A stretch of 46,723 nt of DNA from a virus. Positions 1 through 46,723 of the stretch are shown here, piece after piece (the stretch's first letter is position 1; the number at the start of each line of letters is the position of its first letter). The notes beneath the pieces are model-generated. The model did not search any database, was not told where the DNA came from, and was given only the letters and a program-made list of their open reading frames with translations. Where the stretch lies: positions 1 to 46,723 of IMG/VR virus record IMGVR_UViG_3300051212_001028. One strand, written 5' to 3'. Made by a program: the position numbers and the translations under genes.

Positions 1-184
1 TTACTTTGCGTTTTTTACCTTTTGGTGTTCTAAACTGCCAAAGGTACTTTCTTCCAATGTATTTTCTACCGTTTAGTTTATTTTCTATTAGATAAACAAA
101 ACCAAAGTAGTCTCCTATGTCAGCACTAGTAAAAGGATTTCCATTATAACTCCATGGATTGTCATAGTCAATATCTATACTCAT
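1..184 (-). CDS. GIY-YIG-like nuclease, partial (runs off left edge)
   Basis: The reading frame starts with ATG at 184 and is still open at base 1, so only the first 61 residues are visible. The segment YFGFVYLIENK followed by GRKYIGRKY has the spacing of the two halves of a GIY-YIG nuclease core (here FVY and YIG). GIY-YIG domains cut DNA and in T4-like phages occur in homing endonucleases and repair or restriction nucleases. The catalytic Arg and Glu that would follow lie outside the window, so activity cannot be judged. The start overlaps the 3' end of the upstream small gene by 17 bases. Reliable as a gene; the nuclease call is moderate. Confidence 0.7.
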   Translation of the reverse strand, partial: MSIDIDYDNPWSYNGNPFTSADIGDYFGFVYLIENKLNGRKYIGRKYLWQFRTPKGKKRKV

Positions 185-329
185 CAATTATATCAAGGAC
201 TTCGTTCAGATATTTATGTGCCAGTCCTTTCATATCCATTTCTGGACGAATATGATCTTTATAAAGTTTGTCTTTTAGTTTTAATACCCGAACTTTAAGT
301 TCGTCTTTATTAAGTTGATTTTTAGGCAT
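168..329 (-). CDS. Small conserved-looking phage protein, 53 aa
   Basis: ATG at 329, TGA at 168-170. The product starts MPKNQLNKDELKVRVLKLKD, is rich in Lys, Asp and Leu, and is probably helical throughout; no domain is recognised. The ATG sits directly behind the T-run of the terminator at 330-354 and no Shine-Dalgarno sequence precedes it, so the start is uncertain; an internal ATG exists at residue 31. The 17-base overlap with the GIY-YIG gene suggests co-translation. Function unknown. Confidence 0.6.
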   Translation of the reverse strand: MPKNQLNKDELKVRVLKLKDKLYKDHIRPEMDMKGLAHKYLNEVLDIIDEYRY

Positions 330-354
330 AAAAAATGGGAGATTACTCTCCCAT
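330..354 (-). terminator. Rho-independent terminator after the nrd operon
   Basis: Read on the minus strand, the perfect 8-base arms ATGGGAGA and TCTCCCAT enclose a 4-base loop and are followed by TTTTTT. It follows the end of the gp61-nrdA-nrdB unit and the 49-codon ORF at 367-516. Confidence 0.85.
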
Positions 355-366
355 ATCTATAATATT

Positions 367-516
367 TTAATGAATTATATTAATCCACTCTTTACAATAA
401 TCATAATCTCCAAACAAATATTCATCACATTCCGCTGCTTCTTTGTATGCGTTCAGGATTTCCTGCTCGCACCATTCATCATAATTGGAATCCTGCGAAA
501 GTATTTTTGGTAACAT
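367..516 (-). CDS. Small acidic protein overlapping the nrdB 3' end, 49 aa
   Basis: ATG at 516 and TAA at 367-369 give 49 residues starting MLPKILSQDSNYDEWCEQEI. It is rich in Asp, Glu, Tyr and Trp and has three cysteines. The first 38 bases overlap the end of nrdB in another frame; the rest fills a gap that would otherwise be empty up to the terminator. No Shine-Dalgarno is clear, so translation would be coupled to nrdB. I do not recognise the family. A small redox or regulatory partner of ribonucleotide reductase is possible from position only. Confidence 0.5.
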   Translation of the reverse strand: MLPKILSQDSNYDEWCEQEILNAYKEAAECDEYLFGDYDYCKEWINIIH

Positions 517-1669
517 CTTGCTTAATACCCCCCACTACATAGGACTCAACTTCCGTTTCTTGTGGAGCAACTTGAAGTCCTTTAGAAGAAATCCAGTGTT
601 GAGTCCAAGGAAGAGGATTATTATTTGCTGCAATATCATACTGTGGTTTTAACCCAATTGCTTTAAGTCTTCTGTTTGCAATCCACTCAACATATTGCTG
701 AAGAAGTTTATCATTAAGTCCAATCATGCTTCCATCTTTGAACAGATAATCTGCCCAACGCTTTTCTTCATTTACAGCACGATCAAACATAGCATATGTC
801 CATTCCTCTTCTTCTTTCATAATTTGTTTCATTTCTGGATCATCACCATCACGCCATTTATTCAGAATATTTTGAGTAATGGCTAGGTGTTGGTTTTCGT
901 CTCTTGCGATAAGACTAATGATTTTAGCGGATCCTTCCATAAGCTTAAGTTCACCAAAGGCGAAACTACAAGCAAAACTAACGTAGAAGCGAATACCTTC
1001 AAGAATATTAACGTTTGCGACTGCTCTGTAGAGTTTTCTTTTAACGTCATTAAGTGTTTCCTTTGCGTATGATACTCCTTCAAGATTATGCATCCAAGTA
1101 TCGGATACACCATACTGTTGCGATGATTGAATGAAGTCATCATAAGACTCTGTAACGCTCTTAGCACGCTCCAGAATACGCTCATCGGTCACTATTTTAT
1201 CAAACACCTCACTTGGATCAGAATACACATTTTTAATAATATAAGTGTATGAACGTGAGTGAATCATTTCCATGAATCCCCACACTTCCATACATGCTTC
1301 CAATTCAGGAAGTGAGCAGTATGGAATGAACGCCATGCCAGGTCCACGTCCCTGAATAGAATCAAGCATAATTTGATACTTCAAGTTAGAAGTATAGATG
1401 TGCTTTTGTTCTGGACGAAGTGTTTGATAATCTCCACGATCCTTCTGGAGAGACACCTCTTCGGGTCTCCAGAAGTATCCTAGTTGCTGAGTAGTTAGTT
1501 TATCGAATATAGGATATTTGTATGAATCATATCTTTGAACTCCTAAAGGTTTACCAAAAAACATTGGTTGTTTTTTGGTATTAACTTGTTCTGTATTAAA
1601 AACAGTCATTCCTTTAATTTGTGTTTGCGGATCTTCCGTTGAAGAAATTTTAAACTGCACAGGATTCAC
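479..1669 (-). CDS. nrdB: Ribonucleotide reductase class I beta subunit NrdB
   Basis: The small subunit of aerobic ribonucleotide reductase carries the di-iron centre and tyrosyl radical that start reduction of NDPs to dNDPs, feeding phage DNA synthesis in the cytoplasm. The 396-residue length fits the family. The segment EMIHSRSYTYII matches the metal ligand and radical-Tyr region of E. coli NrdB (ETIHSRSYTHII). A second ligand helix, ARDENQHLAITQ, follows at about residue 260. The start ATG at 1669 overlaps the end of nrdA by 20 bases, so the subunits are probably made in coupled fashion. No intron interrupts the gene, unlike T4 nrdB. Confidence 0.96.
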   Translation of the reverse strand: MNPVQFKISSTEDPQTQIKGMTVFNTEQVNTKKQPMFFGKPLGVQRYDSYKYPIFDKLTTQQLGYFWRPEEVSLQKDRGDYQTLRPEQKHIYTSNLKYQIMLDSIQGRGPGMAFIPYCSLPELEACMEVWGFMEMIHSRSYTYIIKNVYSDPSEVFDKIVTDERILERAKSVTESYDDFIQSSQQYGVSDTWMHNLEGVSYAKETLNDVKRKLYRAVANVNILEGIRFYVSFACSFAFGELKLMEGSAKIISLIARDENQHLAITQNILNKWRDGDDPEMKQIMKEEEEWTYAMFDRAVNEEKRWADYLFKDGSMIGLNDKLLQQYVEWIANRRLKAIGLKPQYDIAANNNPLPWTQHWISSKGLQVAPQETEVESYVVGGIKQDVTKNTFAGFQL

Positions 1670-3947
1670 ACTCTCCCTCCTCTACTGAACTTAACTCACT
1701 TAGCAAATCTTGAAGATTGGGTTTCTCTTCTACTACCTCATCAGTCTTAATATCATAAGTGTTTTGATAGTAAGAAGTTTTCCACCCGTACTTGTATGTA
1801 GTCAAAAAGTCATTTGCCATTACTGAAGTAGGAACTTCATTGTTGTCATAATTTTCTGGATTATAACTCCAGTTACCAGAAATTGCTTGATCAAAGAATT
1901 TCTGCATCACCGCAACAATGTTAATATAACCATTGTTGTTAGGCATATCCCAAAGAAGCGTATAGTTGTTCTTGAGAGTATGATACTGGGGAACAATCTG
2001 TTTGAGTGGTCCCTTTTTACTTTTCTTAACGGACAAGTAATCCCTAGGTGGTTCGATTCCATTAGTTGCATTTGACACAACGGAACTACTCTCCGATGGC
2101 ATCTGTGCGGACAGAGTTGAGTGCCTAAGTCCATGTTCCAAGATAGATGCTCTAAGAGTTTCCCAATCATGTTCCAATTTAACAGAAGTAATTTCGTCTA
2201 CATCTTTTTTGTAAGTGTCAATTGGAAGAATTCCATCGGCATACTTAGTACGTCCAAAGTATTCACAGTGACCCTTTTCTTTAGCAAGTTGATTAGATGC
2301 TTTCAGTAGATAATACTGGAATGCCTCAGTAAGACCATGAACCGCATCCCATGCTTCTTGATCCCCATAATTAAATCCAAGTTTTGCCAAATAGTGTGCA
2401 AGACCAATAAACCCTATACCAAGTGAACGACGTGCCTTAGTGGCGATTTCTGCCGCTGCTACGGGGTATTTCTGATAGTCAATCAATTCATCCAAACCAC
2501 GAACAGAAAGATCACAAAGTTCTTCAAGTTCTTCATCAGATTTTACTTTACCAACATTAATAGCAGAAAGAATACAGAGAGCAATCTCACCACTTGTATC
2601 ATCAATATGTTGAATAGGATAAGTTGGAAGGGTAATTTCTTGGCAGAGATTGCTCATCTCAACTTTATCTTTGAAGGAAGAATGAGAATTACAATGATCA
2701 ATATTCATGATGTAGATACGACCCGTCTCAGCCCTCTCCTTAAGGAGACTGAGAATGAGTTCTTGTGCCTTAATAGTCTTTTTCGGAACGGACGTATCCT
2801 TTTCATATGAAACATAGAGATCGTCAAAACTAGCGAGTCCGAAAGAATCATAAAGTCCAGGTACGTCATGGGGACTAAAGAGAGTAATCTCTTCATCTTT
2901 AATAAACCTTTCATAAAACAACTTTGAAATTTGAATAGAGTAGTCAAGTTTACGAACTCGATTGTCTTCAGTTCCTTTGTTGTTTTTGAGAACTAGAATA
3001 TCTTCTATTTCTTGGTGCCAGATTGGGAAGTGGACTGTCGCGGATCCACCTCGTATGCCATTCTGCGTGCAACATCTGACAGTTGCTTCAAACTTCTTGA
3101 GAAATGGTACAACACCCGTGTGTTGAACTTCTCCACCTCTGATTTTGCTGTTGATGCCACGGATTCTACCAGCGTTGATGCCGATTCCCGCCCTCTGTGC
3201 AACGTATCTGCCAATAGCCATATCAGAACTAAAGATACTATCGAGGGTGTCATCAACATCAACAAGGACACAGCTAGCAAATTGTCTAAGCGGAGTTCGC
3301 ACTCCCGCCATGATTGGTGTTGGGATGTTGATTTTGTGCTTTGAGATTGCGTCATAATACCTCTTGACATATGACATTCTTGTTTCTTTTGAATACTCTG
3401 CAAAAATAGTCAGAGCAATCATCATGTACATAAACTGTGGGGTTTCATATACACCCCCACTGCTTCTATCTTGCACCAGATACTTATCAACGACTTGACG
3501 TAAACCTGCATAAGTGAACAACATGTCACGCTCATGATCAATATATGAGTCTGCTCTTTCAATTTCTTCCTTAGAATATTTACTAAAAATTTCACTATCG
3601 TAAACTTCATTGTTTACGCAGTTATAAATGTGTTGTTCTAGAGTAGGAAGTTCCTTCATCTTTCCATAAAGTTGCTTCCTAACTGAAAAGAGTAGTAAAC
3701 GAGATGCAACATATTGATAATTTGGATGTTCCAAATCAATCAAATCGGAAGCAGAACGAATCAGAATTTCCTGAATTTCTTCGGTAGAAATTCCATCATA
3801 GAATTGAATTCCAGATTTCATTTCAACTTGACTTGCAGAGACTCCAGCAAGACCCTTACATGCTTCATCAACCATTAAATGCATCTTGTCTAGATCAAGA
3901 GACTCAATTCTTCCATCACGTTTTTTAACTTTGGTGCCGTTACTCAT
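1650..3947 (-). CDS. nrdA: Ribonucleotide reductase class I alpha subunit NrdA
   Basis: Catalytic large subunit (765 aa from this start) that binds substrate and effector nucleotides and works with NrdB. An N-terminal ATP-cone-like region (VKKRDGRIESLDLDKMHLMV) is followed by the barrel domain; CQEITLPTYPIQ and NATNGIEPPRDYLSVKK match the family's active-site and substrate regions. The C-terminal CESCAV carries the CxxC pair re-reduced by thioredoxin or glutaredoxin. ATG at 3947 is preferred over an in-frame TTG at 3959 because GGAAGA precedes it and it overlaps the gp61 stop as ATGA. It belongs to the gp61-nrdA-nrdB operon behind the promoter at 4937-4964. Confidence 0.96.
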   Translation of the reverse strand: MSNGTKVKKRDGRIESLDLDKMHLMVDEACKGLAGVSASQVEMKSGIQFYDGISTEEIQEILIRSASDLIDLEHPNYQYVASRLLLFSVRKQLYGKMKELPTLEQHIYNCVNNEVYDSEIFSKYSKEEIERADSYIDHERDMLFTYAGLRQVVDKYLVQDRSSGGVYETPQFMYMMIALTIFAEYSKETRMSYVKRYYDAISKHKINIPTPIMAGVRTPLRQFASCVLVDVDDTLDSIFSSDMAIGRYVAQRAGIGINAGRIRGINSKIRGGEVQHTGVVPFLKKFEATVRCCTQNGIRGGSATVHFPIWHQEIEDILVLKNNKGTEDNRVRKLDYSIQISKLFYERFIKDEEITLFSPHDVPGLYDSFGLASFDDLYVSYEKDTSVPKKTIKAQELILSLLKERAETGRIYIMNIDHCNSHSSFKDKVEMSNLCQEITLPTYPIQHIDDTSGEIALCILSAINVGKVKSDEELEELCDLSVRGLDELIDYQKYPVAAAEIATKARRSLGIGFIGLAHYLAKLGFNYGDQEAWDAVHGLTEAFQYYLLKASNQLAKEKGHCEYFGRTKYADGILPIDTYKKDVDEITSVKLEHDWETLRASILEHGLRHSTLSAQMPSESSSVVSNATNGIEPPRDYLSVKKSKKGPLKQIVPQYHTLKNNYTLLWDMPNNNGYINIVAVMQKFFDQAISGNWSYNPENYDNNEVPTSVMANDFLTTYKYGWKTSYYQNTYDIKTDEVVEEKPNLQDLLSELSSVEEGECESCAV

Positions 3948-4912
3948 ATTTTCTTCCAAGTAGTAAATTTTAGTTTTGCTTCTAATCCAGAATAAGTATT
4001 TGATTCTATCACAGATTGAACATTAAGTCCAGACAAAATCATATCATTAATGTCTTTTTCTTTTATTGTTGAAGGCCAGATGACAACTTTTTGTCCATCG
4101 CTAATGGCACGGGAGATTCTTGAGTGGATTTCTGCATTACGTGGTTCGTTATCATAAACCCAAACACAATCGCTAATACCCCACTTACTAACATCACCAT
4201 CAGCTCCGCAAAGAGCAATTGAGTTGCGAATGAAAGTTGAGTCGAATGGACCTTCTGTGATGTAGACAGTTTTACTTTTTTCAATTTCATCAATCCCATA
4301 GATTTTTGGTGCATTATCATTAAGCATTACGGTAATGTATTTAATCTTGCTTGGACCAAGTGATCTACCTTGAAATCCCACAAGAGTATTTTGATAGAAC
4401 AAAGGAATAATAATCCTAGGTTCATCTTTAGAAATATCATCGAAGACTTTCTTTAATGAATTTGTCCACGACTTAAAATTTTCGGCGTAATAATAGTTAT
4501 ATGGGTTTAACTTTCTTTTTACCAAATATTCGTTTGCATCCGAATTTTCTGATGCTTTTGGTAAATTTAATTTTGGTTTAAACTTTGGTACTTCGAAATT
4601 AAACTCCGGTTCATCTACTATAAAATTTTTACCAGTTTTTCCATCCTTAAATTTTTCAAAAGTATATTGCTTATAGACTATAGGATCTAATTGCTTAAGA
4701 AAGTTGTTAAAAGAAATATTAATTCCACAGTTATGGCACTTAAAATTTGTATTGTTTTTTACTTGATATAGATATCCTCTTGCTTTATTTTTATTTTTTT
4801 GAGAATCACCACAAATCGGACAACGAAAATTGTAGAGATTATGCTTTACTTTTTTAAACTTTTGAAATCGAGTAGAAATCAAATTGATGTACTTTACATC
4901 AACAAAGTCCAT
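3944..4912 (-). CDS. gp61: DNA primase subunit gp61
   Basis: Primase that makes the short RNA primers for lagging-strand synthesis with helicase gp41. The N-terminus has a DnaG-type zinc ribbon (CPICGDSQ at about 34-41 and CHNCG at about 59-63). A TOPRIM core follows: the Glu motif VYITEGPFDS near residue 215 and an Asp motif VWVYDNEP near 247. Length (322 aa) is close to T4 gp61 (about 340). First gene after a strong sigma70-like promoter; its stop overlaps the nrdA start by 4 bases. In T4 gene 61 lies near gene 41, while here it heads the nrd operon. Confidence 0.92.
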   Translation of the reverse strand: MDFVDVKYINLISTRFQKFKKVKHNLYNFRCPICGDSQKNKNKARGYLYQVKNNTNFKCHNCGINISFNNFLKQLDPIVYKQYTFEKFKDGKTGKNFIVDEPEFNFEVPKFKPKLNLPKASENSDANEYLVKRKLNPYNYYYAENFKSWTNSLKKVFDDISKDEPRIIIPLFYQNTLVGFQGRSLGPSKIKYITVMLNDNAPKIYGIDEIEKSKTVYITEGPFDSTFIRNSIALCGADGDVSKWGISDCVWVYDNEPRNAEIHSRISRAISDGQKVVIWPSTIKEKDINDMILSGLNVQSVIESNTYSGLEAKLKFTTWKKI

Positions 4913-4936
4913 AATAAAAAATTAACCTGTTGACGT

Positions 4937-4964
4937 ATTCTACCAAACTATCGAGATTTGTCAA
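4937..4964 (-). promoter_or_regulatory. Sigma70-like promoter for gp61-nrdA-nrdB
   Basis: On the minus strand TTGACA (4959-4964), 16 bases, then TAGAAT (4937-4942). The predicted start near 4930 is about 18 bases before the gp61 ATG. The same -10 hexamer recurs at the polymerase and clamp operons. Confidence 0.75.
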
Positions 4965-5077
4965 GGCAAAGTGACGTTATTATTGCAGTCCACTTTACAA
5001 CAGAATTTGTTGTTTTTTGTAGAGTGTAGAGAGTGACTTTTTTTTGAGTTTTCATTGGCATTAACGCCAACACTCAA
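4965..5077. other. Intergenic spacer with imperfect inverted repeats
   Basis: No ORF of interest. Two inverted repeats are visible: TTGGC / GCCAA around 5055-5070 flanked by GAGT and ACTC, and ACAACA / TGTTGT around 4997-5013. Neither is followed by a T-run in the minus direction of transcription. How the operon ending at 5078 is terminated is unclear. Confidence 0.4.
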
Positions 5078-5425
5078 TTATTTATTTCTAATTTGTTGTA
5101 TAAATGAATTTACTGATGAAGAAATAACACTATTAATAACAGGAATAAACAGTAGGGCAAAAGCAACTACTCCTGCTGCCATCCATCTAAATTTAAAAAG
5201 TTCTTCTATTTTAACTTCTATTTTTCCAACCTTCTCGCCAATATTGATGTCTTGCTTTATACATTGATCAAGTCTCTCATCATGAACTGCAAGCATTTTG
5301 CAGATATTTTGATTTGTTTCACTTAAGGTTTGAATGGCAGCATCTACACGCTCTACCATTTCCTCGTGAATTTTTACTCTTTCTTCAAGAACTGCAACTT
5401 TAATTTTTGAGTCTTGGTTGAACAT
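5078..5425 (-). CDS. Coiled-coil protein with C-terminal membrane anchor, 115 aa
   Basis: ATG at 5425 is preferred over an in-frame TTG at 5458, which would lie inside the upstream gene. A long helical region with heptad character (about residues 5-75, including EERVKIHEEMVERVD) is followed by one strongly hydrophobic segment at about 80-102 (WMAAGVVAFALLFIPVINSV) and a short polar tail. A membrane-anchored coiled coil of this size could act in the phage-infected envelope or in lysis (spanin- or holin-like), but there is no signal peptide or lipobox and I cannot assign a function. Last gene of the late unit that begins with the virion protein at 6793. Confidence 0.65.
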   Translation of the reverse strand: MFNQDSKIKVAVLEERVKIHEEMVERVDAAIQTLSETNQNICKMLAVHDERLDQCIKQDINIGEKVGKIEVKIEELFKFRWMAAGVVAFALLFIPVINSVISSSVNSFIQQIRNK

Positions 5426-5430
5426 TTTTT

Positions 5431-5643
5431 TTATTGCTCTTGTTTTTTGGGTTTCCAACGATTTCTTGAATTTTTTCCCAAACCTATAACTTTCTTTCTC
5501 CTAACAAATCCCATAACAACATCAAATCCAGATTTTGTTTGATCACCAGAGCTAGTGTAACCACCATTACCAACTACCATAGCATCTTCTTTGAAGATTC
5601 TATGTTCACGAAATATTTTGATGACTTTATCAATTTTTTTCAT
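5431..5643 (-). CDS. Small basic protein sharing a segment with the major capsid protein, 70 aa
   Basis: Residues 24-43 (VGNGGYT, then Q, T, GFD and V) align with residues 65-84 of the major capsid protein in this window, 14 of 20 positions identical, directly behind the capsid protein's predicted gp21 cleavage site. The C-terminus is basic (GKNSRNRWKPKK) and resembles the GxGSRKxW tails of small marine-phage proteins. The gene overlaps its upstream neighbour by 14 bases and lies in a late unit of virion genes. I infer a virion or capsid-associated role, either capsid binding or mimicry of the capsid arm; no catalytic motif is seen. Confidence 0.75.
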   Translation of the reverse strand: MKKIDKVIKIFREHRIFKEDAMVVGNGGYTSSGDQTKSGFDVVMGFVRRKKVIGLGKNSRNRWKPKKQEQ

Positions 5644-6016
5644 TTGAAATCCTAGTTAACTCCTCTAAACATCTTCGATCTATTGGAATTTCGTGTATGT
5701 AACACTTTGGGTAATCTGGCAACTTGTCAAGAAAAACTATAAAAGTTTTCATAGATGACCAAAGATCCTTTTCTATTTTAAAAAATAGCATCGGAGTTGC
5801 AGCTTCACCAAAAATATTATAAAGAATTATAAAATGATTCAATAGTAAATGAATCCTCAACTCACCATCCCTTTTGTATCTCTTAAGAAGTCTTTTAATA
5901 TACTTAAAATGATTTAGATCTTTATCAAAATCTTCTCTAGTAACAGCCTGAGGGTTTTCATAATTTTTAATTGCAAATAGAAGAAAATTATCTTCACTCA
6001 ATTCATTAAAAATCAT
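5630..6016 (-). CDS. Conserved T4-like phage protein of unknown function, 128 aa
   Basis: All-helical, hydrophobic but with no clear membrane segment. The pattern FLLFAIKNYENP, FKYIKRLLKRY, GELRIHLLLNHFIILYNIFG is one I recognise from a family common in marine T4-like phages near neck or structural genes. No catalytic residues are apparent. It follows the virion protein gene with 6 bases between them and overlaps the capsid-like small gene, so it belongs to the same late transcript. A structural or assembly role is likely from context only. Confidence 0.7.
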   Translation of the reverse strand: MIFNELSEDNFLLFAIKNYENPQAVTREDFDKDLNHFKYIKRLLKRYKRDGELRIHLLLNHFIILYNIFGEAATPMLFFKIEKDLWSSMKTFIVFLDKLPDYPKCYIHEIPIDRRCLEELTRISNEKN

Positions 6017-6022
6017 TTTTTA

Positions 6023-6793
6023 TCAAACGCCGGTTGGATATAGAATTCCGTCAGCACCAGTAGTAATTCCAGACATTGCAACAAGAGTTTCTGTTTTAAC
6101 TCTTAGATTTCCGTGCATATCAGTATATGTTGTTACTCCAACCCATCCAGCATGTGCGTATCCACCATATCCAGTAGCTACATATTGAGATGATGTTGAA
6201 ATTCCATATACTTGCTTGTCATATCCATCAACATATCTCTTAAAGGTTAAAGTATCTCCAGTGGATATTCCAGAAGAAATGGTTGATGCAAGAGAAATAG
6301 ATGTTGCACCTATAGTAGAAATAATAATATCATTTCCACCATTTACTAAGAGATCTCCAACAATTAATCCAGATGGAGCTACTGTTGGAACAACATTCGT
6401 ACCAACACCAGCAAGGTTTGAAGCAGTTCCTGTAAAAGATAAAGTTGTCAGAGTTCTTGAAGAATCTTTAGCGGTGCTGTATGAAGAATCAGCAACGGTA
6501 TAAATTGGAAGTTCGCTGACATAGAAGTCAGTCGATGCTATGGAAGTTGTATTAAGTCCAGAATTGGAATTAACCGTAAGTTGTGTGGTGCTAGCAATTC
6601 CAACAATAACCGCATCTCCATAATAAGTTCCACCACCACCACGAATTCCAAATCTAATCACATCACCAGTTTTAGCAGCACCAACTTGCCCAAAAGTAGT
6701 TCCTGTTCCAGTAACAACCCAAGAATCTCCAACTTGACTAAGAGATACTGTTCCTGTAGAACCGACATTATCATTATTACCCCAGAGTGCCAT
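6023..6793 (-). CDS. Virion structural protein, beta-rich, 256 aa
   Basis: Rich in Gly, Ser, Thr and Val with almost no charged clusters, as in phage head-decoration or fibre proteins. It begins MALWGNNDNVGSTGTV and ends with YAHAGWVGVTTYTDMHGN and VKTETLVAMSGIT, a signature I recall from a structural protein found in many marine T4-like phages. Predicted to be all-beta with repeated short strands. First gene behind the late promoter at 6826-6833, with ACGGAAGA as ribosome binding site. Its exact position in the virion cannot be told from sequence. Confidence 0.75.
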   Translation of the reverse strand: MALWGNNDNVGSTGTVSLSQVGDSWVVTGTGTTFGQVGAAKTGDVIRFGIRGGGGTYYGDAVIVGIASTTQLTVNSNSGLNTTSIASTDFYVSELPIYTVADSSYSTAKDSSRTLTTLSFTGTASNLAGVGTNVVPTVAPSGLIVGDLLVNGGNDIIISTIGATSISLASTISSGISTGDTLTFKRYVDGYDKQVYGISTSSQYVATGYGGYAHAGWVGVTTYTDMHGNLRVKTETLVAMSGITTGADGILYPTGV

Positions 6794-6825
6794 GTCTTTC
6801 TTCCGTAAAAATTATTTGCTAATAA

Positions 6826-6833
6826 TATTTATA
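6826..6833 (-). promoter_or_regulatory. Late promoter TATAAATA
   Basis: A perfect match to the T4 late box TATAAATA on the minus strand, 33 bases upstream of the 6793 start. Its first T is the last T of the preceding terminator's T-run. Presumably recognised by gp55-loaded RNA polymerase. Confidence 0.75.
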
Positions 6834-6860
6834 AAAAAGGAGACGTTACTTTTTGTCCCC
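6833..6860 (-). terminator. Rho-independent terminator after the small membrane gene
   Basis: Minus strand GGGGAC, 10-base loop, GTCTCC (one G-U pair), then TTTTTT. It spans the stop codon of the 6846-7010 gene and runs straight into the late box at 6826-6833. Confidence 0.75.
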
Positions 6861-7010
6861 TTTGCGTAAAATTATTCTTAAAAAATTAGTTATTAAATCT
6901 AATAATCCATTCTCTTCAAACTTCTTGGTTTTCGCTAACCATTCTGAAGCAGCCAATAAAATACCAAGAACAATAGTTATTCCCCAATTAGTGAGAAAAC
7001 ACGTAATCAT
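6846..7010 (-). CDS. Small membrane protein, 54 aa
   Basis: ATG at 7010, TAA at 6846-6848. One hydrophobic segment at about residues 9-22 (WGITIVLGILLAAS) is followed by a polar linker and a basic end (RIILRKGDKK). Its start overlaps the preceding gene's stop as ATGA, so the two are translated together. Small single-span proteins of this kind are often holins or other envelope proteins; no specific family is certain. Confidence 0.65.
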   Translation of the reverse strand: MITCFLTNWGITIVLGILLAASEWLAKTKKFEENGLLDLITNFLRIILRKGDKK

Positions 7011-7180
7011 GCTTGTGGCGTAAAGAGTTTTTCTTTAACCAACTCAAGAACTACATCATCAATACTATTGTCGGTAGATTTCACATATTTCGCCAAAAGT
7101 TCAATGACAAGATTTTTAACTGCAGGATGAGTTGCAACTGAAATTATAATTGGTTTTAAAACCGATACTACTGCACCCAT
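7007..7180 (-). CDS. Small hydrophobic protein, 57 aa
   Basis: ATG at 7180 preceded by GGAGG at 7186-7190, a strong ribosome binding site. The first 30 residues are hydrophobic (MGAVVSVLKPIIISVATHPA), the rest amphipathic and acidic. It pairs with the next 54-residue membrane gene through a 4-base overlap. Possibly one half of a two-component small membrane system such as holin/antiholin; this is inference from size, hydrophobicity and pairing. Confidence 0.65.
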   Translation of the reverse strand: MGAVVSVLKPIIISVATHPAVKNLVIELLAKYVKSTDNSIDDVVLELVKEKLFTPQA

Positions 7181-7220
7181 AACGTCCTCCAGACAAAGAG
7201 TATTCAGAACTATTTAGAAA

Positions 7221-8855
7221 TCAATTTGCATCTAAAGGAAGTTTTCCGGATTTTTGCATTTGCAATCTTTGTCTCTCAAGATTCTGTTTTTTCATTTGCA
7301 TCATTTTAAGATTAGCAAGTTTCTGCTTATCCATCATTTCCTTCCTTTTATCTAAAACAGGTTCACTAGAAGGAACTTCGGTTGGAAGCATTTGCTCTAC
7401 CATTTTCTTTGCCATTTTAGTGGCAGTAGCATACATCACTTCTTTACCTCGACCTGGATATCTTTTCTCAAAGTCTGCTTCCTTATCTTTCATAGACTTT
7501 ACAATTTCCTCACGCTTTTTCATTTCCATATTAGTCAAAGTCTTTTCATCAATCTGAAAACTTTCACTTCTTACAGAAGCAAGCAAGTCATCTAGTTTTG
7601 ACTTTCTCTTTTTCTTAGGAGCAGCAGGTGCTTTTGCTTTTGGTGCTGCTGCTTTTTTAGTTGCTGCCTTTGGTTTTGGTTTTGCTGGTGTAGTTGAACT
7701 TCCCGCCCAAGGATCTGCGGGTTTTTCTGCTTTTGGTTTTGGTTTTGGTTTTGAAGGAACGGTTGCACTACCTTTCCAAGGATCTGCAGGTTTTTCTGCT
7801 TTCTTTTGAGTTGGAGGGGTATAAGAACCACTGCTCACTTTTTCTTTGGTTCCTGCCCCAGCACCACGATATGTTGATGCAGTTCTTGCTTTAGTGTGTG
7901 CTGTGCTTGGTTTTTTATCACCACCTTCCATCTTACGAGCAACACCTAATGCACCTTTAGCAACCTTTCTTGCTCCACTTGCAACTGCCGCTGAAGCAGA
8001 TGCCTTAGCACCACGAACCTTAGATGACAATTTTTTTCTTGCGAGTCTACCAACTGCTCTTAAAAGATTTCCTCTTTTTTTCTCTCCAGTTGGAGTATCA
8101 TGTCCAAAAGTAACTGTTGCTTCAGTTAGTGCATACTCAAGTGCATCTTCAATATCATCTTCTTCATATCCTTCATCCAGAAGTTCACTATAAACACTCT
8201 CAACAATAAAATCTACTTCATCAATCTCAACCATTTCAAGAAGAGTTCCACCAAGATTTTCTACTGCTTCCCCAAGTTTGAGTCCACCTCCCATAGCAGA
8301 AGTTTTAACTTTATTTTTAATATTTTTTTTCTCTTTTATTTGCTTATTTTCATCATCAACAACACCATCAACAACCTCTGCGAGATCTTGTCTCCAGTTT
8401 GAGAAACCTTCTTTTACATTTTTATTTGCAATTGCCTTACCGATTGCCTTTCTTCTCTTATGAAGATACTTATCAGACTTATCAGTATCACCATCATTAT
8501 CAATGTCAGCATCCTCTTTACCTACCGGATCAAGTGCTTCAGTTTTGACTTTATCTAGTTCTTTAAGTTTTTTCTGCATTGCTTGATATCCTTTATCATA
8601 CCCACCACCTTTCTTGGGAACTCCACCATACTTACCACCAGGTCTCCCAAATGGATCCTTTTCTTCACTTTTCATTGCTTCACGCTTTGCCTTAGTTTTA
8701 GCAAGAATTCTTGCCTTAGCAGCATCACGCTCAGACTGAGGAATGTCGATGTTAGTTAAAGCACCAACTTTTTCTGCAGGTTTTCCGGGAACTGCAGACT
8801 CAGAAACTTGCTCCAAATAAACTTTGGAAATGTTATTCAGGGGATTAATAGACAT
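7221..8855 (-). CDS. Lys/Ala/Pro-rich protein with Ca-binding-like loop, 544 aa
   Basis: Unknown function, probably virion-associated. Residues 117-128 (DIDNDGDTDKSD) match the 12-residue EF-hand or dockerin calcium loop, with Asp at 1, 3, 5 and 12 and Gly at 6. Residues about 200-245 form an acidic helical segment (ELLDEGYEEDDIEDALEYAL). A disordered Lys/Ala/Pro region (about 300-420) contains two copies of a 23-residue unit built on EKPADPW. The C-terminal 100 residues are charged helices rich in Met, Lys and Gln. It is the first gene of a late unit with promoter at 8886-8893. No enzyme motif is visible. Confidence 0.7.
   Translation of the reverse strand: MSINPLNNISKVYLEQVSESAVPGKPAEKVGALTNIDIPQSERDAAKARILAKTKAKREAMKSEEKDPFGRPGGKYGGVPKKGGGYDKGYQAMQKKLKELDKVKTEALDPVGKEDADIDNDGDTDKSDKYLHKRRKAIGKAIANKNVKEGFSNWRQDLAEVVDGVVDDENKQIKEKKNIKNKVKTSAMGGGLKLGEAVENLGGTLLEMVEIDEVDFIVESVYSELLDEGYEEDDIEDALEYALTEATVTFGHDTPTGEKKRGNLLRAVGRLARKKLSSKVRGAKASASAAVASGARKVAKGALGVARKMEGGDKKPSTAHTKARTASTYRGAGAGTKEKVSSGSYTPPTQKKAEKPADPWKGSATVPSKPKPKPKAEKPADPWAGSSTTPAKPKPKAATKKAAAPKAKAPAAPKKKRKSKLDDLLASVRSESFQIDEKTLTNMEMKKREEIVKSMKDKEADFEKRYPGRGKEVMYATATKMAKKMVEQMLPTEVPSSEPVLDKRKEMMDKQKLANLKMMQMKKQNLERQRLQMQKSGKLPLDAN
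7707..7800. repeat. Two-copy 69-base direct repeat inside the 544-aa gene
   Basis: 25-base copies beginning at 7707 and 7776 differ at one base and lie 69 bases (23 codons) apart. They encode two EKPADPW units in the disordered linker. Confidence 0.8.
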
Positions 8856-8865
8856 TGTAAACTTA

Positions 8866-10152
8866 CTATCTCTTTACCTTATACTTATTTATGAATTCCC
8901 TAATCTGCTTATAACCCTTATAAGGTTTTGCTCCGTATTGAAGATTTGTTTTATCTCCAGGATTAAATCCAGGTGTCATATCCACAGCATATTTAAAATA
9001 CCCACCAGTCCCAACTAGTGTATTTGGTTTTCCTTGAACTCTATTTTTCTTTTCCATTTTCACTTCAGAATATTCCATTAAATCTTTAATCCAAGATTTA
9101 AACATATAACCTTCTTTAGAAACACAAATTAAATGATTAGTTCCTCTACGAATAACCTCACCAACCAATCCAGTATTTAAGTTTTCTACAATATCACCAA
9201 TTCTAAAAATTCTACCAGTTACATAATTTTCACGAAGAGATTCTTGATCATATTTTGGTGCAATTTGCCACAATTCAGCAACTTTTTTACTCTTCTTTGC
9301 ACCCATCCCCTGACGAACAGCATCAAAAAGTGCTCTCGTATCTCCATCATCTAACACCTTTGGAGTTCCTCTACGGAAAGATTTAAAGTCATCTTCAATA
9401 ACTGCCTTTCTCATCTTAGATGCCGACATTCCCTCCACACCCTCAGCATCAGCATCACGAACACCTGCCGAAATAACACGAATTAAATCAAACTCATAAA
9501 GTTCTCCATTATACTTTTGAGCAAGATTTTCAAACTCCGATTGTCTATCAGATCCAACAACAATATTTACATTTGAATATCCCGATTCATTTGCAGCGAT
9601 CAATACATTAAATATTGACTTCATTTCTTTATCATTAATAATGTTTTCCTCAAAATCTGGGAACATCTTTTTCATGAACGAAATCTTCATGTCAGGATCA
9701 AGAGGATTCTTCTTGGGATCTTGTGTTCTAGAAGGATAAATATTAAGATCTCCTCCAGTTGCTGCTTTTCTTGCTGCCTTGAGAAGTTTTTCGTGTCCAA
9801 CTGTTGGTGGATTAAATCTTCCAAATACTACAGTTAAAGTATTACCACCAGTATCAACATCACCAGTTGGAGTTTCTGATTTTTCTGGTGCTTTTGGTGC
9901 CGGTTCTGCAGTTGGTTTTGCTTCTGGTTTTTCTGCTGCTGATTTACCTACTGCGCCTTTAGGTTGATCCTTTCCACCATCTACTCTACCTTTATCATAA
10001 AATACTAGTTTTCCCTTTTCTGTTTTCGCAACAAATTCTCCACGTGTGTCTAACCAACCACCATGTCCATCACTCTTGAGGTTTAGTTTTTTCGCTTGCA
10101 GAGATGCTTGCGATTGAGTTGCCTCTGTTAAAAATTGGGAAAAACTCTTCAT
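8866..10152 (-). CDS. Nucleotidyltransferase with capsid-targeting-like N-terminus, 428 aa
   Basis: The core (about 105-290) is a cytidylyltransferase/NMN-adenylyltransferase-like Rossmann domain. VVFGRFNPPTVGHEKLL holds the nucleotide-binding (T/H)xGH motif, VVGSDRQSEF is the middle strand, and SASKMRKAV stands where the family's SSTxxR motif lies. Such enzymes move a nucleotide from NTP to a phosphorylated acceptor; the substrate is not evident. The first residues, MKSFSQFLTE then A, resemble the T4 internal-protein targeting peptide with an L-x-E cleavage site. A Pro/Ala linker (about 60-100) joins it to the core. A small beta-rich domain at about 335-385 begins FRIGDIVENLNTGLVGEV. The unit has its own late box at 10173-10180. 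Confidence 0.8.
   Translation of the reverse strand: MKSFSQFLTEATQSQASLQAKKLNLKSDGHGGWLDTRGEFVAKTEKGKLVFYDKGRVDGGKDQPKGAVGKSAAEKPEAKPTAEPAPKAPEKSETPTGDVDTGGNTLTVVFGRFNPPTVGHEKLLKAARKAATGGDLNIYPSRTQDPKKNPLDPDMKISFMKKMFPDFEENIINDKEMKSIFNVLIAANESGYSNVNIVVGSDRQSEFENLAQKYNGELYEFDLIRVISAGVRDADAEGVEGMSASKMRKAVIEDDFKSFRRGTPKVLDDGDTRALFDAVRQGMGAKKSKKVAELWQIAPKYDQESLRENYVTGRIFRIGDIVENLNTGLVGEVIRRGTNHLICVSKEGYMFKSWIKDLMEYSEVKMEKKNRVQGKPNTLVGTGGYFKYAVDMTPGFNPGDKTNLQYGAKPYKGYKQIREFINKYKVKR
8886..8893 (-). promoter_or_regulatory. Late promoter CATAAATA
   Basis: Late box on the minus strand within the 3' end of the nucleotidyltransferase gene, 31 bases upstream of the 8855 start. Confidence 0.5.
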
Positions 10153-10172
10153 ATTGTTTAATCTTATACTTT

Positions 10173-10180
10173 TATTTATT
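10173..10180 (-). promoter_or_regulatory. Late promoter AATAAATA
   Basis: Minus-strand late box 21 bases upstream of the nucleotidyltransferase ATG (10152), overlapping the end of the 464-aa gene. Confidence 0.6.
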
Positions 10181-11573
10181 AATACAGTTTTCCGAAGGGT
10201 CCAAACTTATTTCCTTTTTTAATTGCTAAGAATACAATATCTGTCCAAACTTCAGATTGTTTTTTATCTGGAGATATTTTATAAATTGCATCCAAAAAAG
10301 CAAGTTGCATCAATTTTGAATTTGCAACATGTGGTCTTTCAAAAAATGTTGCCTTTATATTTTTATCAAATTCATTACTACTAGTAACTCCAGTTTCAAC
10401 TTTTGTTTTTATTCTATTAAACATAGACTTGAATTCATCATCTCTCTTCAAATATTCATCCAAAGATTTTGGATAATTTCCATTTACTTTATCAAAAGTT
10501 TGTCCACAGTCCTTTAAAAGTTGAACCACCATTTCCACTTGAGCTTTGCCACCTCTAGCTGCACCGGCACCAATTTGCGTGGCTTCCCATTTTAAGTTAC
10601 TAAACTTAGATGAATCATTTGCTTTAATTTGAAACTTAAATCCCTTACCATCTTTTTTTGTTAATTTAACAATTGTATCCTGTGTCATATTTTCAGTAAA
10701 CTTAATGACAACATTAACATTTGGAAAATTATATTCATCAATTTCATCCAAAGTTAATTGTTCTATATTATATTCTTCAAATTTTGCTTGCTGCCCCGAT
10801 ACTTTTTTTAATGATATACCAACCAGTTTTCTTTCTTTATATAAAGATCTCATTACAGTATTCAATTCTTCTATAGTTTGACTACCTTTACTTCCATCTA
10901 CTGTTTTATCTATTACATCAGTAATTTTCTTAACCGAAGATTTAATTAACCACATATCAGCAGGATCCCAATTATCCTTTTTAGATATTCCAAATTTCTG
11001 CACTATAACAGTACTTATATAATCCATAAAAGAACCGCTACCACTGTGATCAAAAACATTCCACTGACTATTAGAAAATTCATCAAACATTTTTTTATGC
11101 TGCTTCCAAAATACTTCCATCCATTCAAATTCAACAGTCGGATATACTTTTCTAATACCATTCATCGTTTCCACGTCATTCATCATCGCTTCAACAGATT
11201 TCCAAGTAATGTTATCCTTTAAGACTCTTTCAAAAACATAAGTAGAAGCCTTTTCTTGCATTAAAGTTGTTTTTGCATCTGCAGCTTTAGTTGCAGTTGG
11301 TTTATATGAAATAGTAACAGATTTTAGAGATGATTTTGGTTCAAATGAAAGAATTGTAGATGGAAAAGAAGATCCACTAACTACTTTTGAAGTATAAGGA
11401 ATTTTTTTCTTGTCCAACAACTCATGAATTTTTGAAGAGGTTTCAATTCTATTGACAGATCCTACTTTTATTTTTTTAGTTGTTTTTGTTGCGGTTTCAT
11501 TAATCGAAACCGATCTGTCCTTTTTTATCTCTTCCAGAACATCCACAAATTCTGAAACCTTAGCAAAAGCCAT
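10179..11573 (-). CDS. Phage protein of unknown function, 464 aa
   Basis: The frame could be extended to 11651, but that would run through the tRNA-Ala gene. ATG at 11573 (MAFAKVSEFVDVLEEIKKD) is therefore preferred, although its ribosome binding site is poor. The protein is soluble, mixed charge, with no membrane segment. WDPADMWLIKSS followed about 60 residues later by KLVGISLKKVSGQQ recalls motifs of other large cyanophage proteins of unknown role; the lysine-bearing strand could belong to a nuclease-like fold, but I see no full PD-(D/E)xK set. It lies downstream of the tRNA and may be co-transcribed from the tRNA promoter. Confidence 0.65.
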   Translation of the reverse strand: MAFAKVSEFVDVLEEIKKDRSVSINETATKTTKKIKVGSVNRIETSSKIHELLDKKKIPYTSKVVSGSSFPSTILSFEPKSSLKSVTISYKPTATKAADAKTTLMQEKASTYVFERVLKDNITWKSVEAMMNDVETMNGIRKVYPTVEFEWMEVFWKQHKKMFDEFSNSQWNVFDHSGSGSFMDYISTVIVQKFGISKKDNWDPADMWLIKSSVKKITDVIDKTVDGSKGSQTIEELNTVMRSLYKERKLVGISLKKVSGQQAKFEEYNIEQLTLDEIDEYNFPNVNVVIKFTENMTQDTIVKLTKKDGKGFKFQIKANDSSKFSNLKWEATQIGAGAARGGKAQVEMVVQLLKDCGQTFDKVNGNYPKSLDEYLKRDDEFKSMFNRIKTKVETGVTSSNEFDKNIKATFFERPHVANSKLMQLAFLDAIYKISPDKKQSEVWTDIVFLAIKKGNKFGPFGKLY

Positions 11574-11605
11574 TTTTTGTGCACTATCTTTCAAGTATTT
11601 AGAAG

Positions 11606-11679
11606 TGGAGGATATCGGACTCGAACCGATGACATCTTGCTTGCAAAGCAAGTGCTACTACCAACTGAGCTAATCCCCC
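11606..11679 (-). tRNA. tRNA-Ala (anticodon TGC)
   Basis: A full cloverleaf on the minus strand: 7-bp acceptor stem GGGGGAT/ATCCTCC (one G-U), anticodon stem CTTGC/GCAAG with loop TTTGCAA (anticodon TGC), T arm ATCGG-TTCGAGT-CCGAT, discriminator A. The 3' CCA is not encoded. The D arm (GCTCAGTTGGTAGTAGC) has one base more than the usual bacterial tRNA-Ala, leaving a shorter stem and larger loop. Its 5' end is 11 bases from the -10 box of a consensus promoter. It is the only tRNA I find in the window. Confidence 0.93.
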
Positions 11680-11689
11680 AATAAAAGAT

Positions 11690-11718
11690 ATTATAAAACC
11701 CACTCAACAAAATGTCAA
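11690..11718 (-). promoter_or_regulatory. Consensus sigma70 promoter for tRNA-Ala
   Basis: On the minus strand TTGACA (11713-11718), exactly 17 bases, then TATAAT (11690-11695): a perfect match to the bacterial consensus. The spacer and -35 box lie inside the terminator-like hairpin of the preceding gene. Confidence 0.88.
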
Positions 11719-11725
11719 GTGGGTT
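11695..11725 (-). terminator. Terminator-like hairpin overlapping the tRNA promoter
   Basis: Minus strand AACCCACT, 13-base loop, AGTGGGTT, followed by TTAT. It closes the 409-aa gene; its loop begins with part of the -35 box of the tRNA promoter. Confidence 0.6.
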
Positions 11726-11748
11726 AGAGCAACCTTCCGATTTATTTA

Positions 11749-12978
11749 TCAACCCTTCTTGGCACGAATTCTTGCAAGAACTGCACCAGCAACTTTTTCA
11801 CCACGCTCCTTAGATCCATAACGCTTACCTGCTTCTTTAGCAATCTTTGCAAATTGCTTACCAGGTTTGCCGATATCCTTACCTTCCCTTGCTGCCTTTG
11901 CTGAGTATGATGCTTCCTTTAAATCATCCTCTTCTTCATCATCTTCGTCCTCTTCAGACTTTTTGGACTTTTTACCCTTTTTCATTTCTTCATCCTCTTC
12001 GTCTTCTTCGTCCTCATGCATCGCTTCAACGATAGCATTAATATCTTCACTATCTAACTGATTTGCCATCATCCACTCTGCTTCTTCCAGAGTTTCTGCA
12101 AATCCTTCTACTTGGAGGAATTCAAGAACCACATCAAAGATATCAAATTCTTCCTTAGCAAACTCACCCATTGCTTTTTGCTTACGGAGTTTCTTAGCAC
12201 TCTTGGTTACACCACCAGCACCCTGAGAAGGATAATCATGATCTTGACGAGTACCTACACCGTGCTTAGAACCTGCTCTTGCTCTTTCTCTATCGTCAGA
12301 GGTCATACCCTTTCTTGGTGAATCATCCGGAGTTCTATTAGCAGGGTTGGTTCTGCTTAGCATCTTCTTGAGGAATGGTTTCCTCTTTGCAGTCATTTTG
12401 GTTCCTCTTGCTGCACTATATGCCTTTGGGGTAGTACCATATGAACCTTCTGCTTCATCAATCTGTTCTACTTCTTCAAGGCAAATATCATAAAATTCAT
12501 CATAAGAATATGATGAAAGATCATATCCCTCATCAAGAAGAGTATTTACAATCCAATCAAACTCTTCATTCTTAAGTGCTGCTGCTCTTTTTGCTGCTTT
12601 ATTACCTCTACCGTGCTTCATGTCAGCACCATACTTACTATATCCTGCCTTTAAATAACGGTCGTGTGCTTCCTTTGATTTGTCTGCAACTTTTTTAGTA
12701 TATACAGAACCACCGTACTTATCTTCATCTCTTTCTGCTCTTGCACGACTACGATTGAGAATTTGTCTTTTTGCCGAAGTATCAGATTTTTCTGGACCAA
12801 CATTATATCTTTGACGCAAAACTTCACCCCTACTCATTGGTTTTGGTGCTTCCGCATCATTTTCCCCGCGACCAAGCAATCTCTTTACAGCGGAACGAAG
12901 TCCTTCTTCAATTTCCTCTTGTGGAGCATAAACCTCAGCATATGCTTCAACTAATCCCAAGAATTCTTTGGTATCCAT
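11749..12978 (-). CDS. Acidic/basic modular phage protein with capsid-targeting-like N-terminus, 409 aa
   Basis: Unknown function, probably a virion or internal head protein. The start MDTKEFLGLVE then A resembles a targeting peptide with an L-x-E cleavage site. It contains two helical acidic modules (about 137-175 and 275-315, each starting EEFD) and a very acidic run rich in Asp, Glu and Lys (about 320-360). A C-terminal basic helix (GSKERGEKVAGAVLARIRAK) ends the protein. The stretch KKLRKQKAMGE between the modules is shared, identically over 29 bases, with the basic protein at 25909-26925. Expressed from the TATAAATA box at 13000-13007. Confidence 0.75.
   Translation of the reverse strand: MDTKEFLGLVEAYAEVYAPQEEIEEGLRSAVKRLLGRGENDAEAPKPMSRGEVLRQRYNVGPEKSDTSAKRQILNRSRARAERDEDKYGGSVYTKKVADKSKEAHDRYLKAGYSKYGADMKHGRGNKAAKRAAALKNEEFDWIVNTLLDEGYDLSSYSYDEFYDICLEEVEQIDEAEGSYGTTPKAYSAARGTKMTAKRKPFLKKMLSRTNPANRTPDDSPRKGMTSDDRERARAGSKHGVGTRQDHDYPSQGAGGVTKSAKKLRKQKAMGEFAKEEFDIFDVVLEFLQVEGFAETLEEAEWMMANQLDSEDINAIVEAMHEDEEDEEDEEMKKGKKSKKSEEDEDDEEEDDLKEASYSAKAAREGKDIGKPGKQFAKIAKEAGKRYGSKERGEKVAGAVLARIRAKKG
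12167..12195. repeat. 29-base exact repeat, copy 1 (pair at 26612-26640)
   Basis: Identical to 26612-26640 over all 29 bases. On the minus strand both encode KKLRKQKAMG in otherwise dissimilar proteins about 14.4 kb apart. Confidence 0.9.
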
Positions 12979-12999
12979 TTTTTACAAATACTTTTTAGT

Positions 13000-13007
13000 T
13001 ATTTATA
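13000..13007 (-). promoter_or_regulatory. Late promoter TATAAATA
   Basis: Perfect late box on the minus strand, 22 bases upstream of the 12978 start; its first T belongs to the T-run of the terminator at 13007-13028. Confidence 0.78.
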
Positions 13008-13028
13008 AAAAAAACTCCCGAAGGAGTT
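13007..13028 (-). terminator. Rho-independent terminator with TTCG tetraloop
   Basis: Minus strand AACTCC-TTCG-GGAGTT followed by an unbroken T-run. It ends the polymerase-uvsX-gp41-mazG operon just after the last small gene. Confidence 0.92.
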
Positions 13029-13033
13029 AAAAG

Positions 13034-13219
13034 TCAAACACTAAGAACGGCACTAATACTATCATCTAGTTGTTGAATCACTCCACGAATATCAACCACA
13101 CGAGGAGGAACACTTACCTCATCATAGGTATATCCTTTTTGAGCATCAAACAGAACTTGACGAACTGCTGCAGCACTACGAGCATCAAGTTTGAATGTTA
13201 TTTGTTTTTCTTCTGTCAT
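13034..13219 (-). CDS. Small protein at the end of the replication operon, 61 aa
   Basis: Starts MTEEKQITFKLDARSAAAVR and ends just before the terminator. It looks like one helix-strand unit with no membrane segment or metal ligand. The start overlaps the end of the MazG-like gene by 4 bases, so translation is coupled. I do not recognise a family. Confidence 0.7.
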   Translation of the reverse strand: MTEEKQITFKLDARSAAAVRQVLFDAQKGYTYDEVSVPPRVVDIRGVIQQLDDSISAVLSV

Positions 13220-13620
13220 AGGTCTCCCTCCTTACGATTTTCAGAACGTTCAATACTAAATGCACCCTCAGGATAACGGGCATTCAGTTTTTCAAAGTTC
13301 ATTTGGATTACTTCTTCAATAGAAATATCGAGTCCAATACATGCCTGAGAAACGTACCACATAATATCTCCAAGTTCACGCTTCAGGTGAAAAAGATTTT
13401 CTTCATTTACTGATTTGCCTTGGAAGACGATTTTTTTTACAATCTCAGTAAATTCACCTGCCTCAGCACTCATACCTACAGCAGCAGTAAGCAATCGCTC
13501 TGTAGGAAATCCTTTCTCACGAAGTTCCATGAGACGATCGATAAAAGGTGTGTGTTCTTTACTAGGATTAGAGGTAGTTGTATTAACAAACTCAACATAC
13601 TTGTTCAAATCAATAGTCAT
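13216..13620 (-). CDS. mazG: MazG-like nucleoside triphosphate pyrophosphohydrolase
   Basis: MazG-fold proteins cleave (d)NTPs to (d)NMP and pyrophosphate, and in bacteria can affect the alarmone pool; cyanophages often carry one. The 134-residue product has the helical Mg-binding pattern of the family, with EAGEFTEIVKK at about 51-61 and KRELGDIMWYVSQA at about 79-92 providing the acidic ligands. It starts four codons after the gp41 stop region (1-base overlap at 13620). Phage MazG may recycle host nucleotides for replication; the substrate cannot be told from sequence. Confidence 0.88.
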   Translation of the reverse strand: MTIDLNKYVEFVNTTTSNPSKEHTPFIDRLMELREKGFPTERLLTAAVGMSAEAGEFTEIVKKIVFQGKSVNEENLFHLKRELGDIMWYVSQACIGLDISIEEVIQMNFEKLNARYPEGAFSIERSENRKEGDL

Positions 13621-14999
13621 TAGAATTTAAATCCTTCGAATGTTTTTTTAGGTTTCTTTTCTTCATAATCATACTCTTCATCCTTTCCATTGTCAAGGAT
13701 ATCTTGTTGGGCAGATTGTTCGCAATCATAAAGACGCATCTTTGCCCTATCAATACCAATCACAAAACGTTTGTGAATGGTAGGATCATTATAGCGATTC
13801 TTAAGTTGTTTAACAAGAATCTGTCCAAGTCCTTCGAGTTCTTCAGTAGAAATCAAAGCAAACATCAAATCAGCAGTAGCAGGCAAACCAAATGATTCTG
13901 AAGTATCCGTCAGTTCTACATCAGAAGATCCATAACCAGAACGAGTTGTCTGTGTAGCACTTACGATGGGAACATTAAACTCCACAGCAAGTCCACGAAG
14001 TTCTTCGGCAATTGCTTTCACAAAAGTGTACGAATTAATATTTGCATTTCCACGATATCTGGAAGAAGAACAAATGTTAAGATAGTCAATAAAGATAATA
14101 TCTGGTTTGAATGACTTCTTAAGAGCAAGTTCGTTAAGAAGAGATTTAAAATGTCCAGCATGAGCAGAAGCAGTTGGATATTCCTTAATAATCAAAGTGC
14201 CTTGAGTCTTCTTTGCCAGATTATTAACTTTATTTTCAAACATTTGCTTAGGAAGATCAACGATGTCTTGAATAGGAACATTCAAGAGGTTTGCGTCAAT
14301 TCTTTCAGCAATGCGTTCTTCTGCCATTTCCAGCGTAATGTACAAAACGTTCCTCCCTTGGAGCAAGACGGAGCTAGCAACATGGCACATGAATAGAGAC
14401 TTGCCGACGCCCGTACCAGCAAGAGCGATATTAAGAGTTTTGTTAGGGATCCCACCTTTCGTGATTTTGTTAAAATATTCAAGATCAAATTCAATTTTAT
14501 CCTCCTTTTTGTGATATGATTCGTACCTTTGTTCATAATCTTGTAAGTAATCGTGTCCAATGTGAGTATCAAAACTCACAGAAAGAGCATCAGAAAGAAT
14601 GGAAGGAATACTATCTCGATTTTTCTTCTCATCCTTACCATCAGCAATATGAATTGATTCCATAAGTGCCAAATAAATGGCACGATCACGACACCACTTT
14701 TCAGTTGTATTAATTAACCAATTAAACTCTACAGGAACATCCTCAAGAGAAGAAATCAAATGAATGATTTCTTTAAAAGATGTATCATTAATATCATTAC
14801 GTTTTTCAACTTCAATACAAAGAACTTCCTTTGTTGCTGGTTGATTATATTGTTGAATAAATGAGAAGATTTCCTCAAATACAATTTTTTGATTGGCGTC
14901 TTCGAAATATTCAGATTTTAAAAATGGTATTACTTTTCGGATATATTCTTCATTGTGCAACAAATTTCTTAGTATTAAAAATTCAACATTATCCATCAT
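13620..14999 (-). CDS. gp41: Replicative DNA helicase gp41 (DnaB family)
   Basis: Hexameric helicase that unwinds the fork 5' to 3' and works with primase gp61. The N-terminal helical domain (about 1-100) is followed by a RecA-like core with Walker A ALAGTGVGKS (about 192-201), Walker B DIIFIDYLN (about 297-305) and an arginine-rich C-terminus (RAKMRLYDCEQS). Length (459 aa) is near that of T4 gp41 (475). The start ATGATG overlaps the end of the oxygenase gene. Part of the polymerase operon. Confidence 0.94.
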   Translation of the reverse strand: MMDNVEFLILRNLLHNEEYIRKVIPFLKSEYFEDANQKIVFEEIFSFIQQYNQPATKEVLCIEVEKRNDINDTSFKEIIHLISSLEDVPVEFNWLINTTEKWCRDRAIYLALMESIHIADGKDEKKNRDSIPSILSDALSVSFDTHIGHDYLQDYEQRYESYHKKEDKIEFDLEYFNKITKGGIPNKTLNIALAGTGVGKSLFMCHVASSVLLQGRNVLYITLEMAEERIAERIDANLLNVPIQDIVDLPKQMFENKVNNLAKKTQGTLIIKEYPTASAHAGHFKSLLNELALKKSFKPDIIFIDYLNICSSSRYRGNANINSYTFVKAIAEELRGLAVEFNVPIVSATQTTRSGYGSSDVELTDTSESFGLPATADLMFALISTEELEGLGQILVKQLKNRYNDPTIHKRFVIGIDRAKMRLYDCEQSAQQDILDNGKDEEYDYEEKKPKKTFEGFKF

Positions 15000-15556
15000 T
15001 TATAGTGCAAATATGTACTGAGAATGTACTTTGAATTACTTATTGGTGGTTTTCCTGCGTGAGGAAACATCCAAAGCGGAGGAAAAATAACCATTCTACC
15101 AGCAGTTGGTTTTATCTCCAAATCACAAAAAGTAGTTTCTCCCCCATCATCAACATCATTCAAATACCAAAAGAAAGAAAGAAATCTTCTCGAAGACTCA
15201 TAATCAGTAACATCGACATGACAATCAAATGCCTCATCTTCAGTATTTAAATACCTTTTAATACGAAATTGCTCAAAGGCATGTTCTGAAGGAAAACATC
15301 TTTCATCTATAAAATTATAATATTCTTTTTTATATGAAAAAACTTTGGATATTAATGTGTTATGTTTTTCCTGAACCTCTTTAGATATAGATACATTCTG
15401 TGTTAGATTAAACTGTGTAAAATTTGGTTTTCTGTTATTTCTAATTACTTCATGTTTATCTTGATTTTCTTCGAACAACTGAATCAAAAAATCACAAATA
15501 GATTTATCTAATACATTATCATATACTTTAATTAAGTCAGTTAATTCAATTCCCAT
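14996..15556 (-). CDS. 2OG-Fe(II) oxygenase (prolyl-hydroxylase-like), 186 aa
   Basis: Fe(II)- and 2-oxoglutarate-dependent dioxygenases hydroxylate or demethylate protein, nucleic-acid or small substrates. The double-stranded beta-helix ligands are visible: His113-x-Asp115 (CHVDV), His166 (FPHAGKP) and the 2OG-binding Lys176 (SKYILS). The family segment [20 protein letters not shown] precedes the second half. ATG at 15556 is chosen because GAAGAG lies upstream and it overlaps the uvsX stop by only 11 bases; longer starts would sit deep in uvsX. Wedged between uvsX and gp41 it is expressed with the replisome, suggesting a DNA- or replication-linked substrate, but this is inference. Confidence 0.88.
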
Positions 15557-16550
15557 AACTAAACTCTTCTTTTGCAATCTCATCAAGTTTTTGCATTACT
15601 TCTTCGGTAAAATATACCTCAGGTTCTTTAAGAATCTGTTTAGCATATAACTTCTTACCATCAATTTCATAGCGTCCTGCTACGTTTTTCCAAAGTCCAC
15701 CAATCTCACCGAGTTCAAGAAGACCATAATATCGATCAAGACCACGCTCATCATAAAACAAACGAATCTCAACATCCTTATTTTCTTTACTCAAACGCGA
15801 CTTAGCAGTCTTAGCTTTGATAATATTGCCGACCACTTCCGTTCCATCTTTTTCTTTCTTTTTGCTGAGATAAATGATTGTACTTGCTGCGTATTTGAGT
15901 CCAGAACCTCCTCCCATTTCTTTAGTTGGTACGTAAGCTCCGATGACATCGTATGTATGATTTGTGACAATGAGCGGGACATTTGCTTGACCTAGTTTGA
16001 GTGTGAGCATTCGAAATGCACCTTTAATAAGTTGAGATTTAGTCATATCTCGAACTTCTTTTTCATTAAGTGCGTCAGTAATCTCTTTAGATGTAGAAAG
16101 CATACCCAAAGAGTCTAGAACAAACATACAAGGTTTGCGATCTTCTACAGGTGCCTTCAAATACATATCTACTGCTTTAAGTGCCTTTGTACGGAACTCT
16201 TCAATAGTAACTACATTAACAACGACTAAACGAGATGTATCAACACCACGACTTTCTAGAAGAGATTTAGTGATAGCAGCCTCAGTGTCAAAGTAGAGAC
16301 AGTAACCATTGGTATTAGAATCAAGAAAGTTCTTAACCACGGCGAGAGAGAAAAAAGTCTTTCCAGTAGAAGACTCTCCAGCAATAGCAGTAATCTTATT
16401 CCCAGATACACCGCCAAATACACTACCTGAAACCAGTGCATTAAAAATGTATGAGCCCGTGTCAACATAAGTTTCTGTCTCGTCTATGTCTGATGCCAAC
16501 TTAGTATAGTCATCACCGATTTCTTTTACAATGTCTTTAAGAAAATCCAT
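15546..16550 (-). CDS. uvsX: RecA-like recombinase UvsX
   Basis: Strand-exchange protein for recombination-dependent replication and repair, acting with UvsY and UvsW, both present in this window. Walker [12 protein letters not shown] is at about residues 57-67 and Walker [11 protein letters not shown] at about 143-152. L2-loop and C-terminal features follow, with [14 protein letters not shown]. The 334-residue length is a little shorter than T4 UvsX (391). Its start overlaps the small gene between it and the polymerase by 14 bases. Confidence 0.93.
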
Positions 16551-16671
16551 CTTTTTTCCCCTTCAAATAGTTTATTTTATATGTCCAAAGTTTAGTATAT
16601 AGAGTAGGATGGACATTCCTTATAATTTCTATAATTGTTTCCAATTCTTTTTTATCGATAGGCAAATACAT
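16537..16671 (-). CDS. Small protein between DNA polymerase and UvsX, 44 aa
   Basis: ATG at 16671 shares its A with the gp43 TGA stop, and TAA at 16537-16539 lies 14 bases inside uvsX. The product starts [20 protein letters not shown] and continues [16 protein letters not shown]. It is one amphipathic helix followed by an aromatic, basic segment. The tight coupling on both sides and the otherwise empty 120-base gap argue that it is real. No function is known to me; position suggests a small replisome or recombination partner. Confidence 0.7.
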
Positions 16672-19166
16672 CACATAAAAAAAGATTCCAAAGTTGTAGT
16701 TTTTTCTATTTTCCACCCAATAATATCAAGAATTACCTTAAGTGGTTCTAGAAATGATTTTTCAAATTGTAATTCATAATCTATGTATCTGTCAAGATTT
16801 AGTTCCTTAGGGAACTCTTGTATAAATGAGATTACATTTTCATGGATAGTATTTGGTTTCTTAAGGTAAACAAATTTAATCTTTTCTCCATTTTGTATAA
16901 GAGAATATTTGTTATTAAGTTTATTTTGTTTTATGTAATGATTGAAAAGAAGTGCTCCCCTAACGTGAATCGGAGTTCCTTTAATATAAATGTCGGAATG
17001 AGATTTATATTTCTGAACATCAGAAGCAGAACGTGGAAATGAAATTTCTTCAGGAGAAAGACTTGTGAATTTATTGCGAGATTCCTCAATAAATTTAATC
17101 ATATCATCTTCACTACCACTCATCATAAGATTGAAAGATTCTTTTAGCATCTTGCGACAAGGAGCTGGGGTAGAAGATTTAATTGCTTCAATTCCTTTGA
17201 TTTTGAGTTTAGGAGTTTCATAACGAACTCCTTCACTATCCCATACACTTAAAATATATCTCTTCTTCGCAGTCCAAATACCACGCTCAGCAATACACTC
17301 ACGTTTCATAAACATTTTTTGATCGTAAGCATTCACGTATTCCGCCAATTCTTGGTAAGAATTTTCAATATACTTTTCAAGTTCCATAGAACAGATCTTA
17401 TCAAGGAACGAGACAACGCTTTCAGTAGTTTTTTCTCTTCCTTTGTATACAGTTTCAACCAAAGGACCCATATTAATATAAAGAGAATCAGTATCCGAAG
17501 CAATAACATAATCTTCACCGTCAGTTTTAAGAATTTTGTTGAGATATGAATTCATTTTATTCATAATCCACTGAATTGATACTTGCCCTGAAAAAGTAAT
17601 TGCTTCAGCATTCGACAATTTATAGTAACGAAAATACTGATTACCAATAGCACCATAGGCAGAGTTGAGTTGAATCTTTCGTGCCATCTGAATGTTATTG
17701 CAGCGAGCAATCTCTTTAATCAATTGCTTGTTCTTCGTTTTTTCATATTCTTGTTCAGCAGCAAGCATCTTCTTTTTAAAGATTACACGTTCATTGTAAA
17801 TCTTTTCCATTAATTCTGGAAGAAAACCACGAACATCTTTACGATACATTGCACCATTTGCACAAATTGCATAATCTTTATACATCTCAAAAGTAAGTTC
17901 TTGATTTAGAATCTTATCTACATTGACTGTTGGATGTTTTTCTTCAACCAATGTTTCGGGAGAAATATTGTATTGCATAATCAGGTGAGGATATAGTGAG
18001 TTCAAGTCAAAACTCACAACCCAATCGTAAAGTCCAGGAATTGGTTCTTTTACATAGGCACCAGCATATTTTTCATCCTTACGTTCTTTATTTCGTGGAG
18101 GAATTACAATGTTTCTTTTCTTGAGGTATGTGTAGATAATATTGTCCCACATGCGAACTTGATAAAACACATCGGCATAATTTACCTTTGCGTCATATGC
18201 CATAGTAAGAGCAAGTTCAATCAGTTTCATCTTGTCTTCTAGTTTATCGACAAGTTCTACGTCAATGATATTATACTCAATAAATTTCTGCCATCCTTTA
18301 GTGTAGAAATCTTTAAATGTATCAAATTCAGAGTGATCCAACTTTTTCTGCCCAAGTTCAACTTCGGCAATATAATCAAGACGATAGGACTCTTGAACTT
18401 TATAGGTAAACTTTTTATAAAGATCTAGATAATCAAGTTGAGTTAGTCCACCTACATCAAATGTCGTATGCTTTCGTCCATTAATAAAGATTTCTCCTTC
18501 AGTTACAAGTCCCCAGTTAGAAAAACGCTTCATTAGTTTCTCACCAAGAACACGATTCAGGCGCTTACAGATATAAGGAACGTCATACAACTGAATGTTC
18601 CATCCAGTAATCACATCAGGAACATCAACCATCCAATAGTTAATGAAATGATTGAGAAGTTCATACTCAGAAGGACAATAATAGTATGTTACATCCTTAC
18701 GAGTGTTATTGAATGGTTTAACTCCCCATGTCGTAATCTTCTTAGTAGTATAATCCTGAATACTAATGGATAAGATTTCTTCTGAGGCAGATTCTACATC
18801 TGGGAATCCACCTTCAGAAGCAACCTCAATATCTAGAGTTACAAGTTTGATTTTGCTAATGTCAAATTTGATTTCATCTTCTGGATATTTCTCCGAAATA
18901 TACTGGTAGATGTAACGATCATTTCCGTAAATTTCGAATCCATCTACATTTTCATACTTACTATAAAACTCACGACAGTCTTTAACTGTACCGGGATTTA
19001 CCGGTTCAACTGCTTCACCACTTAATGTTCTATACTTAGAGTCTTTTTTAGACTTTACATAAAGAGTTGGAAAAAACTCATCTCTAGTTTCAAATCTTTT
19101 TCCATTTTGCACACCACGAACTAAAAATTGATTTCCAATCAATTGAACATTAGTATAAAAATTCAT
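16671..19166 (-). CDS. gp43: DNA polymerase gp43 (family B)
   Basis: Replicative polymerase with 3'-5' proofreading. The exonuclease domain shows LVTLDIEVASEGG (Exo I, about 108-120) and VITGWNIQLYDVPY (Exo II). Polymerase motifs are DLNSLYPHLIMQYN (motif A), KIQLNSAYGAIGNQYFRYY (motif B) and ASDTDSLYINMG (motif C, with the catalytic Asp-Thr-Asp). The 831-residue length compares with 898 in T4; no intein, split or intron is seen. The C-terminus ends with a hydrophobic tail (TTLESFFM) likely to bind clamp gp45. Follows two small Sm-like genes in the operon behind the promoter at 19761-19788. Confidence 0.97.
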   Translation of the reverse strand: MNFYTNVQLIGNQFLVRGVQNGKRFETRDEFFPTLYVKSKKDSKYRTLSGEAVEPVNPGTVKDCREFYSKYENVDGFEIYGNDRYIYQYISEKYPEDEIKFDISKIKLVTLDIEVASEGGFPDVESASEEILSISIQDYTTKKITTWGVKPFNNTRKDVTYYYCPSEYELLNHFINYWMVDVPDVITGWNIQLYDVPYICKRLNRVLGEKLMKRFSNWGLVTEGEIFINGRKHTTFDVGGLTQLDYLDLYKKFTYKVQESYRLDYIAEVELGQKKLDHSEFDTFKDFYTKGWQKFIEYNIIDVELVDKLEDKMKLIELALTMAYDAKVNYADVFYQVRMWDNIIYTYLKKRNIVIPPRNKERKDEKYAGAYVKEPIPGLYDWVVSFDLNSLYPHLIMQYNISPETLVEEKHPTVNVDKILNQELTFEMYKDYAICANGAMYRKDVRGFLPELMEKIYNERVIFKKKMLAAEQEYEKTKNKQLIKEIARCNNIQMARKIQLNSAYGAIGNQYFRYYKLSNAEAITFSGQVSIQWIMNKMNSYLNKILKTDGEDYVIASDTDSLYINMGPLVETVYKGREKTTESVVSFLDKICSMELEKYIENSYQELAEYVNAYDQKMFMKRECIAERGIWTAKKRYILSVWDSEGVRYETPKLKIKGIEAIKSSTPAPCRKMLKESFNLMMSGSEDDMIKFIEESRNKFTSLSPEEISFPRSASDVQKYKSHSDIYIKGTPIHVRGALLFNHYIKQNKLNNKYSLIQNGEKIKFVYLKKPNTIHENVISFIQEFPKELNLDRYIDYELQFEKSFLEPLKVILDIIGWKIEKTTTLESFFM

Positions 19167-19444
19167 TCTTTAATCAAATCCTCGTATTTTTCAATAAGTG
19201 TTGGACTAGGATCGGCAAGAGTAAGAATCTTATCCGAACTCATCATAAATGTATCTTGTTTTGTAACTCCCATTAGAAAAGGTTCCAATGTTCTCGAAAG
19301 TCCTTCAATTTGTGGTTCTTTTATCAGAAATGGTTTAACTAATTTGCAGTCAGGTTCTCCAATATCAGCACCTATCTCTTCAATCTGACTGATGAGAATC
19401 ATATTGTTCATTAATGCTAGAATCTTGATAGTTTTCATTTCCAT
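19163..19444 (-). CDS. Sm/SH3-like small protein, paralogue 2, 93 aa
   Basis: Predicted five-strand beta barrel. DTFMMSSDKILTLADPSPTL followed by IEKYE matches the IxxDxVxTxxEPxxxLxxxYE ending of the next gene upstream (19380-19739) and of the protein at 32904-33296, so the three appear paralogous. The start ATG at 19444 lies 65 bases inside the upstream gene, with alternatives at 19438 and 19411; the true start is uncertain. Ends at the gp43 start. I cannot name a function; an Sm-like fold could bind RNA or proteins. Confidence 0.7.
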   Translation of the reverse strand: MEMKTIKILALMNNMILISQIEEIGADIGEPDCKLVKPFLIKEPQIEGLSRTLEPFLMGVTKQDTFMMSSDKILTLADPSPTLIEKYEDLIKE

Positions 19445-19739
19445 TTTTTGCTATTCCAGTTTCATAAAGTTCTTTCAATCTATCTATGGGTTCAACAACA
19501 GTTATTACCCAATCACCAGAAATAAGAACTTTTTGATCTTTTGAAAGTGGTATCCAAGATGTTAGTTGTATTTTACATGGTATTTTCTTGGAAGTTGTAT
19601 CTTCATCATAAGAAATAACTTTAACTACACATGGATTTTCAAATAAATATCCAACCATTTTTCCTTCATCCACAAAGACTTCTTGCATATCAGCAATAAC
19701 ATCTTCGCCAGACTTAAGTAATGCTAATTTTATAGTCAT
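19380..19739 (-). CDS. Sm/SH3-like small protein, paralogue 1, 119 aa
   Basis: Begins MTIKLALLKSGEDVIADMQE, a short strand with the KSGE turn typical of Sm-like barrels. NPCVVKVISYDE, IQLTSWIPLSKDQ and WVITVVEPIDRLKELYE then form the remaining strands and a terminal helix. The C-terminal 25 residues are polar and disordered. First gene of the polymerase operon; the promoter -10 box ends about 22 bases upstream. Function unknown; conserved-looking in relation to two other proteins in this window. Confidence 0.75.
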   Translation of the reverse strand: MTIKLALLKSGEDVIADMQEVFVDEGKMVGYLFENPCVVKVISYDEDTTSKKIPCKIQLTSWIPLSKDQKVLISGDWVITVVEPIDRLKELYETGIAKNGNENYQDSSINEQYDSHQSD

Positions 19740-19760
19740 TTTTTTATTTCATCCCACCAT

Positions 19761-19788
19761 ATTCTATCACAAAAAAAGGAGGAGTCAA
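19761..19788 (-). promoter_or_regulatory. Sigma70-like promoter for the DNA polymerase operon
   Basis: Minus strand TTGACT (19783-19788), 16 bases, TAGAAT (19761-19766). The -35 box lies in the stem of the terminator that ends hsp20, and the spacer contains that terminator's T-run. Confidence 0.78.
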
Positions 19789-19812
19789 CCTGGATTTTGC
19801 CAGGTACTCCTC
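19771..19812 (-). terminator. Rho-independent terminator after hsp20 (two stacked stems)
   Basis: Minus strand outer stem GAGGAGT/ACTCCTC and inner stem ACCTGG/CCAGGT around a 6-base loop, with a 2-base bulge, then seven T. It overlaps the promoter of the next operon. Confidence 0.9.
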
Positions 19813-19837
19813 ATGCGCCGACGATATTCAATTATAT

Positions 19838-20272
19838 TTATAGATAATCTTTGCGAGCATGATGCTCTGGAACTATTTTCCCAAGTACGATCCGTAGAAG
19901 TCCGTCTTCGAATATAACCTCCCTGACTTCTGTGTCGTCGGATAAAGTCCACGCTCGTTTAAAACTTCTGCTAGCCACTCCCTTGTGGATAAACGTCCTA
20001 TCCGATTCGGTATCTGCTTTTTGCCCTTCGACAAAAAGTTTTCCATATTCTGTGTATACATTTACTTCTCCTTTTTTGAATCCTGCAAGTGCAAGTTCCA
20101 GATGGGATTCAACATTATTTATTTGAATAAGGTTATACGGCGGATAATTTGTAGTGGTTTCGTGAAGATTAAAAAGACGATCAAAATATTCATCCATTCC
20201 AATACTATTGCGAGTAATCTTATCCATTAAGGAAGAAAGATCTGCAGCAGTATACCTTGCGAGGTTAGTCAT
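19838..20272 (-). CDS. hsp20: Small heat-shock protein Hsp20 (alpha-crystallin family)
   Basis: ATP-independent chaperone that binds unfolding proteins, common in cyanophages, where it may guard host or phage proteins during infection. ATG at 20272 is chosen because AAGGAGCT lies 8 bases upstream; the longer frame to 20326 has no such site. In the 144-residue product, YPPYNLIQINN starts the alpha-crystallin domain (about 47), LALAGFKKGEVNVYTEYGKLFVEG follows in the middle strands (shown in part: FKKGEVNVYTEYG), and GVASRSFKRAWTL and EDGLLRIVLGKIVPE close it. Monocistronic, between two terminators. Confidence 0.92.
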   Translation of the reverse strand: MTNLARYTAADLSSLMDKITRNSIGMDEYFDRLFNLHETTTNYPPYNLIQINNVESHLELALAGFKKGEVNVYTEYGKLFVEGQKADTESDRTFIHKGVASRSFKRAWTLSDDTEVREVIFEDGLLRIVLGKIVPEHHARKDYL

Positions 20273-20331
20273 TATAGTAGCTCCTTTGCAGCGAGTTTGT
20301 GTTTTGTGGATCCTTTCGGCATCCATATATA

Positions 20332-20337
20332 ATTATA
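20332..20337 (-). promoter_or_regulatory. Possible -10 element upstream of hsp20
   Basis: TATAAT on the minus strand within TTATATAATTATATA, about 60 bases before the hsp20 ATG. No -35 hexamer is present because the position falls in the regA terminator, so activator-dependent or extended recognition would be needed. Confidence 0.4.
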
Positions 20338-20348
20338 TAAGAAAGCAT

Positions 20349-20372
20349 AAAAAAGGGGATGTGGAATCCCCT
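20349..20372 (-). terminator. Rho-independent terminator after regA
   Basis: Minus strand AGGGGAT, 5-base loop, ATCCCCT, then TTTTT. Ends the clamp operon. Confidence 0.92.
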
Positions 20373-20378
20373 ACTTTT

Positions 20379-20816
20379 TTATTCAGTTTCCACTACCTTA
20401 CCTTTTTTACCGATATTGTATTTTTGCTCCAAAATCCAATCACCCTTATCCTTATAAGAAAGAACTTTAATTTGGTTAAGTGGTGCGATATCAGATACTC
20501 TTTCCTCCTTAACAACAGTAATCAATCCCCAATCAGCAAGAAGTCGTGCGATACGATTTCGGCGCTGAACGTCATTTATTGTTAGATTAGCGTGTTTTCC
20601 ATCAAGAGCAAATAACTCTTTAAAATGAACAATATAATATCTTCCTTGCTTATGCAAAATATGGCAAGATTGATAGAGTTTTTTCTCCTTACGTGATGCA
20701 ACTCCGATACGTGTCAAAGTTTCACGAACTTTCAAAAAGTCATCAGGTTCATTAAGAATTACCTCTACCATTTGGTCCTGAGACCAATCAACAGTAGGTT
20801 CTACCGTAGTAGTCAT
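20379..20816 (-). CDS. regA: Translational repressor RegA
   Basis: RNA-binding protein that shuts off translation of early T4 mRNAs, including clamp genes, by covering start regions. From residue 19 onward it matches T4 RegA closely: DDFLKVRETLTRIGVAS, LYQSCHILHKQGRYYIVHFK and ARLLADWGLITVV all have clear T4 counterparts. The 145-residue product has about 18 extra N-terminal residues. GGAGG lies 9 bases upstream of the ATG and the gene overlaps gp62 by 4 bases. Order regA-62-44-45 is as in T4, but with extra genes inserted. Confidence 0.96.
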   Translation of the reverse strand: MTTTVEPTVDWSQDQMVEVILNEPDDFLKVRETLTRIGVASRKEKKLYQSCHILHKQGRYYIVHFKELFALDGKHANLTINDVQRRNRIARLLADWGLITVVKEERVSDIAPLNQIKVLSYKDKGDWILEQKYNIGKKGKVVETE

Positions 20817-21193
20817 TTTGATCCTCCAGTTTCAAGTCGTTGTTTAATAAAATTAATTTGTTCTTTTGTCAGGATTTTCAGTGCTTGAGATGCTTTTTCA
20901 TTACTATAACCATAGTATTGTTTTATACATTCTAAGTCTTTGACTTTATCCTTACGGAGCCAGGGAGAAAATCTCTTCCGTTTCCTAAGACTATTTAGAT
21001 AAAATGAATATTGCATATCTTTATCTAAATGATGATTCATATTCATCTCATTTGAATAAAGAATACAATCAATATTTCCCGACAAACATTTATTAATAAT
21101 GTATGGAGGATATTCTTTCATAAGCGAAGGATCTTCTTCAATCAAGTTTTTCTTCGTTTGATTTATCGAGTTTAACCAATCCACCAATTCCAT
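20813..21193 (-). CDS. gp62: Clamp loader small subunit gp62
   Basis: With four gp44 subunits gp62 loads sliding clamp gp45. ATG at 21193 (MELVDWLNSINQTKKNLIEE) is preferred over an upstream start at 21247. The 126-residue product is shorter than T4 gp62 (187), as in cyanophages. Recognisable segments are NMNHHLDKDMQYSFYLNSLR and KRKRFSPWLRK (the counterpart of T4 RGKRYGKWAK). It lies downstream of dam with 56 bases overlap, so its expression depends on translation through dam. Confidence 0.85.
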   Translation of the reverse strand: MELVDWLNSINQTKKNLIEEDPSLMKEYPPYIINKCLSGNIDCILYSNEMNMNHHLDKDMQYSFYLNSLRKRKRFSPWLRKDKVKDLECIKQYYGYSNEKASQALKILTKEQINFIKQRLETGGSK

Positions 21194-22016
21194 AATTAAA
21201 AAGCAATAGTTCTTTACGTTGTTTTTGCTCTCGCATATATTCACCAACAGAACGCATAGTATAAGTCAGATCAAACTCAACAGCGTTCCAGTTCTTAAAG
21301 CGATCTTTGACAAGTTGATCGGAGTTATAACTAATCAACTGATCCATATCGTTAGCGTCACAATCAACAGCAAACTTATCGTGATCAAATCCTTTATGCA
21401 TTGATCCCTTATTCCCATAGAGATTATTCTTAATATCATAAGGAGGATCAAGATACATAAAAGCACCTTTGTTCCCATCCATAAGATAGTCGTATGAATA
21501 GTTAGTTATACGCCAATTAGCAATTAACTTGGAATATTCTGGCAATTTTTCAATTCCTCGCAGGGAAAAGTTGGAGTTACTTGCTTGCCCTGAAAAAGAT
21601 GAACTTTCGGTAAGACCACTAAAAGAGCATTTGTTAACAATATAGAAAGCGACAGCACGATTAAAGTTCGTTTCAGACTCATCATTGATATTCTCCTTTG
21701 ATTTTAAAAAAAGTTCTTTGGCAAGTTCAGGAGTATTGTAAGCAAGTTTACAATCTACCAATTCATTTTTTAAATCATTTCCAAACATCTGGAGTTGTTG
21801 CCAGAAGTTTACAAGAGGTTCATATAAATCATTTACCCAAATATCTAGGTTCGGATATTTCTTTGTAATATAAATCGCAACACTTCCACCACCAAGAAAG
21901 GGTTCACGAAACTCATCATAGTTGCGAAGATCGGGAAAGTATGCATCCATTTTGGTGACTGCTCTACTTTTGCCTCCCGGATAACGTAAAGCAGTTTTCA
22001 ATGATTTTTGCGTCAT
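21138..22016 (-). CDS. dam: DNA adenine methylase (Dam, D12 class)
   Basis: Transfers a methyl group from S-adenosylmethionine to N6 of adenine in DNA. Visible motifs are RYPGGKSRAV at about 8-17, the AdoMet-binding motif FREPFLGGGSVAIY (about 33-46), and catalytic motif IV MYLDPPYD near residue 190. Length (292 aa) is typical of Dam. ATG at 22016 overlaps the gp44 stop by 4 bases; an upstream GTG at 22028 is less likely. Placed between the two clamp-loader genes gp44 and gp62, which are adjacent in T4. Its role could be protection from host restriction or marking of replicated DNA; the recognition site is unknown. Confidence 0.93.
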   Translation of the reverse strand: MTQKSLKTALRYPGGKSRAVTKMDAYFPDLRNYDEFREPFLGGGSVAIYITKKYPNLDIWVNDLYEPLVNFWQQLQMFGNDLKNELVDCKLAYNTPELAKELFLKSKENINDESETNFNRAVAFYIVNKCSFSGLTESSSFSGQASNSNFSLRGIEKLPEYSKLIANWRITNYSYDYLMDGNKGAFMYLDPPYDIKNNLYGNKGSMHKGFDHDKFAVDCDANDMDQLISYNSDQLVKDRFKNWNAVEFDLTYTMRSVGEYMREQKQRKELLLFNYGIGGLVKLDKSNEEKLD

Positions 22017-22957
22017 TTGAATTCGCACTCCGCCATAATTTCAGTAAGAGCAGCAAGAAGATTTATTTCTTGATCAGCCACGAAACAACATTGGTATTGA
22101 TACTTAGCAATAATAAGAACGGCAGCAGGAATAGATTGGGGTAGAAGGTAATTATAAGTGGCGTCATAAACCCGGCGAAGTAAATGAGAAGCGTCGTTAT
22201 CCATGTTCCCGACCACCCACTTTCGGACTTCAGTAAAGTTTTTATCTTTGAGAGATTTAATAAGTTCATTTACAGATACATCGGAAAAAGTTGCAAGAAT
22301 ACCAGAGTCAATTTTACCACCCGTAGAATACCTCTGAATTTCGTTTAGAACTCTTCGGAAATCAGGGAAATGTTTTGATACCAGTTCCGCAACGACTTTT
22401 TGATCATACTCAATTTTTTCCGCATCCAAGATTTGTTGAAGTCGTTTAAAGAAACTTCCCGCAAGTTGTGCTTTTTGCTTTCCCTTAATTGTGAAGTCGA
22501 TGACGGCACATCGTGAGTGGAGGGGTTCGATGATCTTGTTCTTGTAGTTACAGGTGAAGATGAATCGGCAGTTGTTATAAAATGCCTCAATATTCGCCCG
22601 TAGTAAGAGTTGTACGTCGTTGCCTGTGTTATCTGCCTCATCGATGATGATGACTTTGTGTTTAGAAGATCCCGTAAGTGAGACGGTCGAAGCGAAGTTC
22701 TTTGCTTGGTTCCGTACAGTATCCAAGAAACGTCCTTCGTCGGATCCGTTGATGACATAATAATCTGCTCCTAATTCGTTACATAGTGCCTTTGCAATTG
22801 TGGTTTTACCAATACCAGGAGGTCCGGCGAGAAGAAGGTTTGGAATCTCCCCCTTCTCTACAAACTCCTTAAATGTTTTTTTAGTTTCATCAGGAAGAAT
22901 ACAGTCATCAATAACTTGCGGTCTGTATTTTTCGGTCAGAAGAAATTCACTTGCCAT
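22013..22957 (-). CDS. gp44: Clamp loader ATPase subunit gp44
   Basis: AAA+ ATPase of the clamp loader. Walker A LLAGPPGIGKTTIAKAL is at about residues 42-58, DEAD-type Walker B VIIIDEADN at about 103-111, and the SRC arginine-finger motif HSRCAVIDF near 147. A three-domain RFC fold is expected over 314 residues, close to T4 gp44 (319). Starts three bases after the stop of the upstream gene. Confidence 0.95.
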   Translation of the reverse strand: MASEFLLTEKYRPQVIDDCILPDETKKTFKEFVEKGEIPNLLLAGPPGIGKTTIAKALCNELGADYYVINGSDEGRFLDTVRNQAKNFASTVSLTGSSKHKVIIIDEADNTGNDVQLLLRANIEAFYNNCRFIFTCNYKNKIIEPLHSRCAVIDFTIKGKQKAQLAGSFFKRLQQILDAEKIEYDQKVVAELVSKHFPDFRRVLNEIQRYSTGGKIDSGILATFSDVSVNELIKSLKDKNFTEVRKWVVGNMDNDASHLLRRVYDATYNYLLPQSIPAAVLIIAKYQYQCCFVADQEINLLAALTEIMAECEFK

Positions 22958-22960
22958 AAT

Positions 22961-23476
22961 TTAATTTATCCAAGAAGGTTTACGCTCTGGCATACGAAGG
23001 TAATTATCAGACACCCAAGGTTTGGATGCGATGTATCTTTTGTATGCTTCAAATGTGTCAATAGTTTTGTCAAACTTCCATTCCTCAGGCATAGCACGAG
23101 CAAATGGAGTCACTTCTGTAATCTTACCCTTTGGAAACAAGTAATATGCCTCCACAAGAGTTTTATAACAGGAGTGAGTTTTATTATACCGCAGGCAGTA
23201 TTCGTCAGACAAGTTCAATCCCCACTTGATTAACCAGTAGGCATTATGGATACTCTCCATAGCCCACTTGGTGCAGGGATGATTGCGGAATGCTCCTTTC
23301 TCGGTATTGTATGGGGTTCCATCTGCCTTAGGGAGAGTGCCGTATCCATACCCCCATTTCTCTGATGCCACGATAGAGAGCATCTGACAGCACTCTAGAG
23401 GCATCTTAACAATGTGTTTGTCGGGGAGACAAATGGCACTTTCAGCAGGCCAAGGCGATGTAACGAATATATTCAT
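22961..23476 (-). CDS. Conserved phage protein with DenV-like His/Glu motif, 171 aa
   Basis: N-terminal MNIFVTSPWPAESA is followed by LPDKHIVKMPLECCQML. His21 and Glu28 have the same spacing as catalytic His16 and Glu23 of T4 pyrimidine-dimer glycosylase DenV, whose motif is DQHLMAEYRELP. A mid-region GAFRNHPCTKWAMES and the end YIASKPWVSDNYLR are typical of a phage family with the DKHxVKM signature that I recall as uncharacterised. A repair glycosylase role is therefore an inference. The gene sits between clamp gp45 and loader gp44 with 4-base overlap and 3-base spacing, so it is made with the replisome. Confidence 0.75.
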   Translation of the reverse strand: MNIFVTSPWPAESAICLPDKHIVKMPLECCQMLSIVASEKWGYGYGTLPKADGTPYNTEKGAFRNHPCTKWAMESIHNAYWLIKWGLNLSDEYCLRYNKTHSCYKTLVEAYYLFPKGKITEVTPFARAMPEEWKFDKTIDTFEAYKRYIASKPWVSDNYLRMPERKPSWIN

Positions 23477-24138
23477 CCGAAAGTAGAATCAGGTTCCAGA
23501 GCAATATAATAACAGAGATCGTGATTCTTAGATTGGAATCTTGACAAAAGTTTTTGTGACACAACCACTTCATAAGTTCCAGGAAGAATCTTAATGTTCT
23601 CCACCTTGAAGTTGAATACAAACTCACTGTTAGTTTCACCAACAACAATAGAAAAATCGTTAGAAGTGTCGTTCTTCTTGTCGCGGACAACCAGTTTCAC
23701 AACACCCGCTTCACCAACAGCAGAAATATCAGGAAGTTGATAAACCGCTGCTGCTTTCAGGAGTTTATCCATTTGTTCCGTAGAAAGTTCAAAACAAACA
23801 TCTTCACTAGGGAGATTGATTGCTTTGTCAGGAGGAGTAACAATCACACTCGGATCGGCAAAGAAATATTTGGATCGCATTTTACCCTCACGAATGACGA
23901 CATAACCATCATTCTCGAAATCGAGTTCGGGTGCTTTATGAAGTCCAAGTCCATTCAAAAACTGATTTAGATCATAAATTCCAAAATCCTTAGGAAATTC
24001 TTCTGTAATAGTTGCTTCGGCAAGGATGTTTTTCATCACACTAATTGTTCGAAGTTTGTTTCCTTCCTTAAAAAGAATAGATTGATTGATGCCAGAAAAG
24101 TTCTTGAGAACCGAAAGAGTTTTATCAGATAGTTTCAT
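23473..24138 (-). CDS. gp45: Sliding clamp gp45
   Basis: Trimeric processivity ring for gp43; in T4 it is also the mobile activator of late transcription through gp55. Starts MKLSDKTLSVLKNFSGIN, matching T4 MKLSKDTTALLKNFATIN. It contains IYDLNQFLNGLGL and YFFADPSVIVTPPDKAI, and ends IALEPDSTFG like the T4 end region. ATG at 24138 is chosen over a TTG at 24147. The 221-residue length is close to T4 (228). Start overlaps no gene but follows the previous stop by five bases. Confidence 0.94.
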   Translation of the reverse strand: MKLSDKTLSVLKNFSGINQSILFKEGNKLRTISVMKNILAEATITEEFPKDFGIYDLNQFLNGLGLHKAPELDFENDGYVVIREGKMRSKYFFADPSVIVTPPDKAINLPSEDVCFELSTEQMDKLLKAAAVYQLPDISAVGEAGVVKLVVRDKKNDTSNDFSIVVGETNSEFVFNFKVENIKILPGTYEVVVSQKLLSRFQSKNHDLCYYIALEPDSTFG

Positions 24139-24143
24139 AATAA

Positions 24144-24497
24144 TCAACGAAATTCAGAGAGACCATTTTCTTGACGATTATAGTGTCCGTCAAAGTGGAG
24201 AAGCAACATAGCGTAGTGAATGACTTTCATCAAATCACGTTTGCTACGACCATCCTTATCGCCATAGCGAGAACCATATTTGATGATGTTTGCTTGACAA
24301 AAAGCAGAAGCAAGTTCTTTTGCTGCCATCAAATCAATTGTTTGAACATCTTTGTAATCTTGTTGATGTCCACAGTAGTGACTTCCATAAGTACTCGTCA
24401 CATAGTCCTGAATATCTTTCAGGATTTTATCTTCATTGTATTTCCAAAGATGATTTGTTGTTTCACTCATAGTAATAGTAAAAGTTGTTTCAGTCAT
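24144..24497 (-). CDS. DUF3310-like protein heading the clamp operon, 117 aa
   Basis: The helical segment TIDLMAAKELASAFCQANII, then KYGSRYGDKDGRSKRDLMKVIHYAM, resembles DUF3310, a phage domain often fused to nucleotide kinases and of unknown function. ATG at 24497 lies directly behind a terminator T-run, with an alternative ATG at 24470 (MSETTNHLWKYNEDK); neither has a clear ribosome binding site. First gene after the promoter at 24528-24556. A nucleotide-related role is only a guess from the domain. Confidence 0.7.
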   Translation of the reverse strand: MTETTFTITMSETTNHLWKYNEDKILKDIQDYVTSTYGSHYCGHQQDYKDVQTIDLMAAKELASAFCQANIIKYGSRYGDKDGRSKRDLMKVIHYAMLLLHFDGHYNRQENGLSEFR

Positions 24498-24525
24498 AAA
24501 AAGAGGAGGCACTTTTTACCTCCTC
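24498..24525 (-). terminator. Rho-independent terminator after the CobS-like gene
   Basis: Minus strand GAGGAGG, 9-base loop, CCTCCTC, then TTTTT. The predicted start of the next operon's transcript falls in its first arm. Confidence 0.88.
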
Positions 24526-24527
24526 AT

Positions 24528-24556
24528 ATTCTATCAGTTTACTTGCTTATCGTCAA
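24528..24556 (-). promoter_or_regulatory. Sigma70-like promoter for the clamp operon
   Basis: Minus strand TTGACG (24551-24556), 17 bases, TAGAAT (24528-24533), in the last codons of the CobS-like gene. The 11-base context GATAGAATATG is identical to that of the polymerase operon promoter. Confidence 0.72.
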
Positions 24557-25652
24557 GATCATAAGTTACATACTGATCTTCGGATGGCATTTTAAAGTCA
24601 GCATCCACCTTATCATAAAGTTCAAGGAATGCCTGTTTAGTCTCATCATCAAAACGATTGATACAAACTTGAAGTGCTTTTGCTTTATCCTTGAAAATAC
24701 TGTAGGCACGAACAATGTGAACCAAACGACGGGTGCTGATGATTTCCTCAATACCACCGTCATAGAATGTCTTGCGGATGATATCTGCCCAATCCACCAG
24801 GCGCTTGCAGAAGTCACGATCCTCAACACCAAGATCCAGAGCAACTCCCTCAAGAATCTTCTGCTCGGTTGCAGGGGCAGGATACTGCTGCTCAAATGTC
24901 ACAGGGAAACGCTCCAGGAACGCCTCATTGAGCACGTTGGTGCCGATGAACCTACCGTCATCAGAACCCTTGCCCTTAGTGTTTGCGGTGGCAATGACGT
25001 TGAATCCAGCAGCGGGTTTTACCCAGCGTCCAATCTTTTTCAAGAATACACCTTTTCCTTCAAGGATGGATTGGAGACACAAAATCTTGTTGGAAGCAAG
25101 ATCGATTTCGTCAAGAAGCAAGATTGCTCCTCGCTCCAGTGCCTCAATGACGGGACCGTTGTGCCAAGCAGTATTCCCATCAACAAGGCGAAAACCCCCG
25201 ATAAGGTCGTCTTCATCAGTTTCAATAGTAATGTTTACACGAATCAGTTCACGCTTAAGTTGAGCGCACGCTTGCTCAACAGAGAACGTTTTACCATTAC
25301 CCGAAAGACCCGTAATGAACGTAGGGTAAAAGATATTGGACTGAATAATTTTCTTAATATCGTTGAAATTACCAAACTTGACGAAGGTATCATCTTTTTC
25401 CGGAATAAGATTTTGTTCCACGCTAGGAAGAGCAGCAGGTGCTTGATAAGAACGTTCAATCTCTTGAACACGTTCTTGAGTTACTTCAAGATTCCATTTA
25501 CCACGATTAACTTTGTACTGTTCAAGTTTTTTAGTTACAGTCTGATAGTTAGAGTCATTCAGAGCACACCAAGCACGAATATCAGCACCAGTCACAGTGT
25601 TGCCGTAGAGTGCCTGGAGGGAAGTGCGGATGTAGTCGGAAGAGAGTGTCAT
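24534..25652 (-). CDS. cobS: CobS-like AAA+ ATPase (MoxR/CbbQ group), 372 aa
   Basis: AAA+ ATPase of the group that includes CobS, the ATPase of aerobic cobaltochelatase, and MoxR/CbbQ chaperones. Walker A ITGLSGNGKTFSVEQA is at about residues 113-128, Walker B GAILLLDEIDLAS near 172-184 and a sensor-2 region (STRRLVHIVRAYSIF) near 304-318. An N-terminal 90-residue region precedes the core. Cyanophages often carry a gene labelled cobS; no cobalamin chelatase large subunit is in this window. A VWA protein encoded just upstream on the same strand is the likely partner. Both genes share an ACGAAACA-containing leader. Confidence 0.88.
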   Translation of the reverse strand: MTLSSDYIRTSLQALYGNTVTGADIRAWCALNDSNYQTVTKKLEQYKVNRGKWNLEVTQERVQEIERSYQAPAALPSVEQNLIPEKDDTFVKFGNFNDIKKIIQSNIFYPTFITGLSGNGKTFSVEQACAQLKRELIRVNITIETDEDDLIGGFRLVDGNTAWHNGPVIEALERGAILLLDEIDLASNKILCLQSILEGKGVFLKKIGRWVKPAAGFNVIATANTKGKGSDDGRFIGTNVLNEAFLERFPVTFEQQYPAPATEQKILEGVALDLGVEDRDFCKRLVDWADIIRKTFYDGGIEEIISTRRLVHIVRAYSIFKDKAKALQVCINRFDDETKQAFLELYDKVDADFKMPSEDQYVTYDLDDKQVN

Positions 25653-25675
25653 GTGTGTTTCGTTTCAACATAGTC

Positions 25676-25681
25676 ATTATA
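25676..25681 (-). promoter_or_regulatory. Possible -10 element upstream of the CobS-like gene
   Basis: TATAAT on the minus strand in AGTATATAATGAC, 24 bases before the ATG, without a -35 hexamer at the right distance; resembles the hsp20 upstream element. Confidence 0.4.
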
Positions 25682-25685
25682 TACT

Positions 25686-25708
25686 AAAAAAGGGTCCTCT
25701 TGGAACCC
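25686..25708 (-). terminator. Rho-independent terminator after the VWA unit
   Basis: Minus strand GGGTTCC, loop AAGA, GGACCC (one bulged T), then TTTTTT. It ends the unit of the VWA gene, the basic protein and the 49-aa gene. Confidence 0.82.
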
Positions 25709-25751
25709 CTGTGGTCAGTTCTCCAACTGGTTTTTGAGTTCTTCAAGTAAA

Positions 25752-25901
25752 TCACTTCAATTCATAATCTGGATATTTTTCTCGAACTTTATCTCTAAAT
25801 CTACCATTAAATGATGGAGGATTTAGTTCTCTTTTTTGGGTGATAATTTTATTGTTGTGATCAATATTTAAAAGTTTATCGATGTTGTCAGTTTTTTTCA
25901 T
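25752..25901 (-). CDS. Small basic protein, 49 aa
   Basis: ATG at 25901 is preferred; an upstream in-frame start at 25937 overlaps the preceding gene. Product MKKTDNIDKLLNIDHNNKII and then FRDKVREKYPDYELK: helical, charged, no domain recognised. It follows the DUF3293-like gene by seven bases and precedes the terminator. Function unknown. Confidence 0.5.
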   Translation of the reverse strand: MKKTDNIDKLLNIDHNNKIITQKRELNPPSFNGRFRDKVREKYPDYELK

Positions 25902-25908
25902 GATAATT

Positions 25909-26925
25909 TCATTTAAATTGCATTTTCTTTTTACCAACTATAGTAGCACCTTCACCAGGTTTCAATGGTTTATTTGCATCTCTAGTAGAAAGTTTACCTT
26001 GATCATACTTTTTACCCAACTTTGGATCGGAATCAGATCTTCTAGAAGTACCTAACCAAGATGCCTTTGCCCCGGTTCCTGGTTTTTGCTTGATAAGAAC
26101 GCTATCTTGATCATCTTTTTTTGAATCTGGTTTTTGATTTCTTTTGTGCTTTATACCTCCTTCTTGTCCAAGTTTAGTTACTGTTTTTTTAAACTTTCTT
26201 TTGCCCTGTTTGCCAGATCCAACCACAAAAGATTTTTCTGTTTGCTCTCCATGATCTTTTTCATGATAAGCACCTTTCACTTTTGTTGGTCCAGGCAATC
26301 CAGCTCCACGAATACGGTTTACAAGTGTATTCGATCTTTGTTGTTTTTCTTTTTTAGTTTTGTCTCCCCTGTCAGAAGACATAATAGCAACTCCACCCTT
26401 TTTTGTTTTTGAAACAACTCTACTTAAAGATGATTCATCAACATACTCTTCTTTTGCTACTGGTTTTCTAGCAATATCAGAAGACGTATCCTTTGCGTGC
26501 TTCATTAAACGAATAAGTTCAGCAACCTTTTTCTTTCTCTTTTCGTCTGCTTTTTCTTCTGGAGATTTTTTGGTAATGAAAAGTTCATCAATACACTCTT
26601 CGCCAAGTTCTCCCATTGCTTTTTGCTTACGGAGTTTCTTTGGATTTTTAGTCTTATCTGCTGAGTACATATCATCATTATCATTATCAGGATCTACAGC
26701 ACTACGATGTCTTGTTTGTCTTTCGTGATCAGGCATATTTGCACGACCTCTCTTCGCTTCATCAGGAGAATAGGTTCTACCACTGTTATACCATTCTTTA
26801 CCTACATGACCCCTCTTCTTGGCATCGGCAGAGGCTTCTCTACGCTTGTTCTTTCTACGATTTGCTTTAAAATCTTTCATGGTCATGCCTTCAGCAATTT
26901 CCATGAACTCCTGGAATGTTTTCAT
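25909..26925 (-). CDS. Basic protein with T4-type targeting N-terminus and DUF3293-like segment, 338 aa
   Basis: Starts MKTFQEFMEIAE then G; this is very like the T4 internal-protein capsid-targeting peptide (MKTYQEFI...), with an I-x-E cleavage site at residues 10-12. The protein is strongly basic. The central segment GGVAIMSSDRGD, NTLVNRIRGAGLPG and EKSFVV has the pattern of DUF3293, a phage and bacterial domain of unknown function. KKLRKQKAMGE (about 97-107) is shared with the 409-aa protein. Its gene lies between a VWA protein and the CobS-like gene, outside the late island and without a visible late box. I infer a packaged, DNA-binding protein. Confidence 0.75.
   Translation of the reverse strand: MKTFQEFMEIAEGMTMKDFKANRRKNKRREASADAKKRGHVGKEWYNSGRTYSPDEAKRGRANMPDHERQTRHRSAVDPDNDNDDMYSADKTKNPKKLRKQKAMGELGEECIDELFITKKSPEEKADEKRKKKVAELIRLMKHAKDTSSDIARKPVAKEEYVDESSLSRVVSKTKKGGVAIMSSDRGDKTKKEKQQRSNTLVNRIRGAGLPGPTKVKGAYHEKDHGEQTEKSFVVGSGKQGKRKFKKTVTKLGQEGGIKHKRNQKPDSKKDDQDSVLIKQKPGTGAKASWLGTSRRSDSDPKLGKKYDQGKLSTRDANKPLKPGEGATIVGKKKMQFK
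26612..26640. repeat. 29-base exact repeat, copy 2 (pair at 12167-12195)
   Basis: Same 29 bases as 12167-12195, same reading frame and strand, encoding KKLRKQKAMG. Confidence 0.9.
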
Positions 26926-29111
26926 GCTACCAAAGAAATAAATTCTCCTAATACTTTTTTATTTAGTTTTTTAGTCTTCAGAGACTTGACAAACGCAGAT
27001 TTGATTTGTGCTTTGGTTGCACATTCATGAACATCAAACTCAGTGTCTTGAGAAAGTGCTGTGGCAGACATACCAAAGTATGCATCATATCCAGAGTTGG
27101 TGATAGTAAAACTTTTCATTTTTTTCCAGTCACTTTGAATTTTTTCATACTGCTTATCAAGTTGCGAATGATAAAGTTGAATAAAACGACTTGCGTTACG
27201 GTTCTCAAGAACACGAATACCAATAAAGTTCATAGAAGAAAACTTATCCTTCAAGTTCTTGAGAAGAGTGTCAGTAAATGCATGATAACCATAACCAACA
27301 CTATAGGTTGTTCCAAGTTTACGATCACGAAGAAATGTATTGTTAGGATAAACATATCCAGTTCCAAGAACAGGTTCTTTTGAGTAAGAACGACGAACTT
27401 CTTTGTGGTAAACAAGTTGGTTTGCCTCACCATCAGTAAGAACAATGCACTGAACTTTCTGAAGTTTGTTTTCTTTTTGAAACTTAGGAAGAATTTGATG
27501 CAGAGCAATCAATGATTCATTCAAAGGTGTTCCAGACAAAGACATACGATGAGAATAAGTATAAGGAGAACTATAAGTCCTACCAAAGCAATAAGCAAGA
27601 CGCCAAATGTTAAGAAGTTGATGCTCAAGTTCCTTACCCGAAACTTTGCTTGTAAGAATATTCATCATAGAAAACGTTTCATCCACAACTAATAGACTTT
27701 CTTTCTTCTGATAGTGAGGAGTCCGATCAGCAGCAAGATACTTATCGTTTTCATAATCATATTCTCCACGACGCCATTCATTCGTGAAAGCGTATACTTC
27801 AAAAGGAATGGAAACTTTTTTACAGAACCAAATGAGATTGAAGAGTTGTTTGCAAGTATCAAGCATCACATCCCCCATAGAACCACTCCAGTCAAGTACA
27901 AACACCAAACCATGATTCTTTCCATCAGGAAGTACAGAAACTTTCTTGAATAGATCTTCATTATATTTGTAAGTATGAAGACGAGCGGTGTCAAGAACTC
28001 CAGTACGAGCAGTTGATGCACGAGCGTACTGATCTGCTGCTTTACGACATTCAAACTCTTTCACTAGATAGTTGACTTCTTTCTGAGCAGAAGACTTGAA
28101 CTTCCTGAACTCAGTATCAGATTCCTTGTAAAGATTTGCGGGAGTAATGTTTTTTTCTTGTGCCCAATTATTATGGATTTTTTGTTGATGTGTAAATGAG
28201 TTGTCAATATCTTTATGAACTTGAGAATTCTTAGCAATTACGGTGTCAAGATTCAATTGAGGAACTTCTACATAGGTATTTTCATAAAAATCATTTCCCA
28301 CAAGATCACGAATCTTTTCTTCTAGAGAATCTGCGGTGCGAACTTCAGGTTCATCCCCATCATTAGAAGAAGTTACTGGAGTTTGCTCTCCTTGAGCAGT
28401 ACCACCATATGAACCATCATCCTCTTTTGGTTGAGAGTTATCACTCTCACCATCTTGTTCCGAGGAGGAATCATTAGTCTCCACTATTTCATTGGCAGGA
28501 GACTGAGAGTTTCCTTGTTGCTCATGAGAATCAAAGTCAGCAACTTTTTGTTGTTGCTCCTTTTCTTTCTTACAATACTTGTAAAGTTCTTCAGCAGCAA
28601 TCAGAACATCGGCAAAAGTTTCAGTTGAGGAAATCAAATTGACGATTTCAGATTCTTCGCCATCTTCAATAGGAATATAAGTATAATTTCCAATTTTGAA
28701 GAACAGATTTGCACGATCGGCAAGATTGAAGGTAGAGATATCTTCTTCTTGAATCTGAAAGAAGTCATCTCCATTCAGTTCCTTATAACCGTTAAAGAAA
28801 GTTTTTGCAAGACCCGCATACTTACGCTTCATCAATTTCTCAATACGAGCATCCTCAACCACATTCACAAATTGTTGAGGGACTTTTACTTTATCAGTCC
28901 AATCCTCATCTGGAGTAAAGAGAGCATGTCCAACCTCATGCCCAACAAGAAGATCATACACAATGTTGCTTGCCTTTTCCCACAGGGGAAGAGTCAAAAC
29001 ACGAGTATGGACGTTAAAGCAAGCAGTAGGAACCTTCTTGTGCTCTACCACCAAATCTTCAGTGGCAAGCAGTTTGGCAAGTTGAGATTTGATTTCGTGG
29101 CGAACAGACAT
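26922..29111 (-). CDS. VWA-domain protein with HExxH motif (CobT-like), 729 aa
   Basis: The N-terminal domain carries HEVGH at residues 58-62 (VGHEVGHALFTPDEDW), the zinc-binding motif of metallopeptidases. A long acidic, Gln/Ser-rich linker (about 195-270) follows. A von Willebrand A domain has the MIDAS motif DWSGSMG near residue 405 and VLTDGEAN near 555. VWA plus an acidic linker is the architecture of CobT/ChlD, which work with AAA+ partners such as CobS. Start ATG 29111 (MSVRHEIKSQLAKLL) is preferred; 29135 is possible. It overlaps the next gene by 4 bases. The pair probably remodels a target; whether HExxH is active is unknown. Confidence 0.85.
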   Translation of the reverse strand: MSVRHEIKSQLAKLLATEDLVVEHKKVPTACFNVHTRVLTLPLWEKASNIVYDLLVGHEVGHALFTPDEDWTDKVKVPQQFVNVVEDARIEKLMKRKYAGLAKTFFNGYKELNGDDFFQIQEEDISTFNLADRANLFFKIGNYTYIPIEDGEESEIVNLISSTETFADVLIAAEELYKYCKKEKEQQQKVADFDSHEQQGNSQSPANEIVETNDSSSEQDGESDNSQPKEDDGSYGGTAQGEQTPVTSSNDGDEPEVRTADSLEEKIRDLVGNDFYENTYVEVPQLNLDTVIAKNSQVHKDIDNSFTHQQKIHNNWAQEKNITPANLYKESDTEFRKFKSSAQKEVNYLVKEFECRKAADQYARASTARTGVLDTARLHTYKYNEDLFKKVSVLPDGKNHGLVFVLDWSGSMGDVMLDTCKQLFNLIWFCKKVSIPFEVYAFTNEWRRGEYDYENDKYLAADRTPHYQKKESLLVVDETFSMMNILTSKVSGKELEHQLLNIWRLAYCFGRTYSSPYTYSHRMSLSGTPLNESLIALHQILPKFQKENKLQKVQCIVLTDGEANQLVYHKEVRRSYSKEPVLGTGYVYPNNTFLRDRKLGTTYSVGYGYHAFTDTLLKNLKDKFSSMNFIGIRVLENRNASRFIQLYHSQLDKQYEKIQSDWKKMKSFTITNSGYDAYFGMSATALSQDTEFDVHECATKAQIKSAFVKSLKTKKLNKKVLGEFISLVA

Positions 29112-29280
29112 TTGTTTTGTTTCGTATGAACCCATAATAAAACGAAAGATCGCCTTTTGGGCGATCCATGTGACGCTTTTTAAACTGGGCAAGTCTTGCT
29201 TTTGCTTGCCGCAGTGCTTGAGGTTTAAGTTTTCGTTTCTGTTCTTTCTTGGAATGATGCTTCCAGTTTGGTACTTGCAT
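29059..29280 (-). CDS. Possible small basic ORF between gp46 and the VWA gene
   Basis: ATG at 29280 (MQVPNWKHHSKKEQKRKLKP), 73 codons, Lys/Arg-rich in the first half. It would fill the gap between gp46 and the VWA gene, but its second half runs through the hairpin at 29139-29166 and overlaps the VWA start. Coding status is doubtful; perhaps only the first half is meaningful. Confidence 0.35.
   Translation of the reverse strand: MQVPNWKHHSKKEQKRKLKPQALRQAKARLAQFKKRHMDRPKGDLSFYYGFIRNKTNVCSPRNQISTCQTACH
29139..29166 (-). terminator. Likely terminator of the gp55-gp47-gp46 operon
   Basis: Minus strand GATCGCC, 5-base loop, GGCGATC, then TTTCGTTTT. A 7-base perfect stem with an interrupted T-run. 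Confidence 0.65.
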
Positions 29281-29294
29281 TGTTCTTTAGTGGT

Positions 29295-31007
29295 TCATAC
29301 CACCATACGTGAAAAACCTTTGACTTTCTCAAACTTTATGACACTTTCAAATTTGTCCTCTAAACCAGTCTTATGAGAGATGACGAATATATTAGCATCT
29401 TTAATGACATAACGGATAATCTTAAGGAACTCTTCCGTTCCAAATCCATCAAGTGAACTATCAAACACTTCATCCATAATAAGAAGATTAGTGTTAACTG
29501 AATTTTTCATTCTCGCAACTTCTCTCCAAGTAAAAAGAAGTGCTAAGTCAATTCTCATTTTCTCACCTTCACTGAAGGAAGCATAGGAAAAATCTTCATG
29601 AATAGGTGACTGGACGGTTTCGTTAAATTCCTCATCAAGAGTGAAGTTAATATAGAAATCCATCATCTGAAGATAACGGTTTACTTGTTGATTTATCAGC
29701 GGTAGATACTTCTTAATGATTTTAGATTTTACTCCACCGTCTTTAAGCAAACTATACGAAAAATCGTAATAGTTGATTGTGTCTTTTTTAGAAGCGAGTT
29801 CGTCGTATGTTGTTTTTAAGTTTTTATTGAAGGATTCTAACTTCTCATGTTCAGAATTTCGGTTTGCAAGTTGTTCGGTATTTTTTTGAATTTCCGATTC
29901 AAGATTTCGGATTTGTCTCCGCAATCCATTAATCTTAATATTGTTTTGAGAAATGCCATTCGTTAAGTTTGAAATCTCCTTCGATAGAGTATTGAATTGA
30001 CGCTCTCGCTCCTCTTCCTCTTTAATTGCCTCCTCTAGTTCTTTATAACCAGATTGCAACTCCTTTGCTTTATCTTGAGCGTCCTTAATTCTATTTATTC
30101 TAAACTCTTCATCAATGGACTGTGTGCATGTAGGGCATACCGTATTCTCAGTGAAGAACTTATGTTCTTTTGTAATTGTGGATACTTTTTGAGAGATTTT
30201 TCCTTTAAGATTTCCTAGTTTACGAAGTTTTTCGGCATATCCAGTGATTGCATCTTGCTCACGAATAAGTTCTCTAAGAGGTTCTTCTACAGACTCATTT
30301 TCCTGCGTATATTGTTCAATTTCTTTATCTAAATCGGAAATTTTCCGATTATTATTGTTTATATTATCTTTTCCTCTATTTTCAAGTTCTTCGATAAATT
30401 CTTCCTGCATCTTTACTTTATCAAGAAGAGATTCTTTCTTAAGTTCAAGAGTTTTAATTTCATCTTTAATTGAACGAATCTTTTCCTTAATTACAACATT
30501 CATCGAAGAAAATATTTTAATATCAAGAAGATCCTCAATTACTTCTCTACGATGAGATGCAGGAAGTTGCATAAAAGGAACAAAAGTACTGCTACCCAAA
30601 ATCACAATTTGAGTGAAAGACTTATAGTTCATCTTTAAAACATTTTGCTCTAACCACTTCTGCTGATCTATAGCTGCAGCAGACTGATCTAAAAGAGAGT
30701 CATCACGATATATTTCAAAAATATTTGGTTTAATACCTCTCACCACTTTCCACGAAGTGCTTCCAATATCAAACTCAACCTCAACTCTACAATCTCTATC
30801 ATTTGTAGAGTTGATGAGTTGAGGTTTATTAATTTTACGGAATGGTTTACCAAACAAAGAAAATGTTAGAGCATCAAGAACTGTACTTTTTCCCGCACCA
30901 TTAGAACCAATAATGAGATTTGTTGAATTTTTTGTAAAATCAACCTCAGTTTCATGTTGTCCGGTAGAAAGAAAATTACGCCATTTTATAGTTTTAAATA
31001 AAATCAT
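29295..31007 (-). CDS. gp46: Recombination nuclease subunit gp46 (Rad50/SbcC-like)
   Basis: SMC-type ATPase that with gp47 processes DNA ends for recombination-dependent replication and host DNA breakdown. Walker A IGSNGAGKSTVLDAL is at about residues 34-48. Two long coiled-coil arms flank the zinc hook CPTC near residue 292. The ABC signature SFSEGEKMRIDLAL (about 477-490) and Walker B LLIMDEVFDSSLDG follow. At 570 residues it is close to T4 gp46 (560). Its start overlaps the DUF3110-like gene by 14 bases. Confidence 0.95.
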   Translation of the reverse strand: MILFKTIKWRNFLSTGQHETEVDFTKNSTNLIIGSNGAGKSTVLDALTFSLFGKPFRKINKPQLINSTNDRDCRVEVEFDIGSTSWKVVRGIKPNIFEIYRDDSLLDQSAAAIDQQKWLEQNVLKMNYKSFTQIVILGSSTFVPFMQLPASHRREVIEDLLDIKIFSSMNVVIKEKIRSIKDEIKTLELKKESLLDKVKMQEEFIEELENRGKDNINNNNRKISDLDKEIEQYTQENESVEEPLRELIREQDAITGYAEKLRKLGNLKGKISQKVSTITKEHKFFTENTVCPTCTQSIDEEFRINRIKDAQDKAKELQSGYKELEEAIKEEEERERQFNTLSKEISNLTNGISQNNIKINGLRRQIRNLESEIQKNTEQLANRNSEHEKLESFNKNLKTTYDELASKKDTINYYDFSYSLLKDGGVKSKIIKKYLPLINQQVNRYLQMMDFYINFTLDEEFNETVQSPIHEDFSYASFSEGEKMRIDLALLFTWREVARMKNSVNTNLLIMDEVFDSSLDGFGTEEFLKIIRYVIKDANIFVISHKTGLEDKFESVIKFEKVKGFSRMVV

Positions 31008-31269
31008 AAGTTACATTACTTGGTGGAACAACTATGTCATCTGGGGTAATTATACTATATTGATAATCGTGATATTCACAAGCCTTTATCATTATTTCAT
31101 CTTCTATTTCAATTACATGCATCTCCGGATATCCATCCTCCTCTAACATCATAGCATATCTAGATGCGTCATCTTCCTCCTGAAACAGATAAAGGATATG
31201 CTCTCCCTCATCATCCATTACAGAATATGCACCTTCAGTTTCTTTACCGTTGATTGTTAGAATAAACAT
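30994..31269 (-). CDS. DUF3110-like protein, 91 aa
   Basis: The segment ILYLFQEEDDASRYAMMLEE, then GYPEMHVIEIE, fits DUF3110, a small family known from cyanobacteria and their phages. The end YSIITPDDIVVPPSN also fits. Function unknown. The gene lies between gp47 and gp46, overlapping both by short stretches, and is thus produced with the recombination nuclease. Its presence supports a cyanobacterial host. Confidence 0.8.
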   Translation of the reverse strand: MFILTINGKETEGAYSVMDDEGEHILYLFQEEDDASRYAMMLEEDGYPEMHVIEIEDEIMIKACEYHDYQYSIITPDDIVVPPSNVTYDFI

Positions 31270-32303
31270 TAAACCATTTCACATGCTTCTTGATATACTT
31301 CTTGAAGTAGTTTTTGAACTACAGACTTATCAAGATTGACTTCTGCCTCCTGAATATATCTATTCAAGATTGAAAGTGTATCTTCTGACTCAAATGCTTC
31401 AAACTCAATTGATTCTTGAATCTCAAAGTTTTCAACAATCTTAAGTTCAGCAATATTAGAGGAATAAAGTTTATCAATAAACTTTTCAAACTTCTTAGTA
31501 TCTGTTTTTTTTCGAACAATCACCTTTACAATTTTATTTTCATACTCTCTGGTATCAAAGGTTTGATAGTCAATATCCTCATAATAGATGTTATGAAACA
31601 TTCTATAAGGATTGTCGATAGATTCGTGCTCTAGTGTTTCAGTATCAAAAATAGTAAATCCACGAGTATCACCTACATCTGTCCAATAAATTTCATAAGG
31701 ATTTCCCGTATAGAATACAGTTCCATTATCAGAACGAGTATGGTAATGTCCAGAAAACACTTTTTGGAATTTATCAAATATATTTGCATCTAAACCATGT
31801 TCCATGATTAAAGAACGATTTACACGGAAACCCTGTAGTTCTAAATGTCCCATGACAACTTTTGATTTAGTTTTTTGAATCATCTTTATTGATTCCTGTT
31901 CATTATCCATACAAATCCAAGGAAGAAGTAGGATATCAAGATTTCCTACTTTAATCTCCGTTGGAGATGAGTATGTTTTTACATTAGGATAATCCTTAAG
32001 AAGGAGTTGTGGTGAGTTAGTATTGTTCGTATTCTTGTAATAAGAATCATGATTACCAACAATCATATGAACATCATAATTTCTCAGAGGTTCAAATACA
32101 ACTCTTTTAGCCCACTCTAAGCTTTGATAGTCAATTGATTTACGACTATCAAAAGCATCTCCCATATGAATAACTGTTGTAATCCCGTACTGTTCCAGCG
32201 TCGGGAAGAACACATTCTTATAGAAGAGTTCAAAGTAGTCGTGAAATAATTTAGAACCTTTACGAGCACCATAATGGGTGTCATTAATCAAAGCAATACG
32301 CAT
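31269..32303 (-). CDS. gp47: Recombination nuclease subunit gp47 (Mre11/SbcD-like)
   Basis: Metal-dependent phosphoesterase partner of gp46. All family motifs are present: INDTHYGARKG (motif I, about 5-15), HMGDAFDSRK (II), VGNHDSYYK (III, about 101-109), VVMGHLELQG and the C-terminal SGHYHTRSDNG (about 188-198). Length 344 compares with 339 in T4. The start overlaps the gp55 stop by one base. Confidence 0.95.
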   Translation of the reverse strand: MRIALINDTHYGARKGSKLFHDYFELFYKNVFFPTLEQYGITTVIHMGDAFDSRKSIDYQSLEWAKRVVFEPLRNYDVHMIVGNHDSYYKNTNNTNSPQLLLKDYPNVKTYSSPTEIKVGNLDILLLPWICMDNEQESIKMIQKTKSKVVMGHLELQGFRVNRSLIMEHGLDANIFDKFQKVFSGHYHTRSDNGTVFYTGNPYEIYWTDVGDTRGFTIFDTETLEHESIDNPYRMFHNIYYEDIDYQTFDTREYENKIVKVIVRKKTDTKKFEKFIDKLYSSNIAELKIVENFEIQESIEFEAFESEDTLSILNRYIQEAEVNLDKSVVQKLLQEVYQEACEMV

Positions 32304-32797
32304 CAGTATCTAAGTTTAGCGTGAACATTATCTTTGATACTATTGTAATCGCTATAGTTGCTTCCGTCAATAGAGTTGTCCTCAAATACTTCAGAATATC
32401 CCGAACGTTCAAGAATTTTGTTTTTAATTTCTAACTGACGCTTCTCTCTTTGAATGCGACGAAGAAAAGCGTAGTGAATGATTTGGGTGAAGTAAGCAAA
32501 TGGATTTTGAGACTTCTCAGGATTGAAGTTATGAATATACTGAACACAATTTTCAATACCATCAGAAATCATATCTTCCTTGAACATATAATTCACGAAG
32601 TTTGGTTTGAATGAAAGGTGATTAGCAATCTTCAGGAAACACTCTCCGATGTAGCGAGGAATGGGAGGTTTTGGTTTTCCTTGAATCTCTGCGATTTCTT
32701 TATCTTCACGATACTTAATTAAAGCAGCGAGAAACTCTTTGTTGTTGACATAATGCTCTGACCTCTTTCTCTTGGTCATAACTGCTGTTGTTATCAT
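32303..32797 (-). CDS. gp55: Late sigma factor gp55
   Basis: Directs host RNA polymerase to the TATAAATA-type late promoters seen in this window. The segment HYVNNKEFLAALIKYRED corresponds to T4 gp55 YNYVNNKELLQAIIDWK, and DMISDGIENCVQYIHNFNPE with KSQNPFAYFTQIIHYAFLRR to the conserved region-2 core. Length 164 compares with 185 in T4. ATG at 32797 is used; ATG 32779 is an alternative. First gene of the gp55-47-DUF3110-46 operon. Confidence 0.92.
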   Translation of the reverse strand: MITTAVMTKRKRSEHYVNNKEFLAALIKYREDKEIAEIQGKPKPPIPRYIGECFLKIANHLSFKPNFVNYMFKEDMISDGIENCVQYIHNFNPEKSQNPFAYFTQIIHYAFLRRIQREKRQLEIKNKILERSGYSEVFEDNSIDGSNYSDYNSIKDNVHAKLRY

Positions 32798-32822
32798 AAG
32801 TTTTTATCATTAATATGTAGGT

Positions 32823-32852
32823 ATTATAACATATCAAATAATAAGTTGACAA
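32823..32852 (-). promoter_or_regulatory. Sigma70-like promoter with extended -10 for the gp55 operon
   Basis: Minus strand TTGTCA (32847-32852), 18 bases, TATAAT (32823-32828) preceded by TG one base away (TGTTATAAT). It lies 26 bases upstream of the gp55 ATG. The rest of the 106-base gap (32798-32903) shows no ORF. Confidence 0.68.
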
Positions 32853-32903
32853 GGTATCAAAAACCCTATACAATAACCTTTGTGGAGGTTGAAAAGTTAA
32901 ATA

Positions 32904-33296
32904 TTAGTTAATTCTATAAAGCTTTTCTAATATCTCTTTTGCATCATTAACATTTGATATATAACCCATTTTTTTAGTTATTCTATTTTCATTTTTATTC
33001 TGTTTTATATTTTTTCTTACATATGATTGATGCATCATAATCATTTCAACATCATATGATTCAGAAAGAGTTAAAACATCATCTATGTTAATTATAAACA
33101 TATCTTCTGTTGTTGTTTTTAACCAGGGTTCTACTTTATACCCAATGATTTCTTTTCTATTTTTAATTTCAGCAACAACAATTGGATTTGAAATAATTAA
33201 AATGGTTCTATCTTCTTCTTCTGATGCAGCAACCTTTGCAAATATTTCTTCACCTGTCTTTAATTTTATTGTTGCATAAAAGTCTTCTTCTATCAT
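32904..33296 (-). CDS. Sm/SH3-like small protein, paralogue 3, 130 aa
   Basis: Starts MIEEDFYATIKLKTGEEIFA, with the KTGEE turn of an Sm-like barrel. SNPIVVAEIKN, VEPWLKTTTEDMFIINIDD and VLTLSESYD correspond strand by strand to the two small proteins upstream of gp43. A basic C-terminal extension (about 90-130) is unique. It overlaps the end of uvsW by 4 bases and is the last gene before the gp55 promoter. Function unknown. Confidence 0.72.
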   Translation of the reverse strand: MIEEDFYATIKLKTGEEIFAKVAASEEEDRTILIISNPIVVAEIKNRKEIIGYKVEPWLKTTTEDMFIINIDDVLTLSESYDVEMIMMHQSYVRKNIKQNKNENRITKKMGYISNVNDAKEILEKLYRIN

Positions 33297-34756
33297 TTTT
33301 TTAATTTAACTGTGATTATTTCATAATTAAAATTTTCTTCATTATATATTTTAATTCTTTCTATTAAATGATTTAGTGTGTAATTTTTTCTAGAGTTATA
33401 AGTACAATCATCCGAGATATCATAAAGAACTGCTTTTTCTTTATTTTTTCCTTTTCTTAATACTCTTCCAATAGATTGTAAATTTCTAATTCTTGATTTA
33501 CTTGGAGATGCAAATATTACGTTATGTAGATTTTTAATATTAATTCCTGTTGAAAATGTTCCGTAAGATGCCACAATAATTGCATTATTTTCTTTTTCTG
33601 CAATTTCTCTAACCATCTCTCTTTCATCGGTGTCAATTCCACCATGAATGAAAAATACTTTACGTTCATTTCGCTTATTATTATTTATTTGATCGTAAAG
33701 TATCGCACCATGACTCTCTACTCTAGAATAAAGAACGAGAGTATTTCCATTTAAATCTAAAGAAAGATTTGTTATAAATTTATTTCTTTTTTCATGTCCT
33801 ATTAAATATTGAATTTCATCTTCATATTTTTCAAATTTTTGTGGGGAATGTTTTAGAACTAAACAACGAATGTTTAATTTAGAAACATAACCTTGCTCCA
33901 TCAACTCGGAGGTTCTTGTTACTTTGTATGATGGACCAAATAGTCCCTCCAAAACCCATTTGTGTGTCTGAGTTCCATCTAAGGTTCCAGTAAAACCAAA
34001 TCGATATTTAGCATGATGAAGTTTTGTCATTATTTCTATTAATGACTTACTTTTGAATAAATGAGCTTCATCTCCTATAATTACATTATAGTCTTCAAAA
34101 AATGAACGATCCAACCTATGTATAGATTGCCAAGTTGTAATTGTAACAGGATGTTCATTCGTTTTTTCTTTACCAGAATATATACGATGGCAATATGAAT
34201 CTGCATCCCAACCATAATCTAAGAAATCCTTGTACATCTGTTCTACAAGAGATGTCGTTGGAACAACTAAGAGAATTTTTTGCTCTTTCTCTACATAATA
34301 TCTTACTAGAGAATAAATCATCAATGATTTGCCACTGGCAGTTGGACTTATCAATAATTTTCTATTATGCCTTAAAGCATCGTATACTCCCTCAATTTGA
34401 TATTGGCGTGGAGAATGAGAGCATATAGATGCCATATAATCCTTCACTCCTTCCAGAGAAATATTTTCATTTACCTCAAAAGGTTGTCCGTAAAACTTAT
34501 TCTCTTCAAATTTATATGTATAATTATGAAGAGAAAGTTTATCGATTACCTTATCCAGTAATCCTACATAAATTTCCCCAGTATGAGTGCTTAAAAGTCT
34601 GATTTTTCCATCCCAATGTCTGCTTCTATATTGGGACATAAATTTTGCAGACTCAACTTCAAATGTGAAATAAGGTTGAAGTTCATATAAAATATGCGGT
34701 TCACACGTTAGTTTGATATAAACTTCATTCTTTTTTTCAATAATTACATCGCTCAT
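33293..34756 (-). CDS. uvsW: Recombination helicase UvsW (superfamily 2)
   Basis: DNA/RNA helicase that unwinds R-loops and branched recombination intermediates and drives the switch to recombination-dependent replication in T4. An N-terminal domain (about 1-110) precedes the helicase core: Walker A LISPTASGKSLMIYSL (about 134-149), DEAH box VIIGDEAHLFK (about 228-238), RFGFTGTLDG (motif III), and ASPSKSRIRNLQSIGRVLRK (motifs V-VI). Length 487 compares with 503 in T4. A weak 6-base stem, CATAGA/TCTATG, covers the start codon. Confidence 0.94.
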   Translation of the reverse strand: MSDVIIEKKNEVYIKLTCEPHILYELQPYFTFEVESAKFMSQYRSRHWDGKIRLLSTHTGEIYVGLLDKVIDKLSLHNYTYKFEENKFYGQPFEVNENISLEGVKDYMASICSHSPRQYQIEGVYDALRHNRKLLISPTASGKSLMIYSLVRYYVEKEQKILLVVPTTSLVEQMYKDFLDYGWDADSYCHRIYSGKEKTNEHPVTITTWQSIHRLDRSFFEDYNVIIGDEAHLFKSKSLIEIMTKLHHAKYRFGFTGTLDGTQTHKWVLEGLFGPSYKVTRTSELMEQGYVSKLNIRCLVLKHSPQKFEKYEDEIQYLIGHEKRNKFITNLSLDLNGNTLVLYSRVESHGAILYDQINNNKRNERKVFFIHGGIDTDEREMVREIAEKENNAIIVASYGTFSTGINIKNLHNVIFASPSKSRIRNLQSIGRVLRKGKNKEKAVLYDISDDCTYNSRKNYTLNHLIERIKIYNEENFNYEIITVKLKK

Positions 34757-34776
34757 AGAATCATTACATCTATGAA

Positions 34777-34784
34777 TATTTATT
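34777..34784 (-). promoter_or_regulatory. Late promoter-like AATAAATA upstream of uvsW
   Basis: Minus-strand late box overlapping the uvsY stop, 20 bases upstream of the uvsW ATG. In T4 uvsW is a late gene. Confidence 0.55.
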
Positions 34785-35220
34785 ACCCAAGTCCAGATTG
34801 AAACCTCATAAATTCTATAGCATTTTTTATTTGATATGTTCTATTTTGAATCATCTTTAAAATACTTTCAATGTAAGTAAGCATAGTGTCATAATAATCG
34901 ATCTTTAGACATACTGTAGAAAGTTTTTCGTCGGCGTCCAAATATTTTTGCATCGTATCTTTATCTCTAATTTTTTTGGGAAATGGATTTTCCATATAAA
35001 CATCCGGATCTGCTTTTCCCGAATAGTATTCATATCTCTCATGCCTAATATTTCTCTTTTGCTGTTCTGCTTTTTTTCTCAATAAAAAAATAGTATTGTA
35101 GAGATCAAAATATTTTGCATGAAGAACTGGAATATTTAAGGATTCTGTGTGGAGGTTATCTGTGTCTATTTTAGAATCCTTTTCCCACATTTCTTGAATC
35201 TTATCAAGATCAATACTCAT
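34783..35220 (-). CDS. uvsY: Recombination mediator UvsY
   Basis: Loads UvsX on single-stranded DNA covered by gp32. The 145-residue, all-helical product matches T4 UvsY (137 aa) in layout: IQEMWEKDSKIDTDNLHTES at the start, RHERYEYYSGKADPDVY (T4 KARLDYYSGRGDGD) in the middle, and RTYQIKNAIEFMRFQSG at the end (T4 RGFAIKHIQDMRAFEAG). Overlaps the tail-tube-like gene by 4 bases and precedes uvsW. The signature is clear although overall identity is low. Confidence 0.88.
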   Translation of the reverse strand: MSIDLDKIQEMWEKDSKIDTDNLHTESLNIPVLHAKYFDLYNTIFLLRKKAEQQKRNIRHERYEYYSGKADPDVYMENPFPKKIRDKDTMQKYLDADEKLSTVCLKIDYYDTMLTYIESILKMIQNRTYQIKNAIEFMRFQSGLG

Positions 35221-35780
35221 AGACGATTTCCACCTATATCAGTTATTTCATATACAGTATACTTGAATGACACATCCGCTGTAAAGTATTCTATGTCAGT
35301 GTTAGTTGCATCAAATTGTAGGGAAGTTAAGTTATATGGCCAAAGATCGTAAAATTTTATTTTAAAACTAGGATTCATTGCACTTGTTAATACTGTGAGA
35401 GTTCCATCAGAGTAAATATTCATACCCTTTTCAGTTCCGGGACTTGATTTATTTCCCTCTTTTTGGAGGTTGTATATATCATTTAAACTATTTGGATATC
35501 CAAGTCCAGTAATCCAATTATGTATCTGCATATAATTTTCAAGATTTTCATCTACTATAAATCTCAAATTAAAATCTTCAAATACTATTTTATCCCCAGG
35601 AGTATCTAAATCTTTTAGATATGTTGGTTGAATTGCAGAACCTAATGTTATTCCTGGTATATTTGAAGAATTGCTAAAAAAAGAAACTTTTGGTGCTCTA
35701 TTTAAAATAAATTCAAACCCAACTGGAGATAAAAAGTTTCTATTTTGTATCTGCTTTTTGTATATATTTGATACTGACAT
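35217..35780 (-). CDS. Tail tube-like protein (gp19/gp54 fold; possibly called gp3), 187 aa
   Basis: The pattern FEFILNRAPKVSFF, SNIPGITLGSAIQPT, PGDKIVFEDFNLRFIVDE and YMQIHNWI follows the layout of the T4-type tail-tube family, as does gp19 elsewhere in this window. It could be a tube initiator, terminator or tail-completion protein; related cyanophages place a gene annotated gp3 at this spot after gp23. Assignment to gp3, gp54 or another tube protein is not settled. Expressed from its own late box just after the gp23 terminator. Confidence 0.72.
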   Translation of the reverse strand: MSVSNIYKKQIQNRNFLSPVGFEFILNRAPKVSFFSNSSNIPGITLGSAIQPTYLKDLDTPGDKIVFEDFNLRFIVDENLENYMQIHNWITGLGYPNSLNDIYNLQKEGNKSSPGTEKGMNIYSDGTLTVLTSAMNPSFKIKFYDLWPYNLTSLQFDATNTDIEYFTADVSFKYTVYEITDIGGNRL

Positions 35781-35789
35781 TTTTTTAAA

Positions 35790-35797
35790 TATTTATC
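35790..35797 (-). promoter_or_regulatory. Late promoter GATAAATA
   Basis: Minus-strand late box 10 bases upstream of the tail-tube-like ATG and three bases past the gp23 terminator T-run. Confidence 0.65.
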
Positions 35798-35800
35798 AAT

Positions 35801-35826
35801 AAAAAAGGGGATTCTTTCGAATCCCC
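35801..35826 (-). terminator. Rho-independent terminator after gp23
   Basis: Minus strand GGGGATTC-GAAA-GAATCCCC followed by TTTTTT: 8 perfect pairs, 4-base loop. Confidence 0.95.
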
Positions 35827-35851
35827 ACTTTAAAGTTTTAAGTAACTTAAA

Positions 35852-37219
35852 TCACATTAGGTTGCTAACCTTTACTCTTCTGTAGTAACGGTTTGCATTT
35901 GCAGTGAGTCCTGTATCAGAAACTGCACCGCTTGCTGCGCCACTATTTGCGAATGGGTTAGTAACAACTCCATAACGAGTCTTGAAGCCGATCTTAGGCT
36001 GGAAGTTGTTCTCACCAACGGCACGAACCATTTGGAGAGGAACATATGGGCAATAGAAGAGTCCAGCATCATAAGGTGAAGAACCCTTATAACCGACAAC
36101 ATAGTATTGATCAGCAGAAACGTTTGCTGAATAAGGATCGATATATACACGATACTTACCTTGGAGAACACCAGCAAAGGTGTTACCGGTGTCATCAACG
36201 TTGAGGTTAGCATTAAGAGCAGGGGTGTAATCAAGAACACCAGCCATAGTTAGTGCTGAAGCAACGTCAGCAGAACAAAGGATGATGTTGCCCTTTCCTC
36301 TACGAGTTCTTTGTGCGATTGCGTTAGCATCACGCTCGATTTGGAATAGAAGACCCTTGAACTTCTCAACAGACCAACGACCGTTTGAGTCAACGTCGAG
36401 ATCGAATACACCAGCGTTAGCAACGTTTGCTTGAGCACCAGCTTCAGCAACCTTATAAATGGTTCTGATAATCTCTCTGTTAATCTCAGTTAGAATCTCA
36501 GTGCTGAGGATGTTAGCAAGCTCAGCTTCTGCATTCAGACCGTGAATTGCCTTGAGATCCTGAGCGAGTTCTAATGAATACTCGGCCTTTAGAGCACGTG
36601 ATCTTGCGGTAACGGTAACTTTCTCGATTGAGAAAGCCATTTCGTTGAAAGCAACTCCGTTATCATCGCCAAGTGCTTCAGCAGCTCCAGTTTGCATACC
36701 TGCACCAGTGGTATAAGTTCCACTAGCGTTAAGTACAGCAGGATTACTTCCGGTTGGGTTTGTTGTACCAATACCAGTTGCTGTTAGAGATCCTCTTGCA
36801 CCGGAGAATTCGGTCTTTGCTTCATCATATAGTGCCTCATCTCCACTCTGTGAAGAGTAGCGAGAACGCATTGCGAAAATAAGTCCAGTAGGACCATTCA
36901 TTGGTTGAACGCCAGCAAGGTCATAAGCGACCAAGTTAGGCATTGAACGGCGGATGAGTGAAATAAGAACTGGATCAAAACCTGCAACGGTTTGTCCACC
37001 AGCTCCGGTGTATCCACCATTTCCGACTGCATTAGCTGGAGCTTCCATTAGATTGGAAATTCCACCTGCACTAAATGCAGCTTCTTCTCTTAAGAATTTT
37101 TCTTGGTTTTCTAGCAGGACGGCGGTTACTGCTCTTCTGTGCGAATCTTTGATTGGATCAAGACCCTCATAGTTGAGGAGAGGTGCCCACTTGTCCTGCA
37201 ATCTTTCTGATTGAAACAT
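35852..37219 (-). CDS. gp23: Major capsid protein gp23
   Basis: Forms the hexameric shell of the head. The 455-residue precursor should be cut by protease gp21 after Glu59 (SNLME then AP), similar to cleavage after Glu65 in T4 gp23. Hallmark segments are PVLISLIRRSMPNLVAYDLA (about 83-102), GVQPMNGPTGLIFAMRSRY, EMAFSIEKVTVTARSRALKA and RRGKGNIILCSADVASAL. It has the typical HK97-fold length for cyanophage gp23. Between gp22 and a strong terminator, giving an independent late transcript end. Codon choice is more G/C-rich than in its neighbours, as expected for very high expression. Confidence 0.97.
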   Translation of the reverse strand: MFQSERLQDKWAPLLNYEGLDPIKDSHRRAVTAVLLENQEKFLREEAAFSAGGISNLMEAPANAVGNGGYTGAGGQTVAGFDPVLISLIRRSMPNLVAYDLAGVQPMNGPTGLIFAMRSRYSSQSGDEALYDEAKTEFSGARGSLTATGIGTTNPTGSNPAVLNASGTYTTGAGMQTGAAEALGDDNGVAFNEMAFSIEKVTVTARSRALKAEYSLELAQDLKAIHGLNAEAELANILSTEILTEINREIIRTIYKVAEAGAQANVANAGVFDLDVDSNGRWSVEKFKGLLFQIERDANAIAQRTRRGKGNIILCSADVASALTMAGVLDYTPALNANLNVDDTGNTFAGVLQGKYRVYIDPYSANVSADQYYVVGYKGSSPYDAGLFYCPYVPLQMVRAVGENNFQPKIGFKTRYGVVTNPFANSGAASGAVSDTGLTANANRYYRRVKVSNLM

Positions 37220-37274
37220 TGCTTTTACCTTTTACTAATGTGTTTTTTTGTTGTTTGAATTATATTAAATTCAA

Positions 37275-38432
37275 TTATTTACTAAATCCAGAGAGAGTTC
37301 TCAGATAAGCAGCCATTGAATCGGAGACTTGCTCTGATGCAATTTCTAAACCTTCTGAAAGTGTTTCTGATTTAGCGGAAGGAGATACTACTCTTGAAGG
37401 GAAATATGATTCCTTCAAAGTCTCCAGTTTTTCACGATATTCTTCTTCACTTTCAAACTCAACACTTTCGGCAAGTGAAGCGAGTTTCTCTTTCTGAGTG
37501 GCAGCAAGCCCCTCAGAAATCTCATCGAAGATTCCGTCAGCAACCGACTCTGCGAGACGCTTGTTTAGGGAAACATTTTTCTCGATTTGCTCGTTGAGTT
37601 TTGTCTCCATTTCATCAAGTTTTTCTACCATGCTCTCAAGCACATCATATTTATCTTCAGGGATTGATACATAATGTTCTTCAAAAAGATTCTTCATTCC
37701 TTGGAGGAATGACTCGGTGATTTGCTCTTTGATGCCGGTTTCAATTGAAAGAGTGTTTTCTTCAAACCACTCTTCCGATACATACTCTAGATAAGCATCA
37801 ACACGCTCTGAAAGAGATTCTTTAATTAAATCAACCTCTTCCATTAAACGCTGCTCATAATAATTTTCCAAATCTTCTTTAATTGCACTAACTCTAGAAA
37901 CAATTGCTGCCTCTAGAATTACTTTTGCCTTTTCTTGGAATTCTTCAGAAAGTTCTTCACCTTCTAGAAGTGCATTGACATCTTCTTCAATATTAAACTC
38001 TTCTTCTACAACCTCTTCGGTTTCTTCATCTGCATCTTCTTCAGACTCTTCTACTTCATCAACTTCTTCAGAATCTACTGCTTCAATCTCTTCAGTTTCT
38101 TCTGCTTCTTCTTCTTCCGAAATCATATCTTCAGTATCGAGTTCTTCTTCCTCTTTCATACCTTTCGCTGCTTCAGCAGGCTTAGCACCCTTATTTACAA
38201 CATCCTTAACTTGCTTAAGGGTTGCACCAGGAGTTTTTAATTTTGCAGAATCATCATCTGATTTGTAATTCTCTGGTGTTGGTCCACCAAGATCTTCCCA
38301 TCCTGCACTCTGTCCAGGAGGAATATTTCCTGTTAATTGTGGCATTCCTTCTGCAGGCTTTGCATTTGCGTTTACTGCAGTTTTGGATTGCTTAGTGCCT
38401 ACTTCCATTTCTTGTAAATCTCCACGAGACAT
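37275..38432 (-). CDS. gp22: Prohead core scaffolding protein gp22
   Basis: The main scaffold that shapes the prohead and is later degraded by gp21. Extremely rich in Glu with helical coiled-coil character (385 aa; about 110-160 is nearly all Glu, Asp, Ser and Val). C-terminal helices such as KRLAESVADGIFDEISEGLA and ESYFPSRVV match known cyanophage gp22 ends. Its length exceeds T4 gp22 (269) because of an acidic N-terminal part. Late promoter TATAAATA at 38470-38477; ribosome site ACGGAGAG. Order gp21-22-23 is as in T4. Confidence 0.9.
   Translation of the reverse strand: MSRGDLQEMEVGTKQSKTAVNANAKPAEGMPQLTGNIPPGQSAGWEDLGGPTPENYKSDDDSAKLKTPGATLKQVKDVVNKGAKPAEAAKGMKEEEELDTEDMISEEEEAEETEEIEAVDSEEVDEVEESEEDADEETEEVVEEEFNIEEDVNALLEGEELSEEFQEKAKVILEAAIVSRVSAIKEDLENYYEQRLMEEVDLIKESLSERVDAYLEYVSEEWFEENTLSIETGIKEQITESFLQGMKNLFEEHYVSIPEDKYDVLESMVEKLDEMETKLNEQIEKNVSLNKRLAESVADGIFDEISEGLAATQKEKLASLAESVEFESEEEYREKLETLKESYFPSRVVSPSAKSETLSEGLEIASEQVSDSMAAYLRTLSGFSK
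37276..37283 (-). promoter_or_regulatory. Possible late promoter AGTAAATA for gp23
   Basis: Imperfect late box (G for A at one position) overlapping the gp22 stop, 57 bases upstream of the gp23 ATG. Confidence 0.4.
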
Positions 38433-38469
38433 TTGAACTCTCCGTTTACCTTTAGTTATAAACTATATT

Positions 38470-38477
38470 TATTTATA
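38470..38477 (-). promoter_or_regulatory. Late promoter TATAAATA for gp22
   Basis: Perfect T4 late box on the minus strand, 38 bases upstream of the gp22 start. Confidence 0.75.
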
Positions 38478-38487
38478 CTTAAATAAA

Positions 38488-39138
38488 TTACAGTGAATTT
38501 AAAAATTCATTAAATAGACTTAACTTATAATCTTCAAGAATTTTTTGATCAACTAAACTATTTATTTTATTTTTAGTGTCTTGTGCTACTCTTTCTCTTA
38601 AAACACTGCCATCCCAAACCCATTCTTTTCCTTCCATGATTCCTTGGACAAATGCATCTGGTGCTGATGGATCTGCAACTATATCTGCAGCAGTAGCTAG
38701 CATAAAATCTTCACCAACTTCTTGATACCCATCTCTATTAGGACGAAGTGAACCAATACCTCTAGAAGAAACTCCTAAACAAACTCCTTCTTTCAAAAGA
38801 GACTCTGCAATTTTTCCCATTGGAGTGGATAGTATTTGTGCCTTCCCTATAAAATTATTTCCATCCTGCTTAAGTTCAACAATTTTATGGGAAACCCTAT
38901 CCAAATTAACAGTAGGTCCATCAGGATGTCCTAGTTCACCGAGGGCACGTCCTTTATTAACATACTGTTCTGTGTAACGCTTTACCTCCCTTTCCATAAT
39001 GGACATGGGATACATTCTTCCATTACGGTTTACACATTCTGCCTGTAAAAAAGGTCCTTGAATGTAAAGAGTTTTTTTACCCTTTACACTTTCTGTTATC
39101 ACTTGTATTGATTCAATTTCTTCTGTTATTAGTTTCAT
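38488..39138 (-). CDS. gp21: Prohead protease gp21
   Basis: Serine protease (S77 family) that cleaves head proteins after (L/I)-x-E during maturation. The catalytic His lies in ALGELGHPDGPTVNLDRVSH (about residues 62-81) and the Ser in GVCLGVSSRGIGSL (about 117-130). Length 216 compares with 212 in T4. Late promoter at 39161-39168. Its specificity can be tested against the L/I-x-E sites noted in gp23 and in three accessory proteins. Confidence 0.94.
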   Translation of the reverse strand: MKLITEEIESIQVITESVKGKKTLYIQGPFLQAECVNRNGRMYPMSIMEREVKRYTEQYVNKGRALGELGHPDGPTVNLDRVSHKIVELKQDGNNFIGKAQILSTPMGKIAESLLKEGVCLGVSSRGIGSLRPNRDGYQEVGEDFMLATAADIVADPSAPDAFVQGIMEGKEWVWDGSVLRERVAQDTKNKINSLVDQKILEDYKLSLFNEFLNSL

Positions 39139-39160
39139 TTTAGTTTTAATCTTTATAAAC

Positions 39161-39168
39161 TATTTATT
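39161..39168 (-). promoter_or_regulatory. Late promoter AATAAATA for gp21
   Basis: Minus-strand late box 23 bases upstream of the gp21 ATG. Confidence 0.65.
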
Positions 39169-39177
39169 ATTTACTTA

Positions 39178-39447
39178 CTATAAAGATATTGGATCATTAT
39201 TCTCATCATGTCTTTGATATGTACCAACCCCAATGGGAGAATTGTTTATATCATGTCTTTGATAAGATGCTGGTGTTCTAGTTCCTATTCCAGCAGGACT
39301 ATTATATTCATATGCGATATAATCTACATTAAAATCTTCATAAGTTATACTTGACCACCCTTCAGTAGAATCAAATACTGTTACGCTAGTAAATCCTGGT
39401 TGTGGAGAAACAGGATCATTATTAATGTCGTGTCGAATATACGGCAT
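39178..39447 (-). CDS. RHD(I/E)NN-repeat protein, 89 aa
   Basis: Three copies of the motif Y-x-RHD-(I/E)-NN-(D/S)-P occur at residues 3-12, 62-71 and 77-86. Between copies 1 and 2 is a beta-like segment (FTSVTVFDSTEGWSSITYED). The ATG shares its A with the gp67 TAA stop, so the gene is read with the prohead core gene. I do not know this family. Asp/His/Asn repeats could bind metal or stack as short beta turns. In T4 gene 68 (a core protein) lies here; no likeness to it is visible. Confidence 0.7.
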   Translation of the reverse strand: MPYIRHDINNDPVSPQPGFTSVTVFDSTEGWSSITYEDFNVDYIAYEYNSPAGIGTRTPASYQRHDINNSPIGVGTYQRHDENNDPISL

Positions 39448-39620
39448 TAAATATCTTCCCCTTCGCTATCAAAATCAGAATTAAAAATTCTTGATGCTAC
39501 AGTTTCTTTGTATGCATCAATTTTTTCTGCTGATTTTGAAAACAATATTTCTTTAATTTTATCGCTGATATCAGATGGAGATTCGTCACTGACAATGATA
39601 TCTAAAAGATCTTTTTCCAT
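39447..39620 (-). CDS. gp67: Prohead core protein gp67-like, 57 aa
   Basis: ATG at 39620, TAA at 39447-39449. Product MEKDLLDIIVSDESPSDISD continues with helix KIKEILFSKSAEKIDAYKE and ends in an acidic tail (DSEGEDI). T4 gp67 (80 aa) is also a short, highly charged helical protein with an acidic end, encoded directly after gene 20, and required for head shape. Position, size and charge fit; sequence alone is weak evidence. A TATAAATA box lies 31 bases upstream. Confidence 0.72.
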   Translation of the reverse strand: MEKDLLDIIVSDESPSDISDKIKEILFSKSAEKIDAYKETVASRIFNSDFDSEGEDI

Positions 39621-39650
39621 AAATTTAAAAAATAAAAATAATTTTCCTAA

Positions 39651-39658
39651 TATTTATA
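39651..39658 (-). promoter_or_regulatory. Late promoter TATAAATA for gp67
   Basis: Perfect minus-strand late box just downstream of the gp20 stop codon. Confidence 0.75.
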
Positions 39659-39660
39659 TG

Positions 39661-41331
39661 TCAGATAATACCACCTTTTGGAATAGATTCTATTCCTGGT
39701 GCTTCTGTAGTTCTACCTTGACTTTCTAAATCTGGTTCCATAACAGGAGAACCCAAATCCATTGGAGGTTCTTCTCCCATACTCATATCTTCAGGTGGTG
39801 CATATGGATCTGGAATTATTCCTTTATCTATCTCTTTTTTAATTAATCCATCTTGTTCTATTATTTCAACATCACTTTGTCTTAGAATTTTTCTTCTCAA
39901 ATAATCCTGCGAGAAATATTTTCCTACGTATGGTTCAGCAATTGATACCATATTTAATCTTTCATTCAATAATTCTGCCTCCTTCAATTCGGAGAAGTGA
40001 TTATCATATAAGAAATCATATTGAATATGTTGGGACATCTTTTCCCAATCTTCTGGCGTTATAATATTTTTAAGTATAAGTTGTGTCTTTAACATATCAT
40101 TAAACATGTTAGAGAATCTTTTTCTCAATCTTCCAACAAATTTAGTGAATTTTAGTTCATCTCTTAAAATTTCTGAAGATCTTCCCAGGTTAAATCCACC
40201 TTCACCATCCATTCTTGATGGTGGAACATTCAAAGATCTGAAAAGTTTTTTCTTAAAATATTCAATATCTGTAATTTCTCCAAGATTTTGTCCACCTGGA
40301 AGTGTAGTAATTTCTGTACCTCTTCCACCTTCACGACGAGGAAGCCAAAAATCCTCAAGCATACTCATAAATTTCTTATCATCACGAATTTCTCCTGTTG
40401 ATGCGTCATAAACTAATTTATTTCTGTATCGCATCATAACATCTCGTAGATATTGCTCAGCTTTTACTTTAGGAAGATTACCAACATCAATATAAAAAAT
40501 TCTACGTTCTGGAGCTCTAGACAAGCGATATATTACCAAAGAATCCTCAATCATCCTTAATTGATTCAATGATTTGATAGCCTTGTGTAAGTAGGAAAGT
40601 GTATTTCCCTTATTTCTGTCTACCAAACCAGAAGTACAATAAGTTATAGCATCTCTAGAAATTTTTATACCTTGACTAGAACCAGTAGAATTTGCACTTC
40701 CTGTTGGATACTGTGAATTTGGATTGTATATGAAGTATTCCTCTATCTCTGGAAAATCATAATCCATTGGATTATCATTTTGACGACTACTAACTGGAGG
40801 CATTCTTTCATTTTTTTTATTTTTATTTTGCCTAATAAATCTTATTTTTGATGCATCAATATATCTAAGTTCTTTAATGCCTTCATGGGGATTTTTTAAA
40901 TCTATTATCTTATGGTAATAGATTCTTCCATCAATATACCAATTTCTATAGATTTCATGACACTTTCTATCAAAATCTAGCAATGATAGTATATGTTCAA
41001 ATTCTTGTCTTATCTTCTTTTTGATTCCATCACTTGCATTTAGGTTAGAAAGTTCTATTTCTACAGGTGAATCGTTTGAGTCTGATACTATTGCTTCATT
41101 AACAATGTCTTCGATGGCACTATCTACCTCTGGATGAAGTGCCATTTCTCTATATCTTTTAATTAATTCAAATTCTGTTCTATATACACCTTCTAAATCT
41201 ACATAAGAACCAAAAAATCCACTACTCATGTAGTGATCCACACTATCCTCATCATTTTGAGGAACTGGTGAGACTGCACTAGGTGGTAGTGGATTGTTAT
41301 CTTCTATTGAAAATCCAAATAATTTTGCCAT
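39661..41331 (-). CDS. gp20: Portal vertex protein gp20
   Basis: Dodecameric portal through which DNA enters and leaves the head, and the site of assembly initiation. 556 residues (T4: 524). Typical segments are YREMALHPEVDSAIEDIVNE (about 60-79), LRYIDASKIRFIRQN, DRNKGNTLSYLHKAIKSLNQ and RMDGEGGFNLGRSSEI. The Pro-rich C-terminal 50 residues (PDPYAPPEDMSMGEEPPMDL) are disordered. Late box GATAAATA at 41357-41364. Confidence 0.95.
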   Translation of the reverse strand: MAKLFGFSIEDNNPLPPSAVSPVPQNDEDSVDHYMSSGFFGSYVDLEGVYRTEFELIKRYREMALHPEVDSAIEDIVNEAIVSDSNDSPVEIELSNLNASDGIKKKIRQEFEHILSLLDFDRKCHEIYRNWYIDGRIYYHKIIDLKNPHEGIKELRYIDASKIRFIRQNKNKKNERMPPVSSRQNDNPMDYDFPEIEEYFIYNPNSQYPTGSANSTGSSQGIKISRDAITYCTSGLVDRNKGNTLSYLHKAIKSLNQLRMIEDSLVIYRLSRAPERRIFYIDVGNLPKVKAEQYLRDVMMRYRNKLVYDASTGEIRDDKKFMSMLEDFWLPRREGGRGTEITTLPGGQNLGEITDIEYFKKKLFRSLNVPPSRMDGEGGFNLGRSSEILRDELKFTKFVGRLRKRFSNMFNDMLKTQLILKNIITPEDWEKMSQHIQYDFLYDNHFSELKEAELLNERLNMVSIAEPYVGKYFSQDYLRRKILRQSDVEIIEQDGLIKKEIDKGIIPDPYAPPEDMSMGEEPPMDLGSPVMEPDLESQGRTTEAPGIESIPKGGII

Positions 41332-41356
41332 TATGTATTACTTATTGGTTTTTTAT

Positions 41357-41364
41357 TATTTATC
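41357..41364 (-). promoter_or_regulatory. Late promoter GATAAATA for gp20
   Basis: Minus-strand box overlapping the gp19 stop, 26 bases upstream of the gp20 ATG. Confidence 0.65.
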
Positions 41365-42004
41365 AATTAATTTCAGTACTAGTTTTATCTCCATTGTTAG
41401 ATGATCCAGTTCCAGCTGTCCAGTATTGAACTTGGAATTCTACAGTATATTCTTCAATAGTATCAGAGCTATCATATGAAAGATCAATTTGTCCAACGCT
41501 TGTTGGAAAAATATCGAAAAATTTATATGTTCTTAGTGGAATTATGGCATCATTATTTCCTTGGTTAGATGATGCATTTGACTCAGCATTTGCACCTCTT
41601 CCAAGTTGATGAACATAAGCACTTGCCATATATTCGGATGGATCTACAATTCCAGTTGCATTCTCCAGTCTACTAATTTCATTCATCCATCTTTCAAAAG
41701 CAGTTCTAAGTTTAAAGTCTTCATCATTTATGATAGTGACTGTCCATGGATCAAAAGTTCTATCCCCAGCAACTTTTAATACTCTTCCTCTAAATGGAAT
41801 ATCTATTGGAGTAATATTTGATGCTGGAAGAGCTGCTGTTTTGCATAAAAACTTAAATGTGTCTGATTCTTGATCAGTACCAGTTCCCCAATAAGATTGT
41901 AATGCAGTTGGGAATGATGGAATTTCAACCTCAAATAAATTTGGTCTTGCACCACCACCAGCAAGTCTTGATTTGAATCCTGAAATAGTTCTGAGTGTAG
42001 ACAT
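41363..42004 (-). CDS. gp19: Tail tube protein gp19
   Basis: Forms the inner tube of the contractile tail. 213 residues, compared with 163 in T4. Features include RTISGFKSRLAGGGARPNLF, VEIPSFPTALQ, TAALPASNITPIDIPFRG and WTVTIINDEDFKLRTAFERW, and the end IDLSYDSSDTIEEYTVEFQV. Its ribosome binding site AAGGAGGT is the strongest in the module, matching the need for many copies. No own late box is visible in the 36-base gap after gp18, so it is probably expressed from the gp18 transcript. Confidence 0.94.
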   Translation of the reverse strand: MSTLRTISGFKSRLAGGGARPNLFEVEIPSFPTALQSYWGTGTDQESDTFKFLCKTAALPASNITPIDIPFRGRVLKVAGDRTFDPWTVTIINDEDFKLRTAFERWMNEISRLENATGIVDPSEYMASAYVHQLGRGANAESNASSNQGNNDAIIPLRTYKFFDIFPTSVGQIDLSYDSSDTIEEYTVEFQVQYWTAGTGSSNNGDKTSTEIN

Positions 42005-42040
42005 TTTTTGAACCTCCTTTTTTTAGTTAATTATCTAATA

Positions 42041-44230
42041 TCAAACTCTACCTGCTACTTCTTCAAAAGAAATTCCAGTTCTAGTAGCAACAAATGTAAG
42101 AGTTATGAAATTAATTGATCTCGTTGGCTTGAGGAAAATATCCGCTCTAAATTCATTATTATCAACTACATCTGGTGTATTATTAGTTTCATCACATATA
42201 ACCAAGTAATCAAAGATTCCATTTTTAGCTTGAACATCTCTTAGATAGGGTTCAACAATGTTAACAAAGTTTGCTCTAGTTGATTGGTTATTGAGTTCAA
42301 ACAGTTGAGATTGTGCGGCAGACTTAAGCGCCTGTTCAACGGTTAAGAACAATCTTCTTACATTAATTCTATCAAATGATGAATTATATGATAGTGCTGT
42401 TTTGTCACCAAATAGAAGTATTCCAACACCGGGTTGATTAATCACTGAGTTAATTCTATTCTTATAAAGAGTGTCTCTTTGATCCTTAGTTGGATTGTAT
42501 GCAAGTTTGATTGCATTATTTAAAACCCCTCTCTGCTGTCCAGCTGGAGAAACCCAAGGATATGATGTTACATTTACTCTTGACATTAACCCTGCAATAT
42601 CAGCATTACATGGAATATAACGGAATAGATTATTGAATCTATCGTAGGTGTACTTATATCCACTATCAAAAATAGCATATGAAGAAGAATTCAGTGGAGT
42701 GAAGAAATCAACTACATTGTTTGTTTGAGTTGATGTATTTGTTATATTTAAAACAGATGACTTATTTGGAGAAATTACAGCAACACAATCCTTTCTATTT
42801 TCTGCTATAGAAATTATTTTATTTGCCTTTGCTTGAGAATCTTCTTTTGATTCCAATCCAGGTCCACAAATCAAATAATCAACCTCTACTTCATCTGAAT
42901 TATTAAATAAATCATATGCAGTAGATAGTTCTCCAAGAGATGCTTTATAACCACCTCCAGTATAGTCAGAACCATCTGCTAGTGAAAATGTCTTGTTTCC
43001 AATAGCATTAAATACAACACTTTGTGCATTTTTATTCCATCCACCATTAGCAATAGATACTTTAGTGAATGATTCTGAAGCAACTCCAGAATATGTTGTA
43101 AATCCGGTTACTACAGGAGATACATTATTTAATGTGTCATTCGAAGTATAATAATTTGAACCAGAATAAACATATCCAGAATAATTTGCCAAATAATTTC
43201 TATACCATGTCTTCACTGGAGAATTTGAACTTGATATTGAGTCAAGTGCTTTTGACAATGATATGTGCTTCTCTAGAATATTTCCTTGAATTCCTGTCAA
43301 AGAACCAGTGTCATCAATAACTACAACATGTAAAGCATCATTTTTAGAATTTCTGTTCAAAGCATATTGAGTTGTTACTGGTTTTGGTGCGATAGATTTC
43401 CAGTATAAAGTAGAATTGGTAAGATTTAAAGTTTGTTCATCATACCAATCTTTAATGGTTGCTGCAGAAATTGCAGTTCCTGTGGAAACTCCACTATTAT
43501 TTACGAATTGGAGAGTGTCTGATGCTCTAAATTCGCCAACTCTTGAATTTTGTGTATAGTCTATTTGAGTTTCTGTTCCACCAGAAGAAACTCTAGATAC
43601 AATCTTTACTTCAACATCTATTCTACCTGTAACAGTAGATACTCCGGTTATTATACCTTTTAAATGTCCATTGAAAGTTGAAGTTGTGCCTGTACCAGCA
43701 ACTACAATATTTGTTAGTGGAGCAGTAACTCCATAACCAACAACAGCACCAACAGTTTCTGGATCTGCTGTTGTGCTGATTCCTATAATTTGATCTGCTT
43801 TATCATCAATCATGCAAACTTTAAGTTCGTTTGCCCATGTTCCAGGATTCTTTGCAGCAAAATGATAATTTCCAGTTTCCTGTGTGCTATAATCTTCAAA
43901 ATTTTTAATAGAAACAGTTGAAGTTGTATTGTATCCAACTCTTGCATTCTTTAGATTTGCATCATTAACTCTTACTACCTTAAGAATACCTCCATAAGAA
44001 AGAAAAGATGATGCACTCATCCAATACTCGTATTGTGAGTCAGTTGATATTGGCTTTCCGAATGTGTTAATTAACTCTTGTTCTGTAGCAATTGTTGTAA
44101 CCTCAGATACTGGTCCAATTGAAAAAGGTCCAGCAATTGCACCAATATTATCTAAAACATTATCAACTCTTCCTACTGTTAAATCAACCTCTCTGACTAA
44201 AATGCCTGGAGATAATTGAGGAGTCGCCAT
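42041..44230 (-). CDS. gp18: Tail sheath protein gp18
   Basis: Contractile sheath subunit. 729 residues (T4: 659). Starts MATPQLSPGILVREVDLT like other T4-type sheath proteins, has a variable beta-rich central domain (about 150-330), and a conserved C-terminal half with DQRDTLYKNRINSVINQPGV, ILLFGDKTAL and VRRLFLTVEQALKSAAQS. The C-terminal RSINFITLTFVATRTGISFE strand is the sheath-sheath contact. Late box AATAAATA at 44266-44273; ribosome site ACGGAG. Confidence 0.96.
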   Translation of the reverse strand: MATPQLSPGILVREVDLTVGRVDNVLDNIGAIAGPFSIGPVSEVTTIATEQELINTFGKPISTDSQYEYWMSASSFLSYGGILKVVRVNDANLKNARVGYNTTSTVSIKNFEDYSTQETGNYHFAAKNPGTWANELKVCMIDDKADQIIGISTTADPETVGAVVGYGVTAPLTNIVVAGTGTTSTFNGHLKGIITGVSTVTGRIDVEVKIVSRVSSGGTETQIDYTQNSRVGEFRASDTLQFVNNSGVSTGTAISAATIKDWYDEQTLNLTNSTLYWKSIAPKPVTTQYALNRNSKNDALHVVVIDDTGSLTGIQGNILEKHISLSKALDSISSSNSPVKTWYRNYLANYSGYVYSGSNYYTSNDTLNNVSPVVTGFTTYSGVASESFTKVSIANGGWNKNAQSVVFNAIGNKTFSLADGSDYTGGGYKASLGELSTAYDLFNNSDEVEVDYLICGPGLESKEDSQAKANKIISIAENRKDCVAVISPNKSSVLNITNTSTQTNNVVDFFTPLNSSSYAIFDSGYKYTYDRFNNLFRYIPCNADIAGLMSRVNVTSYPWVSPAGQQRGVLNNAIKLAYNPTKDQRDTLYKNRINSVINQPGVGILLFGDKTALSYNSSFDRINVRRLFLTVEQALKSAAQSQLFELNNQSTRANFVNIVEPYLRDVQAKNGIFDYLVICDETNNTPDVVDNNEFRADIFLKPTRSINFITLTFVATRTGISFEEVAGRV

Positions 44231-44265
44231 GTTTTTCTCCGTAAATTCTCAGTTTATCTAAAAAA

Positions 44266-44273
44266 TATTTATT
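44266..44273 (-). promoter_or_regulatory. Late promoter AATAAATA for gp18-gp19
   Basis: Minus-strand box 36 bases upstream of the gp18 ATG, just behind the T-rich end of the hairpin at 44274-44298. Confidence 0.65.
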
Positions 44274-44298
44274 AAAAAAATACTTTACGGCGGGTAAA
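44274..44298 (-). terminator. Weak terminator-like hairpin before gp18
   Basis: Minus strand TTTAC-CCGCC-GTAAA, then GTATTTTTTT. Only five pairs, so uncertain. Confidence 0.45.
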
Positions 44299-44311
44299 CA
44301 TGACGAAAACA

Positions 44312-44551
44312 TTACCAATCAGGATATTCCCAATTTGTTTTATAAAAAACTTTCTTTTCCTTTCTATTCTTTAAAATTCTTTTAACCGAACAATCCTTAC
44401 ACTCATAAGAATAAGATGATGCAACTGGACCTCTATCTTTTCTGGTTCTATAGAAATCATCTATTAGATTTTTAGATTTTCCGCAGGTTCTACATGTCCT
44501 ATCTAATAAAAGTAAATGTCCTAATCTTAGTTGCTTATCAAAATCCATCAT
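44312..44551 (-). CDS. Zinc-ribbon-like protein between gp17 and gp18, 79 aa
   Basis: ATGATG at 44551-44548 overlaps the gp17 stop; GGGAG lies upstream, so this is preferred over an in-frame GTG at 44566. Two cysteine pairs, CRTCG and CKDC, about 30 residues apart, form a likely zinc ribbon. The region between them (YRTRKDRGPVASSYSYE) and the end are basic and aromatic. It resembles the zinc knuckles of HNH endonucleases but lacks an H-N-H core. A terminase accessory or DNA-binding role is inferred from position only. Confidence 0.72.
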   Translation of the reverse strand: MMDFDKQLRLGHLLLLDRTCRTCGKSKNLIDDFYRTRKDRGPVASSYSYECKDCSVKRILKNRKEKKVFYKTNWEYPDW

Positions 44552-46197
44552 GACATGTACTCCCACATATGAGACATGTCTCCATATTCATCAGTAAACC
44601 ACCTATCCCCATTTATATCTGTGAAATTATTTTCATCATCAATTCCATTTACAACAAAACCAAAAGGTGACATATCTTGTTCTATCTGATTTTTTTGTTC
44701 TTCATATAATCTTTTTCTAACATCTTGATCTGTGAGTTCTTTAAAATAATCTTGTGCAACTAACCAAGCGTAAATAACCAAACACATCGCAAGATCATCA
44801 TTACACCCTTCTTCTGCCTCGAATGAATTGTGTTTTTGTATAAATGTTGTTAATTCTGAAATAATATCATAGTCATTAAAATAAAGTTTATCCTCTTCAA
44901 TCATAGTTTTGAGATTGAGGCATCCAACTTTTTTAACAGTTTTTGACATTTTTACGCCCAATTGTGTCTTCTTTCCAGAAAAACCCTGTCCAACAATTTG
45001 TCCAGCACGCCCTCTCATGGAGCACATTAAAAGATTTTTGTATTCCAAATCATATTGCAAAATACTTGCAACTTGATCTCCAACATCATTAACCTCACAT
45101 AGAATATATGCTTCATTATAACTTTTTCCAATTTCTTCTATTATACTTGGAAATAGCATTGGTTTAATTTCATTATTCCTATACTTTGCAACTACCTTAT
45201 GTGGAAATTGAGTGATGTCAACTACAGTAAAAGCAGAATAATCGTTTCCAACACCTCTAGCAACGTCTACAGTGATTAAATAATCGTGATTGGTTATTGG
45301 GTCTTCATATACATCTAAACCCGCACTACGTGTCTTAGGATGATCGTAGACAAAGTTTCTAAGTTTAGATGGTGCTATCAAAGTATCTACAGATCCCAAA
45401 AATTCGCATTCAAATTCAACTTTAAATTGCTGTTCAGAAGTATTAGATATTGTTTGTTTCTTCCATTCCTCATCTCTTCCGGGAACTTCACTCCAATGAA
45501 CATCTGTAAATATGTACTCATTTTTACCTTTCTCTGCATCATGCCACATTCGGTAGAAATGATTCATACCATGTGGAGTTGATACTATAATTACTTTTGT
45601 ATTTTTACCTGAAGTAATTGTTGGGTATACTGAAGCGAAGAATGAATCTGCAATATGATTTGGGACGAAAGCAAATTCATCCAAAAATAATATATTGAAT
45701 GACATACCACGAACTGCAGAAGCAGAAGTAGAAGCAGCCAAGATCTTACTTCCGTTTTCAAGTTCCAAAGAACCCTTGTTCCAAGAGATAATTCCCTGTT
45801 GCATCCACTTTGGTAAATTTTCATATGCAGTCTGCAATCTATCTAATAGTTCTCTAGCAGTTGCCGCTTTGTTTGCCAGAATACCTATATTTACATTATC
45901 ATTAAATACTGCATAATGTAGAAGAAAAGATACTACTGTAGTTGACTTTCCTGTCTGACGAGGCATCTTGCAGATATTAAATCTATGCTCATGAAAACGA
46001 TTTACAAGTTTTTCCTGAAATGGATACATTTGAAATGGTTGTAATCCATGATCAAGAGTTACAATTTTTACATAATTTTTTGCAAAATAAACTGGATCAT
46101 TTTGGCATTTAACAAATTCGAGAATTTGTTCTTCAGTAAATTCAATAGCAGTATTTGCTTTTTTTAAAAGGGGATTACCAAGATATACATCAGACAT
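44548..46197 (-). CDS. gp17: Terminase large subunit gp17
   Basis: Packaging motor and headful nuclease. 549 residues (T4: 610). ATPase domain: adenine motif region FQMYPFQEKLVNRFHEHRFN, Walker A CKMPRQTGKSTTVV (about 76-89), Walker B NILFLDEFAFV (about 167-177). Nuclease domain (RNase H-like): DYLITVDVARGVGNDYSAF with the first acidic residue (about 308-326), ILCEVNDVGD and EEGCNDDLAMCLVIYAW with the last Asp residues. T4-type order 17-18-19-20 is kept. Confidence 0.96.
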   Translation of the reverse strand: MSDVYLGNPLLKKANTAIEFTEEQILEFVKCQNDPVYFAKNYVKIVTLDHGLQPFQMYPFQEKLVNRFHEHRFNICKMPRQTGKSTTVVSFLLHYAVFNDNVNIGILANKAATARELLDRLQTAYENLPKWMQQGIISWNKGSLELENGSKILAASTSASAVRGMSFNILFLDEFAFVPNHIADSFFASVYPTITSGKNTKVIIVSTPHGMNHFYRMWHDAEKGKNEYIFTDVHWSEVPGRDEEWKKQTISNTSEQQFKVEFECEFLGSVDTLIAPSKLRNFVYDHPKTRSAGLDVYEDPITNHDYLITVDVARGVGNDYSAFTVVDITQFPHKVVAKYRNNEIKPMLFPSIIEEIGKSYNEAYILCEVNDVGDQVASILQYDLEYKNLLMCSMRGRAGQIVGQGFSGKKTQLGVKMSKTVKKVGCLNLKTMIEEDKLYFNDYDIISELTTFIQKHNSFEAEEGCNDDLAMCLVIYAWLVAQDYFKELTDQDVRKRLYEEQKNQIEQDMSPFGFVVNGIDDENNFTDINGDRWFTDEYGDMSHMWEYMS

Positions 46198-46215
46198 AAA
46201 AAACCTACCTAGTTA

Positions 46216-46723
46216 TCAATTACAATTCCAACGGCGAAGTGCTTTGTTAATTCTAGAATCTGGATCTTTTGCTGTCTTTGATGAAGTAAGTTTAGATTTC
46301 ATCCCTTTCATGCGACGGCAAAATGAAGCACGACGTTCTGCTCTTTTTCCTGTTGGATTTTTTTCAGTTACTGCAGTTTGAAGTTTAGAACCAGGATTCT
46401 CACGCCTATATGCATTAACTGCCGACTGACTTAACCCATCAGTTTTGTCTTGGCGATTTACTTTCTGCCAATCTTCGTCAACTTCAACATTCTCTCCCAT
46501 AGGTTTAACATAGTTTTTATTATATCCTGGTTTTGCTGCACTACCTCCTTGAAATAATGGCTCACCTGGTTTAAACTCAGAAATTGAATGATAAACTACG
46601 CTACTTCCTGGATATACTTTTTGAATTTCATCATTAATTTCCTTACGTGATGGAATTTTTAATTGTGGGAAAAATATTTTTAAAGAATAATATCTTCCCT
46701 TCCAAGTTAAAGTTACAGAAACT
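46216..46723 (-). CDS. Conserved phage protein next to gp17, partial (runs off right edge)
   Basis: The frame is open beyond ATG at 46500 up to the window end, so the true start lies outside; 46722 is the first full codon. The visible N-terminal part reads VSVTLTWKGRYYSLKIFFPQ, with PSRKEINDEIQKVYPG following, then GEPLFQGG. The C-terminus is Lys/Arg-rich with two cysteines (FCRRMKGMKSKL, RINKALRRWNCN) and fits the DUF6321-type phage domain as I recall it. Common next to gp17 in marine T4-like phages. Role unknown; the position fits a small terminase or neck-linked protein but the sequence is unlike T4 gp16. Confidence 0.7.
   Translation of the reverse strand, partial: VSVTLTWKGRYYSLKIFFPQLKIPSRKEINDEIQKVYPGSSVVYHSISEFKPGEPLFQGGSAAKPGYNKNYVKPMGENVEVDEDWQKVNRQDKTDGLSQSAVNAYRRENPGSKLQTAVTEKNPTGKRAERRASFCRRMKGMKSKLTSSKTAKDPDSRINKALRRWNCN

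Follow-up and report, generated by a model that had tools for sequence, protein, structure and literature searches.

A cyanophage nucleotidyltransferase with a putative T4-type capsid-targeting peptide, probably packaged in the head and delivered with the DNA

Cyanomyoviruses, which are very abundant marine phages, share as a core gene a nucleotidyltransferase that has been seen repeatedly in virions, an observation left unexplained and for which contamination is possible. Is this enzyme truly cargo of the head, what signal would place it there, and what might it do in the host? Here we present an analysis of one such gene, located in a 46,723-nucleotide fragment of a T4-like cyanomyovirus (hereafter the window; IMG/VR record IMGVR_UViG_3300051212_001028, which contains the window only). 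The coordinates and N-terminus given in the initial annotation (MKSFSQFLTE then A) hold, with the gene on the minus strand; that strand also holds gp17, gp18, gp19, gp20, gp21, gp22, gp23, UvsW, gp43, gp41 and others, gene names outside the family searches having been assigned by eye from the translations. The gene, its parts and its surroundings are as follows (a slash marks a cut).

8866–10152, minus: virion-type HIGH nucleotidyltransferase gene, 428 residues, ATG at 10152 (PHROG_395, 1.5e-101)
10123–10152, minus: capsid-targeting-like peptide MKSFSQFLTE, residues 1–10, assigned from its invariance and its match to T4 ipII/ipIII and gp23
10122/10123, minus: predicted gp21 cut E10/A11, in agreement with the [LI]xE/[AGS] consensus
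9988–10104, minus: DGHGGW module of about 40 residues (17–55), common to unrelated virion proteins; sequence SLQAKKLNLKSDGHGGWLDTRGEFVAKTEKGKLVFYDKG
9847–9978, minus: Pro/Ala/Lys-rich linker, residues 59–102, predicted to be disordered (pLDDT below 50 for residues 55–100)
9298–9840, minus: HIGH-type nucleotidyltransferase domain, residues 105–285, with GRFNPPTVGH and SASKMR motifs and PDB fold matches
9073–9216, minus: modelled C-terminal beta-rich domain, residues 313–360, encoded by its own gene in the S-RSM4 clade
10173–10179, minus: T4-type late box ATAAATA, 21 nt upstream of the nucleotidyltransferase ATG
7221–8855, minus: downstream neighbour gene with its own late box, homologue of S-SCSM1 virion protein gp92
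10179–11573, minus: neighbour gene, homologue of S-SCSM1 virion protein gp90 (PHROG_1462)
11605–11679, minus: tRNA-Ala(TGC), overlapping the called start of ORF 10179–11651
11749–12978, minus: third candidate cargo, N-terminal site MDTKEFLGLVE/A, homologue of S-SCSM1 virion protein gp89

The PHROG 395 gene has matches in 534 phage records, and the nearest isolates by identity are Bellamy (66%), S-SCSM1 (65%, ORF91) and S-SM2 (65%). Genes 89–93, 95 and 97 around ORF91 are marked as virion proteins in the S-SCSM1 record, and the same cluster is present in the window. The start of the neighbour gene was moved from 11651, inside the tRNA, to the likelier 11573 (MAFAKVSEF); S-SCSM1 has a tRNA-Ala in the same position. 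Late boxes were assessed by position, since across the whole window the motif occurs at chance level (23 seen against 20.5 expected, no enrichment) and its placement relative to gene starts is therefore the informative quantity: a box lies 5–45 nt upstream of 10 of 39 genes, with 1.5 expected and a maximum of 6 in 500 shuffles. Gene 11749–12978 has one 22 nt upstream. For the nucleotidyltransferase, which had been described as driven by a late box, the box is in place and boxes are enriched upstream of starts; its action, late transcription from ATAAATA, is what we infer.

The AlphaFold2 model contains a confident Rossmann-like domain at residues 105–285 (pLDDT about 90), preceded by the disordered linker and followed by the beta-rich domain. 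Foldseek against the PDB returned NadD, PPAT and NadM, including the bifunctional NadM 2qjo, at E of about 1e-5, and the motifs GRFNPP[TH]xGH and SASKMR are essentially invariant among 36 homologues. The protein thereby displays the features of the HIGH (HUP) superfamily ([HT]xGH and SxSxxR motifs on a Rossmann-like fold), and the enzyme class first assigned to it, nucleotidyltransferase, is borne out as a HIGH nucleotidyltransferase fold. Its PF01467 score of 15.4 lies below the cut-off of 21; the S-SM1, S-PM2 and S-CREM2 homologues pass. The substrate was not fixed by Pfam, NCBIfam or PDB sequence searches, in which the NMN/NaMN adenylyltransferase models TIGR01526 (14.3 bits) and TIGR00482 (14.5 bits) fell far under their cut-offs, and the PDB fold matches did not separate NMNAT from PPAT. 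These adenylyltransferases are nonetheless the nearest sequence models, though below cut-off, and taken with the fold matches they make NMN/NaMN adenylyl transfer the best single guess, a modelled activity to which we give slightly less than an even chance. Several cyanophage groups annotate the enzyme as NMNAT. In the S-RSM4 clade (S-RSM4 2489–3303) the enzyme is split into a 187-residue nucleotidyltransferase without the peptide and an 84-residue partner that starts MKDFKKLREEA and is annotated, apparently wrongly, as a ribonucleotide reductase alpha subunit.

The N-terminus is where the enzyme resembles T4 cargo. T4 ipII and ipIII (NC_000866) begin MKTYQEFIAE/A, and T4 gp23 in the same record is cut at GSFLTE/AEIGG; the internal-protein peptide given in the initial annotation is right for ipII and ipIII and wrong for ipI (NC_000866), which has a longer leader, MKTFKEFTSTTTPVSTITE/A, ending ITE/A. 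We built a profile of peptide positions 2–10 from the N-termini of nucleotidyltransferases on metagenomic contigs together with T4 ipII/ipIII, excluding S-CREM2. A comparison of this kind had been named at the outset as a check. The window nucleotidyltransferase scores 26.3 bits, among shuffled N-termini a fraction of 2.3e-5 attain 12 bits, and none of the other window genes exceeds 9 bits.

The peptide is also the best-kept part of the region that precedes the catalytic domain. Across 36 diverse homologues (34–81% identical to the window protein), F4, F7, E10 and A11 are the sole invariant columns in residues 1–109. The pattern F-x-x-F-[LIF]-x-E/A is kept, in about 30 spellings, in 160 of 160 IMG/VR homologues with a readable N-terminus, including those whose remaining N-terminal region cannot be aligned or is missing; because these loci were collected by similarity to peptide-bearing queries, the count speaks for conservation within those lineages and not for universality. 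The S-SZBM1-type lineage, in which the entire stretch between peptide and catalytic domain differs and the peptide is shorter by one residue (MRFRQFIIE/A), still keeps F-x-x-F-[IL]-x-E/A. S-PRM1 and S-CAM9, whose alignments begin at residue 12–13, were considered as counterexamples and rejected: they start MSFFKKVRTILE/G, divergent but with an IxE/G site retained. Relatives in the S-RSM4 clade and in jumbo phages (Muenster, Callisto) have no peptide and begin at the catalytic domain, and the jumbo-phage cases indicate that the fold does not by itself entail the peptide. By analogy with T4, cleavage after E10 is very probable, and removing residues 1–10 from the full-length product leaves 418 residues with a basic pI of 9.3. 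The uncut and predicted mature N-termini compare as follows.

Window nucleotidyltransferase: uncut SFSQFLTEATQSQASLQAK; predicted mature ATQSQASLQAK
S-SCSM1 ORF91: uncut EAAESGASVQAK; predicted mature AAESGASVQAK
S-SZBM1_140: uncut QFIIEAVAAAAK; predicted mature AVAAAAK

The presumed machinery for such a cut, and further candidate substrates, are encoded in the window.

38488–39138, minus: head maturation protease of gp21 type, presumably the enzyme that makes the cut (PHROG_207, 1.4e-80)
37040–37051, minus: gp23 maturation site NLME/A, residues 57–60, the sole [LI]xE[AGS] site in the window gp23
25909–26925, minus: second candidate cargo, with an N-terminal MKTFQEFMEIAE/G and a domain resembling S-AdoMet lyases (PF23780, 1.9e-7)

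The gp23 site described earlier as LME then A is confirmed as the only one of its kind in that protein (NLME/APAN), and gp23 has LTE/A in S-CREM2 and S-SZBM1 and LAE/A in S-SCSM1 at the equivalent position. The gp22 scaffold contains nine [LI]xE[AGS] sites, and gp21 has its own ITE/S site at residue 16. Among 48 window genes, a site within the first 30 residues occurs only in the nucleotidyltransferase, 11749–12978, 25909–26925, gp21 and one gene whose start is uncertain. The product of 25909–26925 (minus strand; N-terminus MKTFQEFMEIAEG) is a homologue of S-CREM2 ORF6, a virion-list protein, and from its sequence is possibly a packaged SAM-degrading anti-restriction enzyme.

Published proteomes place homologues in particles. 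In CsCl-purified virions, mass spectrometry (MS) detected S-SCSM1 ORF91 (65% identical; PMC9602691), the S-SM1 T4-GC190 homologue (PMC3037559), S-SZBM1_140 (PMC9146016) and S-CREM2 ORF154 (PMC10665884). All four carry the peptide. In the S-SZBM1 virions the nucleotidyltransferase had an emPAI of 0.26 against 2.83 for the portal (PMC9146016); its abundance in the virion is apparently low. In S-PM2 the homologue lacks the peptide and follows DUF6267 in a fusion; there the cytidylyltransferase is listed among the proteins that were not detected in virions (PMC3037559), a weak negative given that the S-PM2 proteome is less complete. A virion NMNAT has also been reported in S-CBWM1, a non-T4 phage. 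This evidence concerns homologues in other phages, and co-purification is not fully excluded by the published MS. With homologues in at least four cyanophage virions, and an N-terminal signal that is invariant and common to other virion proteins, the proposal that the enzyme is packaged in the head is well supported; since close relatives have been detected inside purified particles, the window enzyme too is likely to be taken into the head and to reach the host together with the phage genome.

Virion presence is thus largely known for the family from the reports on S-SCSM1, S-SM1, S-SZBM1 and S-CREM2, the covered portions of which give no targeting or processing signal for these homologues. 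A literature search on cyanophages and capsid targeting matched only a T4 history paper. What is new here is the signal that ties this family's virion presence to T4 capsid-targeted cargo, together with its sharing by unrelated cyanophage virion enzymes, neither of which we found in the literature.

This link was quantified in S-CREM2. Of its 219 annotated proteins, five score 11–21 bits against the profile and the next best scores 1.9: the nucleotidyltransferase ORF154, the APH/Pkinase-like ORF14, the SAM hydrolase ORF6 and the small proteins ORF136 and ORF13. Every one of them appears on the published virion list (52 of 219 proteins), as do the four that remain without the nucleotidyltransferase (4/4, p = 0.0027). 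Pooled over S-CREM2, S-SZBM1 and S-SCSM1, 7 of 10 profile matches are virion proteins (p = 4e-4), or 4 of 7 with the nucleotidyltransferases left out (p = 0.02), at a 10-bit threshold that was picked after the gap in the S-CREM2 scores was seen. Strong matches missing from the virion lists are the small proteins S-SCSM1 gp30, its homologue S-SZBM1 191 and S-SZBM1 192, the S-SZBM1 list having 30 entries only. The peptide is an imperfect predictor of virion proteins. A strict regular expression requiring A, G or S at P1' was abandoned in favour of the profile; it caught only ORF154 in S-CREM2 because E, F, Q or D occupies that position in the remaining cargo. A small conserved protein in the structural region, MKxFKxF[LM]SESVNISGDFNGNLY (S-SCSM1 44215–44535; S-SZBM1 22311–22628), has a very high peptide score and is on no virion list. 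The C-terminal end of the 69-residue S-SCSM1 virion protein gp93 (41626–41835), KKRTFKEFLEYIE, resembles a capsid-targeting peptide.

The DGHGGW module that follows the peptide is likewise shared. It recurs in S-CREM2 ORF12 (7704–10313, HNH-like) and twice in the protein kinase ORF14 (10579–12846), with blastp values of 6e-6 and 5e-4; both are virion proteins, and ORF12 has a capsid-targeting-like FASFMAE/A at residues 19–26, shortly before its module. The annotation of ORF12 as 'Cas9' was set aside, there being no Pfam match, and it is treated here as an HNH-like protein (phrog_3561). In the structural model the module forms a helix and a small beta sheet; that virion enzymes carry it repeatedly suggests a role in packaging or in holding DNA.

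From these observations we propose the following mechanism. The gene would be expressed late; residues 1–10 would act as a T4-type capsid-targeting sequence and bind the enzyme into the prohead scaffolding core, for which T4 provides the precedent (Mullaney and Black); and a gp21-type protease would then cut after E10, releasing the basic 418-residue enzyme within the head. Each particle would carry a few copies, which would enter the cell with the DNA and act on host nucleotides ahead of all phage gene expression. The chemistry would most likely be adenylyl transfer to a mononucleotide, as in NMN/NaMN adenylyltransferases, and would sustain NAD+ while the host is taken over or when defences deplete it. 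That the enzyme is in virions by means of its N-terminal signal is highly likely, and its injection, argued from T4, is likely; the proposal as a whole, a capsid-targeted, gp21-trimmed and injected NMN adenylyltransferase-like enzyme, we regard as probable.

Three other readings were weighed against it. The enzyme might be an intracellular auxiliary metabolic enzyme (AMG), as it is annotated, with the virion detections being carry-over and the peptide serving another purpose. The authors of the S-SCSM1 and S-CREM2 MS reports do acknowledge that proteins abundant during infection may be carried over, and the S-RSM4-clade relatives dispense with the peptide. Yet the enzyme has turned up time and again, in at least four virion proteomes obtained independently, and the peptide is better conserved than all else before the catalytic domain and also marks unrelated virion proteins; we consider this reading very unlikely. 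Alternatively, the enzyme could be packaged and processed yet work inside the head or in assembly, for example bound to DNA, with no meaningful injection. Its basic pI, the associated DGHGGW and C-terminal modules and the virion proteins encoded by neighbouring genes would suit such a role; however, the intact GRFNPP.xGH and SxSxxR signature needs ATP and substrate, presumably scarce in a packed head, and T4 IPI, packaged likewise, gets injected according to the literature. We consider this improbable, although less so than carry-over.

The remaining reading accepts packaging and injection and questions the substrate, which would be RNA, protein or another small molecule instead of NMN/NaMN. 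The NMNAT models all stay below their cut-offs, the scores for the PPAT and NadD folds are equal, and there is a weak profile match to UPF0348 (3gmi, E 0.13). A further point in its favour is DUF6267, a conserved neighbour or fusion partner that, from its invariant motifs (KWDGAP, GDLL, EGFVAI and KLVD), looks like a ligase-superfamily enzyme. Yet all the best sequence and fold matches are mononucleotide or phosphopantetheine adenylyltransferases, and the cyanophage annotations favour NMNAT; another substrate has an appreciable chance that nevertheless falls below even. DUF6267 adjoins or is fused to the nucleotidyltransferase in several lineages (S-PM2 18026–19805; L086 31477–32670; L182 29296–30270). 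As an RNA-ligase partner of the enzyme it is retained only as a lead: the motifs are suggestive, the RNA editing ligase fold match reaches only E 0.1, and the domain is absent from the window.

Under the proposed mechanism, the closest known counterparts are T4 ipII and ipIII, with which the window enzyme shares the ten-residue MK-x-[FY]-x-x-F-[IL]-x-E/A at the extreme N-terminus, a late box, a basic mature protein and a phage with a gp21-type protease and an LxE/A capsid site. Unlike these small binding proteins, it is a 428-residue multi-domain enzyme of apparently low abundance. To the cyanophage virion 'cytidylyltransferase/NMNAT' (T4-GC190, PHROG_395), already reported in virions, it is homologous. 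The parallel drawn at the outset with T4 Alt stands as far as both are enzymes carried in the head, Alt being N-terminally processed after [IL]xE as is predicted for the window enzyme, and fails for activity and N-terminus: Alt is an ADP-ribosyltransferase beginning MELITE, with a different fold and chemistry and reportedly processed at the C-terminus as well (PMC5694885), whereas family and fold searches of the window enzyme gave nucleotidyltransferase only, with no ADP-ribosyltransferase domain. Cyanomyoviruses have no alt.

With regard to NAD+, the window enzyme is unlike NARP1, which uses Adps and a Nampt-like Namat; the window is a genome fragment. A lone NMNAT needs NMN, and cleavage of NAD+ to nicotinamide and ADP-ribose gives none, which argues against a complete counter-defence pathway. 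An early NAD+ role for the window enzyme, whose predicted chemistry would feed NAD+, is made plausible by T4-like vibrio phages, whose particles were found to contain an NAD+-restoring NARP2 protein (PMC12028318).

For an enzyme whose presence in virions could be put down to contamination, a conserved targeting and cleavage signal supplies a mechanism of packaging, makes real packaging testable from existing peptide data, and allows phage enzymes that travel with the DNA to be predicted from their N-termini. More broadly, marine T4-like phages may share a general code for delivering proteins, in which many unrelated enzymes (nucleotidyltransferase, kinase, HNH-like and SAM lyase) bear a capsid-targeting peptide and often a DGHGGW adaptor as well, an idea for and against which we find the balance even. 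If true, such cargo would be loaded, gp21-trimmed and injected, serving at once to take over the host and counter its defences, the injected proteome of marine T4-like phages would become predictable from N-termini, and the T4 internal-protein idea would be extended from small inhibitors to a modular enzyme set.
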